Assembly: GCF_032884065.1 (NCBI RefSeq)
Contig: NW_027062691.1
Coordinates: 1-64,000 of the forward strand
Origin: Artemia franciscana
Taxonomy: Eukaryota > Arthropoda > Branchiopoda > Anostraca > Artemiidae
DNA: 64,000 nucleotides
Reading direction: 5' to 3'
In this document: piece after piece, positions 1-64,000 of the stretch
Layout of the letters: every line of letters starts with the position of its first letter
Position numbering within the stretch: the stretch's first letter is position 1
Program-made: the position numbers and the translations under genes
The notes under the pieces: model-generated
What the model was told of the DNA's origin: nothing
The model's input: the letters and a program-made list of their open reading frames with translations, nothing else
Databases searched by the model: none

Positions 1-59
1 AGAATGTTGCGAGAGGGCTCATTCTAACAGAAATTAAAAGTTCTAGTACCCTTTTTAAG

Positions 60-1260
60 TGACCAAAAAAATTGGAAGGCACCCAGGCCCTCTCCCACGC
101 ACATTTTTCCCCAAAATCATCGGATCAAAATTTTGAGATAGCCATTCTATTCAGCCTAGTCGAAAACCTAATAACTATGTCTTTGGGGACGACTTAATCC
201 ACCACAGTCCCCGGGGGAGGGGTTGCAAGTTAAAAACTTTGACCATTGTTTACTTATAGTAATGATTATTATGACGTGTACAGACGTTTTCAGGGGACTT
301 TTTCACGTTGGGGTGGGAGTGGATCGGGGGACGGGGTTACATGGGAGAATCTTTCCATTGAGAAATTTATCATGAGGGAAGAGAGTTTCTATGCCGGATT
401 TTCTAGCATTATTTAAAAAAAATGAGAAACTGAATAAAAAAAATTCACCTGGAAATAATGAGTAGCATTAACACTTAAAATGAACATAAAATATTACGTT
501 TATAAGGGGGTTCGTGTCCTCCACAATACCTTGCTCTTTACGCCAAAGTATTTTTAATAATTTTAACTATTTATTCTACGGCCTTTGTGATTCAGGGGTC
601 ATTCTTAAAGACTCGGGATAAAATTCTAGCTTTAGTGTAAAGAGCGAGGTATTGACGAGGGTGCAAACCCCCTCATATACGTAATAAAAATACACAAATA
701 TAGAAGTTCGTTACGTAAGTTAATTCGTAAGGTACGTATGTTTATTACTAACAAAAACGTTTTTTACAAAAAATGAAAAATCTAGTTGCATTTTTAAGTA
801 GCCAAAAAGTGGAGGACAACTAAGCTTCTTCCTCCGCCCCTTTTTTTTATCAAAATCATCCAGTCAAAACTAAGAGAAAGCCATTTGGCAAAAAAAAATA
901 TATACAAATTTCGTTTTAATCATTCATGTGCGGTGACCCAAAATCAAAACATGTATTAATTCAAAAACATTCAGAAATTACAAAAAAAACAAGCTTTTTT
1001 AATTGAAAGTAAGAAGCGACATTAAAACTTAACACGAACAGAAATTACTCCGTATATGAAAGGGGTTGCACCCTCCGCAACGCCTTACTCTTTACGCTAA
1101 AATTTTTTTATTGTTTTAAAAAGTAGAGTTGTGACAGAGTCAAACTTTAGCGTAAAGAGCGAGGCGTTGCGGAAGGGACAATCCCTTTCATATACGGAGT
1201 AATTTCTGTTCGTTTTAAGTTGTAATGTTGCCCCTTACTTTTAGTTAAAAAAAAACTTGT
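60..1260 (-). repeat. Composite palindromic repeat, reversed copy
   Basis: This is a reversed copy of a composite repeat found several times in the window. The tail module lies at about 60-470. Palindromic module B (arms carrying a 'taaagagcgaggtatt' core) lies at about 485-700. Palindromic module A (arms carrying 'taaagagcgaggcgtt' and 'cgaacagaaattactccg') lies at about 1005-1243. Each module folds on itself because its right arm is the reverse complement of its left arm. No coding capacity is visible. Related copies lie at 18.9-19.6, 20.7-21.9, 22.3-23.1, 23.4-24.8 and 27.6-28.7 kb. Confidence 0.75.
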
Positions 1261-1816
1261 TTTTTTATTTAATGACAAGTTATTTCAAATGCCACATAAG
1301 TTAGGATAACAAGAAGCGTTTTTCCTTTAGTTTTAAATCTTTTTAATTCTCAATACGTTTGGAAAAATCATATTGGCAAAGAAAAATTATATGTACGTTA
1401 GCAGGAATGTTGTATCAAAACCCTGAAATGGAGGAATTTTCGAAAGGACTGAAATTTTTCGCATTTACATTCAACATTATAGTTTTTAGACAAGGAATCT
1501 CATAATAATCAGCTATCTATTACTGAATTTAATTGAATCAATCAACATAATTGTGTTTAATCTTCTCTCTCGAGCGTAATTATTTCTTTATGTTCTTCTT
1601 TTGTCAAAAAAAGTACAAATAAAAGTACAAATTATTTTTTATCCGCAAAAATTAGGCAGCTACTCCCGCCAATGAAAAGAATAATCCCATCGAGATTCAT
1701 ATAGACTAAGACGAACAGTGTCAAAATCTATGTTTACACTTCAATTTATACAAAAAAGACAGATGCGTAAAATAATCAAAAAGAGGCTTTTGCACTTTTT
1801 CTTTTTGAAAGCATAC

Positions 1817-1963
1817 CTTCTTCCTTTAGTGTAAAAGAGCCGACCAGAAGCTGGGGCGAGCTGCAAGAATTGCTCAAATTCAGGTCCAAATCATTGGATG
1901 AATTGATAGTATTTGGAAGTTCCAAGGCTTCATCAGTCTTAATTTGCAAAGGATCCATCATTT
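1817..1963 (-). CDS. Candidate internal or first coding exon, unknown protein
   Basis: On the minus strand a good 3' splice site (pyrimidine-rich 'ctctgtatttcag', cut at 1963/1964) is followed two bases later by two consecutive ATG codons (1961). An open frame then runs to a 5' splice site 'GAAG|GTATGC' (cut at 1817/1816). The 48 codons begin MMDPLQIKTDEALELPN and end near SFTLKEEG. They are rich in Ser, Asn, Leu and acidic residues and do not look like repeat-derived sequence. Such acidic N-termini are common in transcription factors, but I recognise no domain. The flanking modules are not part of the composite repeat. If no splicing occurs the frame stops at 1776. I infer a real exon; neighbouring exons were not found. 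Confidence 0.4.
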
Positions 1964-4064
1964 CTGAAATACAGAGGGTTTAATGATACATAAAACGCTA
2001 CCCAAGACATGATAAGATAATATAGACCATATTAGCAAAAAGTAGAGGCAACATCAAGTCAATAATGGCTGACAACTTAAGAATAATTTTAAATCTATCT
2101 TAATAAAGAAAGGGCATCTATAAAAGACATCAAAGGGGACCATAGGACATCCAAAAACGATTCAAATATCTATGGCTCTTACAGATTTTTGGCTTAATGG
2201 AGCTCTTTACTCTTCTTTGAAACCCTTGTTTCGTGGAAAAAGTTTTTTAAATCAATTCCTGTTTGTTTTTAATGACATATTGTTTTCGTGGAAAAAAATA
2301 TATTTTATAGCTCTTTAGTTTTTTTTCTATAAGAATATATAATTTAGCTTGCTATTTTTATGTTGAAAAAACTTTTCCAAATTTTTTTAATTCTGACACA
2401 AAAAGTATTGTTCAATCTTTATATTATACCTCCTCTAACTGAGCTAAAAAAAAAACTTAATAATAGTAATCCCAAAAATTTCCACTTAATACCCTCAGTC
2501 GTTCTCGATATATTTCCAGATTTCCAGATTAAATTTCAATAGAGTGAATTGAAGTCTACAGTTTTTTAGCTCTGATAAGTTGTATTTTTTGTTAACAAAA
2601 TTATAAATACCTTTTTAAAAGTGTATCAATACTACTAGTTTTAATGGTTTTTTTGTGCATTTAAACATTTGTCAATATCATTTCCAAAGGTTTAAGTAGC
2701 TTCATAGAGGGGGCTGCCAGATAAAACATTTAGAGGTCAAACTCCAGGTCAAAATAAGAATCACTAAACTCTTGAAAAAAATCAACAAATTGAAAATGTG
2801 ACTGCTTTATTCTAAAAAAAAAAGTACAAAAAGAGACCTAGTTTTGAATCTCTATCTCTATACAAAAAATTTGAGGCAGTTCTCTTTAGGATACGAGAGG
2901 TTTAGGCATGTCATCGATGGTGGTACAAATACTGTCATTCAGCAGTGGAGCAAAAGAGGGTTCAGAAAATGTCTCCACAGTAGGCATACGTAGGTGAAAT
3001 GCTTTAGGAAGAGTTAGCTTGATAGTTTGGATGGAACAAAGTCAGATATATAGTATGAAATATGCTCTGATTTTGTAAAGGGAAAAAGTCGAATTCAACT
3101 AAATTTGCTGTTTTTTTAACCTCCACATGATCTGGTTCTAAGATAAACTGGGATTTGTACAATTTTGATGATTCCTAAGGAATTAAGGCCTTTCTATAGA
3201 AACATCTTTAACATTCTTGAAAAGTATCCCCTAGATACCAAATATTTCACATAATAGACCTTGTTCAATAGTATGCTGGCTCCAGAAAGGAGGAGACATT
3301 AAGGACTCTATCACACACACCATTTACTAGAATAGTTCTGAAGCCATTTTGGATTACACAAACATGGAACGATTCTCATACTTCAATGACTTGCCTTCAG
3401 AAAATGGAATAGTCATTGAAAATGTTTTATCAGTTTTCCTCGTTTTTCCACCATTTGGCTCAACTGGCGTTTGGACACAGAAATATACAATATAAATGTA
3501 CCCGAACGACTTCAGGTTCTAATGAGCAAAAACTTATTTTGGGTTGAGGAAAATTTAGATTAACTCCAACTAAACATTCTATGTAAACTATATAAAAAAA
3601 AGTTATTTTAATCTTGATTTGTTAGAAAATTTTACAGTCATTATTTATTAGAAATCGGTTGGCAAACTTAATTGTTTTACAGTTAAAAGCAATGATCAAA
3701 CTACTACAAATACTGAGTTTTATGTAGACCATGGTAGATATTTTGACAGTATTTAATCCCATAATTCTGTCATTTTTCAAGTTTTTCTTCTACTCAATTC
3801 AGAAATTGAGTAGGTAAAATTAACCATAAATAAGATTTTGGTAGTTTAATGTTCCAATGGTTGTTGTCTGAGTATTTCAGTTGTGCAATCGCATTAGTTG
3901 TTATATTTTCGAAAAGTCGATTTAAATAGTGAACGAGCAAAACTATGGTCCTTGAGATCATGATTTTTCAGACGTTTAGAGAACGTCTTCTCAAAACTCG
4001 AATATTGTCACTAAATTTATGCTGAATAAAGAGTTTATACTTTTTTTTCCATTGATGTTTGCAG
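1964..4064. other. Gene-poor AT-rich stretch
   Basis: I see no convincing exon or named repeat here. Only short AT-driven open frames occur, for example at 2360-2542. The stretch could be intron on either strand, because a candidate exon lies on each side of it. Confidence 0.5.
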
Positions 4065-4333
4065 TATTATTGTGATCCTAAAAAGATTCCCCAATAAAAG
4101 TTTCAAAAAATCACCAAAAAAAGGCAAGAAAAAGAGCAATAAAAAGAGTGTTAGCCCTGTCTCTTAATCAAAGGATTCAAAAATGGCGTAAATATTCTTC
4201 TGGTTCTGATGGTTTTGAATATGCTGTTTTTGTAACAGACAATAGACAATGGCATGCAGAATTGATTCAGGAACCTGGTTTGTTACCTATGAAGAGTGTT
4301 TTCTTGGTGGTCTTGTTACCACAAACTAGTTGA
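4065..4333 (+). CDS. Possible terminal exon, frame uncertain
   Basis: A strong 3' splice-site-like sequence (a run of eight T, then 'ccattgatgtttgcag', ending at 4064) precedes two competing open frames. One runs from the junction to TAA at 4165-4167 and gives a very basic tail containing SPKKGKKKSNKKSVSPVS, as in nuclear proteins. The other is open from about 4090 to TGA at 4331-4333, contains RIQKWRKYSSGSDGFEYAV and lacks an ATG. Only one can be right, and neither may be. AATAAA-like signals follow at about 4551. No homology is recognised. Confidence 0.25.
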
Positions 4334-6308
4334 TTCTAACCGACATTAATTTAAAAAAGAAAGATTTTTTTCTGATGGAAGTGAAAAGCAGTGTTTAGAC
4401 TAAAACAAACAATGATTATTGCCTTAGAGTTTATGTAACACAATTCTACAAAACCAGTCAAATAAACTGACTTGTGATATTTCCCTATATTTGCAGAATT
4501 CTGAAAAGCTAGCAGTTTGTACAAAACTGAGCTTGCTTAAGTTTTTTGGGAAATAAACTGTACAGTGCAAGATACTATTGAGAGCCTTATAAATTAGTCT
4601 TTTTATTTTGTGCAGGCTACCTAGGGTCTTGTGTACTCCTATTCCTCTTCTGTTATTTTTATTTGGGTTTTCAGTATATTAGTGTCAGTTTTACAAAATT
4701 CTGTATCGAAAGAAAGGCGCGACAAGCAATTTTATTTGAACCAGTTTTACAGATACATGAGATAATGACTGTACAGCAATAGCCTAACTCTTATTTATTT
4801 TTAGTTTTACTCTTTAATTCCATTAAAATAAAACTTTTTTTAAATTAATATTCCCCAGGTGCCACCAGCCCTAAGAAAATATCTGGGTATACAGCAGTTT
4901 CTAAGCATTAATGACAGAAAAGGTCAATACAATGATATTATGTCTAAAAAAAACACAAAAACATTAAATTAATAAAGATACAAATATTAGCAGTAATAGT
5001 ACTTTGTGCTCTTGTTTAAGCATTATTTCCATTGGAAAAATTTCCAACAGGATGAAACTTCTAAGCAGTTTTTTTCCTAAAATATAAAATATAACTACTA
5101 AAATATTTAACGCATGGATAAACCCAGCAATAAGTTAATCTGTGAGCACTTAACTACATATATAGCAAGAAAGACAGTTTTCAGCAAAGTGCAAATTATG
5201 TTCTACCCTTTAGAAGGAAAGGGAGCATTACCCTGCTCCTGTTTGTGGTAGTTCTACCCATTTTGAATTGGACTGGGTTATTCATTGTAATTTGTTCTTG
5301 CGTTCACCCTGTTCTTGGTTTCAAAAGTTTATTGATAGTGAATCATTGTGGTCCTTCACTGAAAAATTATTTGAATTTATTGTTGGCCACCTTTGGTATA
5401 ATGTTGTTCTTTGCTTTTCTCAAAAAACCTCTTTTGGGGAAACAGTATCTCTTTTGAGGAAACAGTATTTTCTACTTAACTTAAATCATAGGACTGGCTT
5501 TAGCATGGATATCTTCAATCTAAGACAAGTGTTGTGAAGCAGAAGCAGAACTATTGCATTTAACTGGACTTGAATGCAAGGCTAACTTAGTTTAAGCGTA
5601 AACGAAAAAAAAACTGTTGTAGTCATTCAATTCTAACTGATAGTTCCAAATAGTTCTATAATTTCTAAAACCACTTCACTTTGTCTCCCACCCCAAATGT
5701 GCAAATATATAGTCTAAATCATATATTTCCCATATTTTCTGTTTTTTATTTTATCAATGTTGCTTCTTTGCAGTCAAATCTGCAAAGATTTGACTGCAAA
5801 GAAGGTATTGTTGCCTAACTATACCTTATAGAGAGTCCCACTATAGCTTAAATTAAAGGCCAGGTTCTGAGCTACTACATGAGATTCTTTAAATGAAGCT
5901 ATGACAAGATAGGGATGCAAGTAAAAACAGGAAAATGTTTAATCACTCAATTTTGGATGTTGAATTACATACCATGTAGAGCCAAGACTAGTACTTCTAC
6001 AGGCTAAAGCATACCCTTTTCATTTATTTATTAATTAGGGACATCAAACTACCATGCCTTTCTCATATTTGAAAAGCTAGTAATTACTTGAAGAAAATCC
6101 AACCACTTTTTAATGTTGTAGAGGGTAACTTGAAACCACTAGGCTATAAACTTATACTTAAAACTGACTGGCAGTGTCTTGAATGGCTATGTGGCCCCAT
6201 ACATCAGAATGGAGGAATAGAACAAGCATAAGATCAAGAAATAGCTTCTACTGTTTGTCAATAGTTTATCCACACCATTAATTTAAGTGAACAAGAGCTC
6301 AAAACTCA
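4334..6308. other. Gene-free AT-rich stretch
   Basis: I found no supported gene or recognisable repeat. The overlapping frames at 5245-5537 lack splice context and coding character. Confidence 0.5.
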
Positions 6309-8274
6309 TATGGCACTTGTGACAAGGCCGGAAGAGCCAAGAGCTCATATGGCATGAGCTCTAGCAAAATTCTAAGAATCAATAGATTTATTTAAAAGGA
6401 AAATCAGAGGCTTAATGCCGGTCGGGATTTAAAATAAGATCTCTGAGTCATGATGTCCTTCTAAATATCAAAATGAAATCCGATCACCCACTCGTAAGTT
6501 ATGAATACCTCATTTTTCTAGTTTTTTCTCTCTTTTCAGCCCCCCAGATGCTCCCTGACACACCTACCAATTTTCATCGTCCTAGCACGTCCAGAAGCAC
6601 CAAAGTCACCAAAGCACTGAACCCCGCCCCCTAACTCCCCAAACAGAGCAGATCCAGTACGGTTACATCAATCATGTATCTACGACATTTGCTTATTCTA
6701 CCCACCAAGTTTCATCCCAATTTCTCCACTCTTAGCGTTTTCTAAGCTTTCCGGTTTCCCCCTCCAACTCTCTTTAACGTCAATAGATGTGGTCAGGATT
6801 TGAAACAAGAGCTCTAGGACATTAGTTCCTTCTAAATATCAAATCTCATTAAGATCTGATCACCCATTCTTAAGTTATAAATACCTCAATTTTTCTATTT
6901 TTTCCCAATGAACACACACACACACACCCAGCTCCCCCAAAGAGAACGGATCCGTTCCAAATATGTCAATCACGTATCTATAACTTGTGCTTATTCTTCC
7001 CATCAAGATTCATCGCGATCTCTCCACTCTAAGCATTTCCAAGATTTCTGCTTTCCATGATTTCTGTTTCCCCCTCCAGCCCCCTATGTCCTCAGATCCA
7101 ATTCGAATTAAAAATGGAGCATCTGAGACATAAGAATCCCACAACGCACTTCCCACAATCAATAAAAGTGTATTATTGTTCATAATTGCATATATTCATT
7201 GTTTGCAGACTGGAGGAGAATAGCGCTTTCAGTGGGTGAAAGGACTTGTTGTTAGTCCATATACCTCCCTACAATTTTTGAAACTGGAAGATCCTTCTAT
7301 ATATCAAGTTTCATTAAGATCTGATCACCAATTCATAAGATAAAGTTACCTTAATCTTCACGTTTTCCAAGAATTCTGGTTTCCCCCTTCAACTCCCCAC
7401 AATGTCCCGGATCTGGTCGGGATTTCAAATGAGAGCTCTAAAGCACAAGATCCTTCTAAATATCAAATTTCATTAAGATCTGATTACCCGTTCGTAAGTT
7501 ACAAATACCTCCTGTTTCTAATTTTTCTGAATTACTCCCCCCCCCAACTCCTCTAAAGAGAGCGGATCCGGTCCAGTTATGTCAGTCACGTATCTTGCAC
7601 TTGTTTTTATTCTTCCCACCAAGTTTCATCCTGATCTCTCCAATTTAAGTGTTTTCCAAGATTTGCCCCCCCCCCCCAATGACGCTGGATCCGGTCGGGA
7701 TTTAAAATAAGAGATCTTAGTTACGAGGTCCTTCTTAATATGGAATTTCATTAAGATTCAATCACGCCTTCATAAGTTAAAAATACCTCATTTTTCTATT
7801 TTATCAGAATTAACCCCCCCCCTCCCCATCTCCCCTAAATAGAGTGGATCCGTTACGGTTATATGAATCACACATCTAGGACTTCTGCTTATTTTTTCAA
7901 CCAAGTTTCATCCCAATCTCTCCACTCTAAGTATTTTCCAAGGTTTTAGGTCGCCACCCCCAGCTCCCCCCAATGTCACTGGATCCGGTCGGGATTTAAA
8001 ATAAGAGACCTGAGACATGATATCCTTATAAATATCAAATTCTATTAAGATTCAACCACCCATTTCTAAGTTAAGCATACCTCATTTTTCTAATTTTTCC
8101 AATTTAACTGTCCCCCCACTCCTCCTCAGACGGTTGAATTGGGGAAACGACATTTTCTAACTTAATCTGGTCTGGTTTCTGTTACGCCTGCCAAATTCAT
8201 CGTCCTAGCTTACATGGAAGTGCCTAAACTAGCAAAACCAGGACCAAAAGACTTGGTAGATACCAAGTGCCATA
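6309..8274 (+). mobile_element. Helentron/HINE-like non-autonomous element, copy 1
   Basis: The element starts with TATGGCACTT (6309-6318) and ends with its exact reverse complement AAGTGCCATA (8265-8274). A perfect 7-bp hairpin, ACTTGGT-agat-ACCAAGT (8251-8268), overlaps the 3' end. The interior is a degenerate tandem array of ~300-bp units, each with 'cattaagatc(c/t)gatcac', a C-run, 'agagagcggatccg', 'caccaagtttcatcc' and 'ggatccggtcgggattt'. Short terminal inverted repeats, a 3' hairpin and a central tandem array are the layout known for Helentron-derived non-autonomous elements (HINE/DINE-1). The class assignment is inferred from structure only, and no protein is encoded. Confidence 0.55.
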
Positions 8275-8689
8275 AAAAAAACCTATTGGTGCTATCATCA
8301 AGGATATATGATACTTTCCTGTTTCTATACTTAAAAAAAAGACGTTTGAAATAGCAATCATTGACTAATTTTATGACACTTGGATTTTCCATCCAAAAGT
8401 TAGAGAATTTTTCTTCAATTATGAAAGTACAGTGTGTTTAGAACCATTTTTTTTTTTTTTTAATTTTTTTAATCTTTCAGGAAATTTCTGTTTTGTTTTA
8501 AATATTTGGCTTTAGCTTTATTAAATTCAGCAATAAAAAGACCTATAAAATTTCAAAACTCTCTAATTTAGAAGCGATTTCACATGACTCATGACTTGAT
8601 ACACAAAAATGTAGCATAGGAATAGCATTGAAATATATAAGCTGTGCTTCATTTACTTAACAGCATCATGGCTCCAGCTGGAAAGCACA

Positions 8690-9150
8690 ACTGGGATGTA
8701 GAGCTAGCCCCTGGCAGTGTGGATTCTTTGTCCAATCTTTTGCTGCAATCTTGATAGTCAGTTTGTTGCTCTTCCTTGGCATTTGGGTGGGGAAAGGTAG
8801 ATGATATTTCTGGTAAGGTTGAGTCAGGGTGGGGCCTTGGTTCTTTTGTGGAGGGTTGGGAGATGTGGAAGGCGGTTTCTTCTCAGTAGGGACCCTGTCA
8901 CTGTCCTGACCATGTATGTTCCTAGGTTCTACTTGTAAGAGATGATTTCTGCCTTGGTCCAGTTACTGTCTTTTCTTTCTTGCATTTAGACTTTGTCTCC
9001 CATGGGTATTTTTGGCAGTACTTTCATTTTTTTGTCATAGTATGATTTCTGGCACAGCTTCTGTTTTGTCTGGCCTTCCATGAATACCTTCTGGGAGATT
9101 GCTTTTGGCTTAAGATGTTGGTTGGTGCACAGTAGGACCTATCTGAGTTG
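8690..9150 (-). mobile_element. Gypsy-type LTR retrotransposon, integrase C-terminus (decayed)
   Basis: Read on the minus strand from about 9150, the translation gives YELTTQIGPTVHQPTS, then a frameshift, then QKLCQKSYYDKKMKVLPKIP, MGDKV, MQERKDSNWTKAEIISYK, GTYMVRTVTGSLLRRNR. This order (a YD-x-K-x-LP stretch, GD-V-hydrophobic-Q, a W-x-A strand, then Y-x-V-x-T-x-G with RRNR) is typical of the C-terminal tail of Ty3/Gypsy integrases. Stops and at least one frameshift interrupt it. No LTR, reverse transcriptase or RNase H is visible next to it, so this is an isolated pol remnant. It abuts an oppositely oriented LINE tail. Confidence 0.5.
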
Positions 9151-9209
9151 TCAACTCATAAGAAGTTGGAAGGATGAAGCCAAATTGTAAGGGTGAAGCC
9201 AGGTGTGCC

Positions 9210-9780
9210 CATTTTATGGGCACATCCAGAAAACTATTTCCAAAGCATCAAAGCTCATCAGGCTCATCAGAAAAAGTTTCAAGCACTTGGACAACCATGC
9301 TTTTGTAAAACTCTTCAAAGGATTGTCAGAACAACAATAGAGTAGGGGAATGTTACCTGGCGACCCCACTATAAAACAGACTTAGCTGCCATGGAAATGG
9401 TCAAAAGACATGCCACCAAACTTCTTCTGGGTTGGAAAGACTAAAGCTATGAAGAATGACTATCCAAACTGAACAAACCCACCCTGAAATATATACAAAT
9501 GAGAGGAGACTAGATATAGCTAGACAAATAAAGCACAACCTGGAGAAATTGTCTTTCCAGAAGTATTTTCACCCTTCAAAAACATACACCACAAGAGGAC
9601 ATAAATTTTTTTTTATTAAAACCCATAACAGCAAATAGATCAAGGGCCAAATTTTGGAGTGGTTGAGCAGTTGTTGACAGGAAATCACTCCCAGAAAAAG
9701 TTATGAAATCTGAAGCCTTAAATAGTTTCAAAAATGGTTCAATCAATTTTGGAGAGAACATTTTTACACACATGACTCAT
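9210..9780 (+). mobile_element. CR1/jockey-like LINE, ORF2 C-terminus (decayed)
   Basis: The plus-strand translation contains GNVTWRPHYKTDLAAMEMVK, then RHATKLLLGWKD, then LNKPTLKYIQMRGD, and near the end KSEALNSFKNGS. This is the conserved tail after the reverse transcriptase domain of CR1/jockey-type LINEs: W-x-P with a VQRRATK-like block, a TLxxRRxRGD block, and a final VxxAxSLNxFKxxLD block. Several in-frame stops and frameshifts show it is dead. The reverse transcriptase core is absent, as expected for 5'-truncated LINE copies. A short poly-T/poly-A tract near 9607 may mark an internal break. Confidence 0.55.
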
Positions 9781-10154
9781 AGACTAGAGTAAGGGTCCCT
9801 TGGCCTTGGATTAAATGTGGAATTCAGATAGCCATTGACTCAGAGATACACAACAATGATGAACCAACTGACAGTCACTGAGAGAATGCTGAAACAGGGA
9901 CATGTCCCTAATGGCACATACGATGCTTTAAGTTCAATTAATTCAAGTATTGTAAAAATAATATTTAATTTAGGGCACATGAATTAGATTAACACCCATT
10001 TTAACTATCTGTTATAAATTAGCTTTGATTTGCATAGGGTCAAAGGCAGGGGCTAATTTGGACCCAATCCCCTGATGCTTCAAACTTCTTTGAATTACTG
10101 GACACTCCCTAATCAAATTATCTAGCATTTTTCACTATCATCTTCTCCCTTCCT

Positions 10155-10529
10155 AGGAAGAAAAAAACAAATCAATTATGACTTCTAATTTAGTTTTCTT
10201 TTTATGATAGCCCTATCCTATCCTATACACCTTTAAGAAATACTTGAAAAAAAAAACCACCAAGTGTGTCATGGGCCTAAAAGGCTGTCAGACTTAAAAA
10301 AAGCATATAAAGACAATAAATTATCATAAAGAATTGAAATGTTAGGAAGAAAAAAACAAATCAATTATGACTTCTAATTTAGTTTTCTTTTTATGACTTC
10401 ACAATCCTATCCTATACACCTTTAAGAAATACTTGAAAAAAAACACACCAAGTGTGTCAGGGGGCTAAAAGGCTGTCATACTTAAAAAAGCATATAAAGA
10501 CAATAAATTATCATAAAGTATTGAAATGT
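10155..10529. repeat. Direct tandem duplication, ~189-bp unit
   Basis: Unit 1 (10155-10343) and unit 2 (10344-10529) both begin 'aggaagaaaaaaacaaatc' and end 'taaag(a/t)attgaaatgtt', with only a few differences (for example 'gatagccctatcc' against 'gacttcacaatcc'). The units abut directly. The high identity suggests a fairly recent duplication. No coding frame is shared. Confidence 0.8.
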
Positions 10530-11360
10530 TGGGATATTACTGGAATTATAGTCTGTACAAGGTTAAAGATAAACTAAACAAATTTTACCCTATAATTCAT
10601 AAGAAGTACCTTATTTTACCAGATTTACTAACTAGGATTATATTTAACAGCAATTTTGCAACTGTAGGTTTAAACCCCTTATCCCTCTGGATAAAGGTTT
10701 GCATAGACATTTCAGGGTATATATTTGAAAATTTGAGGGGTGGGGCAAAGTTCTTTTCTAGCACAAAATAATTGTACATTAAGATACATTATCAAATTCT
10801 GCTTCTAAAGCTATCTTGATATTATGTTAATTAAAAATATTACTACTTACTTATTAAGATGAAAATGTTAGACAGAATTACCAATATTTGTATCTTTACT
10901 AGGATTAGTATCATTTAGGGTTGCCAAGATTCAACTGTCACAGCAGTATCCATTTTATTTAGAAACATATTTGAATAGTGAGTCAAATGGTATAGAAGCC
11001 AACTCTTCTGTAAATATAGTATGGTATTTATTTTTAAATCATTATACTATAGATTTTTTATAGTAGTTTATATGAATTCATTAATACAGTCCTTTGAAAT
11101 TTGTAAGTTAACAACACAATTACATAAGTAGGAAAGTTGCTATATTATTTGATACCTTTTTTATGCACTTTTATAATTTAATTATTGCTTGTGCAGTAAA
11201 GTACAGGATGAGCCCTTAAAAGGCTCAAAACAGCTCATGGGAACTAAAAGTTTAAAGCCTGTTTCTAAATAACTGCATAGTGAGAAAAAATTGGTATTTG
11301 TAGAAATGGTAATTGTTGTTTTTTTTTATCTCAATAACAAAATTTTGTTTTGAAGAAAAG
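10530..11360. other. Gene-free stretch
   Basis: Opposing open frames at 10526-10779 overlap on the two strands. They have no splice or start context, so I see nothing convincing here. Confidence 0.4.
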
Positions 11361-11946
11361 GTAGAATTGTAGTTTAGCTACTTTTACTATCTTTGACAGG
11401 GGTTAGGTTAGGAAAATGAAATTTTCAGCAATGGATCTAGGTCCAAATGCATACTCTGGGGAGGAATGGTCAAGCTTGTAAGTTAACTCTTATCTAGTTT
11501 TTGAGTCTTAGAAATTCGTCTACCAGAAAGATAAGACATAGGAATTTAGACAAAACATCATTTTAGCTTATTTTTCAGTTTCAGGCTTTTCTTCTCTGGT
11601 TTCAACCTTGAAAATGCAATTTCTTTTACTTGAGTAGAATTATAAGCAGTTGCAATTGTTTTTGTTTTTTTCAGTTTAAGAAATGTATTTACAGATGTTT
11701 GAAACCTCATAAATTGGAACTGAGCAAAGTTGTGAAGCTGAAAACTCTTTTCTTGTACTTTATCAAAGCAGAAGGTATATTCTGCAGGGTTTTACTTTTA
11801 CTGTACTCTAGAGGGAAAAGAAGCAGAATGATGTACTTCAAAATACCTTTCCAAGACAAATGTCTGTAGATCCATCCTTGAAAGTTTCACTTTCTTAACC
11901 TAACCCCTTTCCAAAATAGCAATAAGTAGGTAAACTAGAATTTTAC
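11361..11946. repeat. Foldback element, diverged copy
   Basis: The left end 'gtagaattgtagtttagcta' and the right end 'taaactagaattttac' are inverted versions of each other. The body carries the family's 'ggttaggaaaatgaaa' motif, the 'ttgagtagaatta' motif and a 'gaactgagcaaagttgtgaagctgaaaac' block. It is a diverged member of the family best seen at 61252-61874 and 14543-15167. Confidence 0.6.
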
Positions 11947-12060
11947 CTGCGTTATATAGCCTAGGCATGTGGCAATATAGGCTACAGTATTTTTTAGAAA
12001 CTTGTTTGAAAACTTTTGATTAGAATAATTTGCACTGTTATATTTTTGGGTTCCATTAGG

Positions 12061-12894
12061 GTAAAATTCTAGTTAATTGACTTCCTGCTATCTCGGAAAG
12101 GGCTTAGGTTAGGAAAATGCAACTTTCAGGGATGGGCCTACAGGCTAAAGTATGTCCCAGGGAGGTATTTTAAAGTACCCACCTCCACTCCTTCTCCCTC
12201 TAGAGGGCCCTGAAATTTGCCTACATGACAGGTCTATACCTATTGAAATTTTGATAGAACAACATTTTACCTTAATTTTCAGTCACTAGTTGCTTTTTCT
12301 CTGCCTTTATTTCTGAAAAATGCAATTCCTGTTATTGGAGTAGAATTTTGAGCTCCCGAGAAGGTATTTTAAAGTACTCACCTCCACTCCTTCTCCCTCT
12401 AGAGGGCCCTGAAATTTGCCTGCATGACAGGTCTATACCTATTGAAATTTTGACAAAACAACATTTTACCTTAATTTTTAGTTACTAGTTGCTTTTTCTC
12501 TGCCTTTAGTTCTAAAAATGCAATTCCTGTTATTTGAGTAGAATTTTGAGCCATATCAATGTGTTTTGTTTTTTTTTTTCAAAATTTAGGAAATGTATTT
12601 GTACATCTTTAAAACCTTATAAAATAGAATTGAGCAAAGTTATGAAGCTGAAAACAATTTTGTTGTACTTCAATTAAGCAGAAGATCTATTTTGCAAGGT
12701 TTCCATTTTATAACACACATATTTTTAAAGGTCATCAAAGGTCAGGGCCCTCCAGAGGGAGAAGGAGTGGAGGTAGTTGCTTCAAAAAACCTTCCCATGA
12801 CATACTTTTGTCTGTAGATTCATCCCTGAAAGTTTCATTTTCCTAAACAAAACCCATTCTGAGATAGGAAGAAGTCAATTAATTAGAATTTTAC
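12061..12894. repeat. Foldback element with internal duplication
   Basis: It begins GTAAAATTCTAGTTAATTGA (12061) and ends with the matching inverted 'tcaattaattagaattttac' (12894). The subterminal arms, which carry the 'ctccactccttctccctcta' motif and its inverse near 12750, are also inverted. A segment of about 170 bp (the 'aggtattttaaagta...' block at about 12160 and again at about 12360) is duplicated inside, making this copy longer than its relatives. It is noncoding. Confidence 0.75.
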
Positions 12895-12940
12895 TGGTAA
12901 AATTCTAGTCCATTGACTTCTTGCTATCTTGGAAAGCTGT

Positions 12941-14541
12941 TGGGCTAGTGAATTGAAACTTTCAAGGATATGTCTACAGGCTAAAGTATATCCTGAGAAG
13001 TTATTTTGAGGTCCCTAACTATACCCCTTACCCCCACTTCTATATAATGTAGCTTTTTGTGTATTACAGCTTATATTTTGGTCAAATTTGATCCTATATT
13101 ACTATTGAAAGTGTAAATCCTTACTTACATTTGAAAAATTCATCTTTTCACTGTTTTTTAAGCTACCTTTTATGGTATAGTTCTAAATGGAATGTAAGCA
13201 TTTAAATGAACCCCTTGTTTGAAACGTCTTATCTTTAAATGGCTTTACACAGTGGTAATACAGGTAAGACATTTTAAGGGGCTTCTCACTCAAAATTATG
13301 ATTTGTTGCTGCAATTGGGTAAGGCTTGTGTTATATGTGTGTCAGTAACATCTATTTTGTAAATCATAACAGCATAGAAAAAGTCAATTTCTTCAAGAAG
13401 GCCCAATAATGATTCTTAGAAACCTGAAGAGAGGCAAAACAGAAATTTAGTGGGAAAAATAAGTACAAGTCCTAAATACATGATTGACATAACCGTAACA
13501 GATATGCTCTCTTTGGGGGAATTTTTTTTGGGGGAGGTTCATTAAAAAAAAATAGAAAGATGTATTTGTAACTTACAAATGCGTGATCAGATCTTAATGA
13601 ACTTTGATATTTAGAAGGATCTTCTGCTTTGGAGCTCTTATTTTAAATCCATTAGATCAAATATCTTCAAAATCATGCTTCCTATCTTTCTTTTTAAGGA
13701 GGTTAAGGTGTGGGTACTGAAAGAAATAACCAAATTCACTTGGAAAAGGGATATCCAGAGGGCGGACACTTGTTTTTCTTAGTCTCCCAGTTCTTCTTTC
13801 AATTTCCAAGCAGAAATAGACTGTATGGTTTTCTGCTGCACCTACATCAAATAAGTGTGGTACATAATTGTGTTATACATTGTGCCATGAGTCTTATGTC
13901 TTATGCCCCCCCCCAAAGAGAGCATATCTGTTATGGTTATGTCAATCATGTATTTAGGACTTGTGCTTATTTTTCCCACTAAATTTATGTTTTGCCTCTC
14001 TTCAGGTTTCTAAGAATCATTATTGGGCCTTCTTGAAAAAATTGACTTTTTCTATGCTGTTATGATTTACAAAATAGATGTTATTGACACACATATAACA
14101 TAAGCCTTACCCAATTATAGCAACAAATCATAATTTTGAGTGAGAAGCCCCTTAAAATTTCAATGTCATGCCTCTATTAACCCTTTGTAAAGCCATTTAA
14201 AGATAAGACATTTTAAACAGCAGTTCATTTAAATGCCTACATTCCATTTTGAACTATACCATACAAGGTAATAATTGTATTTCAATGCTGGTGAACTAAT
14301 TATGGAATATAGTAGCTTAAAAAACAGTGAAAAGTTGAATTTTTCAAAGGTAAGCATGGAGTTACACTTATAATAGTAATATAGGATCAAATTTGACCAA
14401 AACATAAGCTGTAATGCACAAAAAGCTGTGTTATATAGAGGAGGGGGAAGGGGTATTGTTAGGGACCTCAAAATAACTTCTCAGGATATACTTTAGCCTG
14501 TAGACACATCCCTGAAAGTTTCAATTCACTAGCCCAACAAC
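12941..14541. repeat. Large inverted repeat (foldback) with ~500-bp arms
   Basis: The left arm (about 12941-13441) and right arm (about 13984-14541) are reverse complements over most of their length. For example 'ttgggctagtgaattgaaac' at 12948 pairs with 'gtttcaattcactagcccaa' near 14519, and 'ctgaagagaggcaaaac' near 13425 pairs with 'gttttgcctctcttcag' near 13990. The spacer of ~540 bp holds a minus-strand piece of the 300-bp tandem unit seen in the 6.3-kb element. The outer ends resemble the smaller foldback family, suggesting the same element with a larger cargo. Confidence 0.75.
13555..13983 (-). repeat. Fragment of the 300-bp tandem unit inside the foldback loop
   Basis: Reversed matches to the tandem unit of the 6.3-kb and 16.9-kb elements are visible at both ends: 'gatcagatcttaatgaa' near 13584 and, in the plus orientation, 'agagagcatatctgttatgg' near 13915. 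The open frame at 13710-13982 runs through this repeat and is not credible as a gene. Confidence 0.5.
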
Positions 14542-14542
14542 A

Positions 14543-15167
14543 GTAAAATTCTAGTTAATTGACTTCTTGCTGTCTCAGAAAGGGCTTAGGTTAGGAAAGT
14601 GAAGCTTTCAGGGATGGGTCTACAGGCTAAAGTATGTGTTGGGAAGCTATTTTAAAGTACCCACCTCTACTCCTTCTCCCTCTAGAGGGCCCTGAAATTT
14701 GCCTACATGACAGGTCTATACCTATTGAAATTTTGACAAAACAACATTTTACCTTAATTTTCAGTTACTAGTTGCTTTTACTCTGCCTTTAGTTCTGAAA
14801 ATGCAATTCTTGTTTTTTGAGTAGAATTCTGAACCATATCAATGTTGTTTTTTTTTTTGAAATTTGGGATATGTATTTGCATATCTTTAAGACCTTATAA
14901 AACTGAATTGAGCAAAGTTATGAAGCTGAAAACAATTTAGTTGTACTTTAATTAAGCAGAAGATCTATTTTGCAAGGTTTCACTTTTATAACACATGTAT
15001 TTAAAAGGTCACCAAAGGTCAGGGCCCTTTAGAGGGAGGAGTGGAGGTAGTTGCTTCAAATACCTTCCTGGGACATACTTTAATCTGTAGATTCATCCCT
15101 GAAAGTTTCATTTTCCTAACCTAAACCCTTTCTGAGATAGAAAGAAGTCAATTAACTAGAATTTTAC
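14543..15167. repeat. Foldback element, complete copy
   Basis: The 5' end GTAAAATTCTAGTTAATTGA and the 3' end TCAATTAACTAGAATTTTAC are inverted repeats. The arms continue inward through 'ggttaggaaagtgaagctttc' and its inverse, and 'ctccctctagagggccctga' and its inverse. The centre carries a 'gagcaaagttatgaagctga' block. It directly follows the large inverted repeat. Confidence 0.8.
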
Positions 15168-15806
15168 TGCAATTCCTGTTACTTGAGTAGAATTTTGAGC
15201 CATAATCAATGTTTTTTTTTCAAAATTTAGGAAATATATTTGCATATCTTTAAAACCTTATAAAATGGAACTGAGAAAAGTTGTGAAGCTGATAACAATT
15301 TCATTGTACTTCATTCAAGCAGAAGATCTATTTTGCAAGGTTTCACATTTATAACACACATATTCAAAATATCTTCCTGGGACATACTTTAGTCTGTTTT
15401 TTCTGTTGTTAATTTTCAGTTACTAGTTGCTTTTTCTCTGCCTTTAGTTCTGAAAATGCAATTCCTGTTTATTGAGTAGAATTTTGAGCCATATCAATGT
15501 TTTTTTTCAAAATTTAGGAAATGTATTTGTATATCTTTAAACCCTTATAAAAATGGGATTGAGCAAAGATATGAAGCTGAAAAAAATTTTGTTGCATTTC
15601 AATTAAGCAGAAGATCTATTTTGGAAGGTTTCAATTTTATAACACATATAGCCTATTTTCAAAGGTCATCAAAGGTCAAGGCCCTCTAGAGGGAGAAGGA
15701 GTGGAGGTAAGTACTTCAAAATACCTTCCCTGGACATACTTTAGCCTGTAGACCCATCCCTGAAAGTTTCATTTTCCTAATCTAAACCCTTTCCAAGATA
15801 GGGTAA
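15168..15806. repeat. Truncated and rearranged foldback copies
   Basis: This stretch has two successive copies of the foldback centre ('gagccat..atcaatg', 'aagcagaagatctatttt') and one complete right arm ending at 'aaccctttccaagatag' (15801). The right arm stops before the usual terminal 'gaattttac', so the copy is truncated. Confidence 0.65.
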
Positions 15807-16059
15807 GACGACCGGTACTCGGTCACTTTGTTCACTCTTCACACTTTTTGACATTCAATCTACTATAACTACTTTATTATACCACCTAGAAATTTGATTT
15901 TTCTACTGTTAGAATTGTCTCTGTTTTTTGAACAAGTAGGTCATTAATTTGAATAGTTTTGCTTATACAGCGCTACATATTTTTGAATTTAGCAAAAGCT
16001 ATCAGTTCAGCTAATACTCGTCATATAGTTTCTCCTATTGACAAAGATATTACGCAATA

Positions 16060-16640
16060 ATACAGTATCTAAGTCAGAGCCTTGCTATTTCTCGGTCACT
16101 TCCAAAAAACCCGTTTAGACATTCTTTGCTGAGATCTATGACTCAGGCCCTTTGTCTCGTTATTAGACATTTTAATGTTTTGAAATTTGTTATTTCAAAT
16201 TGGATTTTCAGAGCGAAAATAGTGGATCCAGGATTTTCTTTGGGGGGATGGGGCACATAATAGGTGCTTTGATAAACTTGCGAACAAAGAAATACCTGCA
16301 ATTAAAAGGGAATCTTGACAATTATGCGTCATACATAGGCCTAGGTAGTGGAAATGGTCTAAAGTGGTAAGGAGTTTGGCCTTTATTTTAATACAACCGG
16401 TTATATTTAATACATTATTTAATACAAACCGTTCAAACTGCTCAATGCATCAGCTCTTTGTCTCAATACATATTAATTTTTAAAAGGTTAATTATTTTTG
16501 GATAAATTTGAGAAATATGTTATTTTAAATTGGATTTTTAGAGAAAAAATAGTGGATTCAGGAAATTTTTTTGGGGGCGGGGGGGCGCATAATAGGCTGC
16601 TTGGATAAACAAAATTTTTATAAATTTTCTCAAACTCGTA
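16060..16640 (+). repeat. Interspersed repeat, inverted partner at 29.9-30.3 kb
   Basis: The block from 'gccttgctatttctcggtcac' (about 16078) to 'ttgataaacttgcgaac' (about 16289) recurs in reverse at about 30025-30230. Part of it ('gagaaaaaatagtggattca', G-rich run, 'cataataggctgcttggata') recurs directly at 16540-16605. Frames are open through two copies but have no start or splice context. I treat it as repeat, not gene. Confidence 0.55.
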
Positions 16641-16830
16641 ACTTTTGATGGGTAAGTCTAAACTTGATAAAACTTATGTATTTAAAATCAGCATTAAAAT
16701 GCAATTCTTTTGATGTAACTATTGTTATAAAAATTCAGTTTTTTAGTTTCGGCTACTATTGACCCGGGTCACTCCTTACTACAGTTCGTTACCACGAACT
16801 GTTTGATTAGCCATAATTTGACGTCAGCAA
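16641..16830 (-). repeat. Interspersed repeat ending in 'cgttaccacgaactgtttga'
   Basis: This block also occurs at about 28960-29145 in the same orientation, and reversed at about 37290-37440 and 55360-55510, where it follows LINE tails. The shared core reads 'actccttactacagttcgtt' here and 'aacgaactgtagtaaggag' in the LINE-linked copies. It is probably the 3' end of that LINE family or a repeat linked to it. Confidence 0.6.
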
Positions 16831-16933
16831 CTATTCGATTTTAATTCATTGGATCTCTTGAATTCTCTTGAAATTTTTTCTTGAATTTACTGGTCATTTT
16901 GGGATACACATGAAAACAAGAGCTAAGAGCTCA

Positions 16934-18870
16934 TATGGCACTTGTGACAAGGTCGGAAGAGCCAAGAGCTCATATGGCATGAGCTCTAGCAAAAGTCTAA
17001 GAATCAATAGATTGTTTTAAAAGGAAAATCAGGGGCTTAATGCCGGTTGGGATTTAAAATAAGAGCTCTGAGTCACGAGGTCCTAAATATCAAAATTCAT
17101 TAAGATCCTATCACCTACTCGTACGTTAAAAATACCTCAATTTTTCTAATTTTTCCCCTCCCTTCAGCCTCCATATGGCCGAATCGGGGAATCAAGGAAA
17201 TCAAATCAATTTGTACTGTTCCCTGACGCGCCTACCAATTTTCATCGTCCTAGCATGTCCAGAAGCACCAAACTCGCCAAAGCACTGAACCCCACCACCT
17301 AACTCCCCCAAAGAGAGTGGATCCAGTCCGGTCACGTCAGTCACGTATCTACGACATTTATAAGCGTTTTCCAAGAATTCCGGTCTCCCCTTAATATCAA
17401 CAGATTTGGTCAGGATTTGAAATAAGAGCTCTAGGACATGAGTTCCTTCTAAATATCAAATTTCACTAAGATCCAGTTAAAAATACCTCAATTTTTCTAA
17501 TTTTTCCAAATTAATAATCCCCAGCTCCCCCAAAGAGAACGTATCCGTACCAATTATGTCAATCTCGTATCTATAACTTGTGCATATTCTTTCCACCAAG
17601 TTTTATCCTGATCTCTCCGCTTTAACCGTTTTCCAAGATTTCCGCCCCGCCCCCCCAATGACACTGGATCCGGTCGGGATATAAAATAAGAGAATTTGAG
17701 TTTCAAGGTCCTTCTAAATATGAAATTTCATTAAGATACGATCACTCTTTCGTAAGTTAAAAATACCTCATTTTTTCTAATATTTTAGAATTAAATCTCC
17801 CCCCCCCCCAACTCCCTCAAAGAGAGCAGATCCGTCCCAGTTATATCAATCCCGTATTTAATACTTGTGCTTATTTTTCCCACCAAGTTTCATCCTGATC
17901 CCTCCACTCTAAGCATTTTCAAAGATTTTAGGTTCCGCCCCCCAACTTCCCCTTCCCCGGATCCGGTCAGAATGTGAAATAAGATCTCTGAGACATGATA
18001 TCCTTCCAAATATAAAATTTCATTAAGATCCGATCACTCCTTCGTAAGTTAAAAATAATTCATTTTTCTAATTTTTCAGAATTAACCCTCCCCTCCCCCC
18101 GCAGCTCCCCGAAAGAGAGTGGGCCCATTTAGGTTATGTCAATCATGTTTCTAGGACTTGTGCTTATTTTTCCCACCAAGTTTCACCCCAATCCCTCCAC
18201 ACTAAGCGTTTTGCAAGATTTTAAGTTCCCCCCTCAATTCCCCCCAATGTCACCGGATCCAGTCGGGATTTAAAATAAGAGCTCTGAGACACGATATCCT
18301 TCTAAACTTCAAATTTCATTAAGATCCGATCACTCCTTCGTAAGTAAAAAATACCTCATTTTTTCTATTTTTTTTTAGAATTAACCGTCCCTCCCAACTC
18401 ACCCAAACAGAGCAGATCTGTGCCGGTTATGTCAATAACGTATCTTGGAGTTCTGCTTATTTTTCCCACCAAGTTTCATCCCGAACCCTCCACACTAAGC
18501 GTGTTCCCAGATTTTAGGTTCCCCCCTCCAACTCCTCCCAACTTCACCGGATCTGGTCAGGATTTAAAATAAGAGCTCTGAGACACAATATCCTTCCAAA
18601 CATCAAATTTCATTAAGATCCCATCACACGTTCGTAAGTTAAAAATACTTCATTTTTTCTATTTTTTACGAATTAACCGGCCCCCACTCCCCCCCCCAGA
18701 TGGTCAAATTGGGAAAACGACTATTTCTAATTTAATCTGGTCTGGTCTCTGATACGTCTGCCAAATTTCATCGTCCTAACTTACCTGGAAGTGCCTAAAG
18801 TAGCAAAACCGCGACAGACCGACAGAATTTGCTATTGCTATATGTCACTTGGTTAATACAAAGTGCCATA
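16934..18870 (+). mobile_element. Helentron/HINE-like non-autonomous element, copy 2
   Basis: The termini are the same as in the 6.3-kb copy: TATGGCACTT (16934-16943) and AAGTGCCATA (18861-18870). The 3' hairpin CACTTGGT/ACAAAGTG (18846-18865) has one mismatch. The interior has about five degenerate ~300-bp tandem units with the 'ggatccggtcgggat' and 'caccaagtttcatcc' anchors. The left subterminal block 'gccaagagctcatatggcat' and the right block 'tctggtct(c/g)tgatacgtctgcc' match copy 1. No coding capacity is seen. Confidence 0.55.
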
Positions 18871-18889
18871 AAAATATAGGTTATCAATG

Positions 18890-19560
18890 ATAGCAAGACC
18901 GAACCCAGGAACCAGGACTAGGTCCCCTCCCTCTCCCTCCAAAAAATGTTTATCCAACACAAAAAGATGTTTAAAGCATAAAACGTGTGAAATCCAACAT
19001 TTTATGTATAAAACATTTTATGGTCGGGTGGAGGGGGATACGTGGGAGGATCCTTCCAAGGGGTGGATTTATCACGGGGAAGCGCATTTCCAAAAAGGGG
19101 ATGCTGGATTTTCCAGCTTTATTTGAAAAAAAAACATTTTTGGTTACTTTTTAAGTAACCAAAAAATTCGAGGGAAATTAGGCCACCTCCCCCGCCCCTT
19201 ATTGATCAAAATTGTCCGATCAAAAGTTTGAAAACACAATTTAGCCATACAAAAATAATATGCAAATTTCGTTTTAATTATTCAGTTACGATGAGCCAAA
19301 ATCAAAATCTACATTAATTCAAATGCGTTCAGAAATTAAATAAAAAAAGTTTGTTTCCGTGAAAGTAAGGAGCGGCATTAAAACTTAAAACGGATAGAAA
19401 TGACTCCGTATATAAAAGGGGCTGTCCCCTCCTCAACGCCCCGCTCTTTATGCTAAAGTTTTCTATTGTTTTAAAAAGTACAACTGTGACAAAGAGATAA
19501 ATTTTAGCGTAAGGAGTGGGGGCGTTGATGAGGAGACAGCCCCTTTCATATACTGAACCC
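18890..19560 (-). repeat. Composite palindromic repeat, reversed partial copy
   Basis: The reversed tail block ('caaaaaatgtttatccaaca', 'ggatacgtgggaggatcctt') lies at about 18935-19200. Module A lies at about 19363-19556, and its right arm is cut short at 'cccctttcatatac'. The tail's 'acgtgtgaaatccaac' also occurs inverted near 24835. Module B is missing in this copy. Confidence 0.6.
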
Positions 19561-19949
19561 ATAAAGGAGGATGAAGGGATTAGACCTTCCTGCTCCCCCA
19601 AAAAAATTTCTCCAACACAAGAGACGTATTAAAAATACATTTGTTTTTTAAGGTTTCTTTTTGCAACCCCTCCCCCCAGCAAGCCTTAAATGGTATTAAA
19701 GTTAAAATAAACCAACCCAAGTTTTTTTTTAAACTTTTAATAGACTTCTAAATTGCATTTTGAGATCCGATGACAGGTTATGGTTTTAAACCGACAAGAC
19801 CGGAAAGATAACGAATAAAGTTTGTGCGTAATGTATCAAGAAATAATAAATATTAGGGTGGCATTTCGGGTTTGGTCAAAGCACCTGCTATTGAAAGTTG
19901 TAAGAGAATTAATAGTAGATCTGAAAACGCTTTGACTGCGTAATTGTTT

Positions 19950-20690
19950 TGAATATGGGAAGCAATTAATTTTGGGTTTACTCCCAAAGCAATTAATTTA
20001 CGTGCACGGAATAGTTCGTACAGTCGAGAAAATACTAGGGAAATTATTGAAGAAAAATTATCGTTAATACAAGAAAGTTCGAGAGATCTGGAGTGCGTGT
20101 TGATGGGGGATTTTAATGCGAATACCGGTATGGAGGCTGAGATCTTAGATGTGTTGATCCCAGATTTAGGTGATTTTGTCCCAATTTGTTGTAGAATACC
20201 ACGAAGTAACAAGGATGAAAAAACAAAAATAAATATATGGCGAAGAAAGCTCCTGGCGCTTTGTGGGGAACATGATCTGATGATTACTTGCCTTTCGGGA
20301 CCAACTCCTAGTGTTGTAGATTATGCGCTAATTAAAACGCTATTTGTACCTGAATCAATTAATATGGGAACATTAGCTTTAGTTAGATCTGATCGTAGAG
20401 CTATTAAGCTTCAGCTGAAGGTTGGGCAGTTTCAGGACCGCGTCCCACGAGTAAGAAATTTCTACAATGTGGGGTTTAGAAAAGTAGGTTTAGAAAAACG
20501 AATTATAAATTATTTAACAGATAAGATATTGAGGCATTTAAAAGAGAGCTCTTGGAATCGCATGTAAAAAATAAGTTGAAAGCGTTAGAGGACAATGAAA
20601 AAGATGCACATGGTGTAATTATGCAGTTAAATGAAATAAATGAGCAGTTGTGTAGAGTCGTGTGGCCTGCCAAAAAAATATAAAAAAGAA
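19950..20690 (+). mobile_element. LINE endonuclease (EEP) domain fragment
   Basis: The translation gives NSSYSRENTREIIEEKL, then LECVLMGDFNANTG (GDFN metal/active-site motif, about 20088-20125), then GPTPSVVDYAL (S-x-x-DY motif, about 20300-20330), then LVRSDRRAIKLQL (SDH motif with the catalytic His replaced by Arg, about 20380-20420). This is the C-terminal half of the AP-like endonuclease of non-LTR retrotransposons. The frame is open upstream without an ATG. Near 20525 a one-base shift moves the reading into AFKRELLESHVKNKLKALED, which continues to about 20680. The His loss and frameshift make it inactive. No reverse transcriptase follows. Confidence 0.7.
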
Positions 20691-20751
20691 TGAGCCATAT
20701 TTTGATTTGAATTGCAAGTTAATTAAATTAAAAAAAAACTATTTTTTAGTA

Positions 20752-21860
20752 ACTGAAAGTAAGGAGCCACATTAAAAGTTAAAACGAGCAGAAATTAGTC
20801 CGTGAATAACAGGGGCTGTTCCCTTCTCAACGCCCCGCTCTTTACGCTAAAGTTTGACTCTTTCTCTCAATTCTGCTTTATTAAACAGTAAAAAACTTTA
20901 GCGTAAAGAGCGGGGCGTTGAGAAGGGAACAAACTAGTTTTTTATATTTAATTTCTGAACATTTTTGAATTAATGCATGTTTGATTTTGGCTCTCCGCAC
21001 ATAAATTATGAAAATGAAATTTGTATATTAATTCTTTTTTTGGCTAAATGGCTTTCTCTTAGTTTTGATCAGACAATTTTGAGAAATAAGGGGTGGGGGA
21101 GGAGGCCTAATTACCCTCCAATTTTTTGGCAACTAGAACTTTTAATTTTTATCGAACATTTTTATTAGTAAAAAATATACGTAACTTAAGAATTAACTTG
21201 CATAATGAACTTTTATATTCTTATATTTTTATTCCGTATATGAGGGGGTTTATCCCTTCGTTAATACCTCACTCTTTACACTAAAGCTTAAATTTTGTCC
21301 CAACTCTTTAAGAATGACCCCTGAATCAGAAAGGCCGTAAAATAAAGTTGAAATTACTAAAAATACTTTAGCGTAAAGAGCGAGGTATCTAGGAGGAGAT
21401 GAACCCCTCATATATGTAATAATCTCTGTTCGTTTTAAGTTTTAATGCTATCCCTTACTTTCAGTTGAAAAAACTTCTTCATATTTATTTTTTCATTGAT
21501 TTTTTATAATAATACTAGAAAATCCTGCGCCCCCTTCATTGAATTTCTCTTCCCCTGTGACATATTCCTCCAAAGAAAGATCCTCTCGCATATCCCCCTC
21601 CCCTCGACCTCCCCCCAACCCAAAATAGTCCCCCTGAAAAACTGTACACTTCCCAATAACCATTACTGTGTATAAACACTGGTCAAAGTTTGTAACTTGC
21701 AGCCCCTCTCCTGGGGACTGAGGGGGAGTAAGTCATCCCAAAGACATATTTATTAAGGTTTTCGACTATGCTGATCGAATTGGCTATCTCAAAATTTTGA
21801 TCCGTTGACTTTGGGGAAAAAATGAGCGTTGGAGGGGGCCTAGGTGCCATCCAATTTTTT
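20752..21860 (+). repeat. Composite palindromic repeat, forward copy
   Basis: Module A lies at 20752-20932 and its right arm is truncated at 'gagaagggaacaaact'. The linker with 'gttttgatcagacaattttg' lies at about 20940-21220, module B at about 21225-21440, and the tail module ('ttgaatttctcttcccctg', 'cttgcagcccctctcc', 'gactttggggaaaaaatgag') at about 21450-21850. The tail runs straight into hAT transposase coding sequence. Confidence 0.7.
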
Positions 21861-21872
21861 GAACAGTTTCCT

Positions 21873-22332
21873 TGTTTGGCCTGTGCTAGCATTGATTTGC
21901 AAGATGAAGATCTGCATTATATTGTGAATATTTGGAAAATATACATGAGGATATGCAAACTCGGTTTAGTGACCTACTCGGGATGGATATACCGATTTAG
22001 GTTTCAATTCCTTTCGAAGTTAATGTTGCCGAAATAGACATATCTTTGCATGAGCCCCTCAACGAAATACAAAGTGATGAAATAATGCATGCAAAATTCA
22101 AAGATGAAAAGTACAATATATGGAAAACAACCGACATTGCTACAAAGTACCCTTTGCTTTTCCTATGTCTTATCTTGTTGAAGCGGCATTTAGTCGTGTT
22201 TCTCAAATGTTATCGAAAGATCGCAATAGACTTGACATTGTGAAAAGGGGTGATCTTCGACTATCATTAACATCAATAGAACCAAATATAAATAAACTCG
22301 CCGAGAAGAATCGACCACTGGGATCTCATTGA
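21873..22332 (+). mobile_element. hAT-family transposase C-terminal fragment, copy 1
   Basis: The translated pieces read DMQTRFSDLLGMDIPI, stop, VSIPFEVNVAEIDISLHEPL, SDEIMHAKFKDEKYNIWK, TTDIATKYPLL, then in another frame FPMSYLVEAAFSRVSQMLSK, DRNRLDIVKRGDLRLSLTSI, EPNINKL. This is the end of ZBED5/FAM200-like hAT transposases, including the dimerisation motif (YLVE-x-x-FS and RNRLDIVKRGDLRLSLT). There is an early frameshift near 21950, a premature TAG near 21998, and a 31-bp deletion near 22158 relative to copy 2. The stop at 22330 sits ~30 bp before palindromic module A. Confidence 0.75.
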
Positions 22333-22361
22333 ATATTAAATTAAAAAAAAGTTGATTGTAA

Positions 22362-23084
22362 CGGTAAGTAAGGAGCGACATTAAAACTTAAAACGAACCG
22401 AAATTACTCCGCATATGAAAGGGCTTTTTCTCCTCAATGCCTCGCTCTTTACGCTGAAGTTTGACCCTTTCTCTTAACTCTACTTTTTAAAACAGTAAGA
22501 AACCTTAGCGTAAAGAGCGGGGCGTTGAGGAGGAAAAGTCCCTTTCACATACGGAGTAATTTCTGTTCGTTTTAAGTTTTAATGTCGATCCTTACTTACC
22601 GTTACAAAAACTTGTTTTTTTGTATTTAATTTCTGGACGTTTTTGAATTAATGCATTTTTTGATCTTGGCTCTCCGCACATAAATAATTAAAACGAAATT
22701 TGCATATTAATTAATTGCAATTAATCGGAAGATTTTGAGAAAAAAGAAGCGAAGGAGAAGGCCTAGTTGCCCTCCAAGTTTTTGACTACTCAAAAAAGTA
22801 ACTAGAACTTTTAATTTTTTACAAACGTTTTCATTGGTAAAAAAATATACGTAACTTACGAATTAACTTACGTAACAAACTTCTATATTCGTATGTTTTA
22901 ATTGCGTATATGAGGGGGTTCAACACTCGTCGATACCTCGCTCTTTACACTAAAGCTTAGATTGTGTCCCAATTCCTTAAGAATGACCTCTGAAACACAA
23001 AGGCCGTAGAATAAATAGTTGAAATTACTAAAAATACTTTAGCGGAAAGAGTGAGGTATAACGAGGTTTTAATGCTGCTCCTTA
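22362..23084 (+). repeat. Composite palindromic repeat, forward copy with truncated module B
   Basis: Module A (22362-22610) is nearly complete, with both arms ending in 'taaggagcgac'/'gtcgatccttac'. The linker follows to about 22885. Module B (about 22890-23075) breaks off within its right arm at 'gaggtataacgagg', where the second hAT fragment is joined. This boundary is the junction of a local duplication that includes the hAT tail and module A. Confidence 0.7.
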
Positions 23085-23412
23085 TAGACATATCTTTGCA
23101 TGAGCCCCTCAACGAAATACAAAGTGATGAAATAATGCATGCAAAATTCAAAGGTGAAAAGTACAATATATGGAAAACAACCGACATTGCTACAAAGTAC
23201 CCTTTGCTCTGGGATAAAGCGCAGTTCTACGTTATTGCTTTTCCTACGTCTTATCTTGTTGAAGCGGCATTTAGTCGTGTTTCTCAAATGTTATCAAAAG
23301 ATCGCAATAGACTTGACATTGTGAAAAGGGGTGATCTTCGATATCATTAACATCAATATAACCAAATATAAATAAACTCGCCGAGAAGAATCGACCACTG
23401 GGATCTCATTGA
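23085..23412 (+). mobile_element. hAT-family transposase C-terminal fragment, copy 2
   Basis: It is nearly identical to the 3' part of copy 1 from 'agacatatctttgcatgagc' on. It retains the 31 bp lost there, so the frame reads IATKYPLLWDKAQFYVIAFP and then TSYLVEAAFSRVSQMLSK without a break. A 1-base loss near 23340 ('gactatc' has become 'gatatc') ends the frame at DLRYH before the last block. The 5' part of the transposase is missing. Identity and order show that the hAT tail plus module A were duplicated as a block. Confidence 0.75.
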
Positions 23413-23439
23413 ATATTAAATTAAAAAAAAAGTTTATTG

Positions 23440-24890
23440 TAACGGTAAGTAAGGAGCGACATTAAAACTTAAAACGAACAGAAATTACTCCGCATATGAA
23501 AGGGCTTTTTCTCCTCAATGCCTCGCTCTTTACGCTGAAGTTTGACCCTTTCTCTTAACTCTACTTTTTAAAACAGTAAGAAACCTTAGCGTAAAGAGCG
23601 GGGCGTTGAGGAGGAAAAGTCCCTTTCATATACGGAGTAATTTCTGTTCGTTTTAAGTTTTAATGTCGCTCCTTACTTTCATTTCAAAAAACTTATTTTT
23701 TTTTATTTAATTTCTGAAAGTTTTGAATTGATGCATGTCTGAATTTGGCTCTCCATACATAAATTATTAAAATATAATTTGCATATTATTTTTTTTTTTT
23801 GCTAAATGGCTTTCTCTTAGTTTTGATCAGACGATTTTGAGAAATGAGGGGTGGGGAAGGAGGCCTAGTTGCCCTCCAATTTTTCGGTTACTTAAAAAGG
23901 CAACTAGAACTTTTAATTTTTAACGAACGTTTTTATTTGTAAAACATATACGTAACTTAAAAATTAACTTACGTAACAAACTTTTATATTCTTATATTTT
24001 TGATTATATATATGAGGGGATTTGTCCCCTCGTTAATACCTCGCTCTTCACACTAAATCTTAAGTTTTGTCCCAATTCTTTAAGAATAACCCCTGAATCA
24101 GAAAGGCCGTAGAATAAATAGTTGAAATTACTAAAAATAATTTAGCATAAAGAGCGAAGTATTTATCTCCTCCTAAATACCTCGCTCTTTGTGGTAAAGT
24201 ATTTTTAGAACCCCTAATATGCGTAATAATCTCTGTTCGTTTTAAGTTTTAATGCTTCTCCTTACTTTCAATTGAAAAAAAATTTTCATGTTTATATTTT
24301 CATTGCTGTTTTTTTTTAATAGTAATGCTAGAAAACAATGCGCCATTTCCATTGAATTTCTCTTCCCCAATGAAATATTCCTCCAAGGAAAGATCCTCCT
24401 ATATAGCCCCCTCCCCTGAACCCCACACCCAAACCAAAAAAATTCCCCTGAAAATGTCGGTACACTTCCCAATAACCATTACTGTATGTAAACATTGGTC
24501 AAAGTTTGTAACTTGCAGCCCCTCCCCAAAGACGTAGATATGGTAAGTCATCCCCAAAGACATAGTTATTATGGTTTTCGACTATGCGGAACAAAATGGC
24601 TATCTCAAAATTTTTATCCGTTGACTTTGGGAGAAAAATGAGCGTGGAAGATTCCCTCCGATTTTTTTTGGTTACTTAAAAAGTAAACAAAAATGTTTTT
24701 TTTTTTAAATAATGCTGTAAAATCCAGCAACTCTTCATGAAAATGCTCTTCCCTGTGGTAAATTCACCCATAGAAACATCCTCTCACGTATCCCACTTCC
24801 CCTGACCATAAAATTTTTTATACATTAAACGTTGGATCTCACACGTTTTATACTTTAAACGTCTTTGTGTTGGAGAAATTTTTGGAGGGA
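23440..24890 (+). repeat. Composite palindromic repeat, full forward copy
   Basis: Module A lies at 23443-23690, the linker at about 23690-23990, module B at about 23995-24255, and the tail at about 24260-24890. The tail includes 'gactttgggagaaaaatgag', 'ggttacttaaaaagt' and the 'tctcacacgttttatacttt' end. This is the most complete copy and can serve as the reference for module order. Confidence 0.75.
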
Positions 24891-25007
24891 GGGGACTGTT
24901 TTTCTAACTTGTTTTTCTAAGAAAATTTTTTTTCTAGCTTGTAATTCGATTTCCCGAAAATATTTGTCGCACGTTGGGATCCCTCATGATCTTAAAAAGG
25001 ATCACAA

Positions 25008-25350
25008 CTTAAGTGAAAACAGATCTTTCTTCAAATATAAGTATGCTACAAGAGTAGCCTATGTTTGAGTTGGAATCGTAGCCTATGCAAAAAAAAAATA
25101 TGGAAGGAATTAACAGCTAGAATTTTTTTTATCAGAATGTTTCAATCCAAAATTTGAGATAGCATCCTGCTTTCTATGGCTGTAATGAGAGAAAGGTTAA
25201 GATGGCTAGGGCACGCTTTGTGGAAAAAGGATGAATTATTACCAAATACAGTCCTTTTTGGCTGGCCGTCTAGGGCTAAACAGAAAGCTGGTCATCCGCG
25301 GTTGGTGTGGGAGGATTTCATGAAGAAATATGGGGATTCATGGGGAATAT
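25008..25350 (+). mobile_element. LINE 3' end, copy 1, cut by a TA microsatellite
   Basis: The frame from about 25176 reads MRERLRWLGHALWKKDE, then SRAKQKAGHPRLVWEDFMKK. The R-L-RWLGHxLR and GRPRLRW blocks are typical of the end of ORF2 in RTE/craniofacial-development-protein-2-like LINEs. About 165 bp upstream also match copy 2 at 26331. The copy ends abruptly at the (TA)n tract, losing the last ~35 codons that copy 2 keeps. Confidence 0.6.
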
Positions 25351-25355
25351 GGGGA

Positions 25356-25358
<3 letters not shown>

Positions 25359-25436
<78 letters not shown>
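25359..25436. repeat. (TA)n microsatellite, 78 bp
   Basis: This is an uninterrupted TA run of 39 units. Long Ile-Tyr open frames across it on both strands are artefacts of the repeat. Confidence 0.95.
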
Positions 25437-25437
<1 letters not shown>

Positions 25438-26330
25438 CAGGCACGTACGCAAGAAATTTTTTTTCGGGGGGGGGGGGAACCTCGAAACAGCAGATATAAA
25501 GTAGTAATTTTTTATTTAGTAATGCAAAAAGCACGTATATCGGAAAATACAGATTAACTTTAATTTGTAGTATTGTAGCGGATGGGGGGAAGAAGACTGG
25601 AGCCTCAAAAGTACGTTTTAGGCTCAGGTTGTGTTCATAGCGATTTAGAATCAGTGATTAATCTATTATATCCCACTGAAAGGGAAATTTTAGGGTTAAC
25701 AGTGCGATATGGGTGTTGCAGGGGGTAGTTCTCCTAATGCAAAAACGTAGATTTTAATGAAAAATAATAGTTTCCAAAATTGATCCATAAAAGCTGTACT
25801 TTATCCTGAAAAGGGGGGATAAACGCCCTAGTATCAAGGATAATTCTATTTTGCCGTGGAAAGCAAACTCTCTTTACAAAAAAACAACAACAGTACAATT
25901 GCTAATTACTTCAAAGAGGGTAAAAAGTTGGACAGAAAACGTATTAATAATTGGGCAGTGACTTGACCGGATAATTGCATGCTGTAAATCCCCCAAAAAA
26001 GGCTTCACAAATGTATCTAATTCTTAATAAACGTCCTATTTTTGCCAGAAATCCCAAGAAACCATTGGGAAATTAAAAATTTCACAAAGTTTCAGGCTAA
26101 ACAAATGAATTTCAATTAACCTAGGAAATGACAACAAGCTACTGTTGTCGTTTCATGTGCAATTATTTGGTTCCTTGTTGGGTTTAAAATATTCAATAGC
26201 ATATCACCCGCGAGGCGATTAGTTATCTGATTGTTTCGTACTTAGAGAGGGAGATGATTCACAACAGTGCATTTTAATGTCAAAACATCCCAGCTCTCAT
26301 TGAACCGTCAGATAAATAAATAGGGTAATT
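25437..26330. other. Non-repeat spacer between two LINE ends
   Basis: No gene is seen. It contains a G-run at 25466-25477. Because the two LINE ends flanking it are alike for ~300 bp, it may be an insertion between tandem copies. Confidence 0.4.
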
Positions 26331-26770
26331 AACTTGAGTGAAAACAGATCTTTCTTCAAATATAAGTAGGCTATTTTTGAGGTGGATTCGTAGCCTATGC
26401 AAAAAGAATTCTGGAAGGAATCCACAACTAGAATTTTTTTTATCTGAATAGTCCAATCAAAATTTTGAGATAGCATCCTGCTTTCTATGGCTCTAATGAG
26501 AGAAAGGTTAAGATGGCTAGGGCACGCTTTGCGGATGAAGGATGACAGATTACCGACGATTGTCCTTTTTGACCAGCGGTCTAGGGCTAAGCAGAAAGCT
26601 GGTCATCCACGGTTGGGGTGGGAGGATTTCATAAAGAAAGCTTTAAATGAAATGGGAATTTTCTGGGAGAGTGTAAAGAGGGAAGTTTTGAATATATTGG
26701 ATTGGAAGAGGACTGAGCTTAGCCGTGTTGGCCTCAGAGGGCTTGGTGCTGCGGTAATTTGTTAGTAGTA
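26331..26770 (+). mobile_element. LINE 3' end, copy 2
   Basis: The frame at 26487-26765 reads MRERLRWLGHALRMKDDRLP, KQKAGHPRLGWEDFIKKALN, FWESVKREVLNILDWKRTEL and ends at TAG near 26763. The 5' flank matches copy 1 from 'gtgaaaacagatctttcttc' on, apart from a short deletion. This is the final part of LINE ORF2. A third copy of the same end is at 60970-61150. Endonuclease and reverse transcriptase are missing (5' truncation). Confidence 0.65.
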
Positions 26771-27569
26771 GAAGTATTTTTTTGTTCAGAATAGTTGAAA
26801 GGCCGAACAATTATACCTTTCGAGATACCACGATCCTTCTGGGAATAGGTCTAAGTTATTAAATTTGCCCGTCGCTTACGTAGCCTATTACAGGGAAGTA
26901 TACATACATTTTTTGAATGCGGGAGTATTTTCTGCAAGTGAAATTTTTTACGAGGAGAATTTCCCATGGCAGGTAAGTTACTAGGGGGTAAATTTCTCAT
27001 GACAAATTTTACACCAGGGGAATTTGCTAGAATTCTTACACGAAATTTTGCCGTAACACCACGATCCTCCTGGGAATATGTCTAAGTCATACCTTTTGTC
27101 TGTTGCTTACGTAGTCTTTTATAGGGAAGTATACATACATTTTATGAGTGGGGGAGATTTTCTGCTAGTAAAATTTTTCACGGGGAGAATTTCCAATGAG
27201 AGGGAAGTTTCTAGGGGGTGAAATTTTCAGGAGAAATTTAACACCAAGGGAATTTGCTAGAATTCTTATACGAAGTTTTACCGTAAAAAGCAGGGCGATG
27301 AGGGAGGGACAATCCCTTTCATATACAGAATATTTTCTGTTCTTTTTAAGTTGGAAGATATACTATCAAACATAAGTTGTCGAGCCAGCTCTTACTAGGT
27401 TTTATTTCTCGTTTAAATCTCTTTAATTGCATCTTCAAGATAGATCATTGGCAGGTGGTGAGAACTCCTTGATGTGGCTGAATTAGCGCATTGGATGTTT
27501 CCTAAATTTGTGAAGATACATTTGTTATATGGTTTTAAGATATATTAAATAAAAAAACATTTTTTTTTA
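26771..27569. repeat. Two short direct repeats and a half module A
   Basis: The block 'accacgatccttctgggaat' to 'acgaa(a/g)ttt' occurs twice, at about 26829-27048 and about 27057-27277. A right half of module A ('cttttcatatac'-like, 'gagggagggacaatccc') follows at about 27280-27345. No gene is seen. Confidence 0.55.
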
Positions 27570-28745
27570 CTGAAAGTAAGGAGCGACATTAAAACTTAAA
27601 ACGAACAGAAATTACTCCATATATGAAAGGGGCTGTTCTCTCTTCAATATCCCGCTCTTTACGCTAAAGTTTGACGCTTTCTCTCCACTCCATTTTTAAA
27701 AACATTAAAAAACTTTAGCGTAAAGAGCGGGGTGTTGAAGAGAGAACAGCCCCTTTCATATACGGAGTAATTTCTGTCCGTTTTAAGTTTTAATGTCGCT
27801 CCTTACTTTTGGTTAAAAAAAACTTGTTTTTTATTTATTTAATTTCTGAACGTTTTTGAATTACAGCATGTTTTGATTTTGGCTCTCCACACTGGAATAA
27901 TTAAAACGAAATTTGCCTATATATTTTTTTTTTGGCTAAATGTTTTTCTCATAGTTTTGATCGGATAATTTTAGAGAAAAAGGAGCAGAGGAGGCCTAGT
28001 TACCCTCCAATTTGCGGCTACTTAAAAAGGCAACTAGAACTTTTAATTATTTACGAACGTTTTTGTAACTTACGAATTAACTTACGTAACGAACTTCTAT
28101 ATTCGTATGTTTTTACTACTTATATGAGGGGGTTCGCCCCCTCGTGAATACCTCGGTCTTCATACTAAAGCTTATATTGTGTCCCAATTCCTTAAGAATG
28201 GCCCCTGAATCACAAAGACCGTAGAATAAATAGTTGAAAATACTAAAAATACTTTAGCGTAAAGAGCGAGGTATTAGAAGGAAGTGAACCCCTCATATGC
28301 GTAATAATTTCTGTTCGTTTTAAGTTTTAATGCTCCTCATTACTTTCAGTTGAAAAGTTTTTCATATTTTTTAAATGCTGGAAAATTCTGCGCCCCCTTC
28401 ATGGAAATTCTCTTCCCCCATGGAAACTTCCCCACAATCGCTCAACCTCCCCCAACCAAAAAATTCACCTGAAAGCATCAATACACTTCCCAAAAACCAT
28501 TACTACATGTAAACACTGGTCAAAGTTTGTAACTTACTGTCCCTCCCACGGGGACTATGGGGGAGTAAGTCGTCCTCAAAGACATAGTTATTAGGTTTTT
28601 CGACTAAGTTGGATAAAATGGCTATCTCAGAATTTTGATGCGGTGAATTTAGGAAAAAAATGAGCGTGGGAGGAGGCCTAGGTGCTCTCCATTTTTTTGG
28701 TCACTTAAAAAAGGCCCTAGAACTTTTAATTTCCGTCAGAATGAG
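27570..28745 (+). repeat. Composite palindromic repeat, forward copy
   Basis: Module A lies at 27570-27818 with both arms complete, the linker at about 27820-28090, module B at about 28095-28345, and the tail at about 28345-28735, ending in 'gcgtgggaggaggcctaggt'. The frames at 27932-28147 and 28660-28842 lie entirely in repeat. Confidence 0.75.
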
Positions 28746-28949
28746 TCCTCTGGCGACATTCTCGGACCACTGGGTCGATACGATCACCCCTGGAAAAAAT
28801 ACGGCAAAAAAAAAAAACGAAATTCAACATTTTTGTAGATAGTAGTTTGAAACTTCTACTCTCGGGTTCTCTGATACGTTGAATCTGATGGTGTGATTTT
28901 CGTTAAGATTGTATCACTCTTAAGGGGTGTTTTCCCCTATTTTCTAAAA

Positions 28950-29160
28950 TAAGGCAAATTTTCTCAGTCTCGTAACTTTTGATGGGTATAACTAAATTTG
29001 ATGAAACTTATATATTTAAAATCAGCATTAAAATTCGATTATTTCGTTGTAGCTACTGCTATATAAAATTCGGTTTTTAAGAGTTTCGGTTATTATTGAG
29101 CCGGGTCGCTCCTTACTACAATTTGTTACCATAAACTCTTTGATTAAATTTGTTTTAAGC
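28950..29160 (-). repeat. Interspersed repeat, partner of 16.64-16.83 kb
   Basis: It carries 'cgtaacttttgatgggta' followed by 'agccgggtcgctccttacta' as at 16.64-16.83 kb. The reverse complement follows LINE tails at 37.3 and 55.4 kb. Confidence 0.6.
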
Positions 29161-29929
29161 ATTTGAAATTCACTCATGTGAGCGTCTTCACCTCAAAGCA
29201 GCCCAGTCTTCAAATGACAGCTAAATCTTTCATTCAGAAAAGGGGCGGATCCAAGGAGGGCACGGGAGCACCCCCCCCCCCCCATGACATGATGTTGTAT
29301 TTTTGGTTGGGACAGCTTGCTCTGGTTTGGGCCTGGACGAAAGTGATTTTTCTTTGTAATTGATTTTTAATAGTTGAGTTTTTCATAAATTTTTCAATAT
29401 TAAGACTGTTTTTTTTTTGTAAACCAGTTTGAAAGAAGATTTTAGTCACTTTGTGCAGTCTTTGTTAAGTTTTACTAATGTCGCATACCGCCAAAAATTA
29501 TTTAATTAAATTTAGGTTTATCAACGGAATCTGTCCGTATTACTGCAAAAGCCAACTGCAAGGCGAAGATCTTCATTTTGTAGTAACAAGGAGGAGAAAT
29601 TAAAATCATAACTTCTTTTTACTGTCAAAAATTTGTTTTTGAGTCTGTCTTGCTATGGCACTAAGGCAAAGAAATTGATAGGCCTATCATTACTTTTTTG
29701 GTAGTCTGTTTTGGTTATTTGGGTTTGCTTGTTTTGCAAAGAGGGATGGCTTTTACAACACAGCCTAGTAGTTTTTTAGCGAATTTGTATAATAGAAAAT
29801 AAATGCACGAGAAGCGCAAAATTTATCAATTTAAGTTTTTGTGAGAAATGATGGCCACTTTACTGCCTATTTTCATCTAATCAAAGCTCCGCATTATACA
29901 ACATATCACCTCCTCTGTTCATCTTAAAA

Positions 29930-30300
29930 CATTTAAATAAAGGCCAAACTCTTTAATACTTTAGACTATTTCCTCTACCCTACAACGCATAATTGTTGAG
30001 GTTCCCTTTATTTTGCGGGCATTTTTTTGTTTGCAAGTTTATCTAAGCAACCTATTATGCCCTCCCCCAAAGAAAATCCTGGATCCAATATTTTCTCTCT
30101 GAAAATCGAATTTAAAATAACAAATTTCAAGACATTAAAATGTCTAATAACCAGACAAAGAGCCTGAGTCATAGATCTCAGCAAAGAATATCTAAACAGG
30201 TTTTTCGGAAGTGACTCAGAAATAGCAAGTCTCTGACTTGAGAGACCGAGTATTGGGTGCTCAGAGACCGAGTATTGGGCATGTTGCAATCCAATCAAAG
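29930..30300 (-). repeat. Inverted partner of the 16.06-16.4 kb repeat
   Basis: The reverse complement of this stretch matches 16.08-16.38 kb, including 'tagacattttaatg' and the 'tggatccaggattttctttg' equivalent. A frame of 96 codons is open through it. The same frame is open in the other copy but neither has a plausible start. Confidence 0.55.
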
Positions 30301-31669
30301 ATTCTGCCCGGGATTTAGTCTGTGACCGACAACAGGTGGGTTTACCCTATTGATTCACCCCTACTTGCTGCTTTCTTTGGTTGAGTACTTGCTTATTGCA
30401 GTGATTCATGTTGAGTACAAAATTTTCTACAATGGATAGGGGAGTGCTTTTCAACAACTTCCCATCCTTCATTTGGAGAACATGTCCTGACTAGCCTATC
30501 TCAATCTTTCTCTTATTATTGCTCTTAATAATGGGATAGAACCACATTATTTGCAGAGCTTACTGTTAAGGATATGTCAGTCAGACAAGTAGCAAAACAA
30601 TCTCAAGGTAATATTTAACCCCTAGTCTTCACCTTTACTCTGTTTCATTCTGGAGAGGAGTAATTCTACTTTAACACCAAACTTTAGGTGAAATGATGTT
30701 TTGAACATGATGATGATGTTAAAAAAACACATCAGATTTAGTTTGATTCTGTCAAAACTGAAATAAAACCAAGGATAGATTGATGAGAAGGAGTTCCTGA
30801 AGTGCATGATGGGCCATTAATGCCCCATTAGTGTTAAAAATCAATTTTAAAGTAAATAAATATAAGATAGTAAATAAATAATTGCAAACCAGTTGAATTT
30901 TAAATAGCTGATGCTACAGTTGCTGGAATTGATTCTTCTTAGCCTAGTTTCAACTACACCCACGTTTCTTATGATTTTGAATTTCAAGCGACTTGATATT
31001 ACATCTCTGAAAGTTAAACAATGCCGCCAAAAAGGCAACGGTAGAGCCCAAAATAGGTAAAGACATTTTCGCCGCTTGTGAGTCAAGATGAATCCAACAC
31101 AATCAACTGTGTTAAGCATGAAAAAGTGATTATGGAACAACCTGGATTTTTGGGGGGAAAACTTATATTATTGGTATCCTTTTTTATTCTCAGTGGTAGG
31201 AATTAAGTCTTTATTATCATTTTTCGGGAAGTATATTATTGCTTTTTCCTTAAAGTTTATTGTGGGCAGGATTTTTTTTTCCTTAACTGTATCTATCATA
31301 GCTCTTCTAAACCCCCTCAGAGATGGGGGTCAAACATTAAGCTGGTATAGAGAATCTGACATCCCCTTACCTGCCATTGCCATTGCTGTATCTCTAATCT
31401 CTAGCGATGACAGCCAGACACTACACAAGTAGTCTTAGAGTTCCCAAACCCCAAAACTGATTCCAAGCTGAACGATGACTTTCAGACAGTTATTAGAAAG
31501 CAGAAACACAAAAAAAACTCCACAAGTCCTCCTAAAATAACAGAAATCCCTAACAGGGTTACAGTTATGGAATTGAAAAACAAACCCATCATCCTTTTCA
31601 CCTCAACATAAAAGACCAAGTGTTTGCTACGAAAATATCACTAACATTATAATGAGTCTATTCGAATCT
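30301..31669. other. No supported gene
   Basis: Short open frames (30622-30807, 30847-31140 minus; 31193-31432 plus) have no recognised motif or splice context. Confidence 0.4.
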
Positions 31670-31694
31670 TAAATATTTAGTTTCAGTGTGAATA

Positions 31695-32060
31695 TTAATA
31701 GAGATGGCTCTTTTACAGTTAGGCTCCAAGACAGAAAAGATGCCTTCTAAGCTCTTAACCAACATAGAATTGGTAAAATACCAGTTACTTCTGAATTGTT
31801 GACTCCGACTCTAAAATAATATTATCCGAATAGTAATGTATAATATCCCAATTGAACTATTAACTGAAGACCTGAAAGATGGTTTAATGTATAATACGGA
31901 AGAAATGCTGAAGGTCTTTGATATCCATACGATGGGCAATCCAGGTGCTATTCAATTGCTAAACAGTAAGAGTGTCCTTTTTATTTTACCAGTGAGTACA
32001 CAGTTTGACTCATTGTTCCTTTTTGGTCAAAATAAATCTTATAAATCATACCAAGAAAAA
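31695..32060 (+). mobile_element. Possible LINE ORF1 (gag-like) fragment
   Basis: The translation runs DGSFTVRLQDRKDAF, stop, IGKIPVTSELLTPTLK, stop, then after a one-base shift MYNIPIELLTEDLKDGL and MGNPGAIQLLNSKSV. A strand-helix pattern with a VxxYNIPxEL block followed by an xxLxDGL helix resembles the RRM-like part of LINE ORF1 proteins. Stops and a frameshift are present. The zinc-knuckle part expected after it is not seen. The assignment is by pattern only. Confidence 0.35.
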
Positions 32061-32639
32061 TCCTATTCAAGCAGCCAACATTTCTTCGAGCTTTGCTTTG
32101 TAAAGTTGCTCAAGCTCAGGACCGGTGAAGAAAATTCGGATTCATAGTATGAATACCATTCATCATTTGAAGCAGAAGCAGCATCAACCTGTATTTGTGA
32201 AACAATTCTGAAAAGATAATTCGGGTCTAACCTTGCCAAAGCAGAATTATATTTATCAGATTTTCCTTATGAGTTGCGAGAGCTCTTGAAAACATTTTTT
32301 TTTGTACGGACTCGCAGATCATTTAGGATATCACTTTTCGGACGACTACAGCCTTTTTATTATGAAAAACAAAGTTTTGCACGGTGGCAGGAGGAAATAA
32401 GTTCAGGATTTGAAGACCAGCTGGGAACAATCTTCCGCAAATCGAAGAGCATGAATAAATTTCCGCAGAATAAACATCCATACATAGCTGTATTTCAGTG
32501 TCAGGAGGATGAAATGAATTATGTAAAAGATGGGAGGGAATACGTATCTAGTCCAGAATAAAGTCTGACGAAAGCATAAATAATTCCGAATTAACTTTTG
32601 ACCAATCGCGAACAAATTGAGAGACTCAGATATTACGAT

Positions 32640-33310
32640 GGATGAGGAACCAACTTTTCTATTTGAAAAGAAGAAGCTATTGAAAGATGATCCGAAAGTT
32701 GGAATTTGCACGGGACTTTCATTCGATTAATAACAAAACCAGAGGAAGTTACAACATGATCCAGAATCGATGTATGGAATGATGTATGTATATAACTAAA
32801 AATAGATTCTTTATCAACAACATAAAAAGAATCACCAAAAAGGTTTTTAATCAGATTAGCCCTCATAGATAGTTTGTAACCTACTTCACTTAAATCACAA
32901 CTAGAATCCCCTAGAATTGCATATTGAAGACCTAGATCTTCTAAATAGAATCCTAATTTTTCACATGACAGGGCAATAAGACCTTCAGATACATCATTAT
33001 CGTAATATAATTAAGACACAAATCTCAACTCTAGTGGCTAAATGACAATCACTTGCCTAAAGTAGACTAGACCTAAGTGACGACACCACAAAAATTCCTA
33101 GACTTCCGGGAGGCCTTCCTCTAGTATTAAGTCTTTTTGCGGGAACGCAGTAAGATGTTGCACCATCTAATCTCATTAGATTTTTGCTATGCTTTGTCAA
33201 AAAATGCTCTTGTGCGCGCATAACGTCATACTTCGCAAGTAGCGTGGTCAGCACTGGTAGTTTATTCGCGAAAGAACAATTTATGTTCCAAGATAGAAAA
33301 TTTATCACAG
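32640..33310 (-). mobile_element. LINE endonuclease (EEP) fragment
   Basis: On the minus strand the frame begins MINFLSWNINCSFANKLPVL (33308), a typical start of the LINE endonuclease (L-x-WN-x-N). It continues with AKYDVMRAQEHFLTKHSKNL, where the QE motif binds metal, and LGIFVVSS. Further down come LQYAILGDSSCDLSEV (position of the GDFN motif, changed to GDSS), TSILDHVVTS (D-H motif) and FQLSDHLSIASSF (SDH motif) near 32690. Several frameshifts interrupt it, so it is inactive. The reverse transcriptase that should follow at lower coordinates is absent. Confidence 0.65.
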
Positions 33311-34298
33311 TGAGTCATTGGCTCACGGTTTTGCAGTTTTTAAGTCGGTTAATGCTGTAGCAAGTATGGCCTGTAGCTTTACAGCTTACACAAAAAGGAA
33401 TGCTCTTAGACGGGGATTCAGATTTTGACTTATGGTAACTAGCTCCGCATTATTTAAGAGTTGGACATGAATGAATTTTTTCGTTTCCAAATTGCAAAGA
33501 AAACAATAGTGATTCAGTTTTAAAGAATTTTCTACTTTTTGTTACTGATTTACAAAAACGGCACTGGATTTTATCCCGATCACCAAAAAGTATTCAAAAA
33601 ATGCTCATCTTGAGATATTTCAGTCCTCAATTGGACTGAAACATTCAGCAGGAAAATCAAAAGAAACTAATTTGAAATCAATCACGTAACTATTAATGAA
33701 ATGCGATTGACTATACTGACGAGTCCATTGATTTTTGAATTAAAATGGAATAGTTGTGGGCATCAAGTCATGGCTAATTGTAGAAAAAGCCAAGACAGAT
33801 AGTCCAATTGAATGTGAAGAAAAACCTGGCATTAATTTACCCCCTTTCCATGGTGTTTCATGGAATTGTTTCCATGATATTTAGCTTGAAAAATCCGACG
33901 AAAAGGGTACAGTTTTAATCCATTATTGTTTGGCCACTGAGCTGTAGAAACAGTGCCAATAAAGTTTATATATGTCTGGCATTAATGGGGAGGGGATCAG
34001 CTTCCCAATCGTACCCTTTTCACCCCCTGGTACCCTTACAGCCACTAATTGCATCAGATAAAACTATCAAGATATGCGTTAAGTTCATCAGGATTGAAAA
34101 GTTTAATAACTGTGTTTATGGGTACAAGACAGCTCTCTGTATCTTCACGGGGAATAGTTGTAAATGATGTCTTGTTGTTGAACCAGAAATATGTGGTTGA
34201 AAACTAAGCAAAATTTGTCTGAATAAAAGTGAGTTAGAGTCACATTTGAGTCTATCCCCTTTCCTATCCTATATCCCCTTAATCAAAAGTTAATAGAG

Positions 34299-36420
34299 CT
34301 AGTCGAACCGAAAATAGCGAACGGAAAAAGTATGCCAGGCAAATTGCCTATGTTTTCTTCTTAAAAATATCCCGAAGTTTCTAGAAGAAGGAATACAAAA
34401 GCTAGGTGTGATCCAAAAAATTAACTGATTTTTATGGAGTCCAAAATGAATGAAAAGGTGGTAAGTGGAACTTTCATACTCTTGAAGTATAAGATGGATA
34501 TAGAAACATTTCATTGTCTTAGTATCTTGTTTGGCTAAAGTTTTGTATTCTGGTAAGAACAAGGTAGATATAAAAGAAATTTGCAGTAGGCCTACTGGTA
34601 ATAATTTATGTGAATACATTTTAGATCACCAGTCAACAGAAGTGGCCTAATACCAGAATAGAAGAGCACAGAATGGTCACAAAAATTTGAGTAAAGCCAA
34701 GTTAGCATTCTTCTATAGTGTCTATGATTTGCTACAATCTTAGAGTAACTGAGCCTCAGCTTATCACTAATATCTTTGATAGCACGAGACTGGAGAGCAT
34801 TCATAGAATCGCAAACTGTTATACCAAGCCAACAAAACATTTTAACACGAGGAATACTAAAACCACCACAGTAGCCTATAGTGATTCTGAACAATTATTA
34901 CCAATGAAAACAAGAAACTCACACTTGTTAATATTTAGGTACAGGGTGATATTGCAGAAAGCAGAAGTAACTGACTTCACTGAACAGGCAAGACCAGACT
35001 CAGTTTGACTAATCAGAAGAAGGTCATCCACATAAGCCAGATATGAGATATCAGATGGTCCTAGTAGGCATGTAGTTGATATTTTTGATAATACATTTTC
35101 AATACAAGCATTAAAAATATATGGCAAAAGAACTCCCCCTTGTCTTACACCACAACAAACAGGGATATGACCAAAATAAGAATTATCTAATGACTTAAGG
35201 CGAAGGTAAGAATGGGAGTACCAAAAATGAAGCACGTGAATTACCAACTGATTTACACCTCTCTGGCATAATGCTGTCCATGCTTGAGTATGACAAACAC
35301 TCAAATGCTTTAGACAAGTCTAGGGTTGCAAAATGAAGTATGTGATGAGTGAGATGGGCATCTTTTAATAAAGAAGTCAAAGCATGGTGAGCCTGCTGAC
35401 AGCCTAGCCCAGATCTAAAACCAAATTGATTATCATCATTTAGAGCAAGCTTAGTGATATAAGGTAGTAGGAGGTGTTCAAACAGCTTTCTAAGAGTACA
35501 AGCTACTGTTATGGGCCTATAAGAGCTACAAGAAACTAGATCTTTTCCTTTTTTTAGAAGTGACATGACACTACTGCATAAGAACAAGTTGGGCACACAC
35601 AAACTACTCAAACACATTTGAAAAAAACAGTTGGAGATGAGATACCAGTTCAAAAGAATTTGGAACAAGATTCAAAACACTAATCCCATCAATATCCAAA
35701 GATTTTGATTTTAAACCCTTAATACCTTTAACAATAGCCCGCTTTTCAACTGGAATCACATATCTCTGACATAAATGTGATGGCAAATTTTTTTTGAGCA
35801 AACATGAGAAACACTTATACACTGCATAATTAACTTTTGAAAATATTTTTGAATAATGCTTGATCCAAGATGGACAAGATATAATGTCACTAGAACTTGC
35901 ATCCAGAAACTTGGCAGAATTTATCATTTTTTGCCAATCACTATTGCTTTTTGGAAAAGTTTCACCAGAGTAACGAACTGCACAAATATAGCATTTATAT
36001 TCAAGTTTTGTCTTTTGTTTTAGATCAAACACAGTACCCCAAGAAGGTTGACCACTGGCAGACCAGATTCTTAACCAGAATTTGGCCTTATTCTTGACTT
36101 TTTTCAGCAAAGGATCACACTTCCAAATTGGTTTTTGGTTATTCTGCCTGACACAGATCAGAAGGATGGCCACATCTTCAGCTTGCTTTATACATAAGAT
36201 AATGTCACGATAGTAGCAATTCAAATCAGCACAAGCATTGTCAATAATAGGGTACGCATTATGCAAAGAAGATGGAAAGGGACACGTACAGTGGACAGTA
36301 GAGCTCCAAGTGTAGCAAGGGAAAGAGGCATGTTTGCACTAGACCAATCACGTTTTGCAAACCACTTATGTGACATTGAGTGTTGGTTGGAGCATATGTC
36401 AGAAGTAACCATAATATCAA
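34299..36420 (-). mobile_element. LINE reverse transcriptase fragment (jockey/CR1-like)
   Basis: Read downward, it starts with the pre-RT linker (HKWFAKRDWSSAN near 36360; WLRIWSASGQPSWGTVF near 36060) and LKSKSLDIDGISVLNLV near 35690. RT motifs then appear in order: SYRPITVACTLRKLFEHLL, QFGFRSGLGCQQAHHAL, FATLDLSKAFECLSYS (motif A Asp, about 35310), GVRQGGVLLPYIFNACIENV (motif B, about 35150), SYLAYVDDLLLIS (motif C, VDD in place of the usual ADD, about 35015), then LNINKCEFLVF. The thumb and tail (MNALQSRAIKDISDKLRLSY, LYSNFCDHSVLFYSGIRPLL) continue to about 34620 and a last block to 34299. Frameshifts occur near 35200-35300, 34880 and 34600. It is a long but dead copy. Confidence 0.75.
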
Positions 36421-36559
36421 AATACAGAGTTAGTGATCATAATCTCTCTCATCTTCATTAACATGTACTGCTGAAGTTTTTAATGAATGATAGCAGATAC
36501 AGTGGTCTAAATTTGAGACAGAACCACTACAGTGGATATATGTGAAAATGAGGTATTTT

Positions 36560-36800
36560 GTTAGGACCTTAAAGACTAAGGGGATACACTATTGTATCCC
36601 CTGTTTAAGGTCATTTGGAAGCTAATATTTATATTTACGCGCTTTTTGTAGTTCTTTCATGACAATACCATCATAAAACGCCTTATGGCACCATAATATG
36701 ATTTTAAAGTCTTTTTTTAGAGTATAAAGGCTTGAAAACATAAAAGATTTACCACTGAAATATCCATGATCGAAAAGTCGAAAACCCTTAAACTGGTGTT
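36560..36800. repeat. Left flank of the duplicated LINE-tail block
   Basis: The segment 'taatatttatatttacgcgc' to 'ttaccactgaaatatccatg' recurs at about 54690-54842. The duplicated block continues through the LINE tail. Confidence 0.7.
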
Positions 36801-37352
36801 TAAAATCCCCTCTTGAGTACTCCCCTTCTCAGTCAACTTTGAAGTGAGCCAATTTCTACCAAGAAAACCAAGACTATAGCTTTTCACATGAAAAAATCCC
36901 TTCAGCCCCCAAATATTTGGCTGGACAGTATGCAAATTATGTATTATACCTTGCAAAAGCTTTTGGGAGTTATATTAGACCCTAACTTGACTTGGAAGAA
37001 TAAAATAGAATTGGTGAGATAACCTTGTTTAAAGAAACTTTTCATCATGAAACAACCAGCAGGCACAAAATGGGCCAGCCCTCCAATTGTGATGCTGGAC
37101 TTCTACAAGAGGTTTATACTTTCCTAGATGGAATACGCTCTAGAAGCATTTGGAGGCTGCTCCAAGACAAGTCTGGCAAAGCTGGTAATTATTCAGAACA
37201 TGGCAATAGAGTTGGTAATGGGTCTCCCAAATCATAGACCAAGTTATAAACTTAGAGTTCCTTCTGGAATCCCTACACTCAAACAGTTTGTGGTAATGAA
37301 CTGTAGTAAGGAGCGACCCAGCTTATTAATAACCAAAGCTCTAAAAAACTGA
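36800..37352 (+). mobile_element. LINE ORF2 tail, copy 1
   Basis: The translation contains STKKTKTIAFHMKK-like sequence near 36850, LQKLLGVILDPNLTWKNKIE near 36960-37010, KKLFIMKQPAGTKWASPPIV, FYKRFILS, a stop, then MEYALEAFGGCSKTSLAKL, IIQNMAIELVMGLPNHRPSY, LRVPSGIPTLKQFVV. The order (KTK, a LGVxLDxxLTW block, W-x-x-P, EYA, IQNxAIRLxxGLPxxxP) is that of the region after RT in jockey/CR1-type LINEs. Stops and a frameshift break it. It is followed by the 'aactgtagtaaggagcgacc' repeat. Confidence 0.6.
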
Positions 37353-37429
37353 ATTTTGATACCAATAATTACATCAAAAGAATCACATTTTAATGCTGAT
37401 TTTAAATATATAAGTTTCATCAAGTTTAG

Positions 37430-38180
37430 TCTTACCCATGGTTTTTTAAAGCATATCTATACTTATGTATGTAATCTTGTGCAAGTAGAACATAGCTGGC
37501 TGTAATGTATTCTCAGGAACTAAGCCTGTAGACTTTGATGAGCTTTTCTGCTCAGCTTATTCTAGGAGGCTAACAAAGCAAAATATGCATTTTTTCAAAG
37601 GGAATGCCCAAACTAGGGTATTTTTCAAAATCTAGGGGGCACAGGAATTCCTACCCTAATTGCCTCCTTCCTCCCATTTAATATCACTAGAACCAAGTCT
37701 GTAGACTTTAAATACCGCCTTTGCCGTCTCTTTGCTGGATTAAAATTGTATGTTTATGATGAATTATGTTTCGGATGAGTCTCTGATTATTATGAGAGAT
37801 GATTTTCATCTGAGTGACTATGGAAAGATTTTCTTTTTCTGACTATGTTTTCATTTGCTTTAAGTCGAAAATTGATTCTTTCAGATACGTGAAGTAAGAC
37901 GCCAAGAATTCTCTGAAGAAGAATAATTGTAACTGGTTTCATGTTTCTCTTGACTCTGATGAAGGTTCCCAGCTAGCATACTTTAATGTAAGTTCTTGGA
38001 TATTTCTTACAATTATATTCCTGTGTTTGAAGTACAGATATATTGGAAGCTTTGAGAGGGGGTCATGTTCAATGTATCAGGTTTCTACTAAAAATGAACC
38101 CTTGTGCATCTGACCCTAGGTGCAACTAAAACCTCGTTTAACCAAACCCCATTCAACTGAACCCTCAGCCAACCCAACTT
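37430..38180. repeat. Interspersed repeat, copy with two blocks
   Basis: Block 1 ('aagcatatctatacttatgt' to 'ctcagcttattct') recurs near 39150, 42830, 53670 and 55510. Block 2 ('ggatgagtctctgattatta' to 'tattggaagctttgagagg') recurs near 39590, 54000 and 59100. The pair of blocks at the same spacing occurs here, at 39.1-39.9 and at 53.6-54.35 kb, so they form one repeat unit. Confidence 0.7.
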
Positions 38181-39130
38181 TTTGTAGAAGCAAAAACTTT
38201 TTTACTGTCTTGTAGAAGCGGGTCCGCTTATACTAAAGCAGGAGCAGTTGTGGTTTATATTTCATTCAAGATGTTAAAAAGGAGTTTGAGAAAATTCTAA
38301 TCCAGTAAAGCCAATTAGAAGCACTTCAGAATTGAGAAAATTGACTGACCAAAATTACTGCCACAAATATTGCAAGGTCTTTGTCGTATTGGGGGATTTG
38401 GTCTTCTAATATATGACCCTTGAGATTACAATTAAGTCTTAACCTGTTTTAGGGGTTGAAGGGCACGGGGTTAATTTACAGGAAAGGCGTAGGTGGATTT
38501 GTAAAACAAAATGTTTTTTTTTTTTATTTCAACCCTTGGGATTAATTCTACACTTCGAGGAGTTTAACTGCTCAGTTCATGAAGTAGTTGTCTGCAGCTT
38601 TCTTGCAGACATCAAAAACAACATGGGTGTCAACTTTTGAAAATGCTGGGGGTGGGGTCCTGGAATTTTTAATGAAGATACAGAAATAGTAAGTTCAAAT
38701 TCTAGGAGGGAGGTCGTTTTTTCCTCTAGATTTTTAATGAAAATCCCCCCCCCCCAAAAAAAAAAACAGATCTCTCCCCATTGGTGATCCTTGGGGCATT
38801 GTTTAATCCATAAATATTCTCTAATAGTCGGACGAAAACCAAATTACAACTTTAGATTGGACAATTATTGTAAAAAACTAAGGAAATTTTTAGCGAAAGT
38901 TTATCATTTTGAAAGAATGTAATTATCTTTTGCACTTGTTTTTATTGTATGCCCTTGAATGAAAAACCTACTAAGCTAGTATTGTTTTTCGATATTTAGT
39001 TTGAAATCGATATAAAGTTTAATTTATCGACATTGGGCTTAAGTAGTGCGAAATAATAAGTAATAGAGGACTAAGGCAAGAATATCCTAGGATAGGCAGA
39101 AGATAATTATAACAGTAGCATTCACATCTC
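38181..39130. other. No supported gene
   Basis: AT-rich sequence with short homopolymer runs. A weak match to 53.2-53.6 kb ('ccttgaatgaaaaacctacta') places part of it in the same repeat block. Confidence 0.4.
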
Positions 39131-39139
39131 TTACTCAGG

Positions 39140-39870
39140 CTATGTTTTTCAAGTTTATCTAGACATTTGTATATAATCTTGCATAATTAGAATGTAGTTG
39201 GCTGTAATATATTCGCGAGAACTAAGGCTATAGACGTTGACTACCATCTCTGCCAAACTCACTCTAGTTGGCTCATAAACCACGAAAGACATTTTTCAAT
39301 AGGAATTCCAAAAAAGGATATTTTCAAAATCTAAGAGGATACAGAACCTTTCGAACCCACCCCCCCTCCAGTTAAGACATCCAGAACTAACCATTTAGAC
39401 TTTAACTCCCATCTCCACCACCTTCCCTGCTTCAACTTTTAAGTGCTATAGCCCAGACAGCGCTGTGCTATTGAAGCAGCAAGATTTGCATGCACAGTTT
39501 CCCTGATATATGAGTTACTGCAACGTTGGCTCAGACAACAATTACACTGGATTAGAAGTTTATGATTATGATGAAATATATTTCGGATGAGTCTCTGATT
39601 ATTATGAGAGATAAGTTTCAACTGAGTGACTCTTGGAAGATTTCCTTTTTCTGACTATCTTTACTTTTACCTTAAGTCGATAATTCATTTTTCAGATGCC
39701 TGAAGTACGATGGAATTATCCGAAGAATAATGGTCGTTGTGACGGGTCCGTCTTTTTGTCGTCCCATGGAGGTAAGCAGCCAAGACACTTCAATGTAAGT
39801 TTTTGGATATTTCATATTGAACCTCTGTCTTTGAAGTACAGGTATATTGCCAGCTGGAGAGGGGGTGATG
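39140..39870. repeat. Interspersed repeat, second copy
   Basis: This is a diverged copy of the 37.43-38.18 kb unit, holding both the 'gtatataatcttgcataa' block and the 'cggatgagtctctgattatt' block. A short insertion (about 39440-39550) separates them. Confidence 0.65.
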
Positions 39871-40524
39871 TCTGATAAATCCGTAGTTGTTGGTTAAAAT
39901 GCCTAAATTTGAGCAGAGGGAAAGAAACAAAAATAAAATTTGTTTATAGTTCTATTAGATTTTAATTTAATTTATTAAATTATTTTATTGTTATAAGTCT
40001 ATATTTATTTTTAAATTTTAATCAATTTTCAAATATTTTTTAACTACTTTCATATGATGAGTTGAATTTGCGCATTCAAGTCATCACTAGAATAATTGTG
40101 TTTACTAAATAGGATGAATAGTGATGATTTATTACTTACAATATTAAAAAACGGAAAAAAGGATAAAATAAAGAAACAACCCTTAAACTATAAAGAAATC
40201 CCTTAATATGGGCGAGGTAAAAGATCCCTACTGTTCTATCAAGAGCTCGAAAATCCAATTAAATTAAATTTATTTTTTATCCAAAAGTCAGTTGCTTTTC
40301 TGATATAGCAAGGTATACAGCCCAACATAATGGTTTTTTCAATTCTATTTCAACTGTTACTTGTATTAATTATTTTATTCTATATGTGTTTTACAAGGTC
40401 ATTGTCAGGATTTAAACAGAAATGTATATCAGAAAATAGTTTTTTGCTTCGTTGAACTATTTATTTTTGCGTACTGATTATCATACATAATATTTAAATA
40501 TTGTGATATTGTTAGGTATGTATA

Positions 40525-40527
<3 letters not shown>

Positions 40528-40578
<51 letters not shown>
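40528..40578. repeat. (TA)n microsatellite
   Basis: A TA run of about 25 units in AT-rich sequence. Confidence 0.9.
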
Positions 40579-40582
<4 letters not shown>

Positions 40583-40901
40583 GCTAATTACTTCTTTGTA
40601 GCATTTACTTTTATATTTTCGTATTATAGATATCTTAAACTGCCCTTTTTAAACTGCCTTGTTTGTGCGTTCAATATATTTCTTCTTTTTGTCTGTAGTT
40701 TTTTGTTGTTTTTTTTTTTGCAAGAACAGTGAAGGAGGCTTGTTTTTTTTTCGAGATTTGGGTTATTTTTGCACAAACAAGGAAGGAGGCTCGGTGTTTT
40801 CAGGACTTAATTCTCCGCTTTTGTAAGATTTACTGTTGGTCTTACAGTTAATCGTTTAAAGTCAACAATTTAACGATAAATTTCCTTCAGAATGATTCTT
40901 A

Positions 40902-41030
40902 AACAACAAAGAGAGATAAAACTCCGCAAAAAAAAACTCAAACGAGACTACGGCCAGTAGAGGGTGAAGACTAAAACAAGGCGGATATTTCGCCTGTATC
41001 CATACTAGGCGTCCTCAGCACAAGATACAA
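40902..41030 (+). repeat. Left inverted terminal copy of Penelope-like element
   Basis: From 'aacaacaaagagagataaa' to 'ctcagcacaagatac', this is the reverse complement of 42310-42440 with few differences. It directly precedes the reverse transcriptase remnant. Penelope-like elements are known to carry such pseudo-LTR copies, direct or inverted. Confidence 0.75.
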
Positions 41031-41059
41031 AGAAAAAACACAGTTTTAGGCTCTCCCCT

Positions 41060-42108
41060 TGTTTCTGGGACAGATTCATGGATGATGTAGTCTGCATTTG
41101 GAAACACGGTTTAGAGCCCTTAGACCTTTTCCATAAACATTTAAATAGTTTTGACAAAAATGTAAAACTTATAGTGGAGTTTGAAGAAAATGACAACTAC
41201 CTTTTCTTGACATCCTATTGATTAAAAGTCATTTCCATTTACTTTTTTTAGTATATAGAAAGCTTACACACAGTGATAGGTATTTGAACTTTCACTCATG
41301 CCACCCTATTTCAGTGAAACGAGGGGTTGTGATTGCACTGGTGGATAGAGCTTTCAGAATTAGTTCCCAGGAGTTTTTAGATTCTGAATTGTTATATTTG
41401 AGGGATGTTTTATTTTGTAATAGTTACCCGATGAAATTCATTGATAAAATAATAAAAAATAGACGCATTAAACACAAACAATAGGGTTATTGGGGTTTCG
41501 CAGTGTACAGAATTAAACATACCGAAAAGGTTCATTTCTTTGCCTTATGTACCTACTTTGGGGGAGATGCTTAAACGAAGTTTAGGTAAACATAACATTG
41601 ATACTTGTTTCCAATCAGTGAGACCATTAGGTAGTTTTCTTAATTCTGGGAAGAATTTAACCCGGGGAGATTTAGTTAGTGTGGTGTATAAAATTCCTTG
41701 TTCTTGTGGAAAGTTTTATATTGGTAGAACTCACCAACAATTTACTGAAAAATTTATTGAGCATCGCAACTCAATAAAAAAAAAACCCTACAATTAAGAA
41801 AGCCTCCTGAAACTTTTATGTCGGCTCTAGCTGAACATACATTCTTTCATCCCGAACATTTTATACAATTTGATGAGGCTACAGCTATTTCTAATGATAG
41901 AGGCTTTTCTCAGTGGACGAGGGAGGCTATAGAAATTAAAAAACATATATTTGCTAATCTTTCAATAAATAGAGACACAGGGAATTTAAATATTGACCCA
42001 ATTTATGATTGTCTTTTGAAAAATGAACCAATAATCAATAAGGGAATTAAAATTTTGCACAATCACCAGGGGACAAGATTACCTACTAGACCAAAAAGAG
42101 TTGCTTAA
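41060..42108 (+). mobile_element. Penelope-like retroelement, RT end plus GIY-YIG endonuclease
   Basis: Reading frames in order: WDRFMDDVVCIWKHGLEPL (RT motif C, here MDD), FEENDNYLFLTSY, VYRKLTHSDRYLNFHS (VYRKPTHTDRYL-like signature of Penelope RTs), VVIALVDRAFRISS; then after a shift near 41490 SLPYVPTLGEMLKRSLGKH, LVSVVYKIPCSCGKFYIGRT (GIY-YIG core with the CxC of animal Penelope elements), FTEKFIEHRNSIKK; then after a second shift in an A-run near 41780 MSALAEHTFFHPEHFIQFDE and REAIEIKKHIF. The N-terminal RT is missing, one stop follows TSY, and two frameshifts are present. The copy is inactive and recently enough inserted for its inverted ends to match well. Confidence 0.85.
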
Positions 42109-42309
42109 TAATAATATAACTAATAATATAATAATAGTTAACAAAGTTTCAATTTTCATAATTTTTCCTCAGTTGCTTTGATGTTCTCATTGAAGTAACT
42201 CTAATAGCTTCTTTTCCCTCCGTGGATCAGTAGCGACAATTGTATTTATTATTATTGGTGGTGGTTTTATTTGTTTTTAGTTTAGTGCTTTTTTTTTGTT
42301 TTTTTTTTT

Positions 42310-42440
42310 TATCTTGTGCTGAGGACGCCTAGTTTGGATACAGGCGAAATATCCGCGTTGTTTTAGACTTTCCTCTCTACTGGCCGTAGTCTCGTTTGTG
42401 TTTTTTTTTCTTTTGTGGAGCTTTATCTCTCTTTGTTGTT
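42310..42440 (-). repeat. Right inverted terminal copy of Penelope-like element
   Basis: 'tatcttgtgctgaggacgcc' to 'ctctctttgttgtt' is the inverse of 40902-41030. About 35 bp beyond it, 'ttcagaatgat' (near 42476) repeats the sequence just outside the left copy (near 40887), a possible target-site duplication. Confidence 0.75.
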
Positions 42441-42559
42441 TATTGTCATGTCTGGCCAGATCGGCTTAAGAACTTTCAGAATGATCATTCTCGGATTAGC
42501 CCTATTCCCCCTGTAATGTCGGTTAACACTATGGACGTCCTGCATGGTGAACGTAATGG

Positions 42560-43090
42560 ATGAAAAATTAAACTAATTTTGAGCCGAATTTGTTATTTTT
42601 CAAAGAATTTAATTATCTTATGCGCTTGTATATATTGTATACCCTTGAAAATAAACATACGAAGCTCGTACTTTCTTTCGATATTAAGTTCGGAATTTAT
42701 ATAAAGTTTAGTTTATCGCCATTGGGCTTATCTGGCGCATGAAACTAAGAAATAGTGGACTAAAGCAAGGATGTTTTAGGGTAGACAAAACATATACGTT
42801 GAACTAGCAATCCTGTCTCTTACTCAGGCAACGTTTCTTAAAAATTTATGCATACTTTTGTTTATAGTTTTGCATAAGTAGAATATAGATGGCTGTAATG
42901 TGCTCTCTTAAGTAAAGGCTGTAGACTTTGACGACCATCTCTGCTCAGCTTACCCTAAGAGGCTCGCAAAGCACAAAAGCCATTTTTGATTAAAATACCC
43001 CAAAAAGGATGTTTTCAAAATGTAGGAGGGTAGAGAACTTCCTGCCTTTCCCCAGTTTGCACCATGAAATTATACTATAAATAATACTAT
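42560..43090. repeat. Interspersed repeat, diverged copy of block 1
   Basis: Matches the 38.9-39.3 kb sequence: 'cccttgaaaataaacatac', 'tatagttttgcataagtag' and 'gctgtagactttgacgacca'. It is noncoding. Confidence 0.6.
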
Positions 43091-43129
43091 CATATTATAT
43101 GTCATTTGTACATAATACTATTGTGTACA

Positions 43130-44560
43130 CTATATTATGCTATAATACCTTGCTGGGTTAATAATCTCTGGGAATCACGCGTTTTCTTCTTTGAGGCAGC
43201 TTGGTATTACTTCATTCACTCGTGTCTGTCTTTAATTTCAGTCTATAAAAAACTTGTTTTTTTCTTTACGTTACTTTTGCAGGTAACGCTTGACAGTGTT
43301 GTAATTAAAGACGTATCCGGGCGGGGGGAGGGGGGTCTCCAGGTTTACCCCCGTTGAAATTTTATCTGACCAATTTTTGTTGTGTATTGTCAAGATTTTT
43401 TGTTCCCCTCCCCCGAAATTATGTCTGACCCGTAAAAAAGACATGCAACTGTATACAAGCAAATTTGATGTATTTTGTAGAGAAATTTGTCCCCCCCTCC
43501 CCCTCTCTCTGGAAAAATAGCTTTATAAACTGAAATCTGGGATAAGCCCTTGGTTGTAGGGTCTTTGGAATTGAACAAGAAATCTACAGTTTAGTTACCT
43601 TCTTTTTTCAACTGTGCTTTCTTAGCCTTAGGCAGAGATAGTAATTTTGGAATTTTTGGGTGGCCTTCGAGTTTAACTTCGTCCTATATTTTGTCTATAT
43701 TGGCAACAAGCATCAGTAATTGCATAAATATGTCTACACATAGACTGTCTCTCGAAAACAGGTCGGTTTGTTTTTCCAGATAAAAGCTTAAGGTTCAAAA
43801 TTGTTTATATGTTTGTTGTGTTTCTTTCTTGTTTGTACCCAATTTAAGTTTGTTCCGCTTTACCTAATTGTGTTTGATAGATCATAGTTTTTTTCCTGTA
43901 TCTTTCTGTGCCTCTCTTTTTCTGTACCTCTCTTTCTTCATCCTTCTCTCTTCCTCTCCCTCTTTCTGCTAAACCTGGAAAATGCAGGACAATTAAAGTC
44001 ATATATCAACAAAAAATTCAATCTTTTCAAAAAAGAAAAATTTAAATTATAAGCAGATAGAAAAAAGGGACGGTAATTGCGAAATGTTGCACACCTTCAG
44101 ATGTTTTAAAATAAGCTACGCTTTTTAGTGGAGTAAAATTGAATTAGAGTTTTGGTTCGCCTAGTTGCTTATAGCATTTCTGTTGACAAATTCCTGGATA
44201 AGTATTTGTTGTTATCTATTTAAGATTTTTATCCCCTCCCCCCTGGAATTTTGTCCAACCCGTAAAAAAAAGAAAAAAAATGAATTTAAGCAATTTTTTT
44301 ATGTATTTATTGAAAATTTACCCCCTCCTCCCCCCCCAAAAAAAGCTTCATAAACGAAAATCTAAGATACGCCTTTGGTTGTAGGGTCCTTGAAATTGAA
44401 CAAGAAATCTACAGTTTTGATATCTTTATTTTCCGACTGTGCTTTCCTAGCCTTAGGCAAAGATAGCAATTTTGGAATTTTTCGGGTGACTTTCGATTCT
44501 ATATTTTGTCTATATTAATAACAAGCATCACTAGTTTTGTAAATATTGTCGGTACATTCC
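43130..44560. repeat. Interspersed repeat family with 'gtatccgggcgggg' motif
   Basis: Two partial copies lie in tandem (about 43140-43830 and 44220-44560). They share 'tttggttgtagggt', 'gaaattgaacaagaaatct' and 'ttccttagccttaggca'-like sequence. Further copies are at 56.5-56.9 and 60.5-60.85 kb. Pyrimidine-rich runs lie at 43900-43970. No gene is seen. Confidence 0.6.
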
Positions 44561-45460
44561 TTATATTCCCCCTCCAAACTCCAAACCCTAGCTTTGCCCC
44601 TAATCTACCTCAAATTTTGCAGGTAGTCAAGTGTTGAAGTTTCATTTTTAAAAGGGATTAGAAACTTTTTAAGAAGCCATACTGAACTATTTTCAGTATT
44701 ATTCAGCGATGGTATTAGATAACCATTACATGAAGTTTTTAATCAAAATAACATGTACTACTGATCTGGCCAACAGAGAGTTACAAACACTCCTGTACAA
44801 TTACAGCCTCGTGGACATTGTTGAAGTCAAAAGTAAACTACACCCAACGACGAATATATGCAACAAGAACTCACTTATGGACGGCTTCAGGATAGGCTGA
44901 TGTATGAAATTAACAATGGGATTGCCCATTGTGTGGTAATAATTTTTTTTTACTTAATAATTCTTGGCTTAATAGCATCTATATAATTTATTTTCCCCAG
45001 TACCTCGTCAGTTAGGGTATGGGTGTTCTTTTTCAACTTAAAATAATACGAATCTAGTAATGTCACAAATCTTTTCTAGGGGTAAAACGAAGACACAAGA
45101 GGAAATGTCATCTCCCCAGTATCATTTGTTAGTATAGAAAAGACAATATGGGTCTAGTTTTCAGTATCTCACTTTTTCTTGCCTGAGAAAGGCTTGACTG
45201 ACGCTCCTCTAAAATACTTTATTTTTGTCTCAGATGTTCTTTAGGATTCCAAGTGTCAAGATTCTTCTGAATAGTTTAATTTCCATTTTGTACGCAAAAT
45301 TACACAAAAGGTCAAGGAGGCACACTCGTGCCTCTATAAAGAGGCGACCCATGACAATGTTAAGCGATCTTTGGTTCCAGTGGTCGCAGAGGGATGGGGA
45401 GGGATGCATTTCATAGCCCGAGCTCCAACTAAGAAACCTGCAAAATTTCATCCCCCTCCA
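44561..45460. other. No supported gene
   Basis: A 63-codon frame at 44709-44900 has protein-like composition (RELQTLLYNYSLVDIVEVKS) but no start or splice context and no recognised motif. Nothing else is seen. Confidence 0.3.
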
Positions 45461-45469
45461 ACTTTTCCT

Positions 45470-45955
45470 TCATGGGGAAAATCTGGCCGAAAGTTTCGAC
45501 CCGTCAACCCCAGCCCCCCTTTAACGTTGTCCGATCGGGCTGAAATTCACAAGTTAAGGTCCCCTAGGGCCCAGGAGCTTATCCGCGAAATTTCAGCTCG
45601 ATCCGATAACTCCTTCCCTGTTTTCCAGAAACCACGCATAGCCACTTAAAATTCATGTTCTTTGTTTTTCTAGACGCCTACAGGTCACATCCGACATCGG
45701 ATATGGGTGTACGAAGACTCATTCGATGCGGAATTCTCCGAGTAATTTTCCTGGAAAGTTTCGTAGGAAAATCTTAACCCCCCGAAAGTTTCGACCCCCC
45801 AACCCCACCCCTCCTTTTAACGTTGTCCGATCGGGCTGAAATTCACAAGTTAAGGTCCCCTACGGCCCAGGAGCTTATCCGCGAAATTTCAGATCCGATC
45901 CGATAACTCCTTCCCTGTTTTCCAGAAACCACGCATTAGCTACTTAATTAACGAT
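45470..45955. repeat. Two direct repeats, ~170 bp each
   Basis: The block 'cgaaagtttcgacccg' to 'tccagaaaccacgcat' occurs at about 45489-45640 and again at about 45783-45938, with few differences. It contains 'gttgtccgatcgggctgaaa'. The spacer is ~140 bp. No coding frame is kept between the copies. Confidence 0.75.
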
Positions 45956-46026
45956 TTTCTCTCCATAAGAGCCCATGTTAATTTGAAATTTTTAAAAGTT
46001 ATTGAGAAGTTATATTTACACACATG

Positions 46027-46100
46027 CAAGTTATTAGCTCAGTCGGTGGAGCGTGGGACTTTTAATCCTCGGGTCAAGGGTTCAAGTCCCTTACGGGCGG
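46027..46100 (+). tRNA. tRNA-Lys(TTT)-like sequence, probably pseudogene or SINE head
   Basis: The D arm/A box 'TTAGCTCAGTCGGTGGAG', an anticodon loop CTTTTAA and a T arm/B box 'AAGGGTTCAAGTCCCTT' are in correct order and spacing for tRNA-Lys(UUU). A T8 run (46101-46108) follows as a possible Pol III terminator. The 5' acceptor strand (GCAAGTT) does not pair with the 3' strand (ACGGGCG), and the anticodon stem has one mismatch and one wobble. It is therefore probably not a working tRNA. It ends 23 bp before the left direct repeat of the helicase element. Confidence 0.5.
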
Positions 46101-46123
46101 TTTTTTTTCACAACATCAAAAAA

Positions 46124-46353
46124 ATTTTGATAACACCTGGACAGTTTATCATTTGAGAGATAACAGAATATTAGCTTCTTATGAGCAAAAGAAACATTTC
46201 GGTCATTCTATCTATTTTTTTTTCTATTTTATACAATGATTTAAAAGCGGGGGGGGGGGGGTTCCTCTCCTAGTTCCTGTACGAGGAGTACAGTAATTAT
46301 TAAATTACATCCACCATGGATTGTAGAAAAACGTACAGAATTAATATGAAAAA
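46124..46353 (+). repeat. Left direct repeat flanking the helicase-USP element
   Basis: 'attttgataacacctggac' to 'gaattaatatgaaaaaaa' matches 50941-51187 closely. It lacks the 'gttggggggcggcagccacc' piece present on the right and holds a G-run instead. After it, 46358-46406 matches the inner part of the palindrome arm at 51499, so the left end looks like the right end with its palindrome mostly deleted. Confidence 0.8.
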
Positions 46354-46425
46354 AAATTAAACCTGTACAAAAGAGTCTTTAAAAGCGGGGGGTTTGCCTC
46401 TCCTAATAGTCTTCTTATAGTCCTA

Positions 46426-49400
46426 ATAAGCCTGTTCGAACTGTTAGCCTGGTACGAACGCGAGAGAAAAGGCACAGACGAAAAACTACTGCTCAGAGAT
46501 GGATCCTTTCATTTGCGCAGACGAAAGGAAAAACCCTACGTAATCCAGCACAGGCGCGTGAATCCAGTGGAATCGGACGAAAAACGCGAGGAATACTATG
46601 GCATGCTTCTGAAGCTTTTTAAACCGTGGCGTAAAGCGGAGGACATCTGTTTCGATGGGAAATCCAACCATGAAACTTATTGCATCGAGAGCGATAACTA
46701 TCCCACCATGGTCGAGTATCATGAGCGCTCTTTAGCAAAAGTACGAGAAGAAGAAGAGTTTGAACGCAAAGTACGAGAACGTGCAAAAGAACTCGAAGAG
46801 AAAGAGAAAGAAGCAGCACTCGAAGAGAACATGGACGACCCACAGAATGCAATTCAAGGCGCCGCCATAGATAGAGCAGCAGACGCAATGGAAGACCTTG
46901 TGAATGCAAATCGACGACTGCTCGACGCCAACACAAAAGAACAAGTGGCAAAAGAATATTTGTCTCTGAATGTTGACCAGAAACGTGTTGTTGACAAAGT
47001 GACGAACGCAGTCAAATCACCCAACAAGACAGCACCACTCCGTATGATTGTCTCAGGATTCGGAGGTGCAGGCAAGTCAGTTGTGATAAAAGTGATTCGA
47101 AACATCCTCTGTCATCATTTCAGCAAAGACAAATGTCCCGTCATCGTTATGGCACCCACAGGACTTGCAGCATATAGCATCAAAGGAGAAACAATACACA
47201 GATGCTTCAGTTTGCCCGTCGATCAAGCAGGAACCTCCAAATACTCTGAACTCTACACTGAGCAACTGCTGACACTCAGGGCAATCCTACAGAAAACACA
47301 TCTCTTCATCATTGACGAAATAAGCATGGTCTCCGCGCTCGCATTCATGTACATCCATCTGCGACTCACAGAAGTCATGAGCATCAACGCTGTCATGGGA
47401 AACGCAAATATGCTAGTCTTTGGCGACTTTCTACAACTCAGACCTGTCTCCGCAAACCCACCGTTCAAGCAACTCACACGGCTGGAAATCAAAAATTGGA
47501 TCGGCTCAATGGGAACATTTGATCTCTGGAGTCACTTTGAATATGACGAGCTCACTATTAACATGCGTCAGAAAACGGACACAGACTATGCCGACCTTCT
47601 CGCAAATATTCGCGTAGGAATTTGCACAGACAACAATCACGAACAGCTACAGCGGCGAAAAATCGAATCTAATCGCAGAGCAACAAACGAGGAGATTGCC
47701 GACAAGTATATCGAACTAGTGGCGCTTGGGAAAACACCAGTCATTCTCATGCCAAGAAACGTAGACTGCAGATCGGTAAACGAAACGCTACTTGCGAAAA
47801 CGTCAGACAACATTTCCACCTTCACTGCCATCGATAGACTCTCCACCGTCCTCCGTGACAAGCGAATTGAAGCTGAGGCTGCAGAAAACGTAAAGAGCTT
47901 TGAAAACGACAGCAAACGAACCGCCGGGTCAATTTCTCACCTCAAACTGGCACTCGGCGCTCGCGTCATGCTACAGCGAAACGTTAACGTAGAAGAAGGT
48001 CTCGTCAATGGTTCCATGGGCTATGTTAAAGGATTCAAGATGACAGCGGCAAATATAGCAGTCGGCATACAAGTACAGTTCGACGGACAAGATAAAATCG
48101 TGGAAATCGAGCGTGAAACAGTGAAATTCGAGGCTCTCAAAGAGGTGTACTACACACGTAGACAGTTTCCTCTGACGCTGGCCTACGCCATCACCATCCA
48201 TAAATCCCAAGGACTGAGTCTACAGACTGCACTAGTTGACGCAGGTGATCGCTGTTTCGGACCAGGTATGATCTATGTAGCTCTCTCTCGTGTCACCATG
48301 AGCGAAGGTCTACACCTCATCGATCTTGACAGAAGGAAAATTTGTGCAGACACAGAAGCTCTAGTCGAGTACAATAGACTGCGACAAAAGTATCGTCCAG
48401 ATCTGCCCCAGTTCGCAATACCAGAACCCTTCAAAGTTCCCACAGTTCCAGTGGCGAAACAGCAACCAGTTAAACGAAAACCGAGTAGCAGCACCAGCAT
48501 AGACGTACCGCCAAAGAAATCCAAACCTGATGCAGCCAAAGATAAGCCCAAGACTAACCCAACTCCCGCACGGAAAGTGAAACCCACTACAAGTGAGGCG
48601 AAGAAAAAAGCGCCCACCAAGAGATTGAACGCGGAAGCAGTTGAAACCTCGTTTCCCACAAAGAAAACGCAGCACGACACAGCTGTCAAACAAAACTATC
48701 GCAGTGGCATTGGCCCGGGTAGAAAAGGCCTGAAAAATACAGACGGCTCAGCGTGCTATGCGAACGCAACGATGCAAAGCCTTTTTGCCATGCACTACAA
48801 GCTGTTCGAAGTACTTTCAGTTATGCACGGACCTTTCGCCGAAGAACTCAAACGATTGGCACTCAGTTCGCTCGGAAAGAATGAAACTATGGACACTGTG
48901 CGTAGCCTCCTGCCGCCACAGCACAACTACACAGGCAGAGATCAGCAATCGCTATGCGAATTCTGGTTCCACCTATTTGAACAACTCGACGCAGAACATC
49001 AAGCCAATGACATGAGCCCCCTTCGCTCCCTGTACCAGTTCAAGATTCATAGATTTTCTGTCTGCAGCACGTGCCACTGGTCCAAAACCGCATTGCACCC
49101 AGAAGGTACTCCAGACTGTCCATTTCCGATTCCAGGTGTTCTAAATCCCAACGAGCCTGCGATCAACGAAATTATCGACAACAACGACATTTCTTTCAGT
49201 TCGGTTCTAATCCCAGAGCAGCCCGGCGAAACATGTCCCAACGGTCACGTCACCAAACTGAGAACAGTCTTCACTCAAGCTCCTGAGTACTTGGCCCTCA
49301 ATCTAGACAGACGAACACTCTGCCACAAGATTACGCGACGCGTCATTGACTTCGACCCGGAGCAAATTCTTTTACATAGAACAGATGACGCTGACCTCAG

Positions 49401-49629
49401 ACACGGCAACATCTACAACCTCGGCACAATGTCATCAATACGATACCGTGCAATTGCTGTTGTCATTCACTCAGGGTCCAGCTTTGGAAACCAGGGCCAC
49501 TACTATGTATACCGCAGAACACTGGAAGGTGCATGGTGCAAATGTAACGACTCTGAAGTAAGAGTTGCCAAAAACGCGTCAGAAATAGACTTTTCAGGTA
49601 TGACATTCATGATACTTCAGAAACTGTGA
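46426..49629 (+). CDS. Helitron-type Pif1 helicase fused to a ubiquitin-specific protease, 5'-truncated
   Basis: One uninterrupted frame of about 1,065 codons, GC-richer than its surroundings. The start ('WYERERKGTDEK', 'LRDGSFHLRRRKEKPYVIQH', 'EEYYGMLLKLFKPWRKAED') is the linker that precedes the helicase in Helitron proteins. The Pif1/SF1B helicase follows: Walker A GFGGAGKS (47056-47079), Walker B DEIS (47314-47325), GDFLQLRP (47422), HKSQG (48199-48213) and VALSRV (48277-48294). A Lys/Pro-rich linker (48430-48700) leads to a USP domain: Cys box GLKN..ACYANATMQSLF with Cys at 48754, CSTC (49063), TCPNGH (49231), His box GHYYVYRR (49495-49518) and NDS (49546-49554). All catalytic positions are present. 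No in-frame ATG precedes codon 46603 and the frame is open back to 46345, running into repeat. The HUH Rep nuclease is missing, so the element is probably non-autonomous. I infer DNA unwinding in rolling-circle transposition plus deubiquitination. Confidence 0.85.
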   Translation: MSLFELLAWYERERKGTDEKLLLRDGSFHLRRRKEKPYVIQHRRVNPVESDEKREEYYGMLLKLFKPWRKAEDICFDGKSNHETYCIESDNYPTMVEYHERSLAKVREEEEFERKVRERAKELEEKEKEAALEENMDDPQNAIQGAAIDRAADAMEDLVNANRRLLDANTKEQVAKEYLSLNVDQKRVVDKVTNAVKSPNKTAPLRMIVSGFGGAGKSVVIKVIRNILCHHFSKDKCPVIVMAPTGLAAYSIKGETIHRCFSLPVDQAGTSKYSELYTEQLLTLRAILQKTHLFIIDEISMVSALAFMYIHLRLTEVMSINAVMGNANMLVFGDFLQLRPVSANPPFKQLTRLEIKNWIGSMGTFDLWSHFEYDELTINMRQKTDTDYADLLANIRVGICTDNNHEQLQRRKIESNRRATNEEIADKYIELVALGKTPVILMPRNVDCRSVNETLLAKTSDNISTFTAIDRLSTVLRDKRIEAEAAENVKSFENDSKRTAGSISHLKLALGARVMLQRNVNVEEGLVNGSMGYVKGFKMTAANIAVGIQVQFDGQDKIVEIERETVKFEALKEVYYTRRQFPLTLAYAITIHKSQGLSLQTALVDAGDRCFGPGMIYVALSRVTMSEGLHLIDLDRRKICADTEALVEYNRLRQKYRPDLPQFAIPEPFKVPTVPVAKQQPVKRKPSSSTSIDVPPKKSKPDAAKDKPKTNPTPARKVKPTTSEAKKKAPTKRLNAEAVETSFPTKKTQHDTAVKQNYRSGIGPGRKGLKNTDGSACYANATMQSLFAMHYKLFEVLSVMHGPFAEELKRLALSSLGKNETMDTVRSLLPPQHNYTGRDQQSLCEFWFHLFEQLDAEHQANDMSPLRSLYQFKIHRFSVCSTCHWSKTALHPEGTPDCPFPIPGVLNPNEPAINEIIDNNDISFSSVLIPEQPGETCPNGHVTKLRTVFTQAPEYLALNLDRRTLCHKITRRVIDFDPEQILLHRTDDADLRHGNIYNLGTMSSIRYRAIAVVIHSGSSFGNQGHYYVYRRTLEGAWCKCNDSEVRVAKNASEIDFSGMTFMILQKL

Positions 49630-50180
49630 ATCAGCCATTAACAGTACTTTAATTCTCGTTTCAGATTCCAGTTGCCATCAAATGTCACAAAACGTAAACA
49701 ATCTGTTTCTCTAGAAACAACTGTCCACATCTGTTTTTTTAAAAACACCAAAACCGTCAGTGATCTGCCGCGGTTAGGCAGTGAGACTACCTTTTCTTCC
49801 CCGTAATCTGTTGTCTGTCATCGGTCAGAGCTTGCAAGCTTAAGAATCATAGTCAACCATGACACAGCACAGCAGTACCAAAAAAAAACCAAACACACAA
49901 CAGATTACAAACAGTGACGCCTCATCGTGGCGGGGAAGTGGCAAAGGTTAGCATTTACGTTAAATGTCATCGTACATGAATACGATTATCATTTCAACCC
50001 GTGTATGAATACACGACTTTAAAATGCACTTGCAATATAAGTTTTTGATTGAATTTATGCAAGAAAATCTGATGATATTAAAAACAATATAGCTGAGGAG
50101 AGAATGCAAAATCCATATAAAAATCAACCCGTGTGTAGCAGTTTAATTTTGAAATAGAATATAACAATTCGAAATTTTAG
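49630..50180. other. Element interior without a gene
   Basis: AT-rich sequence after the helicase stop. It has a small hairpin CGTGTA-tgaa-TACACG (about 50001-50016) and 'caacccgtgt' twice (about 49997 and 50127). If spliced, this could be the intron belonging to the exon fragment that follows. Confidence 0.4.
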
Positions 50181-50685
50181 CAGATCTCGACAACGATGAA
50201 ATAATCGATGAAAGTGCCGAAGTTTCATCTGTTCCTAATTTGACTATTGTGCAAAGTTCTGAATAAGTTGTTGTGAAACCTTTTATACAAAAACGACCTC
50301 AGCCATTCACTCGTCTTCAACGCCCAAGTTTGCCAAGAAGAATCAATGACTCACCTCTTCGTCAAAGACAGCACCAACCCACTCCAGATCCACTCCTAAG
50401 TGAAAGTAATTCTGACTATTATGATGAAAGTGATGATGAAGTTGTTGACAATTTTAAAGAAAATAAGTTAGAAAAAGTCAAGATTGTGAATGGACGTGTA
50501 AGATGCTTCGATGTGGGCAATTTCCCCCATTCTGGTAGCTGTAAAAAATTTATAAATTGTGCACGAGTTGACTGGAGCTGTAAGATACATGTCCAAAAGA
50601 ACTGACTTTTGACCCTGTTGGGGACTTTGCAACTGGGGCAATCCTCAGCGATGTCCGAAATAAGTGTGATATAAATGTGCTTTAA
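50181..50685 (+). pseudogene. Decayed exon with chitin-binding (peritrophin-A, CBM14) domain
   Basis: A 3' splice-like 'gaaattttag' (ending 50180) precedes a frame reading DNDEIIDESAEVSSVPNLTI, an in-frame TAA (50264), then a Pro/Arg/Gln-rich part (RPQPFTRLQRPSLPRR), an acidic part (SDYYDESDDEVVDN) and RCFDVGNFPHSGSCKKFINC. A shift near 50590 moves the reading to CPKELTFDPVGDFATGAIL and then RNKCDINVL and a stop (50683-50685). The cysteine pattern with GNFPHxxxCxxFxxC and CPxxLxFDP is that of CBM14 domains in arthropod cuticle and peritrophic proteins (CPAP-like). It lies between the direct repeats that flank the helicase-USP gene, so I infer a captured host exon. Stop and frameshift make it nonfunctional. 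Confidence 0.65.
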
Positions 50686-50940
50686 GTATATATTTTATAG
50701 CCTTTAAGTGCTCATTGCCAATTTTTAGGTGAATTTTCAAATGTTTTGAAGAAGTTTAAGTTTTTCTCGATTTAATGAAACGTGGATATTTACTTATTTT
50801 ATATAAATAGTTGCTAAATAAGATAAATAATATATAATTTACTATAATTACCTAAAGATGTTTCCTATATGAGAAGGCATTTTTAGAATAAATTCTTTAT
50901 TATAGGCTTTTGGACGTAGCGATCAAAATAAAAGTGTATA

Positions 50941-51187
50941 ATTTTGTTAACACCTGGACTGCTTATCATTTGAGAGATAACAGAATATTAGCTTCTTATG
51001 AGCAAAAGAAACATTTCGGTCATTCTATCTATTTTTTTTTTCTATTTTATACAATGATTTAACAGCGGGGGGGTTGGGGGGCGGCAGCCACCCAACTTCC
51101 TCTCCTAATTCCTCTACGAGGAGTACAGGAATTATTAAATTACATCCACCATGGATTGTAGAAAAACGTACAGAAATAATATGAAAA
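50941..51187 (+). repeat. Right direct repeat flanking the helicase-USP element
   Basis: 'attttgttaacacctggact' to 'gaaataatatgaaaaaaa' matches 46124-46353. The shared sequence includes 'catttgagagataacagaat', 'cggtcattctatctattttt' and 'cacatggattgtagaaaa'-like sequence. It contains 'ggttggggggcggcagccac', a variant of the hairpin in the adjacent palindrome. Confidence 0.8.
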
Positions 51188-51645
51188 AAACTTCGTTTTC
51201 TTAAAGAGTTAAAGAGGCTGCGTCCCAAAGTCGAACCTTAAAACGTACAGGAATTAGAAGAGGCAGTTGGGGGGCTGCCGCCCACCAAACCCCCCGCTTT
51301 TAAAGACTCTTTTGTACAGGTTTTTTGTTTTTTTGCTAACCCCCCGCTCTTGGCTTCGGAAAGGCCCTCTTTTAATTAAAAAATAATTGAAATGAATGAA
51401 TAATGGAATAACTTCGAAAAATGTTAAACACAAGAGGACAGGAGAACCATTGCGCCGAAACTAGTAATTAGTAACAATGAAGTCCCCCCCACAAAAAAAA
51501 CCTGTCCAAAAGAGTCTTTAAAAGCGGGGGGTTTGGGGGGCGGCAGCCCCCCAACTGCCTCTTCTAATTCCTGTACGTTTTAAGGTTCGACTTTGGGACG
51601 CAGCCTCTTTAACTCTTTAAGAAAACGAAGTTTTTTTCATATTAT
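51176..51645. repeat. Palindrome with 150-bp arms and internal GC hairpin
   Basis: The left arm (51176-51327) and right arm (51493-51645) are near-perfect reverse complements, from 'ataatatgaaaaaaac' to 'tcttttgtacagg' and back. The right arm contains a 9-bp hairpin TTGGGGGGC-GGCA-GCCCCCCAA (51533-51554). The left arm has the same hairpin with changes. The spacer of ~165 bp shows no gene. Part of the arm recurs at 46358-46406. Confidence 0.85.
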
Positions 51646-51853
51646 CATGTAAAGCACCGACCACAAAAGGTCAATTCTACCGTAATAATTCAGCATGCAA
51701 AGCGCTTTGGGTTGTTTTTTTTAACCTCGTAGTCCTCCGTTACTCCTCATACGTGATCTAGCATGGACTACAAATATCTTGACCCTAAAAAATTATTCCA
51801 AAGCTGAGGCCTTATGGCCGTATTTCCAGTACAAAATCAAAGAGAATAAAAAT

Positions 51854-51988
51854 TTACACAGAGGCAGACCTCGAACGAGAACGAAAAATGGATCTTGAAG
51901 CAGATCTTGAAACATGTGATCTAGATCGTGAGCGGGAACGGGATCTAGAGACAGAGTGGGACTTGGCTCTGTATGTGGAAGATCTTGA
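51854..51988 (-). CDS. RS-domain terminal exon (SR-protein-like), possibly a fragment
   Basis: On the minus strand, codons from 51988 read SRSSTYRAKSHSVSRSRSRS, then RSRSHVSRSASRSIFRSRSR, then SASV and TAA (51854-51856). Alternating Arg-Ser with a short C-terminal SASV is the hallmark of RS domains in SR splicing factors and related proteins. A possible acceptor 'tttactcaag' lies at the 5' edge, and a TGA closes the frame ~25 bp further up. No RRM-coding exon was found at higher coordinates in the window. It could be the last exon of a resident gene or a captured or retro-copied end. The opposing-strand frame (DLERERK...) is its mirror. Confidence 0.5.
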   Translation of the reverse strand, partial: SRSSTYRAKSHSVSRSRSRSRSRSHVSRSASRSIFRSRSRSASV

Positions 51989-52062
51989 GTAAATGCACCT
52001 TCCATAATGTCATAAAGTGCCTTAAAAATGTCAAATATTGTAAAAATATCATTATTTTCCAT

Positions 52063-53200
52063 CCTGATTATTGTTCAGCTTTTTTTCATCGTTTCAACTT
52101 GTCACAAAGCTTTTTTTTTCGTTATTGCTTTTAGGACATGTTAGGTAATGCTGGTTATACTTTTCTAAACTTTGGCATTGTGCCACTTCTCAAAAAGGCG
52201 TTCTTTCGTTACTCTACCAGTTATGTCTTATATGACCTTTTTTGGCACCAAAATAAATGATTCATCAATCTTTTATTGGAAAACAACAAAGCTGCAACAC
52301 CACCATTTTATCAAAGAATTTTTTGGCACAAAGCTTTTTATTCTATTAATATGTTGATCTTATTACCGAAAAACTAAATTAACAGTTTTTTATTAGTTAA
52401 TCATCAATATTTTATTAGTTTTCAGGTTCTGTAAACACAGATGCATTAACTTTTTAATAAACTACCGACGTCAGCCCTGTACGTCGGATAGTTAGTGATA
52501 GTGCTGTGACTTAAAATAAATCTTTATCTGTCTTCATTGACACCAGTTCTCTTTTCTTTACTTAGAAACAGAATGCTCCTACTAAAGCAAAATTAGTCTA
52601 GGTCTATAGATACATTTTATTCCAGAGGCTAAAAATACAGTTCCAGAACATTTTAGGTACTTGCATGATACAGCAACAACACTTTGTTTTAGATCTGTTT
52701 AAAATAAAACCAGTTTTTTGTGTGAATTTTGGGAGAATCAGCTTAGCCTGAATGAGATAAACTACTATCCAGATATTTTTCAATTAAATATTTAATATGT
52801 AGAGTTAGTTAGGTTAGGTATTTAATATAATGTGTTCTGGGTGGCCTGCTTTTCACAATTCTCTTGTAGTTTCTGTAATTTCGTAAATAAAGTATTATAT
52901 TTTGATCATATTGTGTTATTCACTTCTTGAGTTGGTCACTCAGGCTACTAAGTTTGATTGCTATATCATACAAGTACCAAATTTTTCTTCAGTAAAGCCA
53001 ATTAGAAGCACTTTAGAACCAAGAAAATTGACTGACCAAAATTTCAGCCATGAGTATAGCGAGTTCTTTGCCTGTTCTGGGGACTATGACCTTCTAGTAC
53101 GTGAACATTGAGATTGAATTTATGACCTAACCTCTTATAGGGGCTGTATTTCATGGAAGTTGATATACATGAGGGTTGAGGCATAATAATGTATCTTCTG
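52063..53200. other. No supported gene
   Basis: AT-rich sequence. Frames at 52172-52357 and 52902-53111 lack support. If the RS exon is genuine, its intron would lie here. Confidence 0.4.
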
Positions 53201-53399
53201 TTTTTATTCTAATCACAATCTTTTAGATTGGCTCTGCTGTTACAAAATTTTGATGAAGGCTCAAAAAATAATTTTTCAAATTTCAGGGGGGGGGGGTGAA
53301 TTTTTCTTCCAGATATCAATGAAAATACCAATTGGAACTTTCTCTAATTGTCAGATGAAGACAAAATTATAACTAGGAACACAGTGGTAACAAGATGAA

Positions 53400-54380
53400 A
53401 AATTAAACAAATTTTGAGTCAAATTTATGAATTTATTGTTTGTCAAGGAATTTATGCACTTTTTTTTATTGTATGTCCTTGAAAATAAACCTACTAAGCT
53501 AGTATAATTTTTCGATATTTATATCAGAATTGATATGAAGTTTGATCCACTGAAGTTGGGTCTAAATAGTACATACTAAGTAATAGAGCACTAAAACAAG
53601 AATGTTCTTGGGTAGAACATATACATAACAATAGCATTCATGTCTCTTAGTCAGGCTAGATTTTTTTAAAGCATATCTATATGTATGTATATAATCATGC
53701 ATAAATAGGATGTAGATGGCCGTAATGTATTCTCAGGAACTAAGTCTGTAGACTTTGATGAGTTTTTCTGCTCAGCTTATTCTTGGAGGCTGATGAAGCA
53801 AAATACACATTTTTCAAAGGGATTGCCCAAATAAGGGTAATGTTTCAAAATCTAGATGGCACAGGCCTTCCTACCCTAATTGCCTCCCCCCTACTGCTTA
53901 ACATCACTTGAACTAAGCATGTAGACTTTAACTACCGCCTCTGCCGTCTCGTCCTTGGATTAAAAGTGTATGTTTATGATGAATTATGTTTCAGATGAGT
54001 CTCTGATTATTATGAGAGATAATTTTCATCTGAGTGACTATGGAAATATTTTTTTTTCTGACTATGTTTACATTTCCTTTAAGTCAAAAATTGATCTTTC
54101 AGATATGTGAAGTACAACACCAAGAATTCTCTGAAGATGAATAGTTGTGAATGGTTTTGTGTTTCTCTCAACTCTGATGAAGGTTCCCACCTAACATACT
54201 TTGATGTAAGTTCTTGGATGTTTCTTAAACTTGTATTCCTGTCTTTGAAGCACAGATATATTGGAAGTTTAGAAAGGGGTCATTTTCGATGTATCAGGTT
54301 TCTACTAAAAATGAATCCTTGTGCATCTGATCCTAGGTGCAACTAAAACCTTGTTTAACTGAATCCCATTCAACTGAACC
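53400..54380. repeat. Interspersed repeat, copy of the 37.4-38.2 kb unit
   Basis: Both blocks are present at the same spacing as at 37.4-38.2 kb: 'aagcatatctatatgtatgt' (about 53670) and 'agatgagtctctgattatta' (about 53995) through 'gcatctgatcctaggtgcaa' (about 54323). The frame at 54107-54346 runs through this repeat. Confidence 0.7.
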
Positions 54381-54689
54381 CTCAGGCAGCCCAACCCTTG
54401 TTTAACTTAAACATTGTGCCACTGAATCCCATGCAGCTCATCCCACTCAACTGAACCATCATATAGTTCACTGCTTGTGCATTTGAGCCCTTGTTCAAAC
54501 TTGCTGTTAATTCTGATACAGGAATGATAGCTATTGTTTAAATTCATCTTAATAGTAACAGTTTATTATGGAAACAAGTTTATGGGAATTTTAAAAAAGA
54601 GCTGGAAATGCTATAAGTCTCCTTTTTCTATTTTATTTCTCCAGTACTAGTAGGGCCCTAGAATATCATAGAGAGCTGTTCAATGTCAT

Positions 54690-55660
54690 TTGAAAGCTAA
54701 TATTTATATTTACGCGCTTTTCGTAGTTCTGTCATGACAATACCATCATAAAATGCCTTATGGCACCATAATATAATTTTAAAGTCTTTTTAGAGTATAA
54801 AGGCTTTGAAACATAAAAGATTTACCACTGAAATATCCATGATCGAAAAGTCGAAAACCCTTAAACTGGTGTTTAAAATCCTCTCTTGAAGACTCTCCTT
54901 CTCAGTCAACTTTGGAGTGAGCCAATTTCTACCAAGAAAACCAAGGCTATAGCTTTTCACATGAAAAAGTCCCTTCAGCCCCCTATTATTTGGCTGGACA
55001 GTATGCAAATCATGTGTGATACCTCGCAAAAGCTTTTGGGAGTTATATTAGACCTTAACTTGACCTGAAAAAATAAAATAGAACTGGTAAAACAACCTTG
55101 TTTAAAGAAACTTTTCATCATGAAACAACTAGCAGGCACAAAATGGGCCAGCCCTCCAATTGTGATGCTGGACTTCTACAAGAGGTTTATACTTTCCTAG
55201 ATGGAATACGCTCTAGAAGTATTTGGAGGCCGCTGCAAGACAAGTCTGGCAAAGCTGAAAACTATTCACAACATGGCAATAAAGTTGGTAATGGGTCTCC
55301 CAAATCATAGACCAAGTTATAAACTTAGAGTTCATTCTGGAATCCCTACAATCAAACAGTTCGTGGTAACGAACTGTAGTAAGGAGCAACCCGGCTCAAT
55401 AATAACTGAATCTCTGAAAAACTGAATTTTGATACCAATAGTTACATCAAGAATCACATTTTAATGCTGATTTTGAATATATCAAGACTTCATCAAGTTT
55501 AGTCTTACCCATGGTTTTTTAAAGCATATCTATACGTATGTATATAATCTTGCATAAGTAGAACGTAGCTGGCTGTAATGCATTCTCAGGAACTAAGCCT
55601 GTAGACTTTGAGGAGTTTTTCTGCTCAGCTTATTCTAAGACGCTGACAAAGCAAAATATG
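54690..55660 (+). mobile_element. LINE ORF2 tail, copy 2, with duplicated flanks
   Basis: STKKTKAIAFHMKKSLQPP, LLGVILDLNLT, stop (Trp codon changed to TGA), KNKIELVKQPCLKKLFIMK, FYKRFILS, stop, MEYALEVFGGRCKTSLAKL, TIHNMAIKLVMGLPNHRPSY and LRVHSGIPTIKQFVV lie in one frame from 54886 to 55425. It matches the 36.8-37.35 kb copy including both flanks (54690 and 55370-55660), so this is a segmental duplicate and not an independent insertion. Confidence 0.65.
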
Positions 55661-55964
55661 GTTGCAAACTACGCCTCTTTTAAACTTTATTATTTCAACT
55701 CGGGCAGAATATCGGGCTAAATTCTTTGTGTACTTATTATTCCAACTCGAGTTTACTTTATTATTTCAATTTTTCTAAGGGACATTCTTTCAAAGGGACA
55801 TGAAAAAAATTATTTTGGATTGTTTTTTTTTTTAATTAATAATACTAAGTTACCTAAATTAAGTTATCTAACTGGCATCATTAGATTCAGTTTTCAGTGA
55901 GCGAAGTACTGAAGTTCTCAACCCATCAAAACCCGAATATATATAGATACGAGTCCGTATTATT

Positions 55965-55966
<2 letters not shown>

Positions 55967-56013
<47 letters not shown>
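55967..56013. repeat. Poly-T run, 47 bp
   Basis: An uninterrupted T tract. It could be the poly-A tail of a minus-strand retroelement ending here, but no element is recognised next to it. Confidence 0.95.
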
Positions 56014-56014
<1 letters not shown>

Positions 56015-56159
56015 TAACAACACACGTTTCAAAATGATGAATTGAAATGATCCATCAAATTTTTTTCTTCTAAAAACGTGTTTCATATTTAGATACTAAC
56101 TGAAAACGAAGGTTTTTTTCCAAATATTAGATCTGATATAAGAATTTCAAGGTTAATAG

Positions 56160-56900
56160 TAACTTAGATATGCTCCAACGTTGTTGCCAGTTCCAAGAAA
56201 AGAACCAGCCAAGATGCTTTAACGTCAGGATATATCTTGTCATATTTCTATCTACAATTATGTCGCCAGTTTAGAGCAATTGACTCTTTAGAATCAATTG
56301 TTGCAATTTTAGTCTCATTTCTTCCTTCTTTACTTTATATTCTTCTTTTTCTTCTGGGAACCAGCGCTTGAAAGCCAAACAGTCTCCTTTCAGCTTAAAA
56401 GAAAACTCAGCTTGGATCCTTTGCTTATTTCTCTTCTTTCGAACAGTAATTCAATTGAACAAATTAAATCAGGCGTAAGGTCAGGGCAACCATATCAAAT
56501 CATAATGTTATTCCTTACTACGTTAAAAATCTCTGGCAATTATGCATTTTATTCTTTGAGGCAGTTTGGTACTACCTGATTCACTCGTGTCTACATTTAA
56601 TTTTGGTCTATAAAAACTTTTTTTCTACTTTAGTACAATGTTGTACTCAAAACCGTATCCGGGGGGGGGGGTTACCTTCTTTTTCCAACTGTGCATTCTT
56701 AGCCTAGATTAAATTAGTGATTTTGAAATTTTTCGGGTTACCTTCAAGTTTTAACTTCTTGTCCTATATTTTGTCTATATCATGACAACAAGCATCAATA
56801 TATACATATATTGTTTCTCGAAAATAGGTCGGTTTATTTTAGCAGATAAGAGCTTGAGGCTCAAAATTGTTTATATAATTTGAACCGCTCCAACTAATTC
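56160..56900. repeat. Interspersed repeat, copy without MITE
   Basis: It runs from 'gctccaacgttgttgccagt' through 'gaaccagcgcttgaaagcca', 'tcactcgtgtctacatttaa' and 'aaaaccgtatccggggg' to 'gttggtcggtttattttagc'-like sequence. Copies are at 58.88-59.06 and 60.12-60.85 kb. It provides the empty site for the MITE at 58.6 kb. Confidence 0.7.
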
Positions 56901-56941
56901 TGTTGGGTAGATTGTGATCTTATTCACATTTTTTCTCTGTA

Positions 56942-56942
<1 letters not shown>

Positions 56943-56988
<46 letters not shown>

Positions 56989-57009
56989 TTCTCTCTTTCT
57001 CCCTCTCTC
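56943..57009. repeat. (CT)n microsatellite
   Basis: A CT/TC run with a few T insertions. Confidence 0.9.
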
Positions 57010-58080
57010 AGGGGTCTGTACTAGATTAGAAAGAAACGATTCTTGTATTTATTTCCTAAGTCCTTGGACGGTGCAAAAGTGAGCCAAATCGAAGCTATGG
57101 TTAGTCCTCTTTTAAGTTGTCATAGAAAGTAACTATTGCTGGTTTATTATCCTTTCCATTTAGCCAAGTAATTTATTTAGGCTAAAAAGTAAAGTGGAAA
57201 CAATACTCAAGAAATGTGAACAAATACTAGAACAAATCCATGGAGATTGATAGCTCATGTATCAATGCTATCAAGAATCCAAGAATATTACTGATATTCT
57301 TTTCTAGAAAATTTATTTTCAAGGAATGTTTATTATATGCTCCAATTTATTTTCAAATATCCAAATTAATAATAGCAAGTTTCATAGCTATTGTCTCTCC
57401 ATATATGGAGTCAATCTTTCGGCTTTTACTAAAGATTAACGTTGGGAGGGTAATGGGTCTTTAATACATTTCTGAAGTAGAAAGGCAGACTAACCCCAAG
57501 TTTTTGCTTGATGCAATACAGAGCCATTTCTTAGCTACCCATGAGACCCTCCATTTCATGGGAGTACCATTTGTTCATCTAGACACAGTATTTCACATTA
57601 AATTTCCAGAAAAATCAGGGATTTCTTGGTCTGTTAATTTCATTTATTTGTCATCATTTGCAACCAAATAATTAAAATTTTCTTTTGTGCAAATCCTCTT
57701 GGCGCAATTGGCTAGCGCACTTAAATGAAATTGGACGGGACAACTTTCAAGTAGAAGTCATTCTTGCCTTTCCAGGGCCACTTTTTAGTCGTTTTTTTTT
57801 TTTTTCAAGAAACTGCAGAAATTTAAACCTACATCCCTCCAGTTGTAGCTTAATATCCTCAAATTTGAGTGAAGGTAAAGAAACAAAAGTACGAAATGCT
57901 GTTAATTGTTCTGTCAAATTTTTCTGTTTTATTTTTATTTATTTGAATTTTTCATTGTTATAATCTATGGTAGTTGTAAAATTGAATTATTTTTAAGCTA
58001 TTTTTACTATTTTGATTTGTTAAGTTGAATTTGCGCATTCAGGGCATCGCCAGAATAATTATCTTTACAACTTAAGATAA
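57010..58080. other. Mostly unassigned sequence
   Basis: Frames at 57240-57464 and 57685-57963 lack support. A short piece at 57692-57718 resembles the 5' half of a tRNA and is listed separately. Confidence 0.35.
57692..57718 (+). other. tRNA 5'-half-like sequence (possible SINE A box)
   Basis: 'CTCTTGGCGCAATTGGCTAG' with GCGC resembles the acceptor and D arm of elongator tRNA-Met or tRNA-Trp, including an A box. No anticodon or T arm follows at normal spacing. It may be a SINE head or chance. Confidence 0.25.
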
Positions 58081-58605
58081 ATTGGGATGATATACAAATA
58101 AAATATTAAAGAACGGAAAAAAACATATAAGTAAATGAGATCCTTTGAAGTGCAACTACTTTGTGTTTAATTAAATTTATTTTTTTAATCCGAAACTTCA
58201 ATGCTTCTTTGATGTAACAAGGTATACACCCCACCATAAAGGTCTGTTTGTTTCTATTTCAACTATAATTATTGTTAACCATTTTTATTCTATTTGTGAT
58301 TTACAGTCAATGTCGGAGATTTAAACGCTACAAAAATGTATATCAGAAAATACATTTAGGAATAACATTAAATTTTTGAATAATTTATTTGGTTCTTCTT
58401 TTTTTTTCTTCTTTATTTAAGTACATATTTTCGCTTGTCATATGTAACAACAATGCTCCGTGTGAAGGGAAAACGAGAATCAAGAGACAGTGAAACGACC
58501 ATCTTACCTGCATTCTAGGAGCCTAGCGTAAAATATGGTATTTCACACCTGAAGAAATTTACTAAGAACTACGTGGACAAGGATAGTCTTTCTCATTAGC
58601 TCCAA

Positions 58606-58869
58606 CCACAGCTTAGATATACAATACAGTCATGAAAACTCGATTTATTTTTGGGACACAGTGCGCGGTAGCGATGCTAGCGGCTGGAGACAGGAAACTG
58701 GCAGTCTGAATCTAAAAGATCGGAGCAATTGGACAAACAAAACAAAATTGTGTTCCCGCCTATGATGTTGTAGTGCGATCTAGGAGGCGCCAAGTTCAGA
58801 GCTCTGTACCAAAAGCTTCTCGTGGGCAAGATAGGAGTTTCATAACTGTATTGTATATCTAAGCTGTGG
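58606..58869. mobile_element. 264-bp MITE inserted in an interspersed repeat
   Basis: Terminal inverted repeats of ~25 bp: the left begins CCACAGCTTAGATATACAAT and the right is its exact inverse ending at 58869. Two other copies of the host repeat (56167 and 60130) read 'gctccaacgttgttgccag' without interruption. Here the same sequence is split at 'ctccaa | ccacagc' and 'gctgtgg | cttcaacgttg', suggesting a ~6-bp target duplication CTCCAA/CTTCAA. No coding capacity is seen and the superfamily is not recognised. Confidence 0.8.
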
Positions 58870-59430
58870 CTTCAACGTTGTTGCCAGTTGCAAGAAAAGA
58901 ACCAGCTAAAATCTCTTTCTAACCGTAATTGAATTGAACAAACTTAATGAGGTTTTAAGGTCAGTGCAACCATATCAAATTATACTATTATACCTTACTA
59001 CGTTAATAATCTGGAAAATATTCTTTTTATTGTTTGAGGCACCTTGTACTACATGATTCACTTCTATCTTGCCTGGATTAGAAGTGTGTTTATGATGAAA
59101 TATGTATCGGATGAGTCTCTGAATATTATGAGAGATAAGTTTCAGCTGAGTGATTCTAGGAAAGATTTTCTTTTTCTGACTATCTTTACTTTTACCTTAA
59201 GTCGATAATTCATTGTTTCAGATACCTGAAGCACGATACCGGGAATTATCCGAAGAAGGATAGTCGTCCTGACTGATTCCGTGTTTTGTCGACTCCGAAG
59301 AAGAATACCAGCTAATAGACTTTTCACGAGTTTATGGATATTTTATTGTGACGATGTCTGTGAAGTACATGTATATTGGCAGTTTAGAGAGAGGTACGGG
59401 GGGGGGGGGGGGTTGCCCACTAAGTCAGTT
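58870..59430. repeat. Interspersed repeats: right part of MITE host repeat, then block 2
   Basis: 'caacgttgttgccagttgca' continues the host repeat to about 59060. 'cggatgagtctctgaatatt' (59108) to 'tggcagtttagagagagg' (59394) is another copy of the 37.8-38.1 kb block. A G14 run follows at 59399. Confidence 0.65.
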
Positions 59431-60049
59431 GTTGTATGTGAAAATGGTTAAATTTAAGCGATGGAAAAGAAACAAAATAAAAAATACTGTTTACAGTTAC
59501 AATATCTGATTATTTCATTATTATAAATCAAACTTTATTTTTAACATTTAATTCAATTTTAAATACTTTTATTAATTTGATCTAGTTAGTCGAATGCTTG
59601 CGTTAAAGGTATCACTAGAATAATCGGTTTTCCGAAATAGTATAAATTGTGAGGATATACAACTTCTATTAAAATAAAATGCAATAGTCCTAAAAATAAA
59701 AAAAATATTTAAGTGGATAATTTTAAGGGGGCTTAAAATTTCTATCGCAACAAGAGAAAAAAAACGGAAACAAAATTAAATATATTTTCAAATCCAAGAG
59801 TCTTGAATCAGTCGAATGTACCTGATAGTATTTTCTCTCGAAAATAAAGGCTGTAAGTTTCAACTGCAATCTCTAAGGTTGTTTAATTAGGAGGCTCATA
59901 GTACTTGCCTGAGCTAAAAGTATATTTTCGTGATGAGCGTTATTTTTGGAAAAGTTTCATCTTATTATTATGAGAGGTAATATGAGAGGTATTTACTGAG
60001 TGGTCTTGAAAAGTTTTTTTGTTTCTTTTTCCTGGGCCATTTTCTCAGC

Positions 60050-60850
60050 TACCATAGCTTAAAATATGTTATTTCGCCCTGAAGAAATTTACTAAGAATT
60101 ACGTGAACAAGAATAGTCTTTCTTATTAGCTCCAACGTTGTTGCCAGTTCCAAGAAAAGAACCAGCTAAGATGCTTTAACTCAGTATATTTTTTGTTATG
60201 TCTCTATCTACAATTCTATTGTCAGTTTAGAGTGGTTGGCTTTGAAGAATCTATTGTTGCAATTTTAGCCTCATTTCTTCATTCTTTGCTTTCTATTCTT
60301 CTTTTCCTTCTGAGAACCAGCACTTGGAAGCCAAACAGTCTCTTTTTAGCTTAAAAGAAAATTAATCGTCGATCCTTTGCTTATTTCTCTTCTTTTTTCT
60401 CTTTCGAACCGTAATTGAATTGAACAAACTTAATCAGGTTTTAACGTCAGTGCAACCATATCAAATTATACTATTACACTTTACTACGTTAATAATCGGG
60501 AAAATAGGCTTTTTATTGTTTGAGGCACCTTGGTACTACATGATTCACTCGTGTCTACATTTAATTTTAGTCTAAAAAAACTTGTTTTCTTCTTGAGTAG
60601 AATGTTGTACTCAAAGCCGTATCCGGGGTGGAGGGGTGCCTTGCTTTTCCAATTGTGCTTTCTTAGCGTTAGGCAGAGATAGTAATTTTGAATTTTTTCG
60701 GGTTACCTTCGAGGTTTAACTTTTTGTGTTATATTTTATCTGTATTGACAACAAAGATCAATAATTGTGCAGATATTTATATACATATACTGTTTCTCGA
60801 AAATAGGTCGGTTTATTTTTGCAGAAAATGTGATTTACTAAATGTTTTAC
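60050..60850. repeat. Interspersed repeat, third copy
   Basis: It matches 56.16-56.9 kb over nearly its whole length ('ccaagaaaagaaccagcta', 'gaaccagcacttggaagcca', 'aaagccgtatccggggtgg'). The frame from 60688 begins inside this repeat. Confidence 0.7.
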
Positions 60851-60969
60851 AGAGAAATTGCCTATGGATTGTTCTGGATACTTGGCTGACTGACTGTATT
60901 TCAAACAGTCTGCTGTATGAAAAGTGTGCTTCAATCTTACAGATTGCTAATGATTATTTTTTTTTTTTT

Positions 60970-61150
60970 TTTGCCAACCATCTAGGGCTAACAGAAAGCA
61001 GGTCATCCTTATCAGGGGTGGGAGGATGTCATAAAGAAAGATTTAAAGGAAATTGCAACTTTCTGGGCGGGTGTAAAGAGGGAGGTTTTGAATAGATTTG
61101 GAATGGAGGAGGAGCGCATAGCTGTGTTGGCCTCAGGTAGCTTGGTGCTG
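60970..61150 (+). mobile_element. LINE 3' end, copy 3
   Basis: GWEDVIKKDLKEIATFW, AGVKREVLNRFGMEEE and LASGSLVLW match the end of the 26.5-kb LINE frame, including 'aaagagggaggttttgaata' at nucleotide level. A short frameshift follows the first codons. Only the final ~50 codons are kept. Confidence 0.6.
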
Positions 61151-61251
61151 TGGTGAATTGTTAGTAATAGTAGAAGACTTTAGCTGATGACTTCAAGTTT
61201 GCTGTCAACAAGAGTTGATCTGATGAGCAATGGAAGACAGAGTGGGATGCA

Positions 61252-61874
61252 GTAAAATTCTAGTTTAGTGACTTCTTGCTATCTTGGGAAAGGATTAGGT
61301 TAGGAAAATGAAACTTTCAGGGATGGGTCTACAGGCTAAAGTATATCCTGGGAAGGTATTTTAAAGAACCCACCTCCACTCCTTCTCCCTCTAGAGGGCC
61401 CTGACATTTGCCTACATGACAGGTCTATACCTATTGAAATTTTGACAAAACAACATTTTACCTTAATTTTCAGTTACCAGTTGCTTTTTCTCTGCTTTTC
61501 TGAAAATGTAATTCCTGTTATTTGAGTAGAATTATGAGCCATATCAATGTTTTTTTTCTTCAAAATTTAGGAAATGTATTTTCATATCTTTAAAACCTTA
61601 TAAAATTGGATTGAGCAAAGTTGTGAAGCTGAAAACAACTTTGTTGTACTTCATTCAAGCAGAAGATCCATTTTGCATGGTTTCACTTATATAACACACA
61701 TATTTTTAAAGCTCATCAAAGGTCAGGACCTCTAGAGGGAGAGGGAGTGGAGGTAGGTACTTCAAAATACCTTCCTGGGACATACTTTAGCCTGTAGACC
61801 CATCCCCAAAAGTTTCATTTTCCTAACCTAACCCCTTTCCAAGATAGCAAGAAGTCACTAAACTAGAATTTTAC
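61252..61874. repeat. Foldback element, complete copy with empty site nearby
   Basis: GTAAAATTCTAGTTTAGTGA (61252) and its inverse ending 'ctagaattttac' (61874) are the termini; the arms extend to ~150 bp. The same flanking sequence occurs uninterrupted at 62640-62680 ('agaatgcaattgagtcaatg'), where it lacks the element. It belongs to the family of 14543-15167. Confidence 0.8.
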
Positions 61875-61884
61875 CTGGGTTGTA

Positions 61885-63130
61885 ATTGAATCAATGGCTC
61901 CCCATGATCACTAACCAGCAACTCTACAGGATTTTCCTATCCTTATTTTGCTGGACAATGCTATTTAAGGTAATAAATGATCTGGCCAATATAAAAGTAT
62001 TTGAACGGTAGTGTATATGTATGAGTATGTGTGTGATAAGGGGGGGGGGTACTGGGCAAAGCATTACAGCCTGCAATCTGAAACAATAGGCTATATGCTA
62101 GGTTGGTCTAGCCTAAGAAGGCTAAGCATTTTATAATGTTTTAGCATTGTTTCTAGAATAAGCAAGCTTGTAAAAAGTAAGGAATTAGATAAATATCAAT
62201 TTAGGATTCACTTAAGGGCTGCAAATTTGATTTGCAAGCAAGACAATTATAAGGCCTAATTAGAGGAAAAAGGCATCAAGAAGTGTGGTCAGTGTGTCTC
62301 TGCATCAGCAATGGAATCTGGTATAGCCTAGGCAATATTTATTAAAATAAGAACATGGTAGAGATATTAGCTTGATAAAACTTTTGTATAGACCTTTGAA
62401 AACACTTGTGTACAGGCATCAGAGGGGATGTCATAATAACTTATAAGCTCTTGAATACTGACTCCTCCTGTAAAAATCTAGGCTATTTCAGTTTGATAAA
62501 TCCTCCAGGACAAGGGGGCATAGTAAAAAGATGGGGAAAATTCTAGTTAATTGACTTCTTGCTATCTCAGAAAGGGTTGAATTGTTCCCTCTGTTGACAC
62601 CTTTAAGATTGCTGTCAACAAGAGTTGGTCTATTAAGCCATGGAAGACAGAGTAGAATGCAATTGAGTCAATGGCTCCCCATCATCCCTACCAGCAACTC
62701 TACAGGATTTTCCTATCCTTATTTTGCTGGAAAATGCTATTTAAGGTAATAAATGATTTGATTTATTGCAAAGTAATTTATATGTATGAGTCTACACATG
62801 GGGGTGGGGGGCATTGGGAAAGCATTAGTCTCCATTCTGAAACAATGGGCTAAGTTAGCCAAGCCTAAGTAGGCTAAGAGTTTTAAAGTGTTTTAATGTT
62901 CTTTCTAGAACAAAAAAGCTTCTAAAAAGTAAGAAATTAGATAAATATCACTTTAGGATTCACTTAAGGGCTCCAAATCCGATTTACAAACAAGACAATT
63001 AGAGGGCCTAGTGAGAGCAAAAGGCATCAAGCAGTGTGGTCTACTTGCCTCTGCATCAACAATGGAATCCGGTAGAGGCAATATTTATTAGTATAAGATC
63101 TTGGTAGACATATTAGCTTGATATTAGCTT
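61885..63130. repeat. Tandem segmental duplication
   Basis: The segment 61885-62400 recurs at 62660-63128 ('caatggctccccat', 'caactctacaggattttcct', 'caagacaatta', 'aaaaggcatcaag'). The left flanks (61195-61250 and 62605-62655) also match. The first unit carries the foldback element and the second does not. At 62535-62575 a short piece of the foldback's left end is present alone. Confidence 0.8.
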
Positions 63131-63640
63131 TCAACCCTGAAAGTGTCATTCATTAAGATCATCTAAGCTAGCCTATATATCCTTTCTGATACAGGAAGTA
63201 GCCCTTCAAATACAACTTTAACTATTTCTAACTAAGCCATTAGATAGTATTTCCCTGGAATAATGTTTTGATTTGCCTAATCCATAGAAAAAATTGTAAA
63301 AGTAAATAGCCTATAGATGTTTTCTAATTATGTTACTCTATATAAATTACAAGGAATTGTTCTTACTAACTCTTAATAGGTAGTGCTGAAGTATCATGTT
63401 TTAATTACAAGTCAAATAGTTTATAAGAAATAAACTAAATTTTTAGGAAAAGGTTGCCTACTAATTCTATACTGATCAGTTTGATGATTCTAATAGGATA
63501 AACTTTAGCATGTTTTATTTATTTTCCTTTCTTTCGTAAATAAAGTTATAACTACTATTAAAACTGATACACTTTAAAATAAAAGTATGACCAAAAAAGA
63601 CAATTTATTTCTTAGTTTAAGTTACCAAGCTAACAGCAAT
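63131..63640. other. Upstream region of the right-edge gene, nothing recognised
   Basis: AT-rich sequence with no repeat match noticed in the window. It may be distal promoter. Confidence 0.4.
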
Positions 63641-63646
63641 AGTATT

Positions 63647-63659
63647 TAGATGACGTCAT
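63647..63659. promoter_or_regulatory. CRE/ATF site 1
   Basis: TAGATGACGTCAT, with the full palindromic CRE TGACGTCA at 63651-63658. Identical 13-mers lie at 63711 and 63749. TGACGTCA is the consensus for CREB/ATF bZIP dimers. Confidence 0.8.
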
Positions 63660-63710
63660 TTTCTGATACTAACAAACTCGAAGGCTGATCCAAAGGTTCT
63701 AAGTTAAATA

Positions 63711-63723
63711 TAGATGACGTCAT
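63711..63723. promoter_or_regulatory. CRE/ATF site 2
   Basis: TAGATGACGTCAT, with the CRE at 63715-63722. It lies 64 bp after site 1 and 38 bp before site 3. Confidence 0.8.
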
Positions 63724-63748
63724 TAGCATGAATGAAGTCGTCTAAACA

Positions 63749-63761
63749 TAGATGACGTCAT
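63749..63761. promoter_or_regulatory. CRE/ATF site 3
   Basis: TAGATGACGTCAT, with the CRE at 63753-63760, ending 9 bp before the TATA box. Confidence 0.8.
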
Positions 63762-63770
63762 ATAATCGGC

Positions 63771-63804
63771 TATAAATACAGCTACAGTGTTATCAGAGTT
63801 CAGT
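63771..63804 (+). promoter_or_regulatory. Core promoter: TATA box and arthropod initiator
   Basis: TATAAATA (63771-63778) is followed by an arthropod-type initiator TCAGT (63800-63804). The A at 63802, the likely +1, lies 31 bp after the first T of the TATA box, the canonical distance. A second weaker TCAGA lies at 63793. Confidence 0.75.
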
Positions 63805-63861
63805 ACCAGAGTTACTTTGTAGCAGGATACATCATACATAATCAATTTACCTTAACAAATT

Positions 63862-64000
63862 ATGCAAGTAGAAATGCCAGAACAATCCAGTCAAGTTGTG
63901 CAAACAAAAGGAGCTAGCGATCCCAAGTCTTCTGATATATTACAAATCGCCATTGATTTGATATTACAACCTGCAGAGGAATTGCAGCCAGATGAAGGTG
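63862..64000 (+). CDS. 5' end of a CRE-driven gene, unknown product, leaves window
   Basis: The first ATG after the predicted start site (about 60 nt of 5' UTR without upstream ATG) has A at -3. The frame stays open for 46 codons to the window edge: MQVEMPEQSSQVVQTKGASD, then PKSSDILQIAIDLILQPAEE, LQPDEG. It is polar and acidic with a possible amphipathic helix (ILQIAIDLILQPAEEL) and has no signal peptide or recognised domain. The three CRE sites, TATA box and initiator point to an inducible gene under CREB/ATF-type control. A bZIP factor regulating itself is one idea, but the product cannot be named from this fragment. Confidence 0.7.
   Translation, partial: MQVEMPEQSSQVVQTKGASDPKSSDILQIAIDLILQPAEELQPDEG

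Follow-up and report, generated by a model that had tools for sequence, protein, structure and literature searches.

A long open frame on contig NW_027062691.1 of Artemia franciscana joins a PIF1-type helicase to a ubiquitin-specific protease (USP), which raises the question whether such a protein belongs to a host gene, to a transposon or to an assembly error, and what a deubiquitinase would do beside a helicase. The frame lies in a stretch of 64,000 nucleotides, the full length of which is referred to as the window. We think, with a probability of roughly 0.6 for the explanation as a whole, that the frame is the C-terminal half of a rolling-circle replicase, carried by a recent and internally deleted copy of its element, and that the USP domain of this family, as judged from its sequence, probably acts as an active deubiquitinase in cis.

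The open frame and its domains

The frame is built as follows:

46345-49629, forward strand: open frame of 1,094 aa, from the ORF reading of the window
46978-48420, forward strand: PIF1-type SF1B helicase domain (Pfam PF05970 and PF21530; genome matches)
47056, forward strand: helicase motif Walker A, GFGGAGKS
47308, forward strand: helicase motif IIDEIS
47419, forward strand: helicase motif FGDFLQLRPV
48196, forward strand: helicase motif IHKSQG
48274, forward strand: helicase motif YVALSRV
48421-48702, forward strand: Lys/Pro-rich linker
48703-49626, forward strand: USP domain (PF00443), from Pfam and codon reading
48754-48756, 49498-49500 and 49546-49548, forward strand: catalytic Cys, His and Asn codons of the USP, the last followed by Asp at 49549
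49063/49072 and 49234/49246, forward strand: CxxC and CPNGH, presumed zinc ligands of the type C-C-C-H (codon reading)

The Pif1 helicase motifs named in the original prediction are present, and Pfam agrees with matches to PIF1 (1.3e-26, 94 bits) and Pif1_2B (1.6e-7). The C-terminal part of the frame matches the UCH/USP profile PF00443 with 3.8e-18 and 66.5 bits over profile positions 2-241 of 254, and the predicted Cys, His and Asn/Asp boxes occur in the order of this profile with their codons in place. The Lys/Pro linker that had been described between the two domains is likewise found, with 18 lysines and 12 prolines in 90 residues. A CxxC pair had also been claimed, and one CxxC indeed exists at 49063/49072; the second half, however, is CPNGH, so that the site is of the C-C-C-H type and does not consist of two CxxC pairs. 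This site presumably binds zinc. The first in-frame ATG of the frame is at 46603.

Full-length relatives in the same genome

With the profile PF00443, the organism's own genome, which comprises 1.27 Gb in 6,468 contigs, gave 126 matches, five of them inside frames longer than 2,000 aa. Full frames are available for two families, A and B:

C10:1767277-1774752: family A full frame, 2,492 aa, 99% identical to the window copy
C76:531747-539783: family B full frame, 2,679 aa

Both frames encode DUF6570, Rep (Helitron_like_N), PIF1 and USP, in this order and without interruption, and the USP is fused in frame and free of introns in the full-length copies. Helitron_like_N reaches 92.4 bits in C10 and 94.7 bits in C76 (and 83.7 bits in a further frame, C4112, which is described below), and the Rep motifs HUH (PHVH) and the two-tyrosine motif YxTDYMTK could be recognized by eye in C10 and C76. 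As a single protein joins Rep to a PIF1 helicase of the SF1B type, the full copies carry the features of the Helitron superfamily, the Rep part being deleted from the window copy. The paralogs that the original prediction had called for, with an HUH Rep upstream of the same helicase and USP, are thus found in one frame. An AP endonuclease C-terminal to the helicase, as expected for Helentrons, is absent in families A and B, where the frame stops in the USP. USP matches with at least 90% identity are dispersed over the genome; 19 were counted, including the window copy, and many are partial. As a side observation, TTAGG, the usual arthropod telomere motif, is repeated in this genome with 21,398 forward and 10,779 reverse overlapping 30-mer matches, in keeping with an arthropod host, and a reversed control gave none.

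For the Helitron nature of the helicase, the fusion to Rep is firmer ground than the helicase tree, in which A and B join the Helentron helicase (90/94) at a place where long branches meet and which was built without cellular PIF1. The canonical Helitron forms a very long branch of unsure placement in that tree. Ten of 80 viral loci were taken into it; these 80, with 26-31% identity over the helicase part, had been kept from 281 relatives detected in viral contigs with the Rep-helicase alignment. A collinear match was obtained to Helraiser (7lcc, 102 bits), for which a kind of transposition assay reportedly exists, and since other PIF1 entries score similarly or slightly higher, up to 112 bits, this match alone does not separate a Helitron from a cellular PIF1. 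Searches of NCBIfam gave only matches under the curated cut-offs (RecD2, TraA and similar). The USP profile hit 5 pattern stretches in viral contigs and 33 in prokaryote genomes, none of which was confirmed.

Recurrence of the helicase–USP join

Of the A- and B-lineage loci, 28 have retained the C-terminal end of the helicase, and at 25 of these, the window copy included, the USP follows directly behind it (10 of 11 in lineage A, 15 of 17 in the B-like lineage). The gap between the helicase and USP matches is 284-821 nt over these 25 loci and 307-319 nt in 14 of them; two of the loci, C76 and C3032, are 99.8% identical and could represent one locus assembled twice. Among older helicase relatives (<53% identity) with a C-terminal end, a USP is detectable in two of six. 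Where the C-terminal end of the helicase is missing, a USP is present at three of six loci with 53-67% identity, at none of three with at least 90% and at none of 21 with <53%. The count used 83 of 100 helicase rows and 59 of 115 USP rows, and the 17 excluded helicase rows are canonical-Helitron-like rows (30-37%), Helentron rows and C116, with fragments among them.

The original prediction had considered a joining of the two halves by misassembly. As the join is repeated at 25 loci on many contigs, with similar spacing in 14 of them, and also in a diverged family, it is real, and these independent copies rule a misassembly out. No point in favor of an assembly or annotation artefact was found, and we regard its probability as practically nil.

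The window copy as a deletion derivative

The element that surrounds the frame has the following parts:

45312-51644, forward strand: full extent of the family A rolling-circle element in this copy (6,333 bp); homology to the full C10 copy begins and ends here
45312-45345, forward strand: 5' terminus, with 5'-TC, a hairpin with a 7-bp stem at 45317-45334 and then an inverted-repeat arm
45337-45345, forward strand: 5' arm of the asymmetric inverted repeat, TAAAGAGGC (9 bp, element positions 26-34)
46426-46429, forward strand: deletion junction, from two collinear BLAST pieces against C10 (99.2% and 95.2% identity) and the junction letters
49630-51644, forward strand: non-coding 3' region, which contains a long and almost perfect inverted repeat close to the 3' end
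51603-51644, forward strand: 3' terminus, with the arm GCCTCTTTA at 51603-51611, 33 nt before the end ...CATATTA

These boundaries are consistent in three copies at the 5' end and in five copies at the 3' end. The full-length family A element comprises 11,506 bp (C10:1765498-1777003), and the window element is an internal-deletion derivative of this type with the same ends. Position 46426, which had been taken as the start of the gene, is instead the junction of this deletion, by which about 4.9 kb (C10 index ~1818-6755) and with them the ORF start and the first ~1,426 aa, containing the N-terminus, DUF6570 and Rep, were removed. From ~46432 onwards, the residues correspond to residues 1428-2492 of the C10 protein with 11 substitutions in 1,065, and the coding part is 99.2% identical to C10. 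The long frame had been interpreted as a sign of recent activity or selection. The open frame is explained by a recent origin from the full-length family, to which the copy is ~99% identical, and not by selection on the window copy. An autonomous element is ruled out, since Rep is deleted, but a helicase-USP protein that lacks Rep could still be produced from this deleted copy.

An intact open frame without Rep might also be expected of a domesticated host PIF1-USP chimera that is not a transposon at all. The frame sits, however, between transposon termini that are common to other copies, it matches a longer Rep-bearing element with 99% identity, and its USP belongs to the 19 dispersed matches mentioned above. 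The transposon ends and the identity to the Rep-bearing element rule the host gene out, and we consider it very improbable.

With respect to classification, the ends do not correspond to those of canonical Helitrons (Helitron1), as the 5' TC is present and the 3' end is CATATTA, without CTRR. The base that flanks the element at the 5' side is A in C10 and L024 and G in the window copy, the Helitron1 rule being insertion between A and T, with a hairpin ~11 nt before the 3' end as a further mark of that group. An asymmetric terminal inverted repeat, a 5' hairpin and an ORF without endonuclease, which together characterize Helitron2, are all found. The DNA fold of the 5' hairpin has a z of -2.6, with 3 of 200 shuffles being equally good, and the terminal 90 nt at the 3' end fold at best with -4.9 kcal/mol, a value without shuffle control. 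The arms of the long 3' inverted repeat lie at C10 index 11416-11727 and 11895-12205 in the full copy. According to excerpts of the literature on Helitron2 and non-canonical Helitrons (PMC5148889), these share with family A the 5' TC and hairpin, the asymmetric inverted repeats, the absence of CTRR and a Rep-Hel protein without endonuclease; Helitron2 inserts between TTTT and T or C, and a USP is not mentioned for it in these excerpts. Such a TTTT preference is not seen in family A, as the 5' flanks of three copies end with GTCA, AAGG and CTGA. No target duplication was seen at the ends of two copies, and no empty site for the window copy was found in the own genome. Because the flanks lack TTTT and a 3' hairpin is not established, we assign families A and B no further than to the non-canonical Helitrons, with ends that resemble those of Helitron2.

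A second arrangement in a Helentron

A USP at the opposite end of a replicase was found in the same genome:

C4112:9808-17148: frame of 2,446 aa with USP (N-terminal), DUF6570, Rep, PIF1 and AP endonuclease (C-terminal)

By its C-terminal AP endonuclease (PF14529 with 41 bits, PF03372 with 27.9 bits), this element is a Helentron. A genome search with its USP gave 27 matching stretches, of which three, C4112 included, are near full length at >=95%, and the weakest is a family B-like USP. The closest PDB entries of the C4112 USP are USP46/USP12 with 43-45 bits, which differs from the profile of the A, B and stand-alone USPs, for which 6tbm chain Q is the best match with 47 bits, followed by USP18 and USP15 with 33-35 bits. 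OTU domains (PF02338) gave only two matches in the genome, ~11 kb apart on C6, and as the frames around them measure 99 and 90 aa, no OTU match lies in a long Helitron-like frame. PF04843, which we take to be the Pfam family of VTD, gave no match in a genome search that had no working positive control.

In the USP tree, C4112 stands apart from A and B, and a single clade is not rejected (AU p 0.056), in a tree with long branches and only two host USPs. The Cys box, with its Cys kept, is one residue longer in the A, B, stand-alone and N-terminal groups than in an ordinary host USP, for which one sequence with a 335-bit match to USP4 was compared, and, in an alignment, also one residue longer than in USP7. 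The USP may have been captured once or twice, since the tree has the C4112 USP apart at this p value, yet the longer Cys box is common to all groups. Tentatively, and as something less likely than not, one may envisage a mobile USP lineage with the Cys box N-x-D-x-x-S/A-C-x-A-N that entered two rolling-circle classes at opposite replicase ends and replaced OTU in this genome. Such a lineage would have a common ancestor with multicopy stand-alone and possibly membrane-anchored host USPs, being either their descendant or their source.

Conservation and divergence of the USP domain

Between families A and B the synonymous sites are saturated: in the USP, 57 fourfold sites could be compared, and 41 of them differ. 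The amino-acid identity is 48.9% over 305 aligned residues of the USP, compared to 67% in the DUF6570-Rep region, 66% in PIF1 and 22.5% in the linker; compared with Rep and PIF1, the USP is thus the faster-evolving domain. In seven aligned A, B and stand-alone sequences, which include three of the eight stand-alone USP loci, no change is seen in the catalytic Cys and His or in the four residues that presumably bind zinc. The third triad position is occupied by either Asn or Asp, whereas the Asp that follows it is the same in all seven. For the USP, pooling within each family gives a dN/dS of 0.52 in A and 0.70 in B, values from 8 rows of each family in which selection on active lineages is mixed with neutral decay of dead copies. 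One of the related stand-alone USPs, the copy C19, has lost the catalytic Cys and His and kept its frame. With best scores of 24 bits for a single sequence and 47 bits for the profile, the USP stands far from the characterised USPs, so that ubiquitin as its substrate is an assumption.

Possible role of the USP

Deubiquitinases are no novelty in rolling-circle transposons. OTU-like cysteine proteases are known from Helentrons, which according to excerpts of two studies (PMC4067079, PMC6431247) resemble A and B in combining a Rep and PIF1 coding part with a deubiquitinase-type cysteine protease, and are defined by the C-terminal AP endonuclease that C4112 shares; here, in contrast, the protease is a USP (PF00443), which is C-terminal in A and B, and these have no endonuclease. 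Helitrons and Helentrons with VTD likewise contain the deubiquitinase inside the reading frame, and the excerpted study reports that VTDs of zebrafish Helitrons are active in vitro and suggests that they prevent the degradation of transposition proteins (PMC9741609); VTD, for which activity was shown, is of another class, the herpes tegument type. Among cut-and-paste elements, excerpts of PMC2836005 describe Ginger1 and Mutator with OTU or Ulp1, which are DNA transposons with ubiquitin/SUMO proteases as well, C-terminal in Ginger1, though of other protease classes, and a single protein of Trichomonas vaginalis in which a USP-type domain (Peptidase C19) is joined to an IS5-like transposase with a Transposase_11 domain, not to a rolling-circle replicase. 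Among the matches listed in the open-access PMC literature, no USP in a Helitron was found. The elements described here are distinguished by a USP as their deubiquitinase, OTU and VTD being already known from rolling-circle transposons, and the earlier suggestion that transposons recruited deubiquitinases more than once fits OTU and VTD in print (PMC9741609) together with the USPs described here.

Tethered to the Rep-helicase, the USP would deubiquitinate either the replicase or host proteins present where transposition takes place, with replication or repair clamps and histones as candidate targets. This could spare the complex from extraction or degradation until the circle is made and integrated, and the USP may thereby take over the part that OTU or VTD plays in other Helentrons. 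The removal of ubiquitin from the replicase or from replication-site proteins, by which the complex survives, appears most likely, with histone deubiquitination as the main rival. The single frames of C10 and C76, the conservation of the USP between A and B, the invariant catalytic boxes, the 25 of 28 loci, the Helentron with its N-terminal USP, the restriction of OTU to two short frames and the in vitro activity of Helitron VTDs (PMC9741609, in excerpt) speak for a deubiquitinase in cis. Against it stand the weaker conservation of the USP relative to Rep and PIF1, the dN/dS values, the remoteness from characterised USPs, the low number of older helicase relatives with a USP (two of six) and the stand-alone C19 copy without Cys and His.

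The faster evolution of the USP would suit a captured host gene fragment that travels as a passenger without a role, and Helitrons are known for gene capture, as an excerpt of PMC6431247 states. Such a passenger is improbable, however, as the USP is fused in frame and intronless in the full-length copies, holds the same position in two families despite the saturation of their synonymous sites, has retained the catalytic boxes together with the zinc ligands, and occurs at 25 of the 28 loci counted above; the conservation between A and B largely refutes it. A deubiquitinase that acts on host chromatin or the silencing machinery, for example on histone H2A/H2B, and not on the replicase, is a more serious competitor, although still an unlikely one. 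It would agree with the top PDB profile match, 6tbm chain Q, which we take for a USP of the Ubp8 type, the enzyme that removes ubiquitin from H2B within SAGA; this match is weak, USP18 and USP15 follow it, and the substrate is unreadable from sequence. For the OTU protease of Helentrons, a part in chromatin change has been proposed (PMC4067079, in excerpt). Between these readings, we favor a deubiquitinase that would protect the transposition complex.

If the USP is active, rolling-circle replicases would include three classes of deubiquitinase, with the USP joining OTU and VTD, and within a single genome this third class would occur at both protein ends and in two kinds of element. That unrelated deubiquitinases were taken up repeatedly would point to ubiquitin removal as a general need of Helitron transposition.

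Stand-alone relatives of the transposon USP

The ubiquitin-specific protease (USP) domain that both transposon families carry at their C-terminus also occurs by itself in the same genome, in eight loci that, among the relatives found, are the closest to the Helitron USP, with identities of about 32-39% to family A and 37-43% to family B. Each of these is one single-frame ORF of 361-831 aa, and several appear by eye to possess an N-terminal hydrophobic segment.

Stand-alone USP loci (contig)
L019 (C18)
L020, L021 and L023 (C1)
L022 (C7)
L025 (C5)
L026 (C17)
L027 (C19)

In the tree, the stand-alone USPs form one group with a support of only 78/78, which families A and B adjoin. Their pairwise dN/dS reaches 1.3 in recent pairs, indicating fast evolution, and is near 0.35 in older ones. 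The copy on C19 retains neither the catalytic Cys nor the catalytic His, and its frame of 609 aa is still open.

Other copies and frames

A stretch of about 27 kb (C9:38394277-38421567) holds a cluster of family B-like USP copies, with both orientations represented. Searching the genome with the Helitron Rep profile PF14214 gave 7,436 first-look candidates, 150 of which were scored; these have almost equal scores (about 197-205 bits) and frames of up to 1,688 aa, plus a single one of 2,091 aa, and look like a single abundant Helitron family. In the window, a 204-aa frame (19953-20567) resembles, as read by eye from the sequence, a non-LTR retrotransposon endonuclease.

Repeats near the element ends

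A near-perfect inverted repeat (98%, arms of about 310 bp) lies near the 3' end of family A, and a 250-bp stretch neighbouring it has an additional copy in the 5' non-coding part of the element. Another repeated sequence appears to border the full-length family A element (C10) and its family B counterpart (C76).

Repeat positions
Inverted repeat, C10 (L029/L012): index 11416-11727 and 11895-12205
Inverted repeat, window: about 51176-51644
Bordering repeat, window: 28438-29145, 16622-16808, 37279-37439, 55347-55512
Bordering repeat, C10: index up to about 694
Bordering repeat, C76: index 336-1106

The end of this bordering repeat falls within a few bases of the element start in C10 and of the end of element homology in C76, as though each element had been inserted where another repeat ends.
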